Positions 1 to 58,633 of a stretch of 58,633 bases of DNA are shown piece after piece. Under the pieces are notes generated by a model. It was given only the letters and a program-made list of their open reading frames with translations. It was not told the origin of the DNA and did not search any database. The DNA is from Gammaproteobacteria bacterium (lineage in GTDB: Bacteria > Pseudomonadota > Gammaproteobacteria > SZUA-229). Position numbers and translations under genes: made by a program. Where the stretch lies: positions 1 to 58,633 of the forward strand of contig JAOUNI010000012.1 of the NCBI GenBank assembly GCA_029881035.1, read 5' to 3'. The number at the start of each line of letters is the position of its first letter. The stretch's first letter is position 1.

Positions 1-126
1 GTCGGTGACGAAATCGTTATTACGTTTGGAAGTAATCGCCAGACGATCAATTTTGTCCATACTACGGACAATGATGTCGCCGGCGGCACGCGCTGCGCGT
101 ACTGCAATGTTTACTGTTGGATGCAT
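1..126 (-). CDS. suhB: Inositol-1-monophosphatase SuhB, N-terminal fragment
   Basis: Only the first 42 codons are present; the gene continues leftward out of the window. The translation begins MHPTVNIAVRAARAAGDIIV and ends at NNDFVTD, which matches the start of SuhB. SuhB is an inositol monophosphatase family enzyme that in E. coli also acts in rRNA transcription antitermination. The metal-binding and catalytic motifs lie further downstream and are not visible. It is divergent from trmJ, as in E. coli and many relatives, which supports the call. The ATG is at 124-126 on the complementary strand. Confidence 0.85.
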   Translation of the reverse strand, partial: MHPTVNIAVRAARAAGDIIVRSMDKIDRLAITSKRNNDFVTD

Positions 127-596
127 AATAAACCCCTAAATTGCATCAAGCCGGCCGCTTGAATGTGAGTGCACAGTTGTAAATAAGATAATGGCTTTAT
201 TTTATACATAATTAATTTTAAATGGCCTTGCCTGTTTGGGTTCAGGCCCAATCTGGCGGCACATCTTGCTTGATCCTCCTCAAACCATAGCTATTGCTAT
301 GCTTTTTGGACGATCAAACAATCTGCACTCACCAGCTTGACCATGATTCCCAAACGCTTAATGCAATTTAGGGGTTGAATTTTTAAAGAACAGTGTTAAA
401 TCGATGCGGATGATAGCAGATTTACCCTCATATTTCACGAACGTACTGTGTCAATTGCAGTATTTAGGATGGCCTGGTTATCAAGGTATATATGATAATG
501 ACGAATGGCTAACGGATAAATCAGGGCGATTTTATGCGAGATTCACGGCCCGATTTCCCATAAAATCTGCTTTTACACGAAACTGACTGATACCCC
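127..596. other. Intergenic region between suhB and trmJ
   Basis: This is 470 bp without a convincing gene. The left half holds the inverted-repeat-bounded segment 131-376. The right half (377-596) is AT-rich and presumably carries trmJ transcription signals, but no consensus promoter stands out. A 60-codon open frame at 404-586 has no ribosome binding site or recognisable homology and is not called. Confidence 0.6.
131..376. repeat. Inverted-repeat-bounded element, about 246 bp
   Basis: The ends are near-perfect 20-bp inverted repeats: 131-150 (beginning AACCCCTAAATTGCAT) and 357-376 (ending ATGCAATTTAGGGGTT), 19 of 20 paired. Inside, GTGAGTGCA at 164-172 is complemented by TGCACTCAC near 333-341. 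The middle contains a further small palindrome around 285-303 (CATAGC ... GCTATG). This resembles a non-coding, MITE-like or REP-like folded element, or a very long hairpin. It begins only 5 bp upstream of the suhB start codon. No target-site duplication was identified, so mobility is only inferred. Confidence 0.5.
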
Positions 597-1358
597 ATGC
601 TGGAAAACATAAGAATAATACTGGTCAATACCTCGCACCCCGGAAATATTGGTGCGGCAGCGCGTGCCATGAAAAATATGGGCTTGTCGAAACTGGTGCT
701 GGTGGATCCGGTCGATCATCCTACTTTTGAGGCATACAGTCGCGCGGCCGGTGCCGATGATGTGCTGGGCGATGCGCGCGTGGTCAAGACACTGGCTGAA
801 GCAGTGACCGGCTGCACCTGGGTGATGGGCACCAGTGCCCGGGAACGTTCGGTACAATGGCCAATGATGTTGCCGCGAGAATGTGCAGCCGCCTCCATCA
901 AACAGGCTGAGCTGGGAGAAGCGGCCATTGTTTTTGGGCGCGAGCGCACCGGCTTGACCAATGAGGAGCTGGAGCTGTGTCACGCGCTGGTCAATATTCC
1001 GACTAACCCTGATTACAGTTCGCTGAATGTGGCAGCAGCGGTACAGGTACTGTGTTACGAGCTGCGTCTGGCGGCGCTGGAGTCAGCCGCGGCCTCGGCC
1101 CCATCCGAGCCGGAGCGTAATGAGCCGGCAGCCAAACACATCGATGACGTGCCTGCCACGGCGGATCAGGTTGATGGAATGTATCAGCATCTTTATCAAA
1201 TGCTGGAAGATGTGAATTTCTTTGGCACCAGCCATCCTGAAATTATCATGCGGCGGCTAAAAGGCATGTTCAATCGCACTCATCTCACCAGGCGTGAAGT
1301 GAGTATTTTGCGCGGAATTTATTCTGCGGCGCAGGGCAAAAAAGCAGTTAGAAAATAA
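597..1358 (+). CDS. trmJ: tRNA (cytidine/uridine-32-2'-O)-methyltransferase TrmJ
   Basis: This 253-residue SPOUT-class methyltransferase 2'-O-methylates nucleotide 32 in the tRNA anticodon loop using S-adenosylmethionine. The N-terminus (IILVNTSHPGNIGAAARAMK) is the SpoU/TrmJ motif 1. VFGRERTGLTNEEL at about 102-115 and IPTNPDYSSLNVAAAVQ at about 124-140 are motifs 2 and 3, which build the trefoil knot. The C-terminal extension (about 165-250) is typical of TrmJ rather than TrmH. The ATG at 597 begins the conserved domain directly. No strong Shine-Dalgarno sequence is visible. In E. coli trmJ precedes iscR; here iscR is about 30 kb away. Confidence 0.95.
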   Translation: MLENIRIILVNTSHPGNIGAAARAMKNMGLSKLVLVDPVDHPTFEAYSRAAGADDVLGDARVVKTLAEAVTGCTWVMGTSARERSVQWPMMLPRECAAASIKQAELGEAAIVFGRERTGLTNEELELCHALVNIPTNPDYSSLNVAAAVQVLCYELRLAALESAAASAPSEPERNEPAAKHIDDVPATADQVDGMYQHLYQMLEDVNFFGTSHPEIIMRRLKGMFNRTHLTRREVSILRGIYSAAQGKKAVRK

Positions 1359-1375
1359 CAGCGTGGTTTTAGCGT

Positions 1376-1756
1376 TTAGCTTTTCTGCTGTGCTCGCAGA
1401 TGGCTGACCGCCAGCATCAGCCAGGCGATTAAAAAGCAGAGGCCACCCACCGGGGTGATCATGCCTAACCATTTGGTTCCCGTTAAGCCGAGTGTGTACA
1501 GGCTGCCGCTGAATAGTATTATGCCGCTGAACATGAGCCAGCCCGATATGGCACTGAGTCGGTTTTTGTTATGTTGATAGATCAGGCCGACAAGAATCAA
1601 ACCCAGCGCATGATAAAACTGGTAATCGGAAGCGGTGTGTATCACCGATAAAAAATCGGCGGATAAACTGGCTTTGAGTTTGTGGGCGGCAAAGGCGCCC
1701 ATGGATACTGCGATAAATGCGTTGATTGCGCCCAGAGCTATAAATAAGTTTGACAT
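1376..1756 (-). CDS. DUF423 family membrane protein (YgdD-like)
   Basis: This 126-residue protein has four predicted membrane segments (about 4-22, 45-62, 70-90 and 97-118). It carries the DUF423 signature: the N-terminal AINAFIAVSMGAFAAHKLK, then YQFYHALGLILVG, SGIILFSGSLY and ITPVGGLCFLIAW. The family is widespread in bacteria and has no firmly established biochemical role. The gene converges on trmJ, only 17 bp between stop codons, and diverges from yajQ. Confidence 0.85.
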   Translation of the reverse strand: MSNLFIALGAINAFIAVSMGAFAAHKLKASLSADFLSVIHTASDYQFYHALGLILVGLIYQHNKNRLSAISGWLMFSGIILFSGSLYTLGLTGTKWLGMITPVGGLCFLIAWLMLAVSHLRAQQKS

Positions 1757-1824
1757 TGTAGAACCTTTGTTTTCTTATATTGGTTAAATGTAAATAATAG
1801 CTGTATATTTTTTGGAGATTTTAC

Positions 1825-2307
1825 ATGCCTTCGTTCGATATTGTTTCAGAAATAGATGGTCATGAGCTGACCAATGCGGTTGATCAGATGAACCGTGAGC
1901 TGGGAACCCGTTTTGATTTTAAAGGCAGCGACGCCAAAATAACGCTAAAAGATGGTGCCATGAATCTTGAGGCGACAAACGAGTTTCAGGTGCGACAAAT
2001 GCACGACATCATGTATAAAAAACTATCGGCCAGAAATATAGATGTCGCCTGTCTGGAAAAAGGCAAAATTGAAGAGCGCGGTATGCGCGCTTACCAAACC
2101 GTGACAGTGCGGGAAGGCCTGGATAAGGAAATGGCGAAGAAGGTGGTGAAACTTATCAAGGATTCCAATATAAAAGTACAGGCAGCTATTCAGGGTGAAC
2201 AGGTCAGGGTAACAGGAAAGAAAAGAGATGATTTGCAGCAGGTGATGGCAATGTTGAAAGCTTCAGACATTGAAATGCCGTTGCAATTTAACAATTTTCG
2301 AGACTAG
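1825..2307 (+). CDS. yajQ: YajQ family nucleotide-binding protein
   Basis: This 160-residue cytoplasmic protein starts MPSFDIVSEIDGHELTNAVD and contains RFDFKGSDAKI and KGKIEERGMRAYQTV, hallmarks of the YajQ family. The fold consists of two RNP-like domains. Members bind nucleic acid or nucleotides, and the Xanthomonas and Pseudomonas homologues are reported to bind cyclic-di-GMP. That is notable because two cyclic-di-GMP enzyme genes converge on this gene from downstream. A functional link is inference only. The ATG at 1825 is preceded by TTGGAG at a suitable distance. Confidence 0.93.
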   Translation: MPSFDIVSEIDGHELTNAVDQMNRELGTRFDFKGSDAKITLKDGAMNLEATNEFQVRQMHDIMYKKLSARNIDVACLEKGKIEERGMRAYQTVTVREGLDKEMAKKVVKLIKDSNIKVQAAIQGEQVRVTGKKRDDLQQVMAMLKASDIEMPLQFNNFRD

Positions 2308-2313
2308 ATTTTA

Positions 2314-2333
2314 TAAGTTAAAATTTTAACTTA
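2314..2333. terminator. AT-rich palindrome between convergent genes, probable bidirectional terminator
   Basis: A perfect 20-bp palindrome (arms TAAGTTAAAA / TTTTAACTTA) sits 6 bp after the yajQ stop and is followed by AATTTTTTG. It lies between the converging yajQ and FIST-GGDEF-EAL genes. The stem has little GC and no free loop, so the strength is uncertain. Confidence 0.5.
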
Positions 2334-2380
2334 ATTTTTTGAATTTGAAATCAGGGTGCTAGTGAGTTTTTTCGTGATTC

Positions 2381-4897
2381 TTAATGAGACTTCCAATTAG
2401 CATAAAGCTTTTCAAATACGTCTCCAGGAACTGGATGGCTGTAGTAATAGCCTTGTCCCAGTGTGCAGTTATGGTAAATCAGAAAACGTTCGTGTTCGCT
2501 AGTTTCAATGCCTTCGGCAACAATATCCAGGTTCATTGATTTGGCTAGAGCGATGATGGCCTCGGTAATAGCGACGTCATTCTCGTCATTGGGTATATTG
2601 TCGATAAAGGTTTTGTCAATTTTCAGGGTGTTAACGCTGAATTGTTTTAAGTAATTGAGTGATGAATAGCCAGTTCCAAAATCATCAATACTGATTGTTG
2701 CGCCATAATGTTGCAGTTCAGCGAGTTTTTTCAAGCTCATTTCACTATCATGCATGATCGCTGACTCAGTGATTTCAATATCCAGGTATTTGGGAGGAAG
2801 TGCATACTTATTTAAATATTTCGTAGTCGTTGCCAGCATATCTTCATGATTGAACTGTTTGGCAGAAACATTAATGCTAATTTTTGATAAATTAAGCCCT
2901 TTATTCAGCCATTCTCGCATTTGTCCAAGTACTTTATCGAATACAATTTCACCTAATGGAATAATGAGTCCTGTTTCCTCTGCCAAACCAATAAAATGAT
3001 CAGGAAGTATGAGTCCTTTTTTAGGGTGTTGCCATCGTACTAGAGCTTCAGCACTAACAATTTTTCCTGTTTTTAAGTTTATTTGAGGCTGATAATGAAT
3101 AATTAGTTGGTTGTCATTAATGGCTTTTCGGAGGTCTGTCTCCATGCTGAGACGGCCCATTACTTTGTCTGTAATGCTGTGGTGATAGAAGGAAAAGTTT
3201 TTCTTGCCGGAATGTTTGACTTTGTACATGGCGGCATCAGCATGTTTGATCAATGTTTCCTGATCTAGCCCATCTTCAGGAAACATGCTTATACCGATAC
3301 TGGCACTCAGATGTATTTCATTGCCATCCAGAGTGAACGGATCTTTAAATAGCTCGAGAATTTTAGTGCAAAATGTTGTTATTTGGTTAATGTTTTCACT
3401 CGTTTGATGGAGTGCAACAAATTCATCAGCAGCATGGTGTGAGAGTACATCACCGCTGGGTAAAATAGATTTTATTTTATTTGCGGTGAGTTGCAGTAAC
3501 TGGTCACCTACTTTATGTCCTTGTGTGTCATTAATGGTATGGAAGTTATCCAGGTCTATATAGAGAACGGCCAATAAGTTATGGTGCTCAGTTGATGACT
3601 GAATAGCCATACCCAATATTTCATTAAAGAATATTCTATTTGGTAACCCTGTGATTTCATCATGATAGGTTTGATGATTTAATTCTTTGGTTCTGGTATC
3701 AATGAGATGGAATAGACCCTCAGAAATGAGTTCAAATATGTCACGGGTTGGTGGGGGTGGCCGAAAGGTCTTATTAATGTCCGGCTCGATACTTTCACTC
3801 TCTGAAAGAACCAGTAATGTCGAGCTGAAGTTGAGTAGTAAATATTGCTGTTCAGTATAAAACTCACCAAGAGTGAAGAAGCCGCTAACTGGGCCGATTT
3901 GTTCTAAATTACTTAATTCATATTCAACCATATGTTCTGGCATGAATAGTCGTCGACCTTCACAATAATAAGCGAATATGGCTTCGGGTGATCCGATTTT
4001 GCTGAGAACTGAGTCGGTAAGTTGGTTTTGGTGAGCAATACTGTGAGGATTTCCATAGCCGATATAGACCCTGTCATTATCTTTGATATTTCCTGAAACG
4101 ATGAAATATTCTCCCTCAACAGCAATAATCCCCCTTGCAATATAATGATTACCCCGTTTTACCATCAATGGGAAAGCTGATCCTACACCGGGCATGGCCT
4201 CAACTACTGTATCACCTAGATATTTACGGAATATTTTAGAGGGGGTTTTTCCATCGATAGATTTAATGCAATTATTATTGGCTTCGGTAATGATCATTTC
4301 CTTGCCGATAGTTTGCCAGCCAAAAGAGTGGTCTCTGAATGCATGGAGTCCCTCACCACTAAGTGAGGCAGCAACAGCACCACTATCGTAAATATTATTG
4401 CCAGCAATGATGAATGTGTCTGTAAAGGTAGGCGTTGAAGCAACTCCGCCAGCAATAATGAGTTGCTTATTTGTAGAAAAAATACCCTCTAAAAATTCTT
4501 CGCCATTGATGGAATGCGCTTCACTGAATGCGATCAGTACTTTTGTGTCATTAGTGCTGCATTGATCAGCTATTTGTACGCCAGCATCGAAGCTGGTCTC
4601 AATATGTTCAATAACACTTAGTTTTATTCTGGTTTTCTCAAAACAACTAATAGCTAGTTGTATGACGTCTCCATGAGCATGTAGAGTGCCGCGATCAATG
4701 GTGCCATCTGATGATGCGCCAATAATGATTGCTTGAGGAAGATTTTCTGATAAATAATTGAGTGTTTCGCTAATTAATTTCTTATTAGATGTTGCAGCAA
4801 AAACTTGAATAAGTATTGATTTATATCTTTTGAATGGTGTTAGGTCATGATGTGAAGGCCTAGTACCTGCCTGTAAAATGAGATTCCTTTGCAGCAT
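2381..4897 (-). CDS. FIST domain protein with degenerate GGDEF and intact EAL domain
   Basis: This is an 838-residue soluble sensor. Residues about 25-385 match the FIST_N plus FIST_C ligand-sensing module (LPQAIIIGASSDG near 53-65, GGVASTPTF near 150-158). Residues 410-570 form a GGDEF domain whose signature reads AADEF (489-493) and whose RxxD inhibitory site is absent, so cyclase activity is unlikely. Residues 590-835 form an EAL phosphodiesterase domain with EAL (617-619), DDFGTG (738-743) and KIDKTFI intact, so cyclic-di-GMP hydrolysis is likely. It follows the upstream GGDEF-EAL gene by 85 bp on the same strand and is probably cotranscribed. The ATG at 4897 begins just before the FIST region. 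Confidence 0.9.
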   Translation of the reverse strand: MLQRNLILQAGTRPSHHDLTPFKRYKSILIQVFAATSNKKLISETLNYLSENLPQAIIIGASSDGTIDRGTLHAHGDVIQLAISCFEKTRIKLSVIEHIETSFDAGVQIADQCSTNDTKVLIAFSEAHSINGEEFLEGIFSTNKQLIIAGGVASTPTFTDTFIIAGNNIYDSGAVAASLSGEGLHAFRDHSFGWQTIGKEMIITEANNNCIKSIDGKTPSKIFRKYLGDTVVEAMPGVGSAFPLMVKRGNHYIARGIIAVEGEYFIVSGNIKDNDRVYIGYGNPHSIAHQNQLTDSVLSKIGSPEAIFAYYCEGRRLFMPEHMVEYELSNLEQIGPVSGFFTLGEFYTEQQYLLLNFSSTLLVLSESESIEPDINKTFRPPPPTRDIFELISEGLFHLIDTRTKELNHQTYHDEITGLPNRIFFNEILGMAIQSSTEHHNLLAVLYIDLDNFHTINDTQGHKVGDQLLQLTANKIKSILPSGDVLSHHAADEFVALHQTSENINQITTFCTKILELFKDPFTLDGNEIHLSASIGISMFPEDGLDQETLIKHADAAMYKVKHSGKKNFSFYHHSITDKVMGRLSMETDLRKAINDNQLIIHYQPQINLKTGKIVSAEALVRWQHPKKGLILPDHFIGLAEETGLIIPLGEIVFDKVLGQMREWLNKGLNLSKISINVSAKQFNHEDMLATTTKYLNKYALPPKYLDIEITESAIMHDSEMSLKKLAELQHYGATISIDDFGTGYSSLNYLKQFSVNTLKIDKTFIDNIPNDENDVAITEAIIALAKSMNLDIVAEGIETSEHERFLIYHNCTLGQGYYYSHPVPGDVFEKLYANWKSH

Positions 4898-4982
4898 TTT
4901 TTGTATTTACTTTTTTCACCGTAGTTTTTTTGACTGTACCATAAATACAGATAAAGTAAACCACAATAGAAATGCTTTTGTA

Positions 4983-6905
4983 TTACATCATTATTTCCTT
5001 CAGTTTTTTTGTGGTATACGCTGGGTTCCATTTGGAATTCTGTAGCCACAGAGTAAGTTCTTCAAAGGGTATGGGTTTGCTGAAAAAGTAGCCTTGGGCA
5101 ATATCATTGCCAAGGTTTTTAAGTTGTTGAAGTGAATTCGCAGTTTCAACGCCCTCAGCAATGACTTTGCAATTAAAGTTATGCGCGAGCTCTATTATGG
5201 TTTGTACAATCGCTGTGTCATCTTCATTGTTATCCATATCAAATATAAAAGATTTGTCGATCTTTAAGGTGTTAACGGGTAATTCTTTTAAATAGGCTAA
5301 TGATGAAAAACCCGTGCCAAAGTCATCGATGGATAAATTAAAACCAGCCTGATCTAGTTGTTGTAAAATTTGACTGGCTCTACCAATGTCCTGCATTAAA
5401 ACGGTTTCTGTAATCTCTAACTCAACGTTATAGGCTGAAATGCCGCTAGACTGTAATATTTGATTGAGCTTTTTGGGGAAAGACTGGTCTTGCAGGCAAT
5501 GCGTTGAGATGTTAATGGCAATCATCATCTCGTAGCCCATGTCCTGCCACTGTTTACAATCATGCATGGCTTGCTTTGCAATAGATAAAGTGAGTTTTCT
5601 GATGAGACCTGTTCGCTCGGCTATCGGGATAAATTCCTCGGGTGATATAAAACCTAGTTCTGGATGATTCCAGCGTGCTAGTGCTTCGGCAGCAATAGTG
5701 CAACCTGTTCTTTGATCGATCATAGGCTGATAGTAAACATTGAGCTGATCATTTTTAATAGTTTCTCTCAGATCGTTCATTAGTTTTAGTTGTCTTACGT
5801 TATCGGAATCTTTGTTCTGATCGTAAATAACATAGTGGCTACGTGTTCTTTTCGCCTGATACATTGCGATGTCAGCACGTTGTAACAGGGTTTCTGCATC
5901 GTCACCATCCTGTGGGTAGAAAGCGATACCTATACTGGCGCTGCTTTCAATTCTGGTATCTTTAATATTGAATGGTGTTTTCAAGCTATTTAATATTTTT
6001 CTAGCACATATAATGGCACCATCTTGTTCGGTATCCGGTAGTAATAAAGCAAACTCATCACCACCTAGACGTGCTAAAGAATCATTTTCCCTGAGAGTCT
6101 CTTGAATTATTTTACTAACTTTTGTTAGCATCAGATCACCAAAGTGATGACCAAGTGCATCATTAATTTCTTTGAAATTGTCGAGATCCATAATCATTAG
6201 TGCAAAAGGAATCTTATTGCGATGAGATGTCAGTTGGGCCTGATCAATACGATCGAAAAGCAAGCTCCTATTAGGTAGGCCGGTGAGGCTGTCATGCATT
6301 GCCTGATATTGAATGGCTTCATTTTTTTCTTTAAGGCGGCGGCTAATAATGGAACTTAGTAAAAGCGATAACCAGACAGCAAGCCAGATAATGATGATAC
6401 TCGTAGTAAGCAGGCGCATACCCAGTTTGATGTCAGATTGATGTTGCCCTGTGGAATCATCGCGTAATAGTGTGAGGCGGTATTGACTGTTCGGAAGTTG
6501 GCTAGTATTCCAATGATAATCATGATTATCCATTTTTAAAGTGCCATGATTTGCATGGGCTGTATCAGTTTTCTTGCTGGAAGAAGCTATGTTAGAAGCA
6601 AGTTCTGATGGGGGCAGAGTTGTATTGCCTGCTACTAAGCAGGTGCCATCAATATTCTCAATTAAGAAAAGCGTCTCAGGAGTAGCAAATTTTTCATATA
6701 TTTCATTTAATGAAGGTTGAGTAAGGGTTTTTATATCAGTTTTCAGCCAATGCTTATGTATGATTGTTGTGATGTGCTTTAATAATTCATTATGATTTTG
6801 GTTATGTCCGTCATCGATAATCCAGTAAGCAATGCCACCAAAGACGGATAGAGATAAAATAGTGATACCAATAATAGATAACACCAGTTGAGTTGAAAAC
6901 TTCAT
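4983..6905 (-). CDS. Membrane-bound GGDEF-EAL cyclic-di-GMP enzyme
   Basis: This is a 640-residue inner-membrane protein. Transmembrane segments at about 7-31 and 165-187 bracket a periplasmic sensor region of about 130 residues with no recognised family. The GGDEF domain has a canonical GGDEF at 281-285 and an inhibitory RxxD (REND) at 272-275. The EAL domain has EAL at 407-409 and DDFGTGFSS further on. Both catalytic signatures are intact, so it may be a true bifunctional cyclase/phosphodiesterase, or one activity may dominate. It lies between a DUF2892 gene (14 bp upstream) and the FIST-EAL gene, all on the minus strand. Confidence 0.92.
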   Translation of the reverse strand: MKFSTQLVLSIIGITILSLSVFGGIAYWIIDDGHNQNHNELLKHITTIIHKHWLKTDIKTLTQPSLNEIYEKFATPETLFLIENIDGTCLVAGNTTLPPSELASNIASSSKKTDTAHANHGTLKMDNHDYHWNTSQLPNSQYRLTLLRDDSTGQHQSDIKLGMRLLTTSIIIIWLAVWLSLLLSSIISRRLKEKNEAIQYQAMHDSLTGLPNRSLLFDRIDQAQLTSHRNKIPFALMIMDLDNFKEINDALGHHFGDLMLTKVSKIIQETLRENDSLARLGGDEFALLLPDTEQDGAIICARKILNSLKTPFNIKDTRIESSASIGIAFYPQDGDDAETLLQRADIAMYQAKRTRSHYVIYDQNKDSDNVRQLKLMNDLRETIKNDQLNVYYQPMIDQRTGCTIAAEALARWNHPELGFISPEEFIPIAERTGLIRKLTLSIAKQAMHDCKQWQDMGYEMMIAINISTHCLQDQSFPKKLNQILQSSGISAYNVELEITETVLMQDIGRASQILQQLDQAGFNLSIDDFGTGFSSLAYLKELPVNTLKIDKSFIFDMDNNEDDTAIVQTIIELAHNFNCKVIAEGVETANSLQQLKNLGNDIAQGYFFSKPIPFEELTLWLQNSKWNPAYTTKKLKEIMM

Positions 6906-6919
6906 GTTTTCAGCGATTC

Positions 6920-7156
6920 CTAATTTTTGGAGCTAGATTGGCAATAGGTATTAATGCCGACAGCAGCATACAATGGACAAAATTGCACTAGTGCAACTAT
7001 TAGATTCAGTGATCCAAAAATACCTATCAGGGTTGCACTGAACTCATCATCAATCAAACCTAGGTTGATGAAGCCAAAATAGATCATGCTGAGGCTAATG
7101 CTTAGACGAATGAGCTGGTCTACTCGACCAATATTTTTAGATATTGTAAAGCGCAT
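6920..7156 (-). CDS. DUF2892 family small membrane protein
   Basis: This 78-residue protein starts MRFTISKNIGRVDQLIRL. It has two hydrophobic segments (about 17-33 and 40-62) and the family ending CPLYAAVGINTYC with two cysteines. DUF2892 (YgaP_TM-like) proteins are small two-helix inner-membrane proteins, often found as rhodanese-linked domains; standalone forms have no defined function. The start is only 14 bp upstream of the GGDEF-EAL gene start on the same strand, which suggests one transcript. The ATG at 7154-7156 is preceded by a good ribosome binding site (AAGGAA). Confidence 0.82.
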   Translation of the reverse strand: MRFTISKNIGRVDQLIRLSISLSMIYFGFINLGLIDDEFSATLIGIFGSLNLIVALVQFCPLYAAVGINTYCQSSSKN

Positions 7157-7306
7157 ATAGAGTTCCTTCGTTAGTATATTTGGGCGGCTAGTTCCGCTTT
7201 AAAGGGTTATTTTTGGCACTTATCCCTAAAATCTCTAGGGAGAATATAGCACACAAAATTTAAGGTTGTGAAGCAAGGGGTATTACGTGAGAAGAATTTA
7301 TCGTAA

Positions 7307-8086
7307 CTAGTTTTTAGATGAAGCCGTCAGATATATATCATAACGGGTTTTTTTGCTGTGGATCGATATGGAGGGTTTTGTCTCGGTTAAATAGGGGGCA
7401 TGGGCTGGGCGTTTGACCACCACTCTTTCTTTGGCACATTTTAGAGCTGACTCCACTAGTACTTCGCTATTTTCATTTTTGCCCAGCAATCGCTGCAGTA
7501 TTTGCATGTCTTTTTTAACCAGAGCGGACTTTTTCCTTTCTGGAAACATGGGGTCGAGATAAATAACCTCTGGATATTGGATTTTTTCTATATTTTTCAG
7601 ATAGTTGATAGCATCCTGACTGTGGAGGTCAAAATTTTGTGACAGTATTTTGGCGCTTTGCTCATTTTCAAGGCCACGGTTTATACCATCTTTTATCAGT
7701 GTGCTCAGGATAGGAGATTTTTCTACCAGCGTCATCTGGCAGCCCAGCGTGGCTAAAACATAAGCATCACGCGCCAGGCCTGCTGTGACATCGAGTACGC
7801 TAGGAGTTTTTCCCTGTTTCAGGCCAATGGCTTTGGCTATAGCCTGACCACGTCCGCCACCAAATTGTTGTCTGTGAGCGAGTGCGCCATGGGCAAAATC
7901 AACGTAGATACTGGTGTTGAGCTGTTGATCAAATAATTCTATTCTATGATTTGTATAACAGAGCTGCAGGGAAAATTGGCTATTTCTTGAAATAAAGAGA
8001 GGCAGCTGGTTTGCTAGTGAAAATTGCTCTGCCTCTTTTTGACGTCCTTCGTCAAGACAAACGACACATAGGTGAAATTCTGACAT
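7307..8086 (-). CDS. rsmJ: 16S rRNA (guanine-1516-N2)-methyltransferase RsmJ
   Basis: This 259-residue protein matches RsmJ (YhiQ), which uses S-adenosylmethionine to methylate G1516 of 16S rRNA. Visible signatures are RQQFGGGRGQAIAKAIGLK near residues 72-90, the SAM-binding VLDVTAGLARDAYVLATLG near 97-115, and the catalytic-type YLDPMFPERKKSALVKK near 175-191. The C-terminus VVVKRPAHAPYL is also conserved. It is on the same strand as the DUF2892/GGDEF genes, 150 bp upstream of them; cotranscription is possible but not shown. Confidence 0.95.
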   Translation of the reverse strand: MSEFHLCVVCLDEGRQKEAEQFSLANQLPLFISRNSQFSLQLCYTNHRIELFDQQLNTSIYVDFAHGALAHRQQFGGGRGQAIAKAIGLKQGKTPSVLDVTAGLARDAYVLATLGCQMTLVEKSPILSTLIKDGINRGLENEQSAKILSQNFDLHSQDAINYLKNIEKIQYPEVIYLDPMFPERKKSALVKKDMQILQRLLGKNENSEVLVESALKCAKERVVVKRPAHAPYLTETKPSISIHSKKTRYDIYLTASSKN

Positions 8087-8170
8087 ATTGGTAGTTCGGT
8101 GGTGTGTTTTTACATCATAACTCAGCTACTAATTTCTTACTCCCTCTTATACTTGTTTGGTTTTATTACA

Positions 8171-8200
8171 AACCCGGGGTAATGAGTATTGCCCCGGGTT
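8171..8200 (-). terminator. Hairpin terminator downstream of the outer-membrane barrel gene
   Basis: A perfect 9-bp GC-rich stem (AACCCGGGG / CCCCGGGTT) with a 12-nt loop begins 15 bp after the stop codon of the minus-strand barrel gene. The following minus-strand sequence is AT-rich but lacks a pure T-run. Confidence 0.6.
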
Positions 8201-8214
8201 GCTTTTGGTGAAAA

Positions 8215-8778
8215 TTAGAAGCTTTGTTGGTAACCGATTAAAAGTGCTGAGATGGTTAAATCTGCACCAGCGTATGTATCATCATAAAATATATTAAAGT
8301 TGGCGGTAATGGCGGACTGGTCACTAATTTTAAAATCGGCGCCAAAACCGTAAGCGAGTCCGACTTCAGTGTCATCATAAGTTTCAGTCCAGTTATAACC
8401 ATAACATGCAAAAGTACCACTAATTTCAAAAGTGGCCGCAATCTGATTAATTCCGATATTGGCATGCAGATTGACATTTTCCAGATCAGCAGATGCTTTG
8501 ATTTGGGCGCCTACAATAGAATCAGTAGAGACTTTCTCGGAATCGCAGTTGGTGGTTGTTGTATCATCCTGTACGCCTAGTCCTATATAGGCCTCTGCGG
8601 CTAAACCCGGTGATAGTTTTGCCCCAAATCTTGCGAAAATCATACCGGTATCCCAATCGTCAAAAGTTATGTCAGAATTAACAACGGCATATTCGATACC
8701 CATATAGGTGTCTTCTTGTGCAAAAGCCATGCTGCTCTGTGTGAGCAAGAGTGAAAGTGCAAGTGTGGTTTTTTTCAT
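8215..8778 (-). CDS. Small outer-membrane beta-barrel protein
   Basis: This 187-residue secreted protein has a clear signal peptide (MKKTTLALSLLLTQSSMAFA, cleavage before QEDTYMG). The mature part shows alternating hydrophobic and polar strands (YMGIEYAVV, LAAEAYIGLGV, VGLAYGFGADFKI) and ends in Phe, typical of a barrel recognised by the BAM complex. Two cysteines (near 78 and 124) could form a disulfide. It resembles the outer-membrane-protein-beta-barrel (OmpW/Opacity-like) superfamily, but no named family is certain. It is divergent from tatD and has a perfect CRP-type palindrome about 150 bp upstream. The ribosome binding site AAGGAG is strong. Confidence 0.8.
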   Translation of the reverse strand: MKKTTLALSLLLTQSSMAFAQEDTYMGIEYAVVNSDITFDDWDTGMIFARFGAKLSPGLAAEAYIGLGVQDDTTTTNCDSEKVSTDSIVGAQIKASADLENVNLHANIGINQIAATFEISGTFACYGYNWTETYDDTEVGLAYGFGADFKISDQSAITANFNIFYDDTYAGADLTISALLIGYQQSF

Positions 8779-8928
8779 TTTTATGTCTCCTTGTAATGCG
8801 TTATTCGAATAAACTGAATGTCAGTCAAGATCCGCGACTAACATGTCGGTCAGATTATGAGGTTTTATGTATTGTAAATGTGATCTCTATCAATAATTCT
8901 GTTATTTAATCAGTGGTTTGTTACTGTC

Positions 8929-8944
8929 TGTGAAGTTTGTCACA
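8929..8944. promoter_or_regulatory. CRP-type palindrome TGTGA-N6-TCACA
   Basis: The sequence is TGTGA AGTTTG TCACA, a perfect match to the core CRP/Vfr half-sites. It lies 32 bp upstream of the tatD start and about 150 bp upstream of the divergent barrel gene. A weaker second copy (TGTGA-N6-TCAAT) lies at 8879-8894, centred about 50 bp away. The spacing from tatD is close for classical activation, so control of the barrel gene or repression of tatD is possible. No CRP gene is in the window. Confidence 0.5.
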
Positions 8945-8976
8945 TAATTTTTTAGGTGATTTTAAAATGTGTTCAT

Positions 8977-9768
8977 ATGATTAAGTATATTGATATAGGA
9001 GTTAACCTGACGGGGCATTTATTTAGAGATGATCTAAATGAGGTGTTAAAGCGGGCCATGCAGGCTGGTATTGAAGAGATGATTGTAACGGGTACGGATG
9101 TGGAGCATAGTCGTGCTGCAATTGAGTTATGCCAACAGCACCCGCAACAATTGTACGCAACTGCAGGTGTGCATCCGCATCATGCCGATGAATATACCAG
9201 TGATACAAGTAGACAGTTGGCAGAGCTTGGCAAGGAAAATTGCGTGCTCGCGATGGGTGAATGTGGTCTTGATTATAATAGAAATTTTTCTACTCGGGAA
9301 AATCAACGTAAAGCTTTTGATGCTCAACTAGAGTTGACAACGGAGATAAAAAAACCTGCATTTCTGCATCAGCGTGATGCGCACAAGGATTTTGTTGCGA
9401 TGCTGAAAAATATTCGACCTCAACTCAATAATGCTGTGGTGCATTGTTTTACTGGTACATCTGCTGAGGTTAATGATTATCTTGAATTAGATATGTATGT
9501 TGGTATAACAGGCTGGATATGTGATGAACGGCGAGGTCGGGATTTGCAACAAGCGGTGAAAGAGATTCCTTTAGATAAGGTGATGCTTGAGACAGACTCG
9601 CCTTATTTATTGCCAAGAGATCTGGCTGAAAAACCTGTAAAAAAACGTCGCAATGAACCCTGCTATCTGCCTCATATCGCCAAAATAGTAGCCATGCACA
9701 TGGGGGTGGAGCTTGAAGAACTGGAGCAGGCAGCACTGGCTAATACAAAAAGATTTTTTAATATTTAA
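8977..9768 (+). CDS. tatD: TatD family 3'-5' DNase
   Basis: This 263-residue metal-dependent hydrolase of the amidohydrolase (TIM-barrel) superfamily is linked to DNA repair and quality control; E. coli TatD is a 3'-5' exonuclease on DNA. The start IDIGVNLTG, GVHPHHADEY, GECGLDYNRNFSTRENQ, HCFTGTSAEVNDY, GITGWICDERRG and ETDSPYLLPRDL are all TatD signatures and include the metal-binding His, Glu and Asp residues. The ATG at 8977 is chosen because it begins the conserved N-terminus; an in-frame GTG at 8956 would add seven residues. It precedes the DUF1538 operon by about 100 bp. Confidence 0.93.
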   Translation: MIKYIDIGVNLTGHLFRDDLNEVLKRAMQAGIEEMIVTGTDVEHSRAAIELCQQHPQQLYATAGVHPHHADEYTSDTSRQLAELGKENCVLAMGECGLDYNRNFSTRENQRKAFDAQLELTTEIKKPAFLHQRDAHKDFVAMLKNIRPQLNNAVVHCFTGTSAEVNDYLELDMYVGITGWICDERRGRDLQQAVKEIPLDKVMLETDSPYLLPRDLAEKPVKKRRNEPCYLPHIAKIVAMHMGVELEELEQAALANTKRFFNI

Positions 9769-9862
9769 TCAGTTTAGTCAGAAATAGAAAATCTATTTAT
9801 TGCGCTAGAAGTAGATGACGATTAATCTTAGATACTCTATGATTATCCTTAATATATAACTT

Positions 9863-10597
9863 TTGAATAAATCACTACTCACATTTTTAAAATCGATGAT
9901 GGATAGCGTGCGTGATCTCATGCCTATCATGCTTGTTATCGGTTTTTTCCAAATTTTTGTTTTACAACAGCCGCTGGATAATGTGGCAGCACTGCTTTCA
10001 GGTGCATTTTTTGTCATTTTGGGTCTAACATTTTTTATTTATGGGCTCGAGATGGGACTTTTCCCGATTGGTGAATCCATGGCACATGCCTTTGCACGAA
10101 AAGGCAGTGTGTTCTGGTTATTGGCTTTTTCCTTTGCACTGGGTTTTGGTACAACGGTTGCAGAGCCCGCATTGATTGCAGTAGCGGATGAAGCGGCAAA
10201 AGTAGCAGCCAGGGCAGGTCATATTGATAACCATGCTGAAGCCATTGACAACTATGCAACGGGGCTGCGATTTACTGTTGCCCTGTCAGTCGGTGTTGCC
10301 ATTGTTATTGGTGTCTTGCGCATACTGAAAAACTGGTCGATTCATTACATGATAATGACGGGTTATATCCTTGTCATTGTCATGACAGGAGTGGCACCTG
10401 ATGAAATTATTGGTATCGCTTATGATTCAGGTGGTGTTACAACGTCAACCATTACAGTGCCATTGGTGACGGCATTGGGTATAGGTCTGGCTTCTTCGAT
10501 TAGTGGGCGTAATCCGATGCTCGATGGTTTTGGTTTGATTGCATTTGCATCATTATTGCCCATTATTTTTGTTCTTGGTTACGGGATGATTATTTAA
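9863..10597 (+). CDS. DUF1538 membrane protein, first of pair
   Basis: This 244-residue polytopic inner-membrane protein has about six to seven hydrophobic segments. It carries the DUF1538 signatures [12 protein letters not shown] (about 100-111), [17 protein letters not shown] (about 186-202) and [11 protein letters not shown] (about 222-232). The second protein repeats all three motifs, so the pair probably forms a heteromeric complex. The motif-rich helices suggest a transporter or channel, but no substrate is established. The next gene begins at the base after its stop codon, so translation is probably coupled. The start is uncertain: TTG at 9863 gives the longest protein, ATG at 9896 is the alternative, and neither has a good Shine-Dalgarno sequence. 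Confidence 0.82.
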
Positions 10598-11377
10598 ATG
10601 GATTTTATTTATGTGCTTGGCGATAAACTGGCATCGACTTTGTTTGACGTTGTACCCATTGCCGGAATTATTTTTGGATTCCAGTTTTTTGTCATACGTA
10701 AACCGGTGGCAAATTTAAAAAAAGTGTTGACTGGTATGCTTTATGTGCTAGTTGGTATAAGTTTTTTTCTTCTTGGTTTGGAGCAAGCATTGTTTCCGGT
10801 GGGTCGTATGATGGCATCGCAACTCACTGATCCTGTGTTTTTGGAAACAGTACGTATTACCACCGGGGTGTTGCATTGGCAGGATTATTATTGGGTATAT
10901 GTTTTTGCTTTTACCATTGGTGCGAGTACCACTATAGCTGAGCCTTCTTTAATTGCCGTTGCAATAAAAGCTAATGAGGTTTCTGGTGGTGCTATTGGAG
11001 TTTGGGGATTAAGGGTGGCCGTGGCCATTGGTGTGGCTGTGGGTATTTCTTTAGGTGCATACAGAATCGTTACAGGCGTGCCAATTCATTATTTCATAAT
11101 CGCAGGTTATGTCATTGTTGTTATACAGACCTTTTTTTCGCCTAAAGCAATAGTGCCGCTGGCTTACGATTCAGGCGGGGTGACTACTTCGACCGTAACT
11201 GTGCCGTTGGTGGCTGCTTTAGGGTTGGGGCTGGCTGAAACAGTGCCGGGCAGAAGTGCTTTAATCGATGGTTTTGGTCTGATCGCTTTTGCCAGTTTAT
11301 TTCCGATGATGTCGGTGATGGCTTACGCACAAATTTCTGTATGGTTATCTAAACGTAACCATAGAAGAGAACGATGA
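10598..11377 (+). CDS. DUF1538 membrane protein, second of pair
   Basis: This 259-residue polytopic membrane protein is paralogous to its upstream neighbour. It has the same signatures in the same order: AEPSLIAVAIKANEV (about 112-126), [17 protein letters not shown] (about 189-205) and [13 protein letters not shown] (about 229-241), each followed by a hydrophobic segment. It ends in a basic tail (KRNHRRER). Its ATG directly abuts the upstream stop, and a P-II-like gene follows after 63 bp. The paired architecture suggests two pseudo-symmetric subunits of one membrane complex. Transport is inferred, not demonstrated. Confidence 0.85.
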   Translation: MDFIYVLGDKLASTLFDVVPIAGIIFGFQFFVIRKPVANLKKVLTGMLYVLVGISFFLLGLEQALFPVGRMMASQLTDPVFLETVRITTGVLHWQDYYWVYVFAFTIGASTTIAEPSLIAVAIKANEVSGGAIGVWGLRVAVAIGVAVGISLGAYRIVTGVPIHYFIIAGYVIVVIQTFFSPKAIVPLAYDSGGVTTSTVTVPLVAALGLGLAETVPGRSALIDGFGLIAFASLFPMMSVMAYAQISVWLSKRNHRRER

Positions 11378-11440
11378 GTAAAAAATTTAATATGAATAAT
11401 TTAAAAAGTATCTATTGATAGTTTCAATTGGGAGGTGCAT

Positions 11441-11791
11441 ATGCATTTCAAATTAATAATAGCTTTTGTGGAAGATGAAAAGACAGATAAGGTAATGCAG
11501 GCTGCACGTGAGTCTGGTGCAACCGGTGCTACCGTGATTAATAATGCACGCGGTGAAGGTCTGGCGAAGAGTAAAACTTTTTTTGGCCTTTCGTTGGAAA
11601 CGCAACGCGATGTGGTACTGTTTCTGGTAGAGGAGCATTTGAGTCGACACATACTCGAAAAAATCAGAGATGTGGGTAAGTTTGATATCTCAGCGGGAAC
11701 CGGCATTGCGTTTCAAATTGATGTGGAAGATGCAGTGGGTGTGGCTCACCAGATTGAGAAGTTAACTGATGTGGTAGAGGAGGTTTTGTGA
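11441..11791 (+). CDS. P-II-like signalling protein
   Basis: This 116-residue protein resembles the P-II (GlnB) ferredoxin-like fold. It has an early FKLIIAFVEDEKTDKVMQAA strand-helix, GATGATVINNARGEG leading to the T-loop position, and a B-loop-like GKFDISAGTGIAFQID near the C-terminus. The canonical uridylylation tyrosine region of GlnB is replaced (KTFFGLSLETQRD), so classical GlnD modification is not expected. Such proteins often sense nucleotides and plug or regulate a neighbouring membrane transporter. ATG 11441 is preferred over an in-frame GTG at 11435 because GGGAGG lies 5 nt upstream. The stop overlaps the CBS gene start. Confidence 0.8.
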   Translation: MHFKLIIAFVEDEKTDKVMQAARESGATGATVINNARGEGLAKSKTFFGLSLETQRDVVLFLVEEHLSRHILEKIRDVGKFDISAGTGIAFQIDVEDAVGVAHQIEKLTDVVEEVL

Positions 11792-12222
11792 TGAGTCCTG
11801 AAAGAAAAGTGGTTCGTGTGCGCGATGTAATGAAAAAAGAGTTTGATATGGTCGACGGCAAAATGACCGTGATGGAAGCGCTGCGCACGATGAAGCATGT
11901 CGAGACTAAAACATTGGTTGTGAATAAGCGTCACGATGACGATGAATACGGCATTTTGTTGATTTCAGACATTGCTAAAAAGGTACTGGCGAAAGATCGT
12001 TCACCTGAAAGGACGAATGTTTACGAGATCATGTCGAAGCCGCTGTTGCCGATTGATCCTAAAATGGATATACGTTACTGCGCAAGATTTCTCGAACGCT
12101 TTGGTCTATCTCGAGCACCAGTTATTGAGAATGGCAAAGTAATTGGTATCGTCAGTTTCACCGATCTGGTGTTACATGGTCTGGTAGATTTCAATGGCTC
12201 GGGGAAAAACCAGGTTGATTAA
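11791..12222 (+). CDS. CBS-pair domain protein
   Basis: This 143-residue protein consists almost entirely of two CBS motifs: VRVRDVMKKEFDMVDGKMTV at the N-terminus and YEIMSKPLLPIDPKMDI in the second half, with APVIENGKVIGIVSFTDLV at the end. CBS pairs (Bateman modules) bind adenosine nucleotides and regulate enzymes or transporters. The start codon overlaps the P-II-like stop (TGATG), and GAGGAGG at 11777-11783 provides a strong ribosome binding site, so translation is coupled. With the P-II-like protein it probably gives two nucleotide sensors to the DUF1538 complex. It converges on folD with no clear terminator. Confidence 0.88.
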   Translation: MSPERKVVRVRDVMKKEFDMVDGKMTVMEALRTMKHVETKTLVVNKRHDDDEYGILLISDIAKKVLAKDRSPERTNVYEIMSKPLLPIDPKMDIRYCARFLERFGLSRAPVIENGKVIGIVSFTDLVLHGLVDFNGSGKNQVD

Positions 12223-12237
12223 CAAAGCGGGTATCAA

Positions 12238-13098
12238 TCAGGAACTCGCGTCGTGATTGTTGGCGGCTTCGAGCGTGTTGCGCAACAGCATCGCTACTGT
12301 CATTGGTCCCACGCCACCAGGTACCGGCGTAATATAAGCAGCTCTTTCAGCTGCTGCCGCAAAATCGACATCACCCGTTAGTTTTCCTTCCGCTGTTCGA
12401 TTGATGCCGACATCAATCACAGTGGCGCCGGGCTTGACCCATTCACCTTTGACGATGCCGGGTTTGCCGACAGCGACGACCAGGATATCCGCGCGCGCCA
12501 CGTGGTCAGCAAGGTCACGAGTAAATCGATGACAGGTAGTGACGGTAGCACCGGCCAGTAACAGTTCCAGTCCCATAGGACGGCCGACGATGTTAGAGGC
12601 GCCGACGATGACCGCATGGCGGCCTTTGTAAGTTTCACCAATGGTATTCAGCATGTGAATTACACCGTAAGGTGTGCAGGGTCTGAGCGAGGGTATGCGC
12701 TGCGCCAGACGACCAATATTGTATGGGTGAAAGCCGTCGACATCTTTGTCGGGATGAATCGCTTCCAGTACTGTGGTCGCATCAATATGATCCGGCAGCG
12801 GTAGCTGTATCAGAATGCCATCGATCTCATGATCATGATTGAGCCGTTCAATCAAATTCAGTAATTCTCTTTCGCTGGTGCTGTCGGGCAGGTTAAATGC
12901 TCTGGATACAACACCGGCTTCAGCGCAAGCTTCTCTTTTTTTACGAACATACACTTGAGAGGCGGGTGATTCGCCGACAAGTACAACAGCCAGGCCGGGA
13001 GCTTTTAATCCATTTTCAAGTCGTTTCGAAACGGATTGTTGCACCTGTTTACGTATTTCCAGTGCAATGGCGTTACCATCAATAATATTTGCAGGCAT
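12238..13098 (-). CDS. folD: Bifunctional methylene-THF dehydrogenase/cyclohydrolase FolD
   Basis: This 286-residue cytosolic enzyme interconverts 5,10-methylene-THF, 5,10-methenyl-THF and 10-formyl-THF with NADP. It shows [20 protein letters not shown] with the catalytic Lys region (about 38-57), [14 protein letters not shown] (about 94-107), [15 protein letters not shown], the NADP-binding [19 protein letters not shown] (about 163-181) and [15 protein letters not shown] near the C-terminus. The length is normal for the family. The start [12 protein letters not shown] is the usual one. It is transcribed away from the tRNA cluster. Confidence 0.96.
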
Positions 13099-13203
13099 GT
13101 TGTTTTCTTGCTGGTTTTTGATTAATTACGAGGGCGCCAATTCTCTCATGTCGAATAAGGTTGTCACAAGGCAAAAACATGCATTCAAGTGATGAATATC
13201 ATC

Positions 13204-13232
13204 TTGACCCGCCCAGATGCAGCGCGTATCAT
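13204..13232 (+). promoter_or_regulatory. Sigma-70 promoter of the tRNA cluster with GC-rich discriminator
   Basis: TTGACC at 13204-13209, a 17-bp spacer and TATCAT at 13227-13232 are followed by TCCCCGCC. This near-consensus promoter with a GC-rich discriminator is typical of stable-RNA genes under stringent control. The first tRNA-like sequence begins about 37 bp downstream. Confidence 0.7.
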
Positions 13233-13269
13233 TCCCCGCCTCCACATTTCCAGCTGGTGATGTGGTTTT

Positions 13270-13420
13270 CGGGGTATAGCGCAGTCTGGTAGCGCGCCTG
13301 CTTTGGGAGCAGGATGTCGGGAGTTCGACAAAATCGCAGGGAGCGATTTTGAGCGTCAGCGTTTTTCAGCTGATGACCCGAAGGGCAAAATACAGGACGT
13401 ATTTTGTAATCTCTCTACCC
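13270..13420 (+). pseudogene. Interrupted tRNA-Pro(TGG) pseudogene
   Basis: Bases 13270-13328 are identical to the first 59 nt of the intact tRNA-Pro at 13498. The T-loop is then broken after TTCGA by about 80 bp of palindromic DNA, and 13409-13420 resumes with ATCTCTCTACCC. The match ends before the acceptor 3' strand and CCA, so the acceptor stem cannot close. The first copy is therefore unlikely to yield a functional tRNA, although it lies directly behind the cluster promoter and is probably transcribed. Confidence 0.85.
13329..13407. repeat. Palindromic element inserted in the tRNA-Pro T-loop
   Basis: The 79-bp insert opens with a perfect 9-bp hairpin (CAAAATCGC-AGGGA-GCGATTTTG, 13329-13351). 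It closes with a similar perfect 8-bp hairpin (CAAAATAC-AGGAC-GTATTTTG, 13386-13406). Between them lies a TCAGC ... GCTGA pairing. Both hairpins share CAAAAT arms and an AGG loop. One A flanks both sides and could be a minimal target duplication. This looks like a short non-autonomous repeat, but no other copy was recognised in the window. Confidence 0.65.
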
Positions 13421-13497
13421 AGCCGTTAGGCTTAGACAAGAGATAAAATGAGATGGATTTTTTGGCAAACAATGTTTGCTGGAATAAAGAAGTATTT

Positions 13498-13574
13498 CGG
13501 GGTATAGCGCAGTCTGGTAGCGCGCCTGCTTTGGGAGCAGGATGTCGGGAGTTCGAATCTCTCTACCCCGACCA
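13498..13574 (+). tRNA. tRNA-Pro(TGG)
   Basis: This 77-nt cloverleaf has acceptor CGGGGTA pairing with TACCCCG, anticodon loop CTTTGGGAG (TGG), T-loop TTCGAATC and an encoded CCA. It is the intact copy; a broken duplicate lies 228 bp upstream. Confidence 0.96.
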
Positions 13575-13615
13575 ATTTTCTGGCCGTCCGGATTAGTATT
13601 AATAGCAAAGATTCT

Positions 13616-13692
13616 GCGCCTGTAGCTCATTCGGATAGAGCATCGGCCTTCTAAGCCGAGGGTAGCAGGTTCGAATCCTGCCAGGCGCGCCA
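13616..13692 (+). tRNA. tRNA-Arg(TCT)
   Basis: This 77-nt cloverleaf has acceptor GCGCCTG / CAGGCGC, anticodon TCT in CCTTCTAAG, a standard T-arm GCAGGTTCGAATCCTGC and an encoded CCA. Confidence 0.96.
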
Positions 13693-13702
13693 TTTTAATT
13701 AT

Positions 13703-13779
13703 GGTGGATGTAGCTCAGTTGGTAGAGTCCCGGATTGTGATTCCGGTTGTCGTGGGTTCGAGCCCCATCATCCACCCCA
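13703..13779 (+). tRNA. tRNA-His(GTG)
   Basis: This 77-nt cloverleaf includes the extra 5' G (-1) opposite C73. The acceptor is GTGGATG / CATCCAC, the anticodon GTG, and CCA is encoded. Confidence 0.96.
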
Positions 13780-13814
13780 TTTTTCTTTGCAAGCTGTTTA
13801 ATGCCAATAAGTTT

Positions 13815-13890
13815 GGGTCGTTAGCTCAGTTGGTAGAGCAGGAGACTCTTAATCTCTTGGTCCAGGGTTCGAATCCCTGACGACCCACCA
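13815..13890 (+). tRNA. tRNA-Lys(CTT)
   Basis: This 76-nt cloverleaf has acceptor GGGTCGT / ACGACCC, anticodon CTT in the loop ACTCTTAAT and an encoded CCA. CTT reads AAG; a TTT isoacceptor would be expected elsewhere in the genome. Confidence 0.94.
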
Positions 13891-14050
13891 TTTTAGCTAT
13901 AGCCTTCAATCACTTGTCGTCAGTGTATCTGGCTTGATGGCTTCCTGTGTAATTCAATAAATATTGATAAAATATCCCGAAATTTGCTGAATTTATTCTG
14001 AATAAAGCCGCCTTAAGTGCTTTTTTTTGGTATGATTCGCACCCACATAT

Positions 14051-14134
<84 letters not shown>

Positions 14135-14180
14135 TATTATCATTTCTTCTTAAAAAATAAGTACATACACTGAGGTGTCT

Positions 14181-15467
14181 ATGCAAGTTTCAGTTGAAAC
14201 AGGGGAAGGTCTTGAACGTAAATTGACGGTTCAAGTGCCTGCGGAAACAGTTGATGCTCAAGTTGAGAGTCGGCTCAAATCAATGCAGAATCGAGTGAAA
14301 GTTGATGGTTTTCGCCCTGGTAAAGTGCCTTTTAGCGTAGTTAAAAAACGCTATGCAGAGCAGGTCTTCCAGGAAGTGGCTGGCGAAGTCATGCAGAACA
14401 CCTTCCGTGATGCGGTGACTCAGGAAAACCTACGACCTGCCAGCAGTCCTTCAATTGAGCCCAAAAGCTTCCAGTTAGGACAGCCTCTTGAATATGTTGC
14501 AACTTTTGAGATTTATCCTGAACTGATATTAGCTCCTGCCAGTGACTTGAAAATCGAGAAATTGGTTGCTCAAATTCAAGATGCAGATGTTGATGGCTTG
14601 CTTGAAACTTTACGTAAGCAAAAAGCCAGCTGGAATGAGGTTGATCGAGCTTCTGCAACAGGAGATCGTATTACAATTAGTTTTAAGGGCAGCATCGATG
14701 GTGAGCTGTTCGAAGGTGGTTCTGCTGAGAATGTACCGCTAGTGCTTGGTTCTGGCAGCATGATTCCGGGTTTTGAAGAGCAGTTGACGGGGTTGGCGAA
14801 AGAGGCTGAATCGACTATTAAGGTTACTTTCCCTGATGATTACACTACGAGCAAGCTGGCGGGTAAACCGGCTGAATTTGCTGTTACCGTTACTAAAGTT
14901 GAAGCCTCCGAGTTACCGGAAATGGATGATGCGTTTGCCAAAGATTTTGGCGTTACGGAAGGTGGCATGGACAAGCTGCGAGAAGATGTTAGAGCAAACA
15001 TGCAGCGTGAACTAGATAACCGTATACAGAGCGATTTGAAGTCTAAAGTGATGGAAAAACTGCTGGAAGCTAATGCCGTGCAGGTGCCTAAAGCTATTGT
15101 GAAGGAAGAAGCTGAAACTTTGAAACAGCAGGCCAACGCTCAAATGGGCGGTACACAATCACTGGATGCGTTCATGGATGAAGCAGAGCGTCGTGTGAAA
15201 CTGGGTATGATTCTGGGTGATCTGGTCAAACTTTCGGGTTTACAAGTCGACCGATCTAAGGTTGATGAGCGCATTGAAATGATGGCAAAAGATTATGAGC
15301 AGCCCAGCGAGTTTGTGAACTATTATAAGAATAATCCGCAGTTGCTACGTGGCGTCGAGTCTCTAGTTATTGAAGATATGATTGTTGACTGGGTGGCTGG
15401 TCAGGCTAAGGTTTCAACAGTTGAGAAATCATTTGATGAGGTAATGAAGCCTGCATCAACCATTTAA
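14181..15467 (+). CDS. tig: Trigger factor (ribosome-associated chaperone and prolyl isomerase)
   Basis: This 428-residue chaperone binds ribosomal protein L23 at the tunnel exit and folds nascent chains. The N-terminal domain (about 1-110) contains the ribosome-binding signature near GFRPGKVPFSVVKKRY. An FKBP-like PPIase domain follows (about 150-240: GDRITISFKGSIDGELFEGG and VLGSGSMIPGFEEQL). The C-terminal arms end at about residue 428. ATG 14181 is preferred over GTG 14175 because GAGG lies 5 nt upstream. It heads the tig-clpP-clpX-lon series, with clpP 12 bp downstream. Confidence 0.97.
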   Translation: MQVSVETGEGLERKLTVQVPAETVDAQVESRLKSMQNRVKVDGFRPGKVPFSVVKKRYAEQVFQEVAGEVMQNTFRDAVTQENLRPASSPSIEPKSFQLGQPLEYVATFEIYPELILAPASDLKIEKLVAQIQDADVDGLLETLRKQKASWNEVDRASATGDRITISFKGSIDGELFEGGSAENVPLVLGSGSMIPGFEEQLTGLAKEAESTIKVTFPDDYTTSKLAGKPAEFAVTVTKVEASELPEMDDAFAKDFGVTEGGMDKLREDVRANMQRELDNRIQSDLKSKVMEKLLEANAVQVPKAIVKEEAETLKQQANAQMGGTQSLDAFMDEAERRVKLGMILGDLVKLSGLQVDRSKVDERIEMMAKDYEQPSEFVNYYKNNPQLLRGVESLVIEDMIVDWVAGQAKVSTVEKSFDEVMKPASTI

Positions 15468-15479
15468 CAGGTATAAGTC

Positions 15480-16121
15480 ATGCATAAATTTTCACAATTT
15501 AATGGTCGTACGGGTGGTGCGCTCGAAACTGAAGCATTGGGATTGATCCCGATGGTAGTCGAGCAGACTTCACGCGGTGAGCGTTCTTACGATATTTATT
15601 CACGTCTGCTGAAAGAACGCGTTATTTTTATTGTGGGGCCTATTGAAGACCATATGGCCAATTTGATTGTGGCCCAGTTATTGTTTCTGGAATCGGAAAA
15701 CCCGGAGAAGGATATATCGGTTTATATCAACTCTCCTGGTGGTTCGGTAACAGCGGGTATGGCTATTTATGACACTATGCAATTTATTAAGCCTGAAATC
15801 AGTACCTTATGTATAGGTCAGGCTGCCAGCATGGGAGCTTTTTTACTGGCTGGTGGTGCTAAAGGTAAGCGTTATGGTCTACCTTATTCCAGGGTGATGA
15901 TACATCAGCCTCTGGGTGGTTTTCAGGGCCAGGCAACAGATATAGATATTCATGCCCGTGAAATTCTTAAAATTCGCGATCAGTTGAATCGTTTGCTGGC
16001 GCACCATACCGGACAGTCAATCGAAACGATTGATAATGATACCGAGCGTGATAACTTCATGAGTGCGGAACAGGCGAAAGAATACGGTTTGATTGACGAA
16101 GTACTAAGCAAGAGAGTCTAA
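15480..16121 (+). CDS. clpP: ATP-dependent Clp protease proteolytic subunit
   Basis: This 213-residue serine peptidase forms the 14-mer core of ClpXP and ClpAP. The catalytic triad by alignment to E. coli ClpP is Ser117 (GQAASMGAF), His142 ([10 protein letters not shown]) and Asp191 (DTERDNF). The NSPGG oxyanion strand is at about 84-88. The short N-terminal stretch before LIPMVVEQ is compatible with a processed propeptide. It lies 12 bp after tig and before clpX, the classical order. Confidence 0.98.
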
Positions 16122-16150
16122 AACCTGCATTTATCGCTGTGTTTTCCAGG

Positions 16151-16176
16151 TAAAATCCTTGCCAAAAAGGGTTTTA
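16151..16176 (+). terminator. Hairpin after clpP, possible terminator or attenuator
   Basis: A 10-bp stem (TAAAATCCTT / AAGGGTTTTA, one G-U pair) with loop GCCAAA begins 29 bp after the clpP stop. The T-run is only part of the stem, so termination is probably partial. Confidence 0.45.
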
Positions 16177-16181
16177 TCGCG

Positions 16182-16208
16182 CTTGAATTTCTGTTGAAAT
16201 GGCATTTA
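16182..16208 (+). promoter_or_regulatory. Possible sigma-32-like promoter of clpX
   Basis: CTTGAAT at 16182-16188 is followed after about 12 bp by GGCATTTA at 16201-16208. The -35 resembles the heat-shock consensus; the -10 keeps only its CATTTA part. It lies about 105 bp upstream of clpX. The call is weak. Confidence 0.3.
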
Positions 16209-16314
16209 TGAGCTATTGTCTATATCTAAGTAGATGATGGAAATCTTGCTGATTTTTATGTACTGAAGCAAGATGAATTAGACAAAGAGGCAGAGCCTGA
16301 GGTTTAAGAGCTAA

Positions 16315-17592
16315 ATGAGTGACGATAAAAACCATTCTGGTAACGATTCTGAGAAACTACTTTACTGCTCCTTTTGCGGTAAGAGTCAGCACGAAGTCAA
16401 AAAACTGATTGCAGGTCCTTCTGTTTACGTCTGTGATGAATGTGTCGAATTATGTAATGATATTATTCTTGAAGAGCTGGAAGAGGAAACCTCGTCAGCG
16501 ATTCGCAAATTACCTACTCCTCAGGAAATTAATGACATTCTCAATGATTATGTCATCGGTCAGGAACGGGCGAAAAAAGTGTTGGCTGTTGCTGTTTATA
16601 ACCATTACAAGCGCCTGGAAGTTAAGCATAAGAAGGATGATATCGAACTCTCCAAAAGTAATATCCTGCTGATTGGTCCAACTGGATCAGGTAAAACATT
16701 ACTGGCTGAGACATTGGCTCGGTTGCTCGATGTGCCTTTTACCATCGCTGATGCTACCACGTTGACGGAAGCTGGCTACGTGGGTGAAGATGTTGAAAAC
16801 ATTATCCAGAAGTTGCTGCAAAAATGTGATTATGACGTCGAAAAAGCACAGACAGGCATTGTCTACATCGACGAAATTGACAAAATTTCCCGTAAGTCAG
16901 ACAACCCTTCTATTACCCGTGATGTCTCTGGCGAGGGCGTGCAGCAGGCGCTGTTAAAGCTAATTGAAGGCACGGTTGCATCTGTGCCGCCTCAGGGTGG
17001 TCGTAAGCATCCCCAGCAGGAATTCCTACAGGTTGATACCAGTAACATCCTGTTTATATGCGGTGGTGCTTTTTCGGGGTTGGATAAAGTGATTCGTCAT
17101 CGTTCTGAGAAAGGTGGTATTGGTTTTGGTGCCGAGGTGCGTTCTATTGATGAGAATCGTCAATTTAGCGATGTACTGAACGATCTTGAGGCGGATGATT
17201 TAATTCAATATGGCTTGATCCCTGAATTTGTAGGTCGTTTACCTGTTGTTGCTACTCTGAACGAGCTGGATGAGGATGCCCTGGTGACGATTCTTACCGA
17301 GCCTAAGAATGCTCTGGTTAAACAATATTCCAAGATGATTGAAATGGAAGGCTGTGAACTTGAGTTACGTAATGACGCTTTGCACGCTATTGCATTAAAA
17401 GCGATGGAGCGTAAAACGGGTGCTCGTGGTTTACGTACGATTCTTGAAAATGTATTACTAGATACCATGTATGAGCTACCTTCTCAGAATGATGTGACTA
17501 AAGTAGTTATTGATGCGTCAGTTATCAATGGAGACAATCAGCCATTGTTAGTCTATCAAGGTGGTGATAAGAAGCAGGTGTCTCGAGAGTAG
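16315..17592 (+). CDS. clpX: ATP-dependent Clp protease ATP-binding subunit ClpX
   Basis: This 425-residue AAA+ unfoldase delivers substrates to ClpP. The N-terminal zinc-binding domain has Cys18, Cys21, Cys40 and Cys43. Walker A GPTGSGKT is at 122-129, pore loop GYVGED at 155-160, and Walker B VYIDEIDK has Asp187/Glu188. The IGF loop that docks on ClpP is present (GGIGFGAEV), as is the sensor-2 region KTGARGLR. The length is standard. It lies 193 bp after clpP, beyond a hairpin, so it may have its own promoter. Confidence 0.98.
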
Positions 17593-17633
17593 CCCTCTAC
17601 GGGTAATAAAATTTGTTTCTGAGTTGTATAACA

Positions 17634-17661
17634 CTTGAAAAGTCAGTAAGACGCCCCCACT
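17634..17661 (+). promoter_or_regulatory. Sigma-32 (heat-shock) promoter of lon
   Basis: CTTGAAA at 17634-17640, a 13-bp spacer and CCCCCACT at 17654-17661 closely match the RpoH consensus (CTTGAAA, 13-17 bp, CCCCATNT). The position, 35 bp upstream of the lon ATG, matches the heat-shock control of lon known in E. coli. Confidence 0.75.
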
Positions 17662-17695
17662 GGTACAACAGAATTCATTATATATAGAGGCACCC

Positions 17696-20128
17696 ATGGT
17701 CAGTTTAAGTGATAAAGATCAATCTATTTCATCCACGACAATAGAAGTACCCGTTTTACCATTGCGTGATGTCGTGGTTTACCCGCATATGGTTATTCCT
17801 CTTTTTGTCGGCCGCGAAAAATCAATTCAGGCACTCGATGCTGCAATGCGGGACAATAAAAAGATTTTATTGATTGCTCAGAAAAGTGCTGATATTGATG
17901 ACCCCGGCGTTAGTGATGTGCATGAGATCGGCACGTTGGCAACAATTCTTCAATTGTTGAAGTTACCGGATGGAACTATCAAAGTTCTGGTTGAAGGGGT
18001 TCGTCGAGCAAAGGTAGAAGGCTTACGTGAAAGCGGTAATTTCTTTGTAGCCAGTTACTCAGAAATCGATGAGGTTTCTGATGTCGATGAACGTGAACTC
18101 GAAATTTTGTCGCGTTCTATTCTGAATGTATTTGATCAGTACGTAAAACTAAACAAAAAAGTACCTGCTGAAATTCTGACATCCTTGGCGGGTATTGATG
18201 AGCCTTCACGGTTATCCGATACGATTGCGGCGCACATGTCGTTAAAGCTCGAAGAAAAACAGAAGATACTTGAGATCTCCAGCGTACGCGCGCGACTTGA
18301 GTATTTAATGAGTTTGATCGATGCCGAAATCGATTTGTTACAAATCGAAAAACGTATTCGTGGTCGTGTTAAACAGCAGATGGAAAAAAGCCAGCGCGAA
18401 TACTATTTGAATGAGCAGATGAAAGCGATTCAGAAAGAGCTGGGTGATATGGATGATGTGCCTAATGAAATTGAAGAGCTGGAAAAACGCATTGAAGAAG
18501 CTGGCATGAGTAAAGAGGCTCATAAGAAAGCCCGAAGTGAGCTTAATAAGCTAAAAATGATGTCGCCGATGTCTGCCGAAGCAACTGTAGTCAGAAACTA
18601 TATCGATTGGCTAGCTGATTGTCCCTGGAAAAAAAGATCGAAAATTCGCCGTGACCTTGCCGGCGCCGAGCAGGTGCTCAATGATGATCACTATGGGCTG
18701 GAAAAAGTTAAAGAACGTATTCTTGAATATCTTGCAGTGCAACAACGAGTCAAAAAACTCAAGGGCCCTATTTTGTGTCTGGTTGGACCACCGGGTGTGG
18801 GTAAGACTTCTTTAGGTCAATCTATTGCGCGTGCGACTAATCGAAAATATACACGTATGTCGTTAGGTGGCGTTCGTGATGAGTCTGAAATTCGTGGTCA
18901 TCGTCGAACTTATATTGGTTCGCTGCCGGGCAAAGTAATCCAGAATCTGAGTAAGGTGGGTACGCGTAATCCTTTGTTTTTACTTGATGAAATTGACAAG
19001 ATGGCGGCGGATTTTCGTGGTGATCCAGCCTCAGCATTATTAGAAGTACTTGATCCTGAACAAAACCATACATTTTCTGATCACTATCTGGAAGTCGATT
19101 TTGATCTCTCTGATGTCATGTTCGTGGCGACTTCAAATAGTATGAATATACCTGCACCTCTGCTTGATCGAATGGAGGTGATTCGTTTGCCGGGTTACAC
19201 CGAAGATGAAAAAGTAGCTATTGCCACTAAATATTTATTGCCCAAGCAGATGGAAGACAGTGGCCTGAAGGATAGCGAATTACAGGTTAGTGAATCCGCA
19301 TTAAGAGATATTGTTCGTCTTTATACTCGTGAAGCTGGTGTTCGTAATCTGCAAAGGGAGCTCGCTAAGATTTGTCGTAAAGTCGTCAAACAAATGGTGC
19401 TCAAACCTAAAAGTAAAGTAGTATCAGTGACATCGAAAAATCTTGAAAAATATCTGGGTGTAAAGCGTTTCCGTTATGGTGTTGCTGAGAAACACAACCA
19501 GATAGGCCAGGTTAACGGTCTTGCATGGACTGAAGTAGGTGGTGAGTTATTGACCATTGAGTCAGCGGTAATGCCCGGTAAGGGGAAATTGTCTCACACC
19601 GGACAGTTAGGTGATGTTATGCAAGAGTCAATTCAGGCGGCCATGACTGTAATCAGAAGTCGTTCTGCATCACTAGGTTTGGCTAGCAACTTCCAGGATG
19701 ATAAAGATATTCATGTTCACGTCCCTGAGGGCGCAACACCTAAAGATGGTCCCAGTGCTGGTGTAGGCATGTGTACAGCTTTAGCTTCATCATTAACAGG
19801 TATACCGGTTAATGCGAATGTTGCGATGACTGGTGAGATTACACTGCGTGGTGAAGTTCTACCAATCGGTGGGCTTAAAGAAAAATTATTGGCTGCGCAT
19901 CGTGCAGGCATTGAGATTATCATTATTCCACAAGACAACGAAAAGGATCTGGTTGAAATGCCAAAAAATATTATGGCAAAACTGGATATAAAACCTGTGC
20001 GCTGGATTGATGAGGTGCTTGAAATAGCTCTCGAAGTAATGCCCACTCCACTTGAAGATGTTTCAGCAAGTGACAGAAAAACAAGCACAAAAGGAAAAAA
20101 AACCGAAGCTGAAGTACAGCACCACTGA
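17696..20128 (+). CDS. lon: ATP-dependent Lon protease
   Basis: This 810-residue cytosolic AAA+ protease degrades misfolded and regulatory proteins. The N-terminal LON substrate domain (about 15-210, beginning [19 protein letters not shown]) is followed by the ATPase with Walker A GPPGVGKT at 364-371 and Walker B FLLDEIDK at 428-435. The C-terminal protease has catalytic Ser687 in DGPSAG and Lys730 in GGLKEK. The length is near that of E. coli Lon (784). It follows clpX with a heat-shock type promoter between them. The C-terminal tail is lysine-rich ([14 protein letters not shown]). Confidence 0.98.
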
Positions 20129-20216
20129 TAACTTTAGAGTTATCGATATTGTATTAATTCATCAGGGATGATGTAGTTCAACATAGAGGAATGCCGCATT
20201 TTTCCTGCGTTTTTCA

Positions 20217-20246
20217 TTGACAGAGCTAGTCACTGGCTGGTATAAA
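20217..20246 (+). promoter_or_regulatory. Sigma-70 promoter of hup
   Basis: Perfect TTGACA at 20217-20222, an 18-bp spacer and TATAAA at 20241-20246. The predicted start leaves an AT-rich leader of about 110 nt before the HU gene. The rest of the lon-hup gap holds only a weak GATAACT ... AGTTATC repeat after lon. Confidence 0.65.
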
Positions 20247-20365
20247 ATGCACGGCCTTTATATTTCATAGCCAGGGACATCTCGTAATAATAAGAGCAAA
20301 ATATAAAAGCGTTAAAATATAACTATAAATAAAAGTAAATCATCTTAAATACATAGGAAATAATA

Positions 20366-20638
20366 ATGAATAAATCTGAATTAATTGATGCAGTTGCAGA
20401 AGCAGCTGGTTTATCTAAAGCTGATTCAACTCGTGCATTTGATGCAGTTATACAAGTTGTTACAAATGCAATGAAGGAAGGCGATCAAGTGAGTATCGTA
20501 GGTTTTGGCTCTTTCTTAGTTCGCGAGCGCTCAGCTCGTACTGGTCGTAACCCACAGACTGGTGCAGAAATTCAAATTAAAGCCGCTAAAGTGCCTGCGT
20601 TTAAGCCTGGCAAAGCACTTAAGGAAGCTGTAAACTAG
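20366..20638 (+). CDS. hupB: DNA-binding protein HU
   Basis: This 90-residue histone-like protein binds and bends DNA as a dimer. [19 protein letters not shown] begins the helical body, [25 protein letters not shown] is the family signature and DNA-binding arm, and [13 protein letters not shown] is the usual C-terminus. The place after lon, as in E. coli (lon-hupB-ppiD), supports hupB. The ribosome binding site AGGAAA lies 9 nt upstream. Confidence 0.96.
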
Positions 20639-20653
20639 CGCGCACTTTTGGCG

Positions 20654-20729
20654 GGGTGGTTAGCTCAGCTGGTAGAGCGTCGCCCTTACAAGGCGAATGT
20701 CGGGGGTTCGATCCCCTCACCACCCACCA
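20654..20729 (+). tRNA. tRNA-Val(TAC)
   Basis: This 76-nt cloverleaf has acceptor GGGTGGT / ACCACCC, anticodon TAC in CCTTACAAG and an encoded CCA. It starts 16 bp after hup and may be cotranscribed with it. Confidence 0.96.
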
Positions 20730-20735
20730 ATTTAA

Positions 20736-20812
20736 GGACCGGTAGTTCAGCTGGTTAGAATGCCGGCCTGTCACGCCGGAGGTCGCGGGTTCGAGTCCCG
20801 TCCGGTCCGCCA
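20736..20812 (+). tRNA. tRNA-Asp(GTC)
   Basis: This 77-nt cloverleaf has acceptor GGACCGG / CCGGTCC, anticodon GTC in CTGTCACG and an encoded CCA. It is only 6 bp after tRNA-Val, so the two are processed from one precursor. Confidence 0.96.
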
Positions 20813-20939
20813 ATTTCAATTTCTAGTTGCCTAAAGTAAAAGCTAAAATATTAGGTTTTATTTTAGTTAGCTAACATTTCACTAATAATCCATTGAGCGG
20901 TGTTATGCCGTTCATACAATTCCATACAAGGTTAGTTTC

Positions 20940-22820
20940 ATGCTACAAGCTATTAATGATCGAATTAAAGGTTGGTTGGGTGCCATTATTATTGCATTGA
21001 TTGCTCTTCCTTTCGCTTTTTGGGGAATTCAATCTTATATCGGCGGTGGTGGCGAGCAATATATTGCCAAGGTTAATGGTGCCGAGATTTCGCCACGTGA
21101 ATTTGACTATAACTTATCGGTGCAGAGACAAAAGTTACAGGAACAGTTTGGCGGAAGAATTCCTTTCGAAGATGTTGTTTTGAAACAGCGAGTAATGGAT
21201 CAGCTGATAAATAGAAAATTATTGGAAGATGCAGCAAATAATTTCGGTTACCGTATTTCAGATAACCAACTATCCGAAAATATTAAAAAAATATTTACCA
21301 GAGACGGTAAGTTTGATCGGGAGTACGTTAATCAAGTGCTGCAGTCTAAAGGTATGACAACTTCTCAAATGGAATCTCAATTAAGAAGTGATATGCAGAT
21401 TTCTCAAATAATGGATGCATTGATTAATACAAGCTTTGTCACCGATGATGAAGTTCGACGGTTAGCAGAACTTGAATATCAGCAGCGTAAAATTAGTACT
21501 TTAATTTTCAGTATCGATCACTTTTCTGCAGGTATTGAAATTACTGAAGAAGAAATTAAAGCTGCTTATGAAGCAGACTCTGCTCGTTATATGTTGCCTG
21601 AGAAAGTCAGTGTTGAATACGTAGAATTAAAAAGTGAAACACTGGCTAGTAATATAGAAATTGATGAGTCGACAATCAAACTCATGTATGACGAGTATGT
21701 GGCTGCTATATCCCAAAAAGAACAGCGTAAAGCCAAGCATATTCTTTTGAAAACAGATATAGATGAAGCGGCTGCGCGTACACAGATTATTGACATCAAA
21801 AAGCAATTGGCTGAAGGCGCTTCATTCGATGATCTGGCACGTCAGTACTCCCAAGATGTAGGCTCAGCAAAGCAGGGTGGCGATCTTGGCTGGATAGAGC
21901 CTGGTCAGATGGTAAATACTTTTGAAGATGCACTTTATGCGATGAAAGTGGGTGAGGTTAGTGATATTGTTGAGTCACAATTTGGTCTGCATCTGATAAA
22001 ACTTGAGAAGATTCAAAGTGAACCTGCCCAGTCTTTGCAGGAAAAAAGAGCTGAATTAGAAAAGACCTATCAACAAGAGGTAATCAGTAATAAGTTTTAT
22101 GAGTTGAGTGAGCGTATGGCAACAACAGCTTATGAAAATTCTGATTCATTACGTTCGGTGACAGAGTCTATCAATGTTCAGGCAAAGACCAGTGAATACT
22201 TTACCCGCGAGAGCGGTGCGGGCATTGCCAATAACGATAAGGTTCGAGCAGCAGCATTTTCTAAACTTGTTCTAGAAGATAAATCAAACAGTGATGTCAT
22301 CGAAATTTCACCTGAACACATACTGGTTTTACGTCTACTAGATCGTAAGTCAGCAAGTTTGCTGCCTTTAGATAGTGTACGCTCTGCAATTGAAAATAGT
22401 TTAAAGCTGAAAAAAAGCCATGAAAATACGCTGGCTTCAGCACGTGAGGCAAAAACTAAAATTAATGCAGGTCAGTCTTCTGTGAAAGATTTTATATCTA
22501 AAGGTGTCAGGCTTGAAAAATCTGATATGTTGACACGTAAAGATACCGCTAAAATTGACCCGATGATTTTGGAAGCTGCTTTTAATATGTCAGCGCCTGA
22601 AGATGGTAAGATTATCGCTAATGATGTAGCGATGTATTCAGGTGATGTTGCATTGGTTATTCTGGAAGAAGTGCATACACCTGATAATATCGATCAGGCT
22701 CAGATTAACGCAATTAAGAGTCAGTTAAAACAGGATATATCAGCTTCTGAATTTAATATGGCACTGAATGCCATCAAAGAAAAGGCTGATCTGCATATAA
22801 ATACCAAAGTTTTTCAATAA
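20940..22820 (+). CDS. ppiD: Periplasmic folding chaperone PpiD
   Basis: This 626-residue inner-membrane-anchored chaperone acts near the Sec translocon exit. One transmembrane helix (about 12-34, AIIIALIALPFAFWGI) is followed by a SurA-like helical N-domain (about 45-190), a parvulin (PpiC) domain (about 262-358: RKAKHILLK, GGDLGWIEPGQMV, VESQFGLHLIKLE) and a C-terminal helical region. This is the standard PpiD layout and length. It is downstream of hup and the two tRNAs, as expected. Full prolyl isomerase activity is often lacking in this family. Confidence 0.95.
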   Translation: MLQAINDRIKGWLGAIIIALIALPFAFWGIQSYIGGGGEQYIAKVNGAEISPREFDYNLSVQRQKLQEQFGGRIPFEDVVLKQRVMDQLINRKLLEDAANNFGYRISDNQLSENIKKIFTRDGKFDREYVNQVLQSKGMTTSQMESQLRSDMQISQIMDALINTSFVTDDEVRRLAELEYQQRKISTLIFSIDHFSAGIEITEEEIKAAYEADSARYMLPEKVSVEYVELKSETLASNIEIDESTIKLMYDEYVAAISQKEQRKAKHILLKTDIDEAAARTQIIDIKKQLAEGASFDDLARQYSQDVGSAKQGGDLGWIEPGQMVNTFEDALYAMKVGEVSDIVESQFGLHLIKLEKIQSEPAQSLQEKRAELEKTYQQEVISNKFYELSERMATTAYENSDSLRSVTESINVQAKTSEYFTRESGAGIANNDKVRAAAFSKLVLEDKSNSDVIEISPEHILVLRLLDRKSASLLPLDSVRSAIENSLKLKKSHENTLASAREAKTKINAGQSSVKDFISKGVRLEKSDMLTRKDTAKIDPMILEAAFNMSAPEDGKIIANDVAMYSGDVALVILEEVHTPDNIDQAQINAIKSQLKQDISASEFNMALNAIKEKADLHINTKVFQ

Positions 22821-22850
22821 TATTTATTAATTGAGGTAATCGGAAGTTGT

Positions 22851-24155
22851 ATGTTTAAAACAATGACCCGATTACCTCTGCATTGGCAAATTCTTGCCGC
22901 ACTCACTTTAGCAATTACTACCGGTGTGACGATTGCACCTGACGCTGATATTTTCGGTATATCTTTGCTTTCTGTTCTGGATTTTTTCGGTACCCTTTTT
23001 CTTAATGCGCTAAAAATGTTAATTGTGCCTTTGGTAGTTTCATCTATCGTTACGGGCATGATGGATCTTCAGCCTAATACGCTCGGCCGCCTTGGTTCCA
23101 AGACGCTAATTTTTTACATGTTGAGTAGTCTGGTGGCCATCCTAATCGGTTTGCTGATGGTGAACACTCTGCAGCCAGGTATTGTTGATGGTCAGCCAGC
23201 ACTTGAAAGTATGACCCTATCTTCCGATACTGAGTCAGCTCTGGCAAAAGTTGGCGTAAAAGGAGCTGCCGATATTGCAGAAGTTTTTTTGAGGATGGTG
23301 CCTGTTAATGTCGTTTCAGCGGCTGCAGAAGGTCAGATGCTGGGATTGATATTTTTTAGTCTTTTATTTGGCTACTTTCTGTCTCATTTAAAAGGCTCGC
23401 ATGGCGAGGTTCAAAAAGACTTCTGGCGTGGATTGCTCAGCATAATGATACAAATGACTAATTTGGTGATGAAATTTGCGCCTATTGGAATTTTTGCGCT
23501 GGTTTGTAAGGTAGTTATTATGTCAGGCGCTGATGCATTTAGGCCATTGGCTGTATTTTTTGTTACCGTCATTTTGGCCCTGATGCTTCACATGTTTATT
23601 TTTCTTCCGCTGATATTGAAATATGTTGCCAAAGTTAATCCTATGCGGCACTTTAAAGCGTTGATGCCTGCCTTGTTGACAGCATTCTCAACCAGCTCAT
23701 CGTCAGCAACTTTACCCATAACTCTGGATTGTGTTGAACGGCGCGCAGGCGTGTCAAACCGTGTCAGTGGTTTTACACTGCCTTTGGGTGCAACGGTCAA
23801 TATGGATGGAACTGCTTTGTATGAATGTGTGGCGGCCATGTTCATCGCGCAGGTTTATGGCCTTGAGCTGACTATAGTGACTCAGTTTACTATTGTGCTG
23901 ATTGCTTTATTGACGTCGATTGGTGTTGCCGGTATTCCTTCTGCCAGCCTTGTCGCTATCACCATTATATTAGGCGCTATAGGACTGCCTCTGGAGGCGA
24001 TAGGCCTAATCTTGGTTGTTGACCGAGTTCTGGACATGTGTCGCACATCGGTGAATGTATTTAGTGATTCGTGTGCAGCGGTTACCATCGCTCGCCTTGA
24101 AGGCGAGGATGGTGTGCTAGAGGAAAAAAGGCAGGGTTTTCAGGATACCCGTTAA
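22851..24155 (+). CDS. Dicarboxylate/amino acid:cation symporter (DAACS family)
   Basis: This 434-residue inner-membrane secondary transporter couples uptake of glutamate, aspartate or C4-dicarboxylates to Na+ or H+. It has about eight membrane helices and the family signatures: the serine-rich re-entrant loop TSSSSATLPITLDC (about 282-295), the cation site VNMDGTALYE (about 315-324) and DRVLDMCRTSVNV near residue 392. The length fits GltP/GltT/DctA, but the substrate cannot be assigned. It starts 30 bp after ppiD and converges on fabI with only 4 bp between stops. Confidence 0.9.
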   Translation: MFKTMTRLPLHWQILAALTLAITTGVTIAPDADIFGISLLSVLDFFGTLFLNALKMLIVPLVVSSIVTGMMDLQPNTLGRLGSKTLIFYMLSSLVAILIGLLMVNTLQPGIVDGQPALESMTLSSDTESALAKVGVKGAADIAEVFLRMVPVNVVSAAAEGQMLGLIFFSLLFGYFLSHLKGSHGEVQKDFWRGLLSIMIQMTNLVMKFAPIGIFALVCKVVIMSGADAFRPLAVFFVTVILALMLHMFIFLPLILKYVAKVNPMRHFKALMPALLTAFSTSSSSATLPITLDCVERRAGVSNRVSGFTLPLGATVNMDGTALYECVAAMFIAQVYGLELTIVTQFTIVLIALLTSIGVAGIPSASLVAITIILGAIGLPLEAIGLILVVDRVLDMCRTSVNVFSDSCAAVTIARLEGEDGVLEEKRQGFQDTR

Positions 24156-24159
24156 CGAA

Positions 24160-24966
24160 TTAAATATCGGTAATTTCTACAATATCACCCATCAGCCCTG
24201 CAGTATGATAACCAGCATCAACATAGGTGACTTCACCGGTAATGCCACTCGCCAGACTTGAGCACAGAAATGCGGCGCAATTACCAACTTCTTCAATAGT
24301 AATATTTCTATGTAAAGGCGCACTTTGCTCAACATGCTTCAGAATAGTGCCGAAGTTAGAAATGCCCTTGGCCGCGAGTGTTTTGATCGGTCCTGCCGAA
24401 ATAGCATTAACACGAATCCCTTCGCCGCCAAGTGAATGCGCCAGATAGCGTACATTGGCCTCCAGACTGGCTTTGGCCAGGCCCATCACGTTATAGCCGG
24501 GGAATGCGCGCACAGCACCCAGATAACTAAGTGTCAGGATTGCAGCATCTTCGCGATTTTGCATCATGTGTCGACCGGCTTTAGCGATCGCAGCCAGACT
24601 GTAAGAGCTGATGTCATGTGCCTGATTGAAGCCATCACGTGTCAGATTATCCAGATAGTCACCCTCAAGCATTTCTTTAGGCGCATAAGCAACTGAGTGA
24701 ATAATAACGTCGAGCGAGTCCCAATAGTCATCTAAATGGTCAAATACAGCTTCGATATCATCATCGTTTTCAACATCACAGGGAATAACGATGTCAGAAT
24801 CGCATTCACCAGCCAGTTTTTCTATTCGTTCACGCAGACGTTCACCCATGTAGGTAAAAGCAATTTCTGCCCCTTCACGATGCATTGCTTTGGCAATACC
24901 CCAGGCGATAGAACGGTTGCTAGCAACGCCAAAAATGAGAACACGCTTACCACTCATAAAACCCAT
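24160..24966 (-). CDS. fabI: Enoyl-[acyl-carrier-protein] reductase (NADH) FabI
   Basis: This 268-residue SDR-family enzyme catalyses the last reduction of the fatty-acid elongation cycle. The start [20 protein letters not shown] carries the nucleotide-binding GVAS motif. The FabI catalytic set Tyr148, Tyr158 and Lys165 is present in [19 protein letters not shown]. Residue 93 is Ala (HSVAYAP), where E. coli has Gly93 in the triclosan contact region; other natural FabIs also have Ala. The ATG at 24966 matches the family start. It is divergent from the yejA-like gene across an 87-bp gap. Confidence 0.95.
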
Positions 24967-25053
24967 AAGAATTTACTCCATGAAAAAAAGTAATGTAAAC
25001 TGTGAGGACCTAATGTTAGGCGGATTATACAGATAAAAGCAACAATAAAAATT

Positions 25054-26880
25054 ATGCATCACCGCTTAGTTCACCAATGGCTAAAAATTTCGATTATTTC
25101 CTGTTGTCTGATGTATACAACAGGTGCTTTGGCTGTGCCAGCAATGGGCATGGGATATGAGCCTAAATACCAGACTAATTTCAAACACTTTGATTATGTG
25201 GATCCCCACGCCAGACGCGGTGGTGAACTGGTACTTTCCGGTTTGGGTACCTTTGATAGTTTGAATCCATTTTTACTTAAAGGCATTGCTGCGGATGGTC
25301 TTGATGTTCTGGTTTTTGAATCGTTACTAGAGAAAAGTCTGGATGAACCTTTTAGTGAATATGGTTTAATTGCTGATGATTTTTTTCTGGCGGATGATGG
25401 TCTTTCAGTTACTTTTCATATCAATCCTAAGGCAAGATTCTCTAATGGAAAATTGGTACAAGCTGAAGACGTAAAGTTCTCGTTTGATACGCTGATGAGC
25501 AAATCGGCGCATCCGCAATATCGAATTTATTACGAGGACGTAGAGTCTGTCACTGTTGTCGATGAGCAGACTGTGCGTTTCAACTTTAAACGTAAAAATC
25601 GTGAGCTGCATATGATCGTGGGGGAAATTTCTATTTTTTCCAGAGATTGGCTAGCAGGTGGTGATTTTTCCGAAACCGATGATACAGCGCCTATCAGTAG
25701 TGGCCCTTACATTGTTGATAAATATGAACGCGGCAAATACATTCGCTATAAGCGTAACCCAAATTACTGGGCCGCTGATTTACCAGTGCGCAAAGGTATG
25801 TATAATTTCGATACTATCAAATACACTTATTACAAAGATTCATCAATCGCGCTCGAGGCTTTCAAGGCGGGTGAGTTTGATTTCTTTTTTGAGAATTACT
25901 CCAAGCGTTGGGCTCGATCACATGTGGGGCCTAAATATGATTCAGGCGAAATATTAAAAACGGAACTTAAACATAGCAATAATGCTGGTATGCAGGGCTT
26001 CGCTATCAATACACGACATGAACGCTTTAGGGATGTACGGGTACGACGGGCTTTATCATTAGCCTATGATTTTGCCTGGGCGAATGATCATCTTTTTTAT
26101 AATCAATATGTACGCTGTGATAGTTACTTCAGCAATAGTGAGCTGGCGGCCATCGGTTTGCCTGAAGGAGAGGAACTGGCTTTGCTCAATAATTATCGCG
26201 ACCAGTTACCCGATGAAATTTTTACCAGAGAATGGTTGCCACCTGCTACAGAAAATAAAGGTGCCCTGCGAGAAAATTTAAAACAGGCACGTGATTTGTT
26301 GAAAGAAGCGGGTTGGAGCATCAAAGATGGCGTCCTGAAAAATGAAAAAGGTGATGTTTTTAGTGTTGACGTATTGCTGGTGCAAAAAGGCTTTGATCGC
26401 ATACTGGCGCCCTATGCCCATAATCTGAAAAAACTGGGCATCGAAATGACTTATCGTACGGTTGATTCATCTTTATACAAACGACGAATTGATACTTATG
26501 ATTTTGATATGGTCGTCACTAGTTTTCCTGCTTCGATGTCACCGGGTAATGAATTGAAAAACAGGTTCCATTCTCAGTCAGTGAATACAAAAGGGGCGAG
26601 TAATTTGCCGGGGATTGCTCATCCAGTGGTAGATGCTTTGATCGAACGAGTGCTTAATGCGGAGGATCGTCAGCAACTACTCATTGCTTCACGGGCACTG
26701 GATCGTGTTTTGCTGTTTGGCGAATATCTTGTGCCAAACTGGTACATTGACAAACACCGCATAGCCTACCGTGATATTTTTGCATATCCAGATTACTTGC
26801 CTCTGTATTATGAACCGATTACTTTGTTAATTAAGTCATGGTGGATGAAATCCATAACATCTCAGAAACCGGCGGATTGA
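25054..26880 (+). CDS. yejA: ABC transporter substrate-binding protein, family 5 (YejA-like)
   Basis: This 608-residue periplasmic peptide-binding protein has a signal peptide (about 1-27, IISCCLMYTTGALA). MGYEPKYQTNFKHFDYVDPHARRGGEL is typical of YejA, and LSLAYDFAWANDHLFYNQYVR and YRTVDSSLYKRRIDTYDFDM are conserved SBP_bac_5 blocks. YejABEF imports oligopeptides and, in E. coli, microcin C. The three downstream genes complete the transporter. The ATG is at 25054; the upstream region is short and shared with fabI. Confidence 0.92.
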   Translation: MHHRLVHQWLKISIISCCLMYTTGALAVPAMGMGYEPKYQTNFKHFDYVDPHARRGGELVLSGLGTFDSLNPFLLKGIAADGLDVLVFESLLEKSLDEPFSEYGLIADDFFLADDGLSVTFHINPKARFSNGKLVQAEDVKFSFDTLMSKSAHPQYRIYYEDVESVTVVDEQTVRFNFKRKNRELHMIVGEISIFSRDWLAGGDFSETDDTAPISSGPYIVDKYERGKYIRYKRNPNYWAADLPVRKGMYNFDTIKYTYYKDSSIALEAFKAGEFDFFFENYSKRWARSHVGPKYDSGEILKTELKHSNNAGMQGFAINTRHERFRDVRVRRALSLAYDFAWANDHLFYNQYVRCDSYFSNSELAAIGLPEGEELALLNNYRDQLPDEIFTREWLPPATENKGALRENLKQARDLLKEAGWSIKDGVLKNEKGDVFSVDVLLVQKGFDRILAPYAHNLKKLGIEMTYRTVDSSLYKRRIDTYDFDMVVTSFPASMSPGNELKNRFHSQSVNTKGASNLPGIAHPVVDALIERVLNAEDRQQLLIASRALDRVLLFGEYLVPNWYIDKHRIAYRDIFAYPDYLPLYYEPITLLIKSWWMKSITSQKPAD

Positions 26881-26892
26881 TAGAAAAGGCAT

Positions 26893-27945
26893 ATGTTTAA
26901 TTATATTCTCAAACGCTTACTGTTAATGATTCCAACATTATTTGGCGTCATGTTGGTTACTTTTGTGGTCACTCAGTTTGTGCCAGGCGGGCCAGTCGAA
27001 CAACTGGTCAGTCAATTAGAAGGTAATACGATGAGTGGTGAGGCCAGTAGCGGTGCGCATGGTTTGTATCGTGGCGCAACTGGTTTGGATGAGGAGTATA
27101 TTGAAGAAATCCGTGTGCTCTATGGTTTTGATAAACCCGTGTATGAGCGCTTCATAACGATGATGACAAACTATCTGCACTTTGATTTTGGTGATAGCTA
27201 TTTTCATAATCAGTCTGTTATTGATTTGATGGCGTCTAAACTCCCGGTCTCAATCAGTTTAGGTGTGTGGACATTTTTTATTGTTTATCTCACCTGTATT
27301 CCTCTGGGTATCGCTAAGGCTGTACGCGATGGTAGTTTGTTTGATGTCGTGAGCAGTACCTTGATATTGATTGGTTATTCTATTCCTGGCTTTGTTCTTG
27401 GTATAACACTACTGGTGTTTTTTGGTGGTGGTAGTTTTTTTGATGTGTTCCCGTTAAGAGGGCTGGTTTCTGATAACTGGGATGCGATGACCTGGGGTGA
27501 TCAGATTCTTGATTATCTGTGGCATATGGTTTTACCGATTACAGCCTCAGTAGTGGGTAGTTTTGCGGTGATGACTATGTTGACTAAAAATAGTTTTATT
27601 GAAGAGATTAGAAAATTATATGTACTGACTGCGCGTGCCAAGGGTTTGTCGGAAAATGCCGTGCTTTACCGTCACGTTTTTCGGAATGCTATGATTCCTC
27701 TAGTGACCGGATTTCCTGCCGCTTTTATTGGTGCATTTTTTACTGGCAGTTTATTGATTGAAACTATTTTTTCACTGGATGGTTTAGGTCTGCTTTCGTA
27801 TGAGTCAGTATTAAAACGTGATTACCCGGTGGTGTTGGGATCACTTTTTTTGTTTACATTATTGGGTCTTGTGGCGAAATTGCTAGCGGATATCAGTTAT
27901 GTATTAATTGATCCTCGTATTCATTTTGAATCAGTGGATCGTTGA
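26893..27945 (+). CDS. yejB: ABC transporter permease YejB-like
   Basis: This 350-residue inner-membrane permease starts MFNYILKRLLLMIPTLFGVM, the standard beginning of the DppB/OppB/YejB family. An extended periplasmic region (about 40-105) is typical of YejB. The EAA-type cytoplasmic loop is LTARAKGLSENAVLYRHVFRNAM (about 241-263). It starts 12 bp after the binding-protein gene with ribosome binding site AAAAGG. It is paired with the YejE-like permease 3 bp downstream. Confidence 0.94.
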   Translation: MFNYILKRLLLMIPTLFGVMLVTFVVTQFVPGGPVEQLVSQLEGNTMSGEASSGAHGLYRGATGLDEEYIEEIRVLYGFDKPVYERFITMMTNYLHFDFGDSYFHNQSVIDLMASKLPVSISLGVWTFFIVYLTCIPLGIAKAVRDGSLFDVVSSTLILIGYSIPGFVLGITLLVFFGGGSFFDVFPLRGLVSDNWDAMTWGDQILDYLWHMVLPITASVVGSFAVMTMLTKNSFIEEIRKLYVLTARAKGLSENAVLYRHVFRNAMIPLVTGFPAAFIGAFFTGSLLIETIFSLDGLGLLSYESVLKRDYPVVLGSLFLFTLLGLVAKLLADISYVLIDPRIHFESVDR

Positions 27946-27948
27946 AAT

Positions 27949-28980
27949 ATGAATAAGGGTTTTTATATCACACCTGGGCAACGGTCATGGCTTCGCTTCA
28001 AGGCTAGTCGACGCGGCTATGTCAGTTTGTGGGTGTTTAGCATTTTATTTTTTCTGAGTATTTTTTCAGAAGTACTTTTTAATGATAAACCATTGCTGGT
28101 TAATTATCAGGATGATTATTACTTTCCTTTTCTGGTTTCTTATCCGGAGACCACATTTGGTGGTGATTTTGAAACAGAGGCTGATTATGTTGACGAATAT
28201 GTCCGTCAGCGTATAACTCAGGGTGGAAACTGGGTGGTCGATCCGCCTATTAGATTCAGTTACGATACCATTAGCTTTATCAGTGACGCCGCTAATCCAG
28301 CAGCTCCATCGTCTGACAATTTATTGGGTACCGATGATCGAGGTCGTGATGTTCTGGCCAGGCTTGTTTATGGTTTTAGATTATCTGTTCTATTTGCGTT
28401 TGCGCTGACCGCGTTGGGTGTTGTCATTGGTATAGTGATGGGTGCCATACAGGGCTATTTTTCAGGCCGAACCGATCTGTTTATGCAGCGCATCATCGAA
28501 GTCTGGTCATCTATGCCAGAGTTGTATTTGCTGATTATTTTTGCCTCTATTTTTCAACCAAGTATCTGGTTATTGTTAATTTTATTGTCAATGTTCGGCT
28601 GGATGGGATTATCTGACTATGTGCGTGCCGAATTTTTACGTGGTAGAAATATGGATTATGTTCGTGCCGCCAAAGCCATGGGTTTGAGTGATTTTGCTAT
28701 TATGCGACACCACTTATTACCAAATAGCTTGACACCAGTGATTACATTTCTGCCATTTCGGATAAGTGGTTCGATTCTAGCACTGACTAGTCTGGATTTT
28801 CTTGGACTGGGCGTGCCACCGACTACCCCTAGTCTTGGTGAGTTGTTATCGCAGGGCAAAGAGAATATTGAAGCGTGGTGGTTGTCACTGGGTGCTTTCA
28901 TTGTTTTGGTTGGCACTTTGATGCTGTTGATCTTTATTGGTGAAGCGTTACGTGAAGCTATGGATACAAGAAAGAATTAA
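27949..28980 (+). CDS. yejE: ABC transporter permease YejE-like
   Basis: This 343-residue permease has a long N-terminal region with one membrane helix (about 24-42), then GTDDRGRDVLARLVYGFRLS (about 127-146), the DppC/OppC signature. The EAA loop MDYVRAAKAMGLSDFAIMRHH lies at about 234-254. The longer segment between the first helix and the core is characteristic of YejE. It begins 3 bp after yejB and its stop is followed at once by the ATPase gene, so the operon is tightly coupled. Confidence 0.94.
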   Translation: MNKGFYITPGQRSWLRFKASRRGYVSLWVFSILFFLSIFSEVLFNDKPLLVNYQDDYYFPFLVSYPETTFGGDFETEADYVDEYVRQRITQGGNWVVDPPIRFSYDTISFISDAANPAAPSSDNLLGTDDRGRDVLARLVYGFRLSVLFAFALTALGVVIGIVMGAIQGYFSGRTDLFMQRIIEVWSSMPELYLLIIFASIFQPSIWLLLILLSMFGWMGLSDYVRAEFLRGRNMDYVRAAKAMGLSDFAIMRHHLLPNSLTPVITFLPFRISGSILALTSLDFLGLGVPPTTPSLGELLSQGKENIEAWWLSLGAFIVLVGTLMLLIFIGEALREAMDTRKN

Positions 28981-28981
28981 T

Positions 28982-30589
28982 ATGATGGATAAGCTTTTAC
29001 AAGTAGAGAACCTGAGTGTTACTTTTAAAACGCAGGGTGGTGATATAGATGCCGTCAGAGATATCAGTTTTTATATCAATCAGGGCGAAACTTTAGCTAT
29101 TGTGGGTGAGTCAGGCTCAGGAAAGTCGGTGACCGCACTCTCAATTTTAAAATTGCACGATGAAAGGCAGGTGCACTATCCTGGCGGGAAAATTATTTAC
29201 CAATACAATACGGTGAAACGGGATCTGATGACATTGGATGAAAAGGCCATGCAGTCAATCAGGGGAAGCGATATCTCGATGATTTTTCAGGAGCCAATGA
29301 GTTCATTAAATCCAGTCTTTACAGTCGGAGCACAGATTAAAGAGTCCCTGCAACTTCACACTAATTTAAATAAAGATGAAGCGCATCAGCGTGCTCTCGA
29401 ATTACTCGACAGGGTTGGTCTTCGCGATCCACACCGTCAAATCGATAGTTTTCCGCATGCATTATCTGGTGGTCAAAGACAGCGTGTCATGATCGCGATG
29501 GCTTTGGCCTGTAACCCGGCATTGCTCATTGCTGATGAACCGACCACTGCTCTTGATGTCACTATTCAGCAGCAGATACTTGAATTGCTGGTTGATTTGA
29601 AAAATGAATTTAACATGTCGGTGTTGTTCATTACGCATGATTTGAATCTGGTTAGGCGTTACGCTCAACGGGTTTGTGTGATGCAGCAGGGAGAAATTGT
29701 TGAGCAGGGAAATACAATGGAAATTTTTTCTCGACCACAACATGAATATACGCAATATCTGTTACAGAGTGAGCCTGATCATCGTATCGTTGATATTGAG
29801 CCTTCATCTGAAATGGTGGTGAAAGCCGTCAACCTGCGCTGTCATTTTCCAATCTATAAAGGATTCTTTAAACGTCAGGTTGATGTGGTAAAGGCCGTCG
29901 ACGATATTAGTCTTGAAATTCACAAGGGAGAAACGCTGGGTATCGTCGGCGAATCCGGATCGGGTAAGACAACTTTGGGTATGGCATTATTGCGTTTGAT
30001 TGCTTCCACGGGTGATATTTATTTCGGCGAACATAAAATATCGGATTTTCGGGAAAAAGATATCAGGCCGCTGAGACGGCAATTTCAGGTTGTTTTTCAG
30101 GATCCATTTTCATCCTTGTCACCTCGTATGACGGTTGAAGAGATTATAGGCGAGGGCCTAAAACTGCATTTTCCTGAACTGGATAATGCGCAAAGAAAAA
30201 TTCGAATTCACACAGTACTAGAAGAAGTCGGTCTGGCTAAGGATATATTGTGGCGCTATCCACATGAGTTCTCAGGTGGGCAGCGTCAGCGTATCGCTAT
30301 TGCTCGAGCGGTGATATTGCAACCAGATGTGATGTTGCTGGATGAACCAACTAGTGCGCTGGATGTATCAGTGCAAAAACAGGTGCTAGGGTTGTTATCA
30401 AAACTCCAGAAAAAATATGGTCTTAGTTATGTTTTTATCAGTCATGATTTAAGGGTTATTAGAGCCATGTCGCATCGTATCATCGTGATGAAAGATGGGA
30501 AAATTGTAGAACAGGGCTCGGTGACCAATGTGCTCGATCAACCCCAACAGGCTTATACTAAGGAATTGGCTCAGGCTGCCTGTACGTGA
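28982..30589 (+). CDS. yejF: ABC transporter ATP-binding protein YejF-like (two ATPase domains)
   Basis: This 535-residue cytoplasmic ATPase is a fusion of two oligopeptide-type ABC domains. The first has Walker A GESGSGKS (about 40-47) and signature LSGGQRQRVMIA. The second has Walker A GESGSGKT (about 323-330) and signature FSGGQRQRIAIA. Both have Walker B aspartates (LLIADEPTTALDV, MLLDEPTSALDV). ATG 28982 is chosen, directly after the yejE stop; a second in-frame ATG follows at 28985. It ends the yej operon; a palindrome at 30627-30655 follows. Confidence 0.94.
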   Translation: MMDKLLQVENLSVTFKTQGGDIDAVRDISFYINQGETLAIVGESGSGKSVTALSILKLHDERQVHYPGGKIIYQYNTVKRDLMTLDEKAMQSIRGSDISMIFQEPMSSLNPVFTVGAQIKESLQLHTNLNKDEAHQRALELLDRVGLRDPHRQIDSFPHALSGGQRQRVMIAMALACNPALLIADEPTTALDVTIQQQILELLVDLKNEFNMSVLFITHDLNLVRRYAQRVCVMQQGEIVEQGNTMEIFSRPQHEYTQYLLQSEPDHRIVDIEPSSEMVVKAVNLRCHFPIYKGFFKRQVDVVKAVDDISLEIHKGETLGIVGESGSGKTTLGMALLRLIASTGDIYFGEHKISDFREKDIRPLRRQFQVVFQDPFSSLSPRMTVEEIIGEGLKLHFPELDNAQRKIRIHTVLEEVGLAKDILWRYPHEFSGGQRQRIAIARAVILQPDVMLLDEPTSALDVSVQKQVLGLLSKLQKKYGLSYVFISHDLRVIRAMSHRIIVMKDGKIVEQGSVTNVLDQPQQAYTKELAQAACT

Positions 30590-30626
30590 ACTCTTGTTAA
30601 ATGTATGGGTTTGTGTTCCAATAAAC

Positions 30627-30655
30627 TGAATGATACTAATTCGTATTATCATTCA
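30627..30655. promoter_or_regulatory. Palindrome upstream of iscR, Fur-box-like
   Basis: Perfect 9-bp inverted repeats TGAATGATA / TATCATTCA are separated by 11 bp. The 19-bp core at 30632-30650 matches the classical Fur box at 13 of 19 positions by eye. It lies just upstream of the iscR -35. It could instead be the transcript end of yejF, but no T-run follows. Confidence 0.4.
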
Positions 30656-30659
30656 AATA

Positions 30660-30692
30660 ATACTTGACTATTTTACTTGGTATTTGTATGAT
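30660..30692 (+). promoter_or_regulatory. iscR promoter overlapped by a type 1 IscR-binding box
   Basis: TTGACT at 30664-30669, a 17-bp spacer and TATGAT at 30687-30692 form a near-consensus sigma-70 promoter. The stretch 30660-30683 (ATACTTGACTATTTTACTTG then GTAT) resembles the type 1 IscR site of the E. coli iscR promoter, which also overlaps the -35. This predicts autorepression by [2Fe-2S]-IscR. Confidence 0.65.
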
Positions 30693-30734
30693 GTTAATTA
30701 TTACTTATTGAGACAACAGTCGGAGGTTACAACT

Positions 30735-31229
30735 ATGAAACTATCTACAAAAGGACGTTATAGTGTTACTGCCATGCTTGATCTGGCCATCCACGATAAA
30801 GCGGGGCCTGTTACACTGGGTGATATTTCACAATGTCAGGGCATTTCTCTATCGTACCTTGAACAGTTATTTTCCAGCTTACGTAAAGCAGGTCTGGTAA
30901 AAGGCGTACGCGGACCGGGTGGCGGGTATCGATTGGCGAAACCAGCCACTGAAATTAGTATTGCGGAGATTATTCGTGCCGTTGATGAAACGGTTGATGT
31001 GACTAACTGTAATGGTGAAGGTGACTGTCAGGGTGGTGAGCGTTGCCTGACTCACGAACTTTGGTCTGATTTGAGTGATCGTTTGTATAAATTTCTGGAT
31101 GGCATTACTTTGGCGCAATTTGTTGATCGGCCTGGTATTCCTGAGTTATCCATGGAGCGTGACAAGAGTATCGGTCGCTTTGTATTGGCACGAAAACAGG
31201 CAGAGGCAATTAATCAGGGTTTAGTTTAG
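30735..31229 (+). CDS. iscR: Fe-S cluster assembly transcriptional regulator IscR
   Basis: This 164-residue Rrf2-family regulator has the winged-helix N-terminus [20 protein letters not shown] and the signature [12 protein letters not shown] (59-70). The cluster ligands Cys92, Cys98, Cys104 and His107 are at exactly the E. coli IscR positions, which supports IscR over other Rrf2 proteins. It represses Fe-S assembly genes when it carries a [2Fe-2S] cluster. The ATG at 30735 has CGGAGG nine bases upstream, so longer in-frame starts are rejected. No iscS, iscU or iscA gene follows; the next gene is acnB, behind a terminator. Confidence 0.92.
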
Positions 31230-31300
31230 TCGCTGATTAGTTATGGTTATCCACATAGTTGCTTCGGTGACTAGGGGTGGCAGAAAAATTAGCTAAAAAA

Positions 31301-31324
31301 AGCCCGCTTTTGCGGGCTTTTTTT
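31301..31324 (+). terminator. Rho-independent terminator of iscR
   Basis: A GC-rich 7-bp stem AGCCCGC / GCGGGCT with a TTTT loop is flanked by an A-run and followed by TTTTTTTT. It is a strong terminator and structurally bidirectional. Confidence 0.9.
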
Positions 31325-31351
31325 GTGACTGGCGTTCACAAAAGCTATAAT
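31321..31351 (+). promoter_or_regulatory. acnB promoter with an inverted repeat over the -35
   Basis: TTGTGA at 31323-31328, a 17-bp spacer and perfect TATAAT at 31346-31351. An inverted repeat TTTTGTGA / TCACAAAA (31321-31328 and 31336-31343, 7-bp gap) covers the -35 and spacer and looks like a repressor operator. The gap is one base longer than in a CRP site. Confidence 0.6.
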
Positions 31352-31385
31352 ACTCTCCTTTTTATTTGCATACTGGGGAACACAC

Positions 31386-33941
31386 ATGCTTGAGGCTTAT
31401 CGCAAACATGTTACAGAACGTCAATCAGAGAACTTACCACCATTAGCATTAAGCGCTGAACAGGTCGCTGAGCTGATCGAATTGATCAAAAATCCACCTG
31501 CAGGGGAGGCAGAGTTCCTGCTAGACCTACTGACTAATCGTGTTCCACCTGGGGTGGATCAGGCTGCTTATGTCAAAGCCGCTTTTCTAGCTGATGTTGC
31601 TAAAGGTACCACCACCTGTGAGTTGATTTCTCAGGTTCGTGCAACAGAATTACTCGGCACCATGCTGGGTGGCTACAATATCCGGCCTTTAATCGAGTTG
31701 CTGGATGTCGAAGTAACGGCAGATGCTGCAGCGACTGCCTTATCCCATACATTGCTTATTTATGATGCCTTCCATGATGTGTCTGATAAAGCCGCAAATA
31801 ATAAATTTGCAGCACGTGTGATTCGTTCATGGGCGGATGCAGAGTGGTTTACTTCCAAGCCGGTTATGGCGGAAGAAATTACGGTGACTGTTTATAAAGT
31901 ACCAGGTGAGACTAATACGGATGATTTATCACCGGCAACTGAAGCCTGGAGCCGTCCCGATATCCCACTGCATGCTAAATCCATGTTGGTCAGCAAGATG
32001 GAAAAACCGCTGGAAACGATTGCAGAGCTCAAGCAGAAAGGATATCCCATTGCCTATGTAGGTGATGTCGTCGGTACGGGTTCTTCCAGAAAATCCGCGA
32101 TCAATTCAGTGTTATGGCATATGGGCAGTGAAATTCCATATGTGCCTAATAAACATGAAGGTGGTGTTGTACTTGGTGGCAAAATTGCGCCTATTTTCTT
32201 TAATACCGCAGAAGATTCGGGTGCATTGCCGATTGAGTGTGATGTTGAAAAAATGCACACCGGTGATGTCATCCGTGTTCGCCCCTACGACGGCGTGATC
32301 TTGAATGAAGCTGGAGATGAAATCTGCAAGTTTGATCTGCGTCCTACCACTATGCCCGATGAAGTCCGTGCCAATGGACGTATTCCGTTGATTATCGGCC
32401 GTGGTTTGACTGACAGGGCCAGAACCTTTTTAGGCGAAGCACCTTCTACAGTTTTCCTGAGACCGGAAACTGCTGTTGATACAGGTAAAGGTTTTACACA
32501 TGCACAGAAAATTGTCGGTAAAGCCTGCGGTGTTGAGGGTATTCGTCCGGGTACATATTGTGAACCGAAAATGACTACTGTGGGCTCACAGGACACCACA
32601 GGCGCAATGACCCGAGATGAATTGAAAGAACTGGCCTGTCTGGGATTCTCTGCGGATTTGATTATGCAAAGTTTCTGTCATACTGCCGCTTACCCTAAAC
32701 CTGTAGATATTAATCTACAGCATGAGCTACCTGATTTTATGCAAACTCGTGGTGGTGTTTCGTTACGTCCCGGTGATGGCATTATTCACTCGTGGTTGAA
32801 TCGTATGATTCTTCCCGATACTGTGGGTACGGGTGGTGATTCACATACACGTTTTCCCATGGGTATTAGCTTTCCCGCTGGCTCCGGTCTGGTGGCTTTT
32901 GGTGCAGCGCTGGGTGTGATGCCATTGGATATGCCCGAGTCAGTGCTGGTGCGATTTAAAGGTGAAATGCAACCGGGGGTGACTTTGCGTGATTTAGTGA
33001 ATGCCATTCCTTATGTTGCCATTCAAAAAGGCTTGCTCACTGTTGAGAAGAAAGGCAAAAAAAATGTGTTCAATGGTCGAGTGCTGGAAATTGAAGGCCT
33101 GCCAAATCTGAAAGTTGAACAGGCATTTGAATTATCCGATGCTTCAGCAGAACGTTCAGCCAATGGTTGTACGGTTCGATTGGGAAAAGAACCTATCATC
33201 GAATATTTGAAATCTAACGTTACTCTATTGAAATGGATGATTGCCAATGGTTACGAGGATAAACGTACCCTGTCACGTCGTATTGCTGCGATGGAGGCAT
33301 GGTTAGCGGATCCGCAGTTGCTGGAGCCGGATGCTAATGCAGAATATGCAGAAATCATCGAAATCGACTTGAATGAAATCAAAGAGCCGATTCTGGCTTG
33401 TCCGAATGATCCGGATGATGTCAAAACATTATCTGAAGTTGCCGGCGCTAAAATTGATGAAGTCTTTATTGGTTCATGTATGACTAATATTGGTCATTAC
33501 CGCGCGGCCGGCAATGTGCTGAATGGTGTTACCTCATTGCCAACACGTATGTGGATTGTGCCACCGACAAAAATGGATGAGCGCCAGCTGATGGAAGAAG
33601 GTATTTATAATATTTTTGGCAAGGCGGGTGCGCGCACTGAAATTCCAGGTTGTTCTTTATGCATGGGTAATCAGGCGCGTGTGGCCGATAATGCCACAGT
33701 GATGTCGACTTCAACGCGTAACTTCCCGAATCGTCTGGGTAATAATGCCGATGTTTATCTGGCCTCTGCGGAGTTGAGTGCTGTAGCCGCAAAACTGGGT
33801 CGCATTCCAAGCAGAGACGAATATATGGAAGGAACAAAAAACATTAATGCCGCTTCCGCAGAGATCTACCGCTATCTAAATTTCCATGAATTAGCGGAAT
33901 ATCAAAAGATTGCGGATGGCGTTGAAGTTAAATTTTCATAA
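31386..33941 (+). CDS. acnB: Aconitate hydratase B
   Basis: This 851-residue [4Fe-4S] TCA-cycle enzyme isomerises citrate to isocitrate. The HEAT-like N-terminal domain (about 1-155, [20 protein letters not shown]) and the swivel domain before the catalytic core are in the AcnB order. Cluster-ligand motifs are [14 protein letters not shown] and [34 protein letters not shown] and [11 protein letters not shown] are further family blocks. The length matches E. coli AcnB (865). It follows iscR and its terminator and has its own promoter. In E. coli the apo-protein also acts as an RNA-binding regulator. Confidence 0.97.
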
Positions 33942-33945
33942 GCTT

Positions 33946-34320
33946 ATGAAAATGCTTCTGTTCATCGCAGCTGGTGGTGCTATTGGTGCTGTGCTGCGTT
34001 ATGGCGCATCGCTAGGCGTGTATAGCTTGCTGGGCAGAGGTTTTCCTTACGGCACTTTGTTTGTAAATGTAACAGGTTCGTTATTGATGGGCTTGCTTAG
34101 CATCATTATGCTAGAACGCTTTAACGTAGGACCGGAGTGGCGGGCAGCGATACTGGTTGGACTATTAGGCTCATTCACCACCTTTTCAACGTTTTCAATA
34201 GAAACCCTGAACCTGCTAGAACAGGGTGATGTAATCAGAGCGATGGCAAATATAACTATTAGTGTTATCGTTTGTTTAGCTGCTGTCTGGATGGGCATTA
34301 GTTTAGGGAGGCAATTATGA
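33946..34320 (+). CDS. crcB: Fluoride exporter CrcB (Fluc channel)
   Basis: This 124-residue four-helix membrane protein forms dual-topology dimers that export fluoride. Signatures are GGAIGAVLRYG (about 9-19), FVNVTGSLLMG (about 39-49) and GSFTTFSTFSIET (about 76-88) with the pore phenylalanines. ATG 33946, 4 bp after the acnB stop, is chosen; longer in-frame starts lie inside acnB. The DUF190 gene overlaps its stop (ATGA). No fluoride riboswitch directly precedes it, so it is probably read from the acnB transcript. Confidence 0.92.
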   Translation: MKMLLFIAAGGAIGAVLRYGASLGVYSLLGRGFPYGTLFVNVTGSLLMGLLSIIMLERFNVGPEWRAAILVGLLGSFTTFSTFSIETLNLLEQGDVIRAMANITISVIVCLAAVWMGISLGRQL

Positions 34321-34610
34321 ATGTCACTGTTGCGCGAATTTATGTGACCGAAGGTCAGCACGTGCACGAGAAAATATTCGAGCGCCTGCATGATGAGCAT
34401 AAAGTTAAAGGTGTGACCCTGTTTCGTGGCGTCGCCGGTTTTGGCGAATCGGGCGAAACCCATTCCAGTAGCCTGCTTGATATGTCATTTGATCTGCCCG
34501 TGATCGTCGAATTTTTTGATGAAGAGGCGCGAGTGTGCCAGGCGCTGGAGTCACTCGCTGACCTGACTTCATCGTGCCGCGTTATCACTTTCGCGGCCGA
34601 ACTTTCCTAG
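34317..34610 (+). CDS. DUF190 family protein
   Basis: This 97-residue protein starts MNVTVARIYVTEGQHVHEKI and contains VKGVTLFRGVAGFGESGETH and DLPVIVEFFDEEARV, characteristic of DUF190. The fold is P-II-like (ferredoxin-like). The gene overlaps the crcB stop by 4 bp (ATGA), an association common in bacteria, suggesting it modulates or assists fluoride export. The mechanism is not established. Confidence 0.88.
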   Translation: MNVTVARIYVTEGQHVHEKIFERLHDEHKVKGVTLFRGVAGFGESGETHSSSLLDMSFDLPVIVEFFDEEARVCQALESLADLTSSCRVITFAAELS

Positions 34611-34644
34611 TCCTGTTGCTTACTATTTAATCGGATAAAAATAA

Positions 34645-35916
<1,272 letters not shown>

Positions 35917-35929
35917 GATATTTTTTTAA

Positions 35930-35958
35930 CTGTAGGGTGCGCACGGCGTCCCCTACAG
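35930..35958. repeat. Inverted repeat after serS
   Basis: Perfect 8-bp arms CTGTAGGG / CCCTACAG enclose a GC-rich loop. It lies 13 bp after the serS stop and has no T-run on the plus strand. It may act as an mRNA-stabilising or REP-type hairpin, or as a weak terminator. Confidence 0.5.
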
Positions 35959-36002
35959 TATCAATTTCATTATTAATCTGAAGTCAGTTGTATAATTATT
36001 TT

Positions 36003-37475
36003 ATGCAAACATTGCCCTCATCACTGTATACGCCTGAATCTGTCAGGCGTATTGATCAAAAAGCGATCCACGATCACGGTATTGCGGGCTATACCCTGAT
36101 GCGCAGAGCCGGCAAAGTCGTACTTGATCTTCTGCGCAAAAACTATCCTCAGGCAAAAAAAATTCTGGTGCTTTGCGGTGCCGGCAATAACGCCGGTGAT
36201 GGTTATGTGGTGGCGCGTCTGGCTCAGCAGCAGGGCATGGATGTCCGGGTTGTCAGTTTGACTGATCCGGAAAAACTTCAGGGTGATGCGCATCAGGCCT
36301 ATCAACAATGGCATGAATCTGCCGTGCTTTCAGTGAATGATGTCGCCTTGATCAATGATGCTGATGTTATTGTCGATGCTTTATTAGGGACGGGAATAAC
36401 GCGTGATGTTGAAGGTTCGTGGTTGAACTGGATTGAGGCGGTTAATCATTCGGATAAAGCCGTAATTTCCGTTGATCTACCGTCGGGTCTGGATGCATTA
36501 ACCGGGGCAATCAAAGGTGCCGCAGTAACTGCGGATATCACTGTCACTTTTATTGGTTTAAAGCTGGGTTTGTTTACCGCCAGTGGCAAGGCCTGTTGCG
36601 GTGAAGTGATCTTTGATTCGCTGGGCGTGCCTGAATCTGTCTATGAGTCTGAATCGCCCGTCGCTGAATTACTGGGTTCCCCAGACTGTTACGAGCTGCC
36701 CAGACGAAGGCACGATTCGCATAAAGGCCTGCACGGCCACGTGCTGGTTGTTGGTGGTAACCACGGCATGCCCGGCGCGGTGATACTTGCAGCCAGAGCA
36801 GCATTACGCAGTGGTGCTGGCATGGTCACCGTGGTGACGCGTGTAGAGCATGTGGCTGCCGTTGCTGTAGCCTGTCCTGAGGCGATGGTCTACGGTAGTG
36901 AAAATGGTAACTTGCCGGTTTTATCTGTAGAGAAAATAGCCGTGGTCGCGATTGGTCCGGGTCTGGGGCAGGATGCCTGGGCGCATCGATTACTGATGCA
37001 GGCCATTGCACTCAATCGTCCCATGATTCTGGATGCGGATGCGCTCAATCTTGTTGCTGAGAAAAAAATTCAGATTAAAGTGCCGCATATCATTACCCCG
37101 CATCCCGGTGAAGCGGCTCACTTGCTATGCAAAGATAATGCCTCATCGATCCAGCAGGATCGACTGACTGCGATTCACCAGTTGTATGATTTATTGAGCG
37201 GCGTTGTAGTTTTAAAAGGCTCAGGCTCGATGATTTATGATGGTGGCCATCTGGGTGTCTGTCCTTTTGGTAATCCCGCCATGGCGGTGGCTGGCATGGG
37301 TGATGTCCTGACCGGGGTGATCGCGGCCTGTGTCGCTCAGGGAATGGATTTGAATCAGGCGGCCAGAGCAGGGGTGTGCGTGCATGCTCGGGCAGGTGAT
37401 CTCGCTGCAAATGGTGACACGCACGGTATGCTGGCTTCAGATGTGATTGATGTTCTAAAGCAGGTTATAAAATGA
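36003..37475 (+). CDS. nnr: Bifunctional NAD(P)H-hydrate epimerase / ADP-dependent dehydratase
   Basis: This 490-residue metabolite-repair enzyme restores hydrated NADH and NADPH. The N-terminal YjeF_N epimerase (about 1-215) has VLCGAGNNAGDGYVVARLA and VDALLGTGI. The C-terminal ribokinase-like dehydratase (about 225-490) has KGLHGHVLVVGGNHGMPGA, VAIGPGLGQ, ILDADALNL and VAGMGDVLTGVIAA. ATG 36003 is used; an in-frame TTG at 35988 is less likely. TATAAT at 35991 may be a -10, which would leave almost no leader. It overlaps tsaE by 4 bp, the conserved nnr-tsaE-amiC order. Confidence 0.95.
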   Translation: MQTLPSSLYTPESVRRIDQKAIHDHGIAGYTLMRRAGKVVLDLLRKNYPQAKKILVLCGAGNNAGDGYVVARLAQQQGMDVRVVSLTDPEKLQGDAHQAYQQWHESAVLSVNDVALINDADVIVDALLGTGITRDVEGSWLNWIEAVNHSDKAVISVDLPSGLDALTGAIKGAAVTADITVTFIGLKLGLFTASGKACCGEVIFDSLGVPESVYESESPVAELLGSPDCYELPRRRHDSHKGLHGHVLVVGGNHGMPGAVILAARAALRSGAGMVTVVTRVEHVAAVAVACPEAMVYGSENGNLPVLSVEKIAVVAIGPGLGQDAWAHRLLMQAIALNRPMILDADALNLVAEKKIQIKVPHIITPHPGEAAHLLCKDNASSIQQDRLTAIHQLYDLLSGVVVLKGSGSMIYDGGHLGVCPFGNPAMAVAGMGDVLTGVIAACVAQGMDLNQAARAGVCVHARAGDLAANGDTHGMLASDVIDVLKQVIK

Positions 37476-37951
37476 ACAACGAACTGACATCTGTCTCTTT
37501 GTTCATGGATTCAGAATCCAGTCTGGAAACCTTCGCCGCTAAAATGGCCAAAAATTCTAATCTTGACCTGGTTATTTTTCTGCATGGCAATCTGGGAGCA
37601 GGCAAAACTACCTTTGCTCGCGGTTTCTTGCGTGGTTGTGGTTATCAGGGACTAGTTAAAAGTCCGACTTATACACTGGTTGAGCCGTATTTGCTTGATG
37701 GTGGAAAAAACGTCTATCACTTTGATTTATATAGGCTAGTCGATGGCGAAGAACTCGAATTTGCGGGTGTCAGAGATTATTTTGATGATCAATCCGTGTC
37801 ACTGATTGAATGGCCAGAAAAGGCTGAAGGTTATTTGCCTGAACCGGATGTTATTTGCCGGTTAGCTTATCAGGGGCAGGGACGGCAGATCGATGTAATA
37901 GCAATGACAACAAGGGGTAATGAGGCAATGTTACGGTTGTTAGCTGATTAA
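37472..37951 (+). CDS. tsaE: tRNA threonylcarbamoyladenosine biosynthesis protein TsaE
   Basis: This 159-residue P-loop ATPase supports the TsaBD complex in making the t6A37 modification of ANN-decoding tRNAs. Walker A GNLGAGKTTFARGFLRG (about 39-55) and the motifs SPTYTLVEPY and HFDLYRLVDGEELEFAG are typical, and SLIEWPEKA closes the core. The length is near E. coli TsaE (153). It overlaps the nnr stop (ATGA). Confidence 0.95.
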   Translation: MNNELTSVSLFMDSESSLETFAAKMAKNSNLDLVIFLHGNLGAGKTTFARGFLRGCGYQGLVKSPTYTLVEPYLLDGGKNVYHFDLYRLVDGEELEFAGVRDYFDDQSVSLIEWPEKAEGYLPEPDVICRLAYQGQGRQIDVIAMTTRGNEAMLRLLAD

Positions 37952-38070
37952 TTACTATAGATAAGTGTTGTATCTATATAAAAATATTAAGAAAATACTT
38001 GCAATAGTTAAAAAAATAGCCAAACTGTAGGTATCAATTTTTTTGGGCACGATGATAGGGTTCCAGACAG

Positions 38071-39414
38071 ATGGGAAAGAGTCGTCGAAAATTTCTTAAG
38101 CAACTGGTAGGCGTTAGTAGTGTGGCGGGTTTGTCCGGTACCAGTGCTTTGTCTCATGCCAGTACGCCCAAAACACAAATACAAGACATCAGGCTGTCCA
38201 AAAATAATGGTTATGTTCGACTCGTTTTTGATCTAGATCGTTCTGTACAGTATTCCATTTTTTCATTACATCAACCAGAACGCGTTGTTCTTGATTTGAA
38301 AAATGCCAATATGCCGCATGGTATGGTTGATATGGTGCAGGCAAATTCGCTCATTCGAGGTATTCGTAGCGGTGTTCAGAATGGCCAGGATTTACGGGTC
38401 GTTTTTGATTTGCATGATCAAGTGAGGCCACGTAGTTTTTTATTAGCGCCATCGGCTGATGCAGGACACCGTTTGGTGCTCGACTTGCATGGTTCAGAAG
38501 TGGAAGATGAAAAGGCCGATTTAACGGTCTTGAATACAGATCCCAAAAAACAATTGCGTGATGTGATTATTGCGATTGATGCAGGTCATGGTGGTAAGGA
38601 TCCAGGTGCAACAGGTCGAAGTGGTACTCATGAGAAAACAGTTACACTCCAGTTAGCCAGAAAACTGGAAAAACTGATTAATGATCAACGTGGAATGAAA
38701 GCAGTGTTGACACGTAAGGATGATCGTTTTCTAAAATTACGTCAGCGTATTGAGATTGCAAGAAATAGCAATGCCGATATGATGATTTCAATACATGCAG
38801 ATTCATTCCCTGATCCGCGTGCACGTGGTTCATCTATTTTTGCATTATCTATTGATGGCGCCAGCTCTGAGACAGCACGTATGCTGGCACAGAATGAAAA
38901 TGCCTCTGATTTATTATTTGGTGATGCTTCACTGGCTGTTGATGATGCCATGGTTAACGAAGTGCTATTCGATCTATCAATGACCGGTAATATTCAGTCC
39001 AGCCTCGATATTGGCCATGAAGTGCTAAAACAGATTGGTACTATCAATACCGTTCATAAAAAGAAAGTTCAGCAGGCTGGGTTTGCTGTTCTAAAAGTTC
39101 CTAATACACCTTCAATTTTGTTAGAGGCCGCTTTTATTTCTAATCCAAGAGAAGAAAAGAACTTACGAAGTTCGGCTCATCAGCAAAAGGTAGCCAAAGC
39201 AATTAGTCGTGGTGTGAATAGTTATTTCCAGAGGAAAGCGCCTCCAGGAACATGGCTTTCTGAAGCAGTAACTGACTACAAAGTTAAGTCAGGCGATAGT
39301 CTGGGTGTTATAGCTAATAAATTTAATACTAGTGTTGAAGATTTACGTGCGCGAAATGCGTTGCAATCGAATAACCTGAATGCAGGTCAGGTTCTGAAGA
39401 TCCCGGTGAGTTAA
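38071..39414 (+). CDS. amiC: N-acetylmuramoyl-L-alanine amidase AmiC-like (Tat-exported, with LysM)
   Basis: This 447-residue periplasmic hydrolase splits septal peptidoglycan during daughter-cell separation. The Tat signal SRRKFLKQ (4-11) precedes a hydrophobic stretch ending near ALSHA. An AMIN domain (about 35-140) targets the septum. Amidase_3 (about 165-385) has zinc-ligand regions AGHGGKDPG, HEKTVTLQLARKL, SIHADS and ILLEAAFISN. A C-terminal LysM domain (about 400-447, YKVKSGDSLGVIANKF) binds peptidoglycan. mutL normally follows; here the next 18 kb is a surface-protein island. Confidence 0.94.
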   Translation: MGKSRRKFLKQLVGVSSVAGLSGTSALSHASTPKTQIQDIRLSKNNGYVRLVFDLDRSVQYSIFSLHQPERVVLDLKNANMPHGMVDMVQANSLIRGIRSGVQNGQDLRVVFDLHDQVRPRSFLLAPSADAGHRLVLDLHGSEVEDEKADLTVLNTDPKKQLRDVIIAIDAGHGGKDPGATGRSGTHEKTVTLQLARKLEKLINDQRGMKAVLTRKDDRFLKLRQRIEIARNSNADMMISIHADSFPDPRARGSSIFALSIDGASSETARMLAQNENASDLLFGDASLAVDDAMVNEVLFDLSMTGNIQSSLDIGHEVLKQIGTINTVHKKKVQQAGFAVLKVPNTPSILLEAAFISNPREEKNLRSSAHQQKVAKAISRGVNSYFQRKAPPGTWLSEAVTDYKVKSGDSLGVIANKFNTSVEDLRARNALQSNNLNAGQVLKIPVS

Positions 39415-39469
39415 TAATAGCCAGCATCATAGGCAAATAAAAAATGTAAAGACTCACAATTCCTGCTTA

Positions 39470-39495
39470 ATGGCCCTGAAAAGGGCCATTTTTTT
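39470..39495 (+). terminator. Rho-independent terminator of amiC
   Basis: Stem ATGGCCCT / AGGGCCAT (8 bp) with GAAA loop is followed by TTTTTTT. It separates amiC from the convergent usher-like gene and insulates the nnr-tsaE-amiC operon from the island. Confidence 0.88.
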
Positions 39496-39512
39496 GTCCA
39501 CGAATAATGTCA

Positions 39513-42500
39513 TTAATTAGATTTTATTGCTTCAAGCGTAAAGTCAATGCCATTGACGTAAGGGTCGTCGGCCTTGACTGTAACGGTCTCTTCACTCAAT
39601 GGACGTAAACCAAGTGTGCTCAGTTGTTTTTCCGAAACACGGACATGGTATTCACCCAGCGGAATCTTACTGAGGATGTAGAAGCCATCGTAGGCGGTTT
39701 CTGTTGTTGCTACAACACGATTTTTCTGATCAACCAGCTCAACAATAACTCGCCCCACACCATTTGTTCTGCCATCCTTTAACAGGGAGACTGTGCCGTC
39801 AATTTCTCCAGTGGTAAAAATAGGGAAGTCTACCTGTATGGCATGTCCCGGTCTTGGTACAACTTGAATACCCTCAAGTGCTACTGTCCATAATGGATCT
39901 GTCAGTGTTTCCGGAGCAATGACCACATTTGTAGAGTTATGTGCAGTTATGCCTGTAAGGAATAAAATACCTTCCTCGTCCGAACGCCCCTTGTTATAAC
40001 CACCATTTAAGCGAACGCCAATATCCCCAAGGGCTTCTTCATTGTCGTCGAATATTCCATCCTGATTAGCATCAAGGAAGAATCTTGCAGACACACTACC
40101 TTGATTGGCAAGTGTACGTGAATCCTGTTGCCAACGATTACGTCTTGGCTCGTAACCGAATCCAACGGAAAAGCTGACATCAAGATTGATTTCATTATTA
40201 GTGTTGTAACGCGCACCAAAACTGAGACTGTACTTACCGGATAGTTTGTTAGCAGTGGCACTGTATTCCGTTATATCCTGTTGTAGAGAATGATTAATGC
40301 CAAAACTCAATCGGTAATCTCCGTACTGTCCTGGATCCAGCGTTAAGGCTAAATTGGTTAACTCTTTATCAGGTTGAAGTTCATAGCCAATGGTGCCACG
40401 TAATCTTATATGTTCAATATTGGTGCTTAGCTGGAAGTTACCATTGGCTGTGGCCTGTTGTCCCGTAACCTTTTGATGGGTTAAATTGTTTGTCATAGCA
40501 AAGCCATGAGTGCTCATCGATAATTGATTGGTTATTTCAAATAACTCACCACCGTTTGTATATTGGTCACGTTTAAAACCAAATGACACCGGAATGCGTG
40601 GCAAAAATGATGCTGGTATTGCAGTACTAAGATCGAGTTTACTGCTGCGTTTTATAGGTTCTGCAGTAGGTAGATATTCCTCACTAAAAAAATTACTCAG
40701 ATAGATATCATTAAAACCAATAGTGATTTCATCAATGCGTGATTGCAAGTTGATCTCGGTCGCACTACCGCTTTCCGAGTCACTGATAATGGTTGCTGAT
40801 GCTAGAAGGGCATCCCAGTATCCGGTCAAACTGGCTCCCAGATAATTATGTTGCACCACGGCAGTTACTTCCTGAATGGGGATACTAACTAAATTAAATG
40901 TACTCGACAGGTTTTTGCTGATGCCATAGTCATATTGAACAGTGGTGCGCTGACTTCCAATATCATCTGTAATTGCAGAAGCCCTGTAATAATGTTCACC
41001 CTGTTTAGTCATTGACTGGCTTAACTGAAAGTTTTTATCTTCTTCCTTTATCTCACCCTTGGGCCCGTAGAAAACCAGACGAAAGTGATTGTTGCCAAAT
41101 AACAGAGGTACATCCTGAAAATCATATTGACCATTGATCGCTGTTTGTTGATAACCAATCAATGCGTTGTTTTGATAAAGCTCCACTTCCCAGCCCGGTA
41201 GTAATTCACCGATGAAACGGTGACGGTCATATTCAGTCTGCATGCCGATGGGGAAATTGCTCGCAGTTACACCGGCCTTAAGTTGCCCCGGTAAATTGAT
41301 TAGACCAATGCGAGGCTCAGCAACATGACCGAATTGATATTCTCTGGCATTCATGAAGCCAAGTAATTCACCATCTGGGTCGGTACGGCCAAAGGTGACA
41401 CGAAAATCGTCAATTCCATCTTGGTCGTTAGCGGTGAGATACCAGGTTGATTCATGTTGCATAAGATCAGCAGTGGCATAAGTCGTCGAATTAAAAGTTG
41501 TAACGTTTCCGGTATCTGAAAAACGCTGGCCTAGTTGCAGTGTTTGATCGACAAATGGAAGAGTGTAGTCTTTGTAGGCTTCATGATGTTTTGGATATTG
41601 CTGATCAGCTTTATTTAATCTTGAAAGTGCTTTTTCAATGCGCTTTTCACGTTCTATACGGGCCAAAAAAGGTAGTTTTAACTCGGATTTAACCCACACT
41701 CGTGAGGCGTATAGATCAATATCCAGCTTCATATTTAACCAGACACCAAGAAGGTTTGATTCTACATAGATGTCACCATCGAGATTTTTTACAAGTTCAC
41801 TTTTGTATGTGCCAGGTATGCCTTTGAGTATTACTTCATTACGATCAGTATCAAGAGAAAATGTATTATCTTCTTTGATTATAAAGCCACTGGCAAAATT
41901 CGGAGTAACAGTAATGGCAATATCGAGGAGGCTAGCTAGGGCACCCAATGGCAGCATGATGATGTCTTTGTGCTGATAGGCGCCGATGACATCATCAAAA
42001 GTATATGACTCAATACGTATTTCCAAAATACGAAGATCAGAGTCTTTAGGTATCCATGCAGAGTTATCGGCCTGCTTTTGAGGGATCGCTGATTTCTCTG
42101 GTGGCAAGGCCACAGCCGGGGTGACGATAGCTTTAGTCTCAATAGGTAGTAGAGGCTCAACTTTTTCTGCAGGCGTTATTTCGAGTGATGTTTTTGTTGG
42201 TGGTTCGGCTATCGGCAAAACCGTAGCGGGTATTTCTTCAACAGGAATAATATTTGCATCAGGTGTTACTACATCTACAACCTCTGTTTGCTCTGTAAGT
42301 TTCGCTGGTGGGATACTCTTCTCTGGCTCAGCCAACTCATCAACCTGTGGAATAATGAGTTTATCAGTGTTATCAATACCCAGCGTGTTGTCTATGAGCA
42401 GTACTCTAGTTTCGATGCCAACATTTATTGGGTCAATAATTTTTTCTGGTTCTAATTCTGTAGCGGTATTTTGCGGAATATCTTGTTCAGGATTTTCCAT

Positions 42501-42743
42501 AGAGGTCGTGCTTTCATCCGGACTGATAGTGTCTGGTTCTATCTCACCGTCGGATAAAATATCTTTTAGTGATTCATTGATATCACCGAGCTCATTGAGG
42601 TGCTCAGCAGTGGGGGGGAGGGTGTTATCAATACCCCGAGCGTTATCAATGAGCAGTATGCTTTCTTCGGCGCGGGCAGAACCTGTTATCAAACACAGTG
42701 ACAGCAGGGGCAGGCAAAAATGAAAGACAAGTTTGTGAACCAT
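39513..42743 (-). CDS. Atypical fimbrial usher-like outer-membrane protein
   Basis: This 1076-residue secreted protein has a signal peptide ending near SARA (22-25). An acidic, proline-rich low-complexity region (about 26-230) holds two copies of LLIDNxxGIDNT (30-41 and 115-126). From about 235 onward it resembles ushers: a plug/E-set-like segment WEVELYQNNALIGYQQ, QYDFQDVPLLFGNNHF and VFYGPKGEIKEEDK, then many barrel-like strands. The C-terminus has an EF-hand-like DANQDGIFDDNEEA and a carboxypeptidase-regulatory/Cna-B-like domain (GFYILSKIPLGEYHVRV). The classical PapC N-terminal signature is not seen, so it is an alternative-class usher by inference. The start is probably GTG or ATG at 42743. 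The chaperone gene is 12 bp upstream. Confidence 0.72.
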   Translation of the reverse strand: MVHKLVFHFCLPLLSLCLITGSARAEESILLIDNARGIDNTLPPTAEHLNELGDINESLKDILSDGEIEPDTISPDESTTSMENPEQDIPQNTATELEPEKIIDPINVGIETRVLLIDNTLGIDNTDKLIIPQVDELAEPEKSIPPAKLTEQTEVVDVVTPDANIIPVEEIPATVLPIAEPPTKTSLEITPAEKVEPLLPIETKAIVTPAVALPPEKSAIPQKQADNSAWIPKDSDLRILEIRIESYTFDDVIGAYQHKDIIMLPLGALASLLDIAITVTPNFASGFIIKEDNTFSLDTDRNEVILKGIPGTYKSELVKNLDGDIYVESNLLGVWLNMKLDIDLYASRVWVKSELKLPFLARIEREKRIEKALSRLNKADQQYPKHHEAYKDYTLPFVDQTLQLGQRFSDTGNVTTFNSTTYATADLMQHESTWYLTANDQDGIDDFRVTFGRTDPDGELLGFMNAREYQFGHVAEPRIGLINLPGQLKAGVTASNFPIGMQTEYDRHRFIGELLPGWEVELYQNNALIGYQQTAINGQYDFQDVPLLFGNNHFRLVFYGPKGEIKEEDKNFQLSQSMTKQGEHYYRASAITDDIGSQRTTVQYDYGISKNLSSTFNLVSIPIQEVTAVVQHNYLGASLTGYWDALLASATIISDSESGSATEINLQSRIDEITIGFNDIYLSNFFSEEYLPTAEPIKRSSKLDLSTAIPASFLPRIPVSFGFKRDQYTNGGELFEITNQLSMSTHGFAMTNNLTHQKVTGQQATANGNFQLSTNIEHIRLRGTIGYELQPDKELTNLALTLDPGQYGDYRLSFGINHSLQQDITEYSATANKLSGKYSLSFGARYNTNNEINLDVSFSVGFGYEPRRNRWQQDSRTLANQGSVSARFFLDANQDGIFDDNEEALGDIGVRLNGGYNKGRSDEEGILFLTGITAHNSTNVVIAPETLTDPLWTVALEGIQVVPRPGHAIQVDFPIFTTGEIDGTVSLLKDGRTNGVGRVIVELVDQKNRVVATTETAYDGFYILSKIPLGEYHVRVSEKQLSTLGLRPLSEETVTVKADDPYVNGIDFTLEAIKSN

Positions 42744-42755
42744 GTTTCATTGCTG

Positions 42756-43646
42756 TTACAGCTGTAAACGGGTCTCAGCAATCAAACCTGTTTGTTCGTT
42801 TTTACCTGATTCCAGAAAAAGAATACGTACATAACCTTCTTTCAGGGATACACCTGACGGAATGTCTAATGAAATGGAAAAATGCCTGAGTGTATTAGGG
42901 GAGTAAACAGCAATACCGTTGGCCAGAGCGATAACTACGGGTGCGCCACCATTACTCGGTGTGAATATCGCACGGAAATCTCCATAAACAGACTGGTTAC
43001 CGCTGCGATGCATGTCTACAGAAATACTGGGTTTAGGCTCAACTTCGGTAGCAGGAATGAAGCGTGCATTATCCAGTTTTAATTCACTTTCGAGTTTTCC
43101 ATGGCGAACAATGACTGGTATTGAAATACCTACGGCTGGAATTATTTCGATGGTAATAGTTTTTTGGTCTGCATCAGCGGTATTTTTTATACTACTTTTT
43201 GATGCCTTTGGTAGCATCTGAAATAACATATGTGAGCGATATTCGCCAGTTTCTAAATCTTTGGGTTTTCTCAGCATCAGCCTGACAACCTGTGATTGCC
43301 CTGGAGGCAGAGTTAATTGTCTGGGTGAGTAACGGATGAGAGGATCCGAAAACATGCCTTTTTCATCCGCTTCAACAGGTACAAATTCGCCTTTGTCATT
43401 CATGTTCTGGCGTAGGAAAGAAATACGAAATTCACCTGTTTCTGTACCAGGATTCATCAGTGTAACCTGGGCTGTGCGCGTGCTTTCATCAAATACAACG
43501 CGTGATGGTGTCACCATAATGTTAGCTGCAGCATTGACTACAGAAGGCATAATCAGCGCTAAAACTATTAACGGCTCGAGTATGTGTTTGAAGATGGAAT
43601 TGAATTTACCCGTTGAAATTGAATTAGCTTTCATAACATAGCCCAT
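42756..43646 (-). CDS. Periplasmic fimbrial chaperone (PapD-like)
   Basis: This 296-residue protein has an N-terminal export segment (about 17-40, ILEPLIVLALIMPSVVNAAA). The first immunoglobulin-like domain has VTPSRVVFDESTRTAQVTLMN, then IRYSPRQLTLPPGQSQVVRLM, the chaperone motif that donates a strand to pilin subunits. EYRSHMLFQMLP corresponds to the F/G region. A second domain follows to the C-terminus (VSLKEGYVRILFLESG). The start may be MGYVMKAN or the internal MKANS (position 5). It lies directly upstream of the usher-like gene and downstream of the pilin terminator. Confidence 0.85.
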   Translation of the reverse strand: MGYVMKANSISTGKFNSIFKHILEPLIVLALIMPSVVNAAANIMVTPSRVVFDESTRTAQVTLMNPGTETGEFRISFLRQNMNDKGEFVPVEADEKGMFSDPLIRYSPRQLTLPPGQSQVVRLMLRKPKDLETGEYRSHMLFQMLPKASKSSIKNTADADQKTITIEIIPAVGISIPVIVRHGKLESELKLDNARFIPATEVEPKPSISVDMHRSGNQSVYGDFRAIFTPSNGGAPVVIALANGIAVYSPNTLRHFSISLDIPSGVSLKEGYVRILFLESGKNEQTGLIAETRLQL

Positions 43647-43674
43647 TTTTAATTTTTATTTTATTTCATTTTAC

Positions 43675-43710
43675 AAAAAAAAGGGACAATCGTTTGCGAT
43701 TGTCCCTTTT
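43675..43710 (-). terminator. Strong terminator between DUF4402 pilin and chaperone genes
   Basis: On the minus strand a perfect 14-bp stem (AAAAGGGACAATCG / CGATTGTCCCTTTT) with loop CAAA runs into an extended T-run of eight. It sits inside the cluster, 38 bp after the pilin stop and 29 bp before the chaperone start. Confidence 0.9.
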
Positions 43711-43748
43711 GATTCATCTGTTCCACAACTACCCTGGAGACATGATCT

Positions 43749-44279
43749 CTATTCGTAGTTTGCAGTCACTGTGTAAGGCGCACCACCTGTAGCAGTATTA
43801 GCTGTCGAGTAAGCCCCCGCTGCCTGACTTGCACCTAGATGTAGGGTAGCACCAACGCTAAATGAACCAACACCAGGGAGAGCATTACCTGTTGCGGCTA
43901 AAGTTTGTGTGAAAGTATCTACTACCATATTGTTACCTGCAGCTACGCCATCAGACAAAACACCTGCAGCAAAAGCTAAGCTAAATGTTTTTGCTGCCTC
44001 ACCTGTAACAGTGAATACACCGGCGGTACCAACTGCTGATGGTAGGGCATTCGCATCACCAGTAATTGTGCGTGCGCCAGCAGTGTCAAGTACCACGGTA
44101 CCAGCAGCGGTACCACCAGCGACATCACCAAAACTCATCGCAGTGGTTTCTGTGACCAATAGTGGAGCTATAACGTTTGCAGTTGCGGTACCGTCAACAA
44201 CATCTGCTGTTGCCGTGCCTACGCTACCAGCGAGAAGAGCGGTAAGGCTCATTTTTAATACTAAATTAGTTTTCTTCAT
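43749..44279 (-). CDS. DUF4402 secreted protein, major pilin candidate
   Basis: This 176-residue protein has a signal peptide (MKKTNLVLKMSLTALLAGSVGTATA). The mature part is one DUF4402 domain: TATANVIAPLLVTETTAMSFGDVAGGTAAGTV, an ARTITGDA turn, and the C-terminal AGAYSTANTATGGAPYTVTANYE with a terminal hydrophobic strand suited to strand exchange. Ala, Gly, Thr and Val dominate and there is no cysteine. The adjacent chaperone and the strong terminator after the gene suggest it is the abundant subunit. ATG 44279 is chosen because AGAGGA lies upstream; an in-frame start at 44312 would precede that site. Confidence 0.82.
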   Translation of the reverse strand: MKKTNLVLKMSLTALLAGSVGTATADVVDGTATANVIAPLLVTETTAMSFGDVAGGTAAGTVVLDTAGARTITGDANALPSAVGTAGVFTVTGEAAKTFSLAFAAGVLSDGVAAGNNMVVDTFTQTLAATGNALPGVGSFSVGATLHLGASQAAGAYSTANTATGGAPYTVTANYE

Positions 44280-44458
44280 TGTTCTATCCTCTTGCAAGAG
44301 ATGTGAATTCAAGGTTATTTACATTCATTTCATGCATCTTGATACTGAGTGTAGAAGTTGGTATCGCGAATGCAAGTTTGTTACTGATCTTTATATATTG
44401 TTGCTTATTACATTTAATATCTCGGCCCGTTCATCTTTGCATGAGCCGATTAATATAT

Positions 44459-45001
44459 TTAGTTGTAGTCCACTGTCACCGACATCAGACCTGAATAAGC
44501 ACCAAAAGCCTGGTTGCTTCCAACATTTAGTGTGGCACCAACAAACAATGTCTGTTGGCCATTACCATCTAGCACTCCTGATGGTGTCGGTGAACTGGTA
44601 AAGTTGTCTACTGTCATGGTGTGAGAGGCTGTGTCACTCAACACGACAGAAACAGGTAATGAAATTGAGTAAGTAGCACTAGCATCACCTTGTACATCAA
44701 AGCTGGCCGGGCTACCGGCTACCGAGGTATTAATATTGGCACCGCCAGTGGCTGAACGTGCGCCGCCGGGGGTCATTACAATAGTTCCAGCAGTTGGACC
44801 CGATGATATATCACCAAATATCAGGCCGTTAAGCGTAGATATGGTCATAGTGCTGATGATATTGACATTCACTGTTGCTACTGCAGTCACAGCTTGTGCA
44901 GGGGTCCATAACATCATGGCGGTGGCCAGGCTAACTATCGCACAGGCAAGGCTGAGTTTTTTTGCCGAGTTAGTCATAGTGTTGATTTTTTTCGTTCCCA
45001 T
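44459..45001 (-). CDS. DUF4402 secreted protein, second pilin-like subunit
   Basis: This is a protein of about 180 residues with a hydrophobic signal region (KKLSLACAIVSLATAMMLWTPAQA). One DUF4402 domain follows: TVNVNIISTMTISTLNGLIFGDISSGPTAGTIV, GARSATGGA and the ending AFGAYSGLMSVTVDYN. It is similar in layout to the neighbouring DUF4402 proteins. The start is uncertain (ATG at 45001 or the internal MTNSAKK); neither has a strong ribosome binding site. A small hairpin (TTCGTGTC / GACGCGAA, 45031-45051) lies upstream of the start. Confidence 0.78.
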   Translation of the reverse strand: MGTKKINTMTNSAKKLSLACAIVSLATAMMLWTPAQAVTAVATVNVNIISTMTISTLNGLIFGDISSGPTAGTIVMTPGGARSATGGANINTSVAGSPASFDVQGDASATYSISLPVSVVLSDTASHTMTVDNFTSSPTPSGVLDGNGQQTLFVGATLNVGSNQAFGAYSGLMSVTVDYN

Positions 45002-45106
45002 AATCAATAAGATAGACTTAATTTTACAAGTTCGTGTCGATTTGACGCGAAATTAGCGATAAAAAGGGGATTTTGTAAGATTAACGGTACTTAATATAGA
45101 TAATGT

Positions 45107-46105
45107 CTAATTGTAGTTAACTGTTACGGAGTAAGGTGTACCACCACCAATGCCAGTTGAGTACGTCCCTGCAGGTTGTGAAGGTGCCAAATTTATAGTG
45201 GCTCCAACCTGAAAAATTTCCAGGCCAGCTGCAGGTAAGGCACCGAGACTGTTGTTTGTAAATCCGTTAACGGTAATTTGTTGTCCAAGCGCATTTTCCA
45301 GTATTGCGGGACCAGTAATAAGCAGGGAATAGGTCAAGCTGGGTTCTCCAGTAATTTGAAACTCACCGGCTGCACCAGGGCCTACAGTGAGGATCTGGGC
45401 ATCACCAGTAACACTTCGTGCTCCGAGTGCGTCCATGATTACTGTGCCTGATTGGCTGCCACCCGCTATGGTGCCGAAATTCATTGCCACAGTTTCAATA
45501 ATACCGATGGGTGTCAGTGCAGTGGCAGTAGCGCTGCTGATTACAGATAATATTGCACCTGACTGGTCAAAATCTACTGTAAAAGCCGGTGAAGTATAAA
45601 GACCTGCTGCTTGCGGAAAAGTGGCGCTCAAGTCACCCTGAAAGGTTAGAGTGATGGGGAGATTGTTTGTCGTTAGTGTTACTGGCAGAGCCGTTGGTGT
45701 TGGAATTAATGTGGCTTCGCTCACCAGTACGTTGGTCAAAGGCATGGCAGTGCCTGGTCCCGCGAGAGGTGCGGGTATTGCACTCCAGCTGATGGTAAAA
45801 GGAAAAGTGCCGCATACAGTTCTACTTTTTGTGTTGTCGAGTGTGACTGTGAAAGTGGTGACCGGGTTGCTTGTTGATGAACTGATAGCGCCGACTGTCG
45901 TAATAACTCCGGCATTATTCATCATTAAAGTACCGCTGCCTGATTCAATGGCAAAAGCACCAAAAGATAGAGACTGAGCGCTGGTCATTACCCACTTTGT
46001 TTTGCACTGATTGACATTCGGTGGTGGTGGTGCTGCCGTTACTCCATAAGATAAAAGAGCAAGAGTGATGAAGCTGAAAATGTTTATTGTCTGGTGTCGT
46101 AACAT
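45107..46105 (-). CDS. Two-domain DUF4402 protein, possible fimbrial tip adhesin
   Basis: This 332-residue protein has a signal peptide (about 1-25, ending SYGVTAAP). The N-terminal domain (about 26-185) resembles a divergent DUF4402 fold, with cysteines 34 and 98 likely forming a disulfide. The C-terminal domain (about 190-332) is a regular DUF4402 unit: IGIIETVAMNFGTIAGGSQSGTV, GARSVTGDAQ and PAGTYSTGIGGGTPYSVTVNYN. One extra domain fused to a pilin domain is the layout of two-domain tip adhesins such as FimH, so a tip role is inferred. It starts 4 bp after the DUF1566 gene stop. Confidence 0.75.
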   Translation of the reverse strand: MLRHQTINIFSFITLALLSYGVTAAPPPPNVNQCKTKWVMTSAQSLSFGAFAIESGSGTLMMNNAGVITTVGAISSSTSNPVTTFTVTLDNTKSRTVCGTFPFTISWSAIPAPLAGPGTAMPLTNVLVSEATLIPTPTALPVTLTTNNLPITLTFQGDLSATFPQAAGLYTSPAFTVDFDQSGAILSVISSATATALTPIGIIETVAMNFGTIAGGSQSGTVIMDALGARSVTGDAQILTVGPGAAGEFQITGEPSLTYSLLITGPAILENALGQQITVNGFTNNSLGALPAAGLEIFQVGATINLAPSQPAGTYSTGIGGGTPYSVTVNYN

Positions 46106-46109
46106 GACT

Positions 46110-47207
46110 TTATGTTCTCTGTGCTGACTTGTTAGAACGTACCAGGCGAATATGCTTGGGTTTTTCTTTTAAGTCATTGATGGCGATGCCGTTACGAAAT
46201 AAAACATACCAGGCGTGTTCGGGATGATCTTCATTGGATGAAGACGTCCAATACCAGCTAGGCAAAGCATCAGGAAAGTAATGGCTGTTGATCGTAACCG
46301 TTGATGAGTTTTTTTCAAGGCTTACGATAGAGAGCATTTCTTCACGAGTAGGCAACCGCCAGTCAGAATAACCGCAATAGTTTTGAGCGTTAACTGCCTG
46401 TGTGTATGACTGTGTGTCACAACTTATATTACCTTTACATTTTCCTCCATCAGCAAATCCTTGAGGTATGTTTGTTAAAGAGGGCTGGAACCAGGAGTAT
46501 GAATTATTTTTATCATGAATACTGCCGTCATCAGATTTTACTTCCCAAATTAAACCACTGGCCATGTCTTCAACGCATGACCATTTCTCTGAATTTTCAG
46601 CCAGGGTTTTTCCATCGATATCTCTTTTTAAGTACTTGTTTATAATAGATTTATTCGTCTTTTGAAGATCTGTTTTTGCAATGACCTGGTTGCCTGTTTT
46701 GGGTGCCTTAAATACAGATTTTACTGGTGTTGAATGAGTTTTATCAGCCAATTTTTTTGTTGTAACCAGGGGCTTTATAGTTGGAGATTGAGGTTTGGCT
46801 ATTTCAATTTTTTTTGGAACTATCTTTTCAGGTTTAGTAATTATGGGCTGAGCTTTTACAGCTTCTTCTATTTTTGTTTTGTCGACTTCAGCAGTGACCT
46901 CTTCCTCTATTGGTTGTGCAAGAATCTCGTTCAGGCTATCAGTAATATTATTAATGCTGTTGGAAATGTTATCCAGATTAGTGAGAGATATTTTTGACGA
47001 AACCATTGGTGCACGATTGATCATGCCTGAGTCAGAATTAATATTGATATCCTGGGCATCTGCATCTATGTGTAATTCTTCTGAATAAGTTAAAGGTGCG
47101 GTTAATAACGTGCTTAAACATAATACGACAGTAGCAAACGCCTCGAGCATGATAAAAGGCCGAGCCAGAATGTTCTGTAGTGATCTTGTAGATAATTCGT
47201 CATTCAT
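46110..47207 (-). CDS. DUF1566 (Lcl C-terminal type) surface protein
   Basis: This 365-residue protein has an N-terminal hydrophobic export segment (about 19-42). A Lys/Pro/Thr-rich linker (about 100-200, KIVPKKIEIAKPQSPTIKP) precedes a C-terminal DUF1566 domain (about 208-360). Its signatures are ASGLIWEVKSDDGS, CGYSDWRLPTREEMLSIVSLE and WYWTSSSNEDHPEHAWYVLF. Four cysteines in the domain (near SCVED, KCKG, SCDT, YCGY) could pair. DUF1566 occurs in surface proteins and in the Legionella adhesin Lcl, so binding is plausible but unproven. It heads the minus-strand operon. Confidence 0.8.
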   Translation of the reverse strand: MNDELSTRSLQNILARPFIMLEAFATVVLCLSTLLTAPLTYSEELHIDADAQDININSDSGMINRAPMVSSKISLTNLDNISNSINNITDSLNEILAQPIEEEVTAEVDKTKIEEAVKAQPIITKPEKIVPKKIEIAKPQSPTIKPLVTTKKLADKTHSTPVKSVFKAPKTGNQVIAKTDLQKTNKSIINKYLKRDIDGKTLAENSEKWSCVEDMASGLIWEVKSDDGSIHDKNNSYSWFQPSLTNIPQGFADGGKCKGNISCDTQSYTQAVNAQNYCGYSDWRLPTREEMLSIVSLEKNSSTVTINSHYFPDALPSWYWTSSSNEDHPEHAWYVLFRNGIAINDLKEKPKHIRLVRSNKSAQRT

Positions 47208-47932
47208 TTTAATCTTGGCGAGTGATAATGTATTTGGCCTTATATTAAAGGTTATTTAACTGTATTCCTGTCATTGTAGCTCTTATCAGGCCCATGTTTT
47301 TACAACTGTATGTAATTAAAGCAAAAAGATGAAGAATGTAAATGCATGCAACGATATTAACTTATTGAAGCGTCAGATATGCCTGATAAGTGGTGTTTCG
47401 GTCTGGACTGTAGCATTGATATTACAACCAGAATCGATTATTCGTGAATTCCATATAAAAAAATAAAATTATTTATTAAAAAACATGTCATTTTTTTGAC
47501 AGAAATAGCCTTATTGATGCAGTCACATTTAGGCTTATTTTGTACTGCTATAAATCCAGCCATTATCAATAGCAATGAGTGGTAGAAAAAAATCGATGAT
47601 CGGCTGTTTAGAGAGCTGAGATACCACTAATTATGAGGGAGGTTAGGCGACTGTTGAAATGCCAACAAAACTGTTGATATATGGCAAATTAAAAGCCCTA
47701 AATAATATTCATAATTCCTTGCTTTTCACATACTTAGAAGCTATTTTTAGATTCAAGATAGATTAAAGAATCTTGCAATAAAGTGGTAAAAAAACGATAT
47801 AAAAAATCTAAAAAAAATCGGCCTTAGCTAAGAAACAGCAGTCAAGGTCTAAATTATAAAAAATTACAAAAAATCAGGGAGCCTGATTTACCCTGATTTC
47901 CTTAGTTTGCAGGTATTTTTGATATTAAAACA
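47208..47932. promoter_or_regulatory. Divergent regulatory region between the two arms of the surface island
   Basis: This is 725 bp without a credible gene and very AT-rich. It holds a 10-bp inverted repeat CTTATCAGGC (47282-47291) / GCCTGATAAG (47381-47390), a palindrome TGTCA / TGACA at 47486-47501, direct repeats CTGTTGA near 47651 and 47671, and a cluster of CCTGAT-type sites at 47871-47899. It must contain promoters for both arms, but no consensus -35/-10 pair was convincing. Confidence 0.6.
47871..47899. promoter_or_regulatory. Inverted repeat AAATCAGGG / CCCTGATTT upstream of the plus-strand surface operon
   Basis: Perfect 9-bp arms are separated by 11 bp. The spacer itself contains another GCCTGATTTA, giving two direct CCTGATTT repeats and one inverted. 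It ends 33 bp before the first start codon of the operon. It could be an operator or a 5'-leader hairpin. Confidence 0.5.
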
Positions 47933-49156
47933 ATGATGATTATTTCATCCAAAATTAAAAGTTTTTATTTTTGTCAATGCGTTGGCATGCATGAGTTTTT
48001 GTTTCGCACATTGCTTGTGTTAATCCTGTCGTTAGGTTCTTCACAAATTTTTGCAGCAGCTGGTGATGTAATCGACAACATAGCCATCGTTAATTACATT
48101 TATCAGGGCGTGCCATTAACTCAGGAGTCCTCTCCATTTGGCAACCCCCAGCCCGGTATTGGTAATGGCGCATCTACCTCTTTTATTGAAGATCGCCTGA
48201 TTAACTTTAGTATTGCCTCCAATGATGCAACTTTAGTGCCCGTCACCTCAGCTCAAACAGCAACAGTTTTGACTTTTACCGTTACTAATAACGGCAATGC
48301 CACACAGGATTTTTTATTAACAGCGGTAAACACCGCCACCAGTCCTTTTGCATCAACCATAGATAATTTTGATCCGCTTTCGCCAATGCGGGTATTTGTT
48401 GAAGATGGAACTACATCGGGTTATCAGCTTGCTGAAGACAAACTCACCTTCATTGATGAATTGTCTGCGGGTGCATCTGTAATGGTTTACATAGTTACAG
48501 ACATGCCCGTAGTTTTACCTGGTGATGTGGCCGCGGTATCACTAATCGCACAAATAGCCAGTGGTGGTGCAGTGGGCGAAGGCCTTGCTATTACCAATGA
48601 TGATAATGGCAATATCAGTCCTGCTGGGATTTATGGTAATGGGGCGACATCAGTGACTGTGGGCGTAGCAACCACACTGCCCAACTCGGCAGCCATGGAA
48701 ACTGTGTTCAATGATCCTGCCGGTTTAAATATTGAAGATGTTGATAGCACCGGACTGGCACAGGATATTGCATCAAATGGACAGGCCTCGGATTCAGCTG
48801 CATTCCAGGTTCAGGGTTCCCCCGTCGAGCTAATTAAATCCTTTACGGTAATAGATTCTTCAGGTGGTTCAGATCCTCGTCCAGGATCAACTTTGCATTA
48901 TCAAATTAATGTGGTGATTGGTGGTGCTAGTAATATTAATAATTTGATTATTACTGATCAGATCCCTGCAAATACCACATTTACCCCTGCCAGCCTGTCT
49001 CTCAATGGCGTGGTCCAAACCGATGCCAGTGATGCACCTATTGATTATTCGGAATTTAACGGCAGCAATATTGTTGTCGATTTAAGCCAGGGTGGAACTG
49101 TTTCAGTTGTACCCGCCACAACTAACTTAATTGTTTTTGATGTCACTATTAACTGA
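47933..49156 (+). CDS. Secreted DUF11-like surface protein, paralogue 1
   Basis: This 407-residue protein has an export signal ending near SSQIFAAAGD (about 36-45). The start is either ATG 47933 or ATG 47987; the latter gives a more typical signal length. The mature part begins AAAGDVIDNIAIVNY and has a beta-rich domain with TVTNNGNATQDFLLTAVN (about 106-123). A C-terminal DUF11-type module follows (about 302-407: KSFTVIDSSGG, LHYQINVVIGG, ITDQIPANTTF). DUF11 modules are stalk domains of surface proteins. It is paralogous to the protein at 50081 and heads the plus-strand operon. Confidence 0.75.
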   Translation: MMIISSKIKSFYFCQCVGMHEFLFRTLLVLILSLGSSQIFAAAGDVIDNIAIVNYIYQGVPLTQESSPFGNPQPGIGNGASTSFIEDRLINFSIASNDATLVPVTSAQTATVLTFTVTNNGNATQDFLLTAVNTATSPFASTIDNFDPLSPMRVFVEDGTTSGYQLAEDKLTFIDELSAGASVMVYIVTDMPVVLPGDVAAVSLIAQIASGGAVGEGLAITNDDNGNISPAGIYGNGATSVTVGVATTLPNSAAMETVFNDPAGLNIEDVDSTGLAQDIASNGQASDSAAFQVQGSPVELIKSFTVIDSSGGSDPRPGSTLHYQINVVIGGASNINNLIITDQIPANTTFTPASLSLNGVVQTDASDAPIDYSEFNGSNIVVDLSQGGTVSVVPATTNLIVFDVTIN

Positions 49157-49166
49157 GGAAAATGTT

Positions 49167-49679
49167 ATGAAAAAAATAAAAGAGAGCTTTAAATTAATTT
49201 TTAGCATGATGATTTTATCATCGTTATTTACAGCGAATGTTTTTGCAGAAAACGAAAAAATAGTGCTGACCAATAAAGTTTTAAAACAAGTTATAAAAAA
49301 AGATAAGGATGGAAATATAACATATGACTATGTAGAGCCAAAAACAGCGCTACCAGGTGACATCATGATGTACTCCATCACTTTTGAAAATATTGGAAAT
49401 GATTCGGCTGAGAATATTGTTATTAATGATCCGGTTCCTAACAACTCAAAATATCGAGTTGGTTCTGCTGCTGGAGAAAATACCATGATAAGTTTTTCTA
49501 TTGATGGTGGGAAAAATTTCGGTAATCCGGAAGAGTTGGTTGTGAAAGATAAAAATGGAAAAGAGTGGACGGCCAAACCAGAAAGTTACACACATATTAG
49601 GTGGGTTTATAACAAAGCATTGGCACCGGGGCAGAAAGGCGAAATTACTTTCAAAACTCAGATAAAAGGCAATGAATAA
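49167..49679 (+). CDS. Small secreted DUF11-like protein
   Basis: This 170-residue protein has a signal peptide (about 1-25, LIFSMMILSSLFTANVFA). One DUF11-like beta domain follows: PGDIMMYSITFENIGNDSAENIVINDPVPNNSKYRVGSA, then a gap region, and PGQKGEITFKTQIKGNE. It is lysine-rich, unlike its acidic neighbours. ATG 49167 is chosen because GAGGA lies 7 nt upstream; the start overlaps no gene and lies 10 bp after the preceding stop. It may be a linking or anchoring subunit of the same surface structure. Confidence 0.75.
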   Translation: MKKIKESFKLIFSMMILSSLFTANVFAENEKIVLTNKVLKQVIKKDKDGNITYDYVEPKTALPGDIMMYSITFENIGNDSAENIVINDPVPNNSKYRVGSAAGENTMISFSIDGGKNFGNPEELVVKDKNGKEWTAKPESYTHIRWVYNKALAPGQKGEITFKTQIKGNE

Positions 49680-49725
49680 AAAACTAATGAAAGTATTTGG
49701 AAGTTAATTACATGAGAATTTAATT

Positions 49726-49953
49726 ATGCGAATGCAAAACGAAAAATTTATCTCGCACCAACGGCTCGTTAACAACGAGCCTTTGGTCGTTTTAGGGAAT
49801 GGTAAAAAACGTGACGCACCGGTTATTTACCACCGGCGTAATGCGCCTCTATTCGTCATCGGCCTGGTTAGTAGTGACGGGCCTTGCGAAGGTACCGGTC
49901 CACCATATGGACCAGGCCTACCAGATGAAACGGGGCCACCAGATACAGGGTGA
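49726..49953 (+). CDS. Small Gly/Pro-rich hypothetical protein (uncertain)
   Basis: This is a 75-codon frame beginning MRMQNEKFISHQRLVNNEPL and ending in a Gly/Pro-rich tail (EGTGPPYGPGLPDETGPPDTG region). A weak ribosome-binding-like TGAGAA precedes it. No signal peptide or family is recognised. The frame overlaps the hairpins of this gap, so the coding interpretation competes with an RNA-structure one. Confidence 0.3.
   Translation: MRMQNEKFISHQRLVNNEPLVVLGNGKKRDAPVIYHRRNAPLFVIGLVSSDGPCEGTGPPYGPGLPDETGPPDTG
49757..49787 (+). terminator. Strong hairpin between surface genes, terminator-like
   Basis: ACCAA-C-GGCTCGTT / AACGAGCC-T-TTGGT with a 3-nt loop gives 13 pairs with one mismatch, followed by CGTTTTAGGG. 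It may terminate or attenuate transcription, or stabilise the upstream mRNA. Confidence 0.5.
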
Positions 49954-50080
49954 ATTGACAGGAATCGATTTGCTCAGAATGAAATAAATTAGAAATGAAA
50001 AGGAATAATGCTTACGTTGAAATGGTTTAACGAAAGCAAAAGAAATACACAATATTAATCTTAATAAGAGGAAGACGAAG

Positions 50081-51454
50081 ATGAAAAACTTCAAACTAAA
50101 AAGGCTATTAGGCCTGACGTTGATAGGTGGTTTAGCCACCTTGAACGCGTCAACGGTGTTCGCCGCTGCAGGCGATACAATTAGCAATACAGCAACATTA
50201 AATTATAATGTTGCCTCTGTTGCTCAAACAGCGATTACTTCTGCGGCAGCAGACTTCGTTGAAGACCGTAAGATTATCTTCACAGTCGCTGAGTCAGGTG
50301 GTGCAACCACTTCGGTATCGCCAAATGGTATTCTTCAGGTGCAAACCTTTACCATTACAAATAATGGTAATGCCACGCAGGATTTCCTGTTAACCGCACT
50401 TAATCGAACCACTGGAACAGCTGATCCACATGGTGGCGCAAATGATATCTTTGATGCCACTTCTGTTCAGGTACGTGTAGATTCAGCACTGACTACTGTT
50501 CTGCCCACGACTGATGTGTTTGATGGAATAGCAACAGATTCAGCTATCTTCATCGATAATTTGGCAGCGGGTACCAGTCGAACGGTTTACATCGTCTCGA
50601 CCATACCGGGTACAGTGACGAATGCTCAGGTGGCAGTCATGTCACTGGTGGCTCAGGTAGCCGAAGGTGCAGGCACAGGTGTAGCTGCTGATGCGATTAT
50701 GTTAGATGATAATAATCACGTCAGTCCGGCTGGTACATTCAGTAACGGTACCCAAACCACGGCTGCTGTTGCTGGCGCAACAAATGTTAACGGCGCACTT
50801 ACTGTAGAAACCGTGTTCGCTGATGTGGCTGGTACGTTGAATAGTGCGGGTGCTGCGGATAGTGCTTCCAATGGGCAGCATTCGGATGACGACTCCTACA
50901 CAGTTAGTTCAGCTGCATTAACAGTAACCAAGGCGGTCGTCCCATTGTGGGATCCTATTAACGGAAACACCAGTCCAAAATCGATCCCTGGTGCCTACAT
51001 GCAGTACACCATTACTGTGGCTAATGCGGGTCCTGCTGCAGCTGTTCTGACAACTTTGTCTGATGCACTTCAGGCTGCTGTTGGTTCACTGGCTCTTGAT
51101 CCTAACCTGATCCTGGCAACAGCAACAACACCTGTTCCGGGTGCTGTCGTCGGTGTTGATATTGAAAGTGCAATTGGGTCAGGTATTCGCATCAATACTG
51201 CTGCTGGTGTTGGTGCGGGTACTTCAAGACTTTCAGCTGGCCTTACCTATTGCACAGGTGATATAGGTGATGCTGATACCGATGGTTGTGCCTATACAGG
51301 TGGTGCCGGTGGTACTTTGAGTATTACTTTCTCTGATGCTGCTCTTGCAAGCATCGCAGGTATGCTGGCAGAAGCAGGTCCACCTGCGTATGCAGAAGGT
51401 GAGCTCCTATCGGGCGAGTCTGTTGACATTGTGTTTAACGCAATCGTTCAGTAA
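50081..51454 (+). CDS. Secreted DUF11-like surface protein, paralogue 2
   Basis: This 457-residue protein has a signal peptide (about 1-29, LGLTLIGGLATLNASTVFA). The mature start AAGDTISNTATLNYN and the block TITNNGNATQDFLLTALN (about 90-107) closely match the protein at 47933. RTVYIVSTIPG, NNHVSPAGTFSNG and ASNGQHSDDDS repeat the same order. The C-terminal DUF11-type region (about 285-457) begins LTVTKAVVPLWDP. It contains one cysteine pair (YCTGDIGDADTDGC). It is Ala/Thr/Gly-rich. Good ribosome binding site AAGAGGAAG. The giant gene follows. Confidence 0.78.
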   Translation: MKNFKLKRLLGLTLIGGLATLNASTVFAAAGDTISNTATLNYNVASVAQTAITSAAADFVEDRKIIFTVAESGGATTSVSPNGILQVQTFTITNNGNATQDFLLTALNRTTGTADPHGGANDIFDATSVQVRVDSALTTVLPTTDVFDGIATDSAIFIDNLAAGTSRTVYIVSTIPGTVTNAQVAVMSLVAQVAEGAGTGVAADAIMLDDNNHVSPAGTFSNGTQTTAAVAGATNVNGALTVETVFADVAGTLNSAGAADSASNGQHSDDDSYTVSSAALTVTKAVVPLWDPINGNTSPKSIPGAYMQYTITVANAGPAAAVLTTLSDALQAAVGSLALDPNLILATATTPVPGAVVGVDIESAIGSGIRINTAAGVGAGTSRLSAGLTYCTGDIGDADTDGCAYTGGAGGTLSITFSDAALASIAGMLAEAGPPAYAEGELLSGESVDIVFNAIVQ

Positions 51455-51502
51455 GTACGGACACTGAGCTAGAACGTTGTTGCATCTAATGAACAAGTGG
51501 TT

Positions 51503-51540
51503 GCGTACTCGTTTTGATCGAAAGATCGAAGCGAGTGCGT
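51503..51540 (+). other. Leader hairpin with GAAA tetraloop upstream of the giant gene
   Basis: The stem 51503-51519 / 51524-51540 gives 17 consecutive pairs including four G-U, closed by a GNRA loop GAAA. Core arms are ACTCGTTTTGATC / GATCGAAGCGAGT. It lies 105 bp upstream of the preferred start codon. It is very stable as RNA and much less so as single-stranded DNA of the other strand, because G-U pairs become A-C. Confidence 0.65.
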
Positions 51541-51629
51541 GCGCCTGTGCGTGGATGAAACAGAATCTTGCTCAAAATGAAAAACAAAATGAGACAGGTT
51601 GTATCGCAACAGATAAACATGATGCAGCC

Positions 51630-51671
51630 CGTCTTCCAGTAACCATGAAAACTCGTGGTTACTGGAAGACG
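51630..51671 (+). other. Perfect 16-bp hairpin overlapping the giant gene start codon
   Basis: CGTCTTCCAGTAACCA (51630-51645) pairs perfectly with TGGTTACTGGAAGACG (51656-51671) around a 10-nt loop. It is followed by TTATTTTTATC. The ATG at 51645-51647 sits at the stem-loop junction, so folding would hide the start. The same structure resembles an intrinsic terminator or attenuator. Confidence 0.7.
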
Positions 51672-54600
51672 TTATTTTTATCATCAATGCTGGCATTGCC
51701 GGTAACCACATCGGCGGTGACACCACCGGGCACCAGTATCAACAATATTGCCGCAGCAACATTTGATATTGGTGGCCCTGCACTGGTGGTAAACAGTAAT
51801 ACGGTTACAGTTACCAGCACGATTATTAGTACACCATCAACAATTACTTTGTATCAATATGATCCGACCGGCGCAGGCATGGTTAACCTGGCAGCGCCAA
51901 CTCAGTTTGCGAGCAGTGGTCCTCCAGGAACAGGATTTGTTGTATCACCTGATCCGACAATACCATTGCCGGCTGTTGGAATAACAACGCTTGATGCAAA
52001 CGCACCAATTTCGATGAATCCAGTTGATGTTTATCATGCAGGTGAACCAGTATTTATTCTGCTTCAGGACCTTGATCAAAATCTTAATCCTGGCGTTCAG
52101 GAAACAATCATTGTCACCGTAACTTCTTCAACAGGTGATCAGGAAGAGTTGATATTGACTGAGACCGGTGTTGATACAGGTATTTTTATTGGTTATGTGC
52201 AATCAGCATCGAGTGCTGTTGCCGCCTTTAACGGGGTGCTGAGTTTAGGCGCTGATGATCAGATTACAGTTAATTATGTGGATCAATATGATGGCACTGA
52301 TTCAAGTGTAAATTCAGCACTGGTCGATCCGTTCGGTAAAGTATTTAAGAGTAATGATGGTTCATTGCTCGATGGTATTGTCGTCACACTTCTTGATGGC
52401 GCTGGTAATCCGGCAACAGTTTATGGTGATGATGGAATCAGTCTCTACCCTAACGTAATCACAACAGGTGGTTCGGTGACAGATGCTAGCGGCACCATTT
52501 ATAACTTCCCTGCTGGTGGTTATCGATTCCCACTGTTGGTACCGGGTGATTATCAAATTGTTTTAACCGTGCCGGCAGCTTTGACCGTACCATCACAAGC
52601 AACAATTGTTGATTTGCAGGCATTACCTACAGCGCCTTATGCACTGGATGCCAATGCCTCATTTGGTAATGTCTTTAATGTCCCTGCAGGGCCACCGATG
52701 CATGTTGATGTGCCAGTAGATCCAAAATTCTCATATTTGTTATTAAATAAATCTTCATCCAAAGATCGTGCAGCAATTGGAGATTATATTCAGTACACAC
52801 TTAAGCTCGATAATACCGATACTGTTGCTATTGCTAACAATACCGTGATCACCGATATATTGCCGAACGGTTTCCGCTATCAGACATCATCTGTTCTGGT
52901 CAATGGGACTGCAGCTGCAGATCCGATTGTTTCACCTGATGCTCGCAACCTGCAATTTAATGTGGGCACATTATTGCCGGGTGAATCTGTTGAAGTTAAA
53001 TATGTCACAGAGATTAGTTCAGCAACGGCTAACGGTAAGGCAATAAATATTGCGGTCGCGGTCGATGATCTTGGTGTGGCTTCTAATACAGCTCAGTCCT
53101 CAGTAAAAATATTTGAAGACCTGATCAAGAGTCGTAGTTTTATTGTCGGTAAAGTGATTAATGGTGAATGTGGTGACGACGATAGAAATCTACCCGGATT
53201 CCCAGATGCCAGAATCTACATGGAAGATGGTAGCTATGTTGTCACCGATAAAGAAGGGCTGTATCACTTTGAAGGTGTGGTGCCAGGCGTGCATGTGGTA
53301 CAACTGGATACCGAAACCATTCCGGATAATCTTGAAATTGTTGCCTGTGAAGAGAATACACGCTTTGCAGGTAACGTTTATTCACAGTTTGTTGATGTCA
53401 AAGGCGGCACTATGTGGCGTGCAAACTTTTATGTCAGGCAGAAAGATCCGATTAAAGACATCGCCAGTCTGTCGCTGGAAAGTGATTTGAATAATGAAGA
53501 AATAAAATACACCGTAAATCTCTCAAATGGGCGCATACCTGTAACGAATTATCGTTTGATGGTGATATTGCCTGAAGGTGTTCATTACATTGCAGGTAGC
53601 AGCAGTATCGAGTCAGAACAAATCAATGAACCTGAGATCATTGATAACATACTGGTGTACAGGTTGGGTGATATGAATAGCGATTGGCAAAAACATTTGC
53701 GTCTTCGTGCTCGTCTGAGAGATAAAGCAGATGGTGAGATAATTACCTCTGCCATGTTTACTGTTGATACAGAAATGAAAAAAACGGTACGCTCACAAGC
53801 TGTGAAAAACAAACTGAATGTTAAACGTAAAAAAGTCGAAAACAGAGACATGGTATTCCAGGCCCACTTCAAACCTATGGGCACTGAATTAACGGAACGA
53901 AGCAAAAAAGCGATTCGATTGATCATTGGTGATCTTAAGGGGGCAGAGGTCACACTAAATCACGTGGTTGGTCACACCGATGGCGATCGAGTGGCAAAAC
54001 GGAGTTCATGGCTGTTTAGCACAAATGATGATTTATCAATGGGCCGTGCACAGGCAGTCAGTAATTTCCTGGTTAGAGATTTAGGTGTTAATGCTGATAA
54101 GGTCAAGCTTGAAGGGCGTGGTAGCAGAGAGCCCATTGCAACCAATGCAACAGTTGAGGGTCGTGCCAAAAATAGACGTGCTGAACTTTATATAACAACA
54201 AAAGAAATTACTGACCCCGGCAGTGTTGTTTTGACTGTGCCAAAGAGTGAAGTAGCTAGTGCTGAATTGATAGGCCAGCCTGTTTACGATATTGATAAAA
54301 AATATAATTTAGTACCACAGTTAGATCAGTCGACAATTAGTGATTACGATGAACACTGGATTAAAAATGCTGAACCGGGTACTGAATGGTTGATGCCGAA
54401 AAAAGATGGTTCACCAGTCATTCCTGCGGTAAATATTGCGGTTAAATATAATCCTGCTGATAAAGTTGAGCTGCTGCAGAATGGTGAGCCAGTTAATCCA
54501 TTATTTAACTTTGGCACCATTACAAATAAAGCCTCAACAGTTGCACGTGTTTACTGGCAGGGTATTCATCTCATAAAGGGTGAAAATAAATTTGAATTTG

Positions 54601-57461
54601 TCGTTAAGGATAAGGACGGTGTTGAGAAACAGCGATTAACACGCCTTGTTACTAATTCAGGTTCGCCGGTGCGTGCCGAACTGGTTGAAGAATATTCACG
54701 ACTAGTAGCCGATGGTAATTATTCACCAGTTATTGCACTGCGATTGTTTGATCAGAACGGACATCTGGTTAAACCGGGTGCGGTTGGTAACTACGAAGTC
54801 AATGCGCCTTATATAAGTAAACAGGAAATAGATTCGTTGGATAATAATCATCTGACAGGACTGGATCGTAATTCACCGCGCTTTCAGGTAGGTGATGATG
54901 GTATTGCACTAATTGAACTCGAGCCAACAACAGCGACGGGTAAAGTCATCATTAAATTGCCATTTGCCGGTAATCAAGATCAGGAAATCGAGACCTGGCT
55001 GCGGGCAGATCTGCGTGAATGGATACTGGTAGGTCTGGCAGAGGGTACAGCAGGTTACCGTTCGGTCACCGGTAACATGCAAGGATTAAGCGAAACCGAT
55101 CTAGAAGATAAGGCCTATACGGATGGTCGTATTGCTTTCTTTGCTAAAGGTAAAGTTAAAGGTAGCTGGTTGATTACCGCCGCTTATGATTCTGAAAAGG
55201 GTGAGTATGAAACGGATAATCGCGTTAATCAGTTAATCGACCCTGATAGTTATTATACTATTTATGGTGATGGCACCAATCAGCGTTACGATGCTTCCAG
55301 TGCTGAAAAATTGTATTTGAAAATAGAGCGCGAACGGTTTTACGCACTCTATGGCGATTATGATTCCGGCCTAAACGTGACTGAGCTGTCGAAGTTTAGT
55401 CGTCGCATGACAGGATTTAAATCTGAAATGGATACCGGGCTGTTTAGTTACACAGCATTTGCAGCTGAAAATCGTAATAAGTTTATTAAGGATGAATTAC
55501 CCGGTGATGGCACATCAGGGTTATATCGTTTCAGTAACAAAGACCTGGTTATCAATAGTGAAAAAATTATTATTGAAACCCGAGATCGTTTCCGCAGTGA
55601 AGTGATTATTGAATCTAAAACCTTAGCTCGCCATATCGATTACAACATCGATTACCAGGAAGGTACAATTTATTTCCGTCAGCCAATATTAAGCAGAGAT
55701 AGTAACTTCAATCCTGTATTCATAGTTGCAGACTATGAAGTTGAGTCTCCAGTCAAAGGTGGTGTTACAGCGGGGGCACGCGCTGCAGTGAAGCTTCTTG
55801 ACGATGTGCTGGAAGTAGGCGCCAGCGCTGTTCATGATGCAACTTTCGCAGCAGAAAGTGATTTAGTTGGAGTCGATGCAAAACTGGCCATTACCGATGA
55901 AACAAAAGTTAAATTTGAAGCCGCCAGCACTGACGGTGACAATGCTGGTGTCGCCGTTTCAGGTAACGCCATGCTAGCTGAGATCGAACATAACGGCGAA
56001 GAGCTTCAGGGTCGTGTTTACGTTAAACAACAGGATGCCGGATTTGGCATGGGTCAGCAATCAGGTTCACAAACAGGCACACGTAAGCTGGGTGCTGAAG
56101 GTCGTTACAAGTTAACAGAAAAAACATCTGTTAATGCATTGGCTTATCGTGAAGAAAATTTAAACACCACTGCCGAACGAAATGTTACAGAAGCTAATGT
56201 GGCTTATGCACAAGAAGCTTATTCATTAACTGCCGGTGCTCGAATAGCGCGTGATACGAATGGTGCCGGTCAGGCACAGGATTCAGATCTGTTATTGTTA
56301 GGCGCCACAACAAAGTTGTTCGACAACAAATTACGTTTACGTGCAAATAGCGAAAATGCATTGTCATCAGCAAACGCAAGTACTGATTATCCGTCACGTT
56401 ATATTGTTGGTGCCGATTACCTGCTGACGCCCGAGATTGATCTGTTTGCTGAAAATGAATGGACTATGGGTGAAATGCAGGATACCGAAATGACAAGATT
56501 GGGTGTTCGCGCGACACCGTGGCAGGGCGCACAGTTAAATTCGTCGCTGACACGTGACACGCTGGAAAATGGCGAACGTACTTTTGCCAGCATGGGATTA
56601 ACTCAGAGCTTCAGAATTTCTGAGCACTGGACCGGCGATGTTGCGCTGGATAAATCCAAAACGATTCGCGAGCCGGGTGCTGTACCGCTGAATATCAATG
56701 TGCCGATTGCCCAGGGCACGGCCAACGATGACTTTACCGCGGTCTCTACAGGTTTAACCTATCAGGCCGAAACTTACACCGTGAATACGCGACTGGAAAC
56801 GCGCAACGCGGAAACCGAAAATAAAGTGGGTGCGATTGTAAATTGGGAACGTAAACTGATCGATGGCATCGCTTACGCGGCTGCCACGCATTTGTTCGAT
56901 ACTGAGCGTGCCGATGGTTCGTCTTCAATGGATACAGATATTCGCCTGTCATTAGGCTACCGTCCAAATAGTTCAAACTGGATTACGTTAGATCGTCTGG
57001 AATATAAGCTCGATGAAGAAAATAGCGCGCAGGGTGACACCACGCGCCAGCGTAAGCTGGTTAATAATTTAGTTACCAACTACAAACCTGATCACTATAA
57101 TCAGTTAGCGATTAATTACGGCCTGAAATATGTAATCGACAGTTTTGACGGCGACGAATACAACGGCACCACCCAGTTGCTGGGCACCGAGTACCGCCAT
57201 GACTTCACCAGGGTTGTCGATTTTGGTGTCCATGCGCACACCCTGCATTCGGGTAATGCCAATAACTTCCTGTATTCGACCGGTGCCTCCGTTGGCTTCC
57301 AGCTGGCCAGAAATATCTGGCTGAGTCTGGGTTACAACTTCGATGGCTTCGAGGATCGTGACTTCTCCGCTGCCGGTTACACCGCACAGGGTCCCTATCT
57401 GCAATTCCGCATGAAGTTCGATCAGGACACCGGGTCTGAGATCAGCAACTGGCTGAACTAG
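51645..57461 (+). CDS. Giant surface protein with DUF11-like, SdrD_B-like, OmpA-like and beta-barrel regions
   Basis: About 1938 residues from ATG 51645, which begins a signal peptide (MKTRGYWKTLFLSSMLALP, cleavage near TTSA). The open frame extends back to 51477, adding 56 residues. Then come a beta-rich N-region with DLDQNLNPGVQETI and LTETGVDTGIFIGY, a DUF11-like domain (about 361-488), an SdrD_B-like domain (about 498-555, GYxxF-type DKEGLYHFEGVVPGVHVV), an OmpA-like peptidoglycan-binding domain (about 736-855, DDLSMGRAQAVSNFL and GRAKNRRAEL) and a long C-terminal part (about 1120-1938) of repeated amphipathic strands ending LQFRMKF, probably an outer-membrane barrel. OmpA-like domains usually follow barrels; here it precedes. 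It is last in the plus-strand surface operon, with mutL 96 bp beyond. Confidence 0.8.
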   Translation: MKTRGYWKTLFLSSMLALPVTTSAVTPPGTSINNIAAATFDIGGPALVVNSNTVTVTSTIISTPSTITLYQYDPTGAGMVNLAAPTQFASSGPPGTGFVVSPDPTIPLPAVGITTLDANAPISMNPVDVYHAGEPVFILLQDLDQNLNPGVQETIIVTVTSSTGDQEELILTETGVDTGIFIGYVQSASSAVAAFNGVLSLGADDQITVNYVDQYDGTDSSVNSALVDPFGKVFKSNDGSLLDGIVVTLLDGAGNPATVYGDDGISLYPNVITTGGSVTDASGTIYNFPAGGYRFPLLVPGDYQIVLTVPAALTVPSQATIVDLQALPTAPYALDANASFGNVFNVPAGPPMHVDVPVDPKFSYLLLNKSSSKDRAAIGDYIQYTLKLDNTDTVAIANNTVITDILPNGFRYQTSSVLVNGTAAADPIVSPDARNLQFNVGTLLPGESVEVKYVTEISSATANGKAINIAVAVDDLGVASNTAQSSVKIFEDLIKSRSFIVGKVINGECGDDDRNLPGFPDARIYMEDGSYVVTDKEGLYHFEGVVPGVHVVQLDTETIPDNLEIVACEENTRFAGNVYSQFVDVKGGTMWRANFYVRQKDPIKDIASLSLESDLNNEEIKYTVNLSNGRIPVTNYRLMVILPEGVHYIAGSSSIESEQINEPEIIDNILVYRLGDMNSDWQKHLRLRARLRDKADGEIITSAMFTVDTEMKKTVRSQAVKNKLNVKRKKVENRDMVFQAHFKPMGTELTERSKKAIRLIIGDLKGAEVTLNHVVGHTDGDRVAKRSSWLFSTNDDLSMGRAQAVSNFLVRDLGVNADKVKLEGRGSREPIATNATVEGRAKNRRAELYITTKEITDPGSVVLTVPKSEVASAELIGQPVYDIDKKYNLVPQLDQSTISDYDEHWIKNAEPGTEWLMPKKDGSPVIPAVNIAVKYNPADKVELLQNGEPVNPLFNFGTITNKASTVARVYWQGIHLIKGENKFEFVVKDKDGVEKQRLTRLVTNSGSPVRAELVEEYSRLVADGNYSPVIALRLFDQNGHLVKPGAVGNYEVNAPYISKQEIDSLDNNHLTGLDRNSPRFQVGDDGIALIELEPTTATGKVIIKLPFAGNQDQEIETWLRADLREWILVGLAEGTAGYRSVTGNMQGLSETDLEDKAYTDGRIAFFAKGKVKGSWLITAAYDSEKGEYETDNRVNQLIDPDSYYTIYGDGTNQRYDASSAEKLYLKIERERFYALYGDYDSGLNVTELSKFSRRMTGFKSEMDTGLFSYTAFAAENRNKFIKDELPGDGTSGLYRFSNKDLVINSEKIIIETRDRFRSEVIIESKTLARHIDYNIDYQEGTIYFRQPILSRDSNFNPVFIVADYEVESPVKGGVTAGARAAVKLLDDVLEVGASAVHDATFAAESDLVGVDAKLAITDETKVKFEAASTDGDNAGVAVSGNAMLAEIEHNGEELQGRVYVKQQDAGFGMGQQSGSQTGTRKLGAEGRYKLTEKTSVNALAYREENLNTTAERNVTEANVAYAQEAYSLTAGARIARDTNGAGQAQDSDLLLLGATTKLFDNKLRLRANSENALSSANASTDYPSRYIVGADYLLTPEIDLFAENEWTMGEMQDTEMTRLGVRATPWQGAQLNSSLTRDTLENGERTFASMGLTQSFRISEHWTGDVALDKSKTIREPGAVPLNINVPIAQGTANDDFTAVSTGLTYQAETYTVNTRLETRNAETENKVGAIVNWERKLIDGIAYAAATHLFDTERADGSSSMDTDIRLSLGYRPNSSNWITLDRLEYKLDEENSAQGDTTRQRKLVNNLVTNYKPDHYNQLAINYGLKYVIDSFDGDEYNGTTQLLGTEYRHDFTRVVDFGVHAHTLHSGNANNFLYSTGASVGFQLARNIWLSLGYNFDGFEDRDFSAAGYTAQGPYLQFRMKFDQDTGSEISNWLN

Positions 57462-57557
57462 GCGGCTTTGACCAGCCCGTCCTGAGTGTCGCTGGTAATG
57501 CGGCAATCGTGGTATTAATATAACCCGCCCTTACTCCTTATATATAGTGTCAACTTA

Positions 57558-58633
57558 ATGAATCGTAGAATTCAGGCCATGCCTACCCAGCTGGTCAATC
57601 AGATTGCCGCCGGGGAAGTGGTCGAGCGGCCATCCTCGGTGGTAAAAGAACTGCTGGAAAACAGCCTGGATGCACAGGCGACCCGAATCGAAATTGATGT
57701 CGAGCAGGGCGGCATCAAGTCCATCCGCATTCGCGACAACGGCCATGGCATTCATAAAGATGATCTGGTGCTTTCGCTGTCGCCCCATGCCACCAGCAAA
57801 ATCCGCACCATTGAAGAACTGGAAAATGTCATCAGCCTCGGCTTTCGTGGCGAAGCGCTGCCCAGTATCGCCTCGGTCAGTCACCTCAATGTGAAATCGA
57901 AATGGCAGGAGGCCGATCAGGCCTGGCAGATACAGGCGATCAATAGCGAGACGTTTGATATTGCTCCTGCCGCCCTGAACGAAGGCACGGTGATCGAAGT
58001 CAGGGACCTGTTCTTCAACGTGCCGGCCCGGCGTAAATTCCTGAAAACCGAAAAAACCGAGTTTGGCCATCTCGATGAAGTGATCAAAAAAATTGCCCTT
58101 AGTCGGTTTGATGTGGAAATCACCCTGCGCCATAATCAACGGCCAGTCAGGCAGCTGCGAGCCGCTACCGACCGTCTGCAACAGGAAAAACGCATCGCCG
58201 AAGTGTTTGGTCCGGCGTTTATTGAGCAAGCGCTGCACATGGATTTTTCCATCGAAGGCTTTCGCTTATGGGGCTGGGTAGGGCTACCGACGTTCTCGCG
58301 CAGTCAGGCTGACATGCAGTATTTTTACGTCAACGGCCGCATTGTTCGCGACAAGGTAGTCACCCACGCCATTCGTCAGGCCTATCAGGATGTGCTGTTC
58401 CACGGCCGCCACCCTGCTTACATCCTGTTTTTTGAAATCGAACCGTCGGCGGTGGATGTGAATGCGCATCCCGGCAAGCACGAAGTGCGCTTCCGGCAAA
58501 GCCGATCGGTGCATGACTTCCTGTTCCGCGCGATCCACAAATCACTGGCCGATACCCGCCCTCAGGATGATGGCACACATAATATAAGCCACTTCAATAA
58601 CCTTGAGCGACCAGCCGGTGCCCCGGCCATGCC
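57558..58633 (+). CDS. mutL: DNA mismatch repair protein MutL, N-terminal part
   Basis: The first 358 codons are present; the gene runs off the window. The GHKL ATPase domain shows motif I with catalytic Glu in [12 protein letters not shown], motif II DNGHGI, ATSKI and [14 protein letters not shown]. The linker [10 protein letters not shown] and the transducer region with [12 protein letters not shown] and [14 protein letters not shown] follow. MutL couples MutS mismatch recognition to strand incision. ATG 57558 is used; the internal [18 protein letters not shown] at residue 8 is the conserved core start. It normally follows amiC; here it follows the surface island. No terminator separates it from the giant gene. 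Confidence 0.96.

Follow-up and report, generated by a model that had tools for sequence, protein, structure and literature searches.

Organization of the Operon

The window, a stretch of 58,633 nucleotides from a gammaproteobacterium of the SZUA-229 lineage (assembly GCA_029881035.1, contig JAOUNI010000012.1), contains one minus-strand operon at positions 39513–47207, in which all six open reading frames are open where the preliminary description had placed them. The first gene, at 46110–47207, encodes a secreted Lcl_C/DUF1566 protein (Pfam E-value of 1e-28). It is followed by a two-domain DUF4402 protein at 45107–46105 (E = 4.6e-22, with the N-terminal copy matching at 7.5e-4), two single-domain DUF4402 subunits at 44459–45007 and 43749–44312 (E = 2.5e-31 and 3e-18, respectively), a periplasmic PapD-like chaperone of 296 residues at 42756–43646, and an outer-membrane protein of 1076 residues at 39513–42743. 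The TTG starts at 45007 and 44312 are probably called too far upstream. The matched Pfam domains bear out the complete set that had been described, and this set is more than a chance arrangement, because it recurs in dozens of unrelated genomes. Among the usher loci compared, the Lcl_C/DUF1566 gene is present in near relatives only, and its product is possibly a co-exported surface adhesin or an accessory protein. The divergent neighbour genes of the operon encode DUF11 surface proteins.

Two terminator-like hairpins are found. The first, at 43679–43710 on the minus strand, divides the pilin genes from the chaperone and usher genes and is kept in relatives, 4 of its 12 pairs showing compensatory changes in 5 sequences. 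It probably sets the ratio of subunits to usher, in that the expression of the chaperone and the usher would be lowered relative to that of the subunits. The second, at 39469–39490, lies between the end of the operon and a convergent amidase gene. Matches to the sigma-70 promoter in the region are at chance level (18 found versus 20.9 expected).

The 1076-Residue Protein Is an Usher

The large protein encoded by the last gene is an usher, i.e., the outer-membrane assembly platform, and this identity emerged only from profile–profile and fold comparisons. In Pfam searches, the PF00577, PapC_N, TcfC, and CooC_C models are all without a match in the protein, even at an E-value of 1, in agreement with the earlier remark that a PapC N-terminal signature is not visible. 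PF00577 has no match anywhere in the whole genome and is matched weakly by 3 of 17 relatives (best E = 6.9e-4). A single-sequence search of the PDB gave nothing useful, while the family profile retrieved the SdrD-B domain only, and in RefSeq the relatives are named "carboxypeptidase regulatory-like domain-containing protein". The comparison of the family profile with that of the PF00577 ushers, on the other hand, yields an HHalign value of 98.9% with E = 2.6e-17, to be compared with E-values of at least 0.2 for shuffled columns and of 0.047 for TonB receptors, which represent an unrelated barrel. The check with usher models that had been proposed is thus negative for the single sequence and positive at the level of profiles, and the proposed usher identity stands. 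The homology to PF00577 ushers covers the barrel, the plug, and CTD1.

The AlphaFold2 model of the usher (pLDDT 89.3) consists of an N-terminal domain (NTD), a 24-stranded barrel with a plug after strand 6 (6 strands before the plug and 18 after), and two C-terminal domains, CTD1 and CTD2. In a Foldseek search of the PDB with this model, ranks 1–18 are all FimD or PapC (best E = 4.7e-26), the best non-usher barrel appearing at 1.3e-6. The VIA comparison gives Z values of 17.8–20.6 to FimD/PapC and of 15.2 to the next barrel, for alignments that begin at model residues 165–171 and accordingly cover the fold outside the NTD. A model of some other kind than an usher barrel had been named beforehand as an outcome that would refute the assignment; the calculation instead returned the barrel and plug of an usher, with FimD and PapC as the best PDB matches.

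On the minus strand, the barrel is encoded at 40149–41555 (residues 397–865), and the six-stranded plug, which carries the family signature GWEVELYxN, at 41025–41225 (residues 507–573). CTD1 is encoded at 39813–40100 (residues 882–977). The plug and CTD1 profiles match those of PF00577 ushers with E = 1.2e-5 and 1.8e-7, respectively. The NTD, at 41607–42035 (residues 237–379), has no profile homology to known usher NTDs, the comparison to PF00577 ushers giving E = 0.0066 and a probability of 5.8%, as values of a sequence-profile comparison; in several usher relatives this domain is Cu_amine_oxidN1 (PF07833)-like. CTD2, at 39522–39809 (residues 979–1074), likewise has no profile homology to PF00577-type or CooC-type ushers. 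It contains an SdrD_B domain at residues 989–1039 (Pfam E = 2.1e-10), and the C-terminal Cna-B-like domain that had been noticed is the CTD2 of the usher. A reading of this part as a Gram-positive-like adhesin was rejected, since it occupies the place of CTD2. Some usher relatives have in addition a C-terminal SPOR domain.

The NTD is preceded by an acidic low-complexity extension at 42039–42668 (residues 26–235), with 43 Asp/Glu versus 12 Lys/Arg at residues 26–230. The long acidic region previously pointed out is thus real. It is not typical of the branch, being confined to near relatives: only 69 and 36 residues lie ahead of the NTD in the relatives at loci L060 and L065, respectively. The region was rejected as a functional hallmark because it is absent from most of the usher family.

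It should be mentioned that the RefSeq annotation and the lack of matches to usher models would also fit an outer-membrane barrel of a general kind, for example a porin or anchor, that bears a Cna-B-like stalk and neighbours the chaperone by chance. This alternative is largely refuted and is in our view highly improbable, as the placement of the plug, the strand count, the PDB ranking, and the profile homology are all of the usher type, and the linkage to a PapD-like chaperone is conserved.

Chaperone

The protein encoded between the usher and DUF4402 genes was proposed to be PapD-like, and its PapD_N match (E = 3.1e-5) is indeed over the Pfam cut-off. Its nearest solved relative is CsuC, and CfaA is also among the best PDB relatives. 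Pro108, conserved in 73 of 73 sequences, aligns with Pro59 of CsuC, which is the superfamily-invariant proline in chaperones (PMC4654587). The chaperone also carries an EYRSH motif, and Arg49 in the first strand, Arg137, and His139 are conserved at 97, 95, and 94%, respectively.

In classical chaperones, the carboxylate anchor consists of an Arg and a Lys of domain 1 (Arg20 and Lys139 of Caf1M); here Arg49 is found in the first strand, the strand of the classical anchor Arg. Archaic and alternative chaperones use an arginine corresponding to Arg89 of CsuC together with a Tyr/Arg pair of domain 2. In the profile alignment, Arg89 of CsuC falls on His139, with Arg137 two residues off.

DUF4402 Subunits

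All four subunit domains belong to DUF4402 (PF14352), a family listed in Pfam as of unknown function and on which a literature search found no paper. Judging from sequence and models, these proteins look like donor-strand pilins. The alternation of their N-terminal strand is 0.39, versus a shuffle maximum of 0.118 (n = 114), and near the C-terminus Tyr is found at position –2 in 88 of 157 and Gly at position –14 in 60. The best fold matches are CfaB, CsuE, and FimH, with CsuA/B and CooA also appearing; all of them are weak, the best Foldseek E-value being 4.4e-3 and the VIA Z of 7.6 being within the noise band of the tool. The fold, the terminal signatures, and the conserved linkage together support the suggestion that DUF4402 proteins take the place of standard pilins.

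The two-domain protein is likely the tip. It consists of a Cys-containing N domain without the alternating donor strand (pLDDT of about 50–75 in the model), a linker with an ATATA strand, and a C-terminal pilin domain.

It is conceivable, though we doubt it, that export of the DUF4402 proteins by usher and chaperone yields a coat or matrix on the cell, comparable to the F1 capsule, instead of a discrete adhesive pilus. The DUF4402 copy number varies widely, with seven genes in a row at locus L083, and the DUF11 surface proteins encoded next to the operon would fit such a coat. However, near relatives keep the two-domain, tip-like protein without the alternating N-terminal strand, which speaks against such a coat.

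Conservation and Distribution

The trio of usher, chaperone, and DUF4402 protein spans about ten bacterial phyla, with relatives that are mostly metagenome-assembled genomes; cultured environmental examples are Rheinheimera sp. D18 and marine Pseudoalteromonas. A chaperone is present at 76 of 81 usher loci and a chaperone together with DUF4402 at 68; at 57 loci the chaperone lies directly upstream of the usher, with a median gap of 17 bp. Among 249 phylum genomes, full-length ushers and over-cut-off DUF4402 proteins occur in the same three. No other neighbour common to the family was found at the usher loci, and no relative was found on viral contigs. In Pseudoalteromonas, lipoprotein and SPOR-type genes lie beside the usher loci. 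The notion of a little-described branch was thus right but understated, the system being widespread and unrecognised in annotation.

Proposed Assembly Route

The operon very probably builds a surface protein fibre by the chaperone–usher route. The DUF4402 proteins would be exported into the periplasm as incomplete Ig-like pilins, where the chaperone would lend its G1 strand to each of them and carry the subunit to the NTD of the usher. In FimD, the usher NTD recruits chaperones. The usher would then exchange the G1 strand for the N-terminal strand of the following subunit, with its (A/V)-T alternation, and the fibre would exit through the barrel as it grows. The two-domain protein may leave first, as its inter-domain strand would fill its own N domain and it would offer no free donor strand.

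Relation to Known Chaperone–Usher Classes

Because the usher is homologous to known ushers and its model is usher-like, and because it is constantly accompanied by a PapD-like chaperone and DUF4402 proteins, we are highly confident that the operon is a complete chaperone–usher system for secretion, belonging to a class that is new and has diverged deeply. With the layout of FimD (PMC12122975) as reference, the usher shares with FimD and PapC the 24-stranded barrel, the position of the plug, and two C-terminal domains, and differs in the NTD and in the SdrD_B/Cna-B-like CTD2, neither of which has detectable profile homology. The PapC_N-type NTD of the classical class was not found here by either Pfam or profile comparison. 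To the alternative CS1/CooC ushers (PF15976, PF16967) there is homology in the barrel profile (E = 2e-12), weaker than to PF00577, while TcfC and CooC_C are absent from the usher. The archaic Csu system of Acinetobacter resembles the present one in its chaperone and probably in its donor-strand-type subunits and two-domain tip, but the subunits here are DUF4402 proteins, and in the chaperone alignment CsuC Arg89 falls on His139.

The system could be considered a divergent archaic (sigma, Csu-like) or alternative (CS1-like) member, to which the relationship of the chaperone to CsuC and CfaA, the weak fold matches of DUF4402 to CsuE, CsuA/B, CfaB, and CooA, and the wide occurrence of archaic systems, which exceeds that of the other classes (PMC4654587), would point. 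We deem this unlikely, as the PF00577-type and CooC-type ushers are closer to each other (HHalign score of 219.8) than either is to the present family (157.5 and 116.9, respectively), the NTD and CTD2 are unrelated in profile to both, and no SCPU, Fimbrial_CS1, or CooC_C domain occurs among the proteins of the window. Our somewhat favoured interpretation is a fourth class, outside the classical, alternative, and archaic ones and spread over some ten phyla, with its own chaperone-recruiting usher NTD, the EYRSH chaperone signature, and the DUF4402 pilin fold.

With these results, DUF4402 and the proteins misnamed as carboxypeptidase regulatory-like become a secretion system that can be tested, and one present in many environmental phyla with few or no chaperone–usher pili on record. 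The usher family profile could be used to correct genome annotation, and the family offers an outgroup for usher evolution. It also raises the question of how a chaperone docks with a recruiting domain in which no kinship to those of known ushers can be recognised.

Operon Content and Surroundings

The genome bearing the window is 2.69 Mb, and its nearest named relatives are Gammaproteobacterial MAGs. Six successive minus-strand ORFs, separated by short gaps, run from 47207 to 39513 and encode, in 5′ to 3′ order, an Lcl_C/DUF1566 protein (46110-47207), a two-domain DUF4402 protein (45107-46105), two single-domain DUF4402 proteins, a PapD_N chaperone (42756-43646), and a 1076-residue protein (39513-42743). 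A terminator-like hairpin (39469-39490) lies between the operon end and the convergent amidase gene. This ORF order, the domain content, and the hairpin therefore confirm the gene set claimed in the preliminary description. A divergent plus-strand cluster (47933-57461), encoding three DUF11/B_ant_repeat proteins and a 1994-residue DUF11-SdrD_B-OmpA protein whose last third resembles an outer-membrane barrel, is possibly a second surface structure.

The Usher

In single-sequence searches the 1076-residue protein gave no match at E 1 to PF00577, PapC_N, TcfC, or CooC_C. It had no match in NCBIfam, and PF00577 had none in the entire genome. Relatives were gathered from whole genomes and GTDB contigs (alignment of 55 sequences), and comparison ushers were collected independently via PF00577 (FimD/PapC type) and via PF15976 (CS1/CooC type). 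In profile-profile comparisons, the new family aligns with the PF00577 ushers across 527 columns, which begin at the barrel strand preceding the plug and extend through the first C-terminal domain (CTD1), with 98.9% probability and E 2.6e-17, and with the PF15976 ushers at 97.7% and 2e-12, as against E 0.2 or worse for column-shuffled controls and 0.047 for TonB-dependent receptors, another large barrel taken as control. The two known sets score 219.8 against each other, versus 157.5 (PF00577) and 116.9 (PF15976) for the new family; with the known sets more alike than either is with the new family, these profile scores place the latter as a deep branch.

Modelled with AlphaFold2 (mean pLDDT 89.3, pTM 0.72), residues 215-1076 fold into an N-terminal domain (NTD), six strands of a barrel, a plug of six strands, the eighteen remaining barrel strands, and two C-terminal domains. 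The FimD layout is the same: a barrel of 24 strands that holds a plug, with a single NTD and a pair of CTDs (PMC12122975). Ranks 1-18 of the Foldseek search are all FimD/PapC (best E 4.7e-26, versus 1.3e-6 for the best non-usher barrel), and VIA-align gives Z 17.8-20.6 for FimD/PapC versus 15.2 for the next barrel. The protein thus models as an usher barrel rather than as something else, and it is a real usher.

Per-domain profiles against known ushers gave E 1.2e-5 for the plug, 2.2e-10 for the barrel with plug, and 1.8e-7 for CTD1, and were weak at the ends (NTD only 0.0066, CTD2 0.066). It is therefore in its two ends that the usher is atypical. Cu_amine_oxidN1 (PF07833) matches the NTD of several relatives (best 1.9e-9), and SdrD_B is matched in the C-terminal part of 28/28 scanned relatives. 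The long acidic N-region noted previously is indeed present, although confined to near relatives. This N-extension (42039-42668) carries LLIDNxxGIDN repeats and a DINESL segment, which the NIxxSL segment in the N-region of the Lcl_C protein resembles; the two are possibly a shared docking motif.

SPOR domains end 9 of 28 chosen long ushers of the family (related loci listed: L042:7786-11400, L088:8809-12378, L099:8506-12462, L105:8620-12768, L184:4467-4952 and 9769-10407), and in Pseudoalteromonas the locus is flanked by separate SPOR proteins; these could possibly tether the usher to septal peptidoglycan. One usher-family ORF additionally matches POTRA_2 (ShlB-type) at 2e-15.

Chaperone and Subunits

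The archaic-class CsuC is among the nearest solved relatives of the chaperone family profile (1.9e-5), CfaA less strongly. Pro108, aligned to CsuC Pro59, is invariant across 73 relatives, and PMC4654587 describes this proline as the sole invariant residue of the superfamily. In the same relatives, Arg49, located in the first strand, is conserved at 97% and the motif E-Y-R-S-H (residues 135-139) at 80-100%. CsuC Arg89, the signature residue of chaperones in the archaic and alternative classes, falls here on His139, two residues from the conserved Arg137. WxLIP_PGBD, a Gram-positive WxL-interacting Ig domain, weakly matches 6/16 chaperones (best 1.1e-3), and EfmWxLIP1 appears in the PDB list of the chaperone at E 0.08.

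In 114 DUF4402 proteins adjoining these ushers, the strand preceding the Ig-like core alternates hydrophobic or small residues with Thr/Ser/Asn (score 0.39; shuffles, mean 0, maximum 0.118). This pattern fits that expected for donor strands, by which the subunits would be complemented. In classical pilins the penultimate residue is Tyr and a Gly stands at position 14 from the C-terminus; DUF4402 C-termini have Tyr at -2 in 88/157 and Gly at -14 in 60/157. At the Nitrospinaceae MAG locus L083 (3317-7600), seven consecutive DUF4402 genes precede the chaperone and usher.

The model of the two-domain protein has pLDDT about 93 in the second domain and about 50-75 in the first. Its first matches, CfaB fusions, CsuE, and FimH, are weak and lend support to a pilin fold but do not prove it. 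The first domain with the linker (residues 34-197 of the model) aligns weakly with CooA and self-complemented CsuA/B (Z 6.4 and 6.2), the linker contains a donor-like strand, SATATAL (residues 191-197 of the protein), and the Pro- and Cys-rich N-terminus shows no alternation. These features fit a tip protein with its first domain complemented in cis; we infer a fibre, and an order of assembly, in which it would take this place.

A 12-14-bp hairpin followed by a T run (43679-43710) separates the last pilin gene from the chaperone gene. Comparable hairpins occur in 10/45 scanned gaps, and in five near relatives 4/12 pairs are altered on both sides with pairing kept. It is likely that partial termination here would yield many subunits per usher.

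Linkage, Distribution, and Classification

Counted within the fetched DNA around each usher (80 GTDB loci plus the window), a chaperone is present at 76/81 loci and both chaperone and DUF4402 at 68/81, absences falling mostly on short contigs; at 57 loci the chaperone gene immediately precedes the usher gene in the same orientation, with a median spacing of 17 bp. Of 249 genomes sampled evenly from the phylum, exactly 3 hold a full-length usher of the family, and the same 3 hold DUF4402 over the cut-off. By record titles, relatives occur in Gamma- and Alphaproteobacteria, Acidobacteriota, Zixibacteria, Nitrospinaceae, Eisenbacteria, Desulfobacterota, Chlorobi, Bdellovibrionales/Oligoflexia, and Myxococcaceae, cultured carriers including Pseudoalteromonas, Rheinheimera, Catenovulum, and Thalassomonas. 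This spread differs from the published ranges of classical and alternative systems, restricted to beta- and gamma-proteobacteria, and of archaic systems, which extend to alpha- to delta-proteobacteria, Cyanobacteria, and Deinococcus-Thermus (PMC4654587).

On the conjugative plasmid 2 of Polaromonas sp. JS666 (L185, 2849-10452), two IS6 transposase genes flank the entire DUF4402-chaperone-usher cassette, which may therefore move between hosts. RefSeq labels plasmid-borne relatives of the usher "carboxypeptidase regulatory-like domain-containing protein", next to DUF4402 proteins and a hypothetical protein or "fimbria/pilus periplasmic chaperone". Our limited literature search found no paper naming DUF4402 or PF14352 and none tying such ushers to pili, though such papers may exist. 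The description of a little-described branch is upheld. The system belongs to the chaperone-usher superfamily, yet it lacks defining features that were tested for the classical and CS1 classes.
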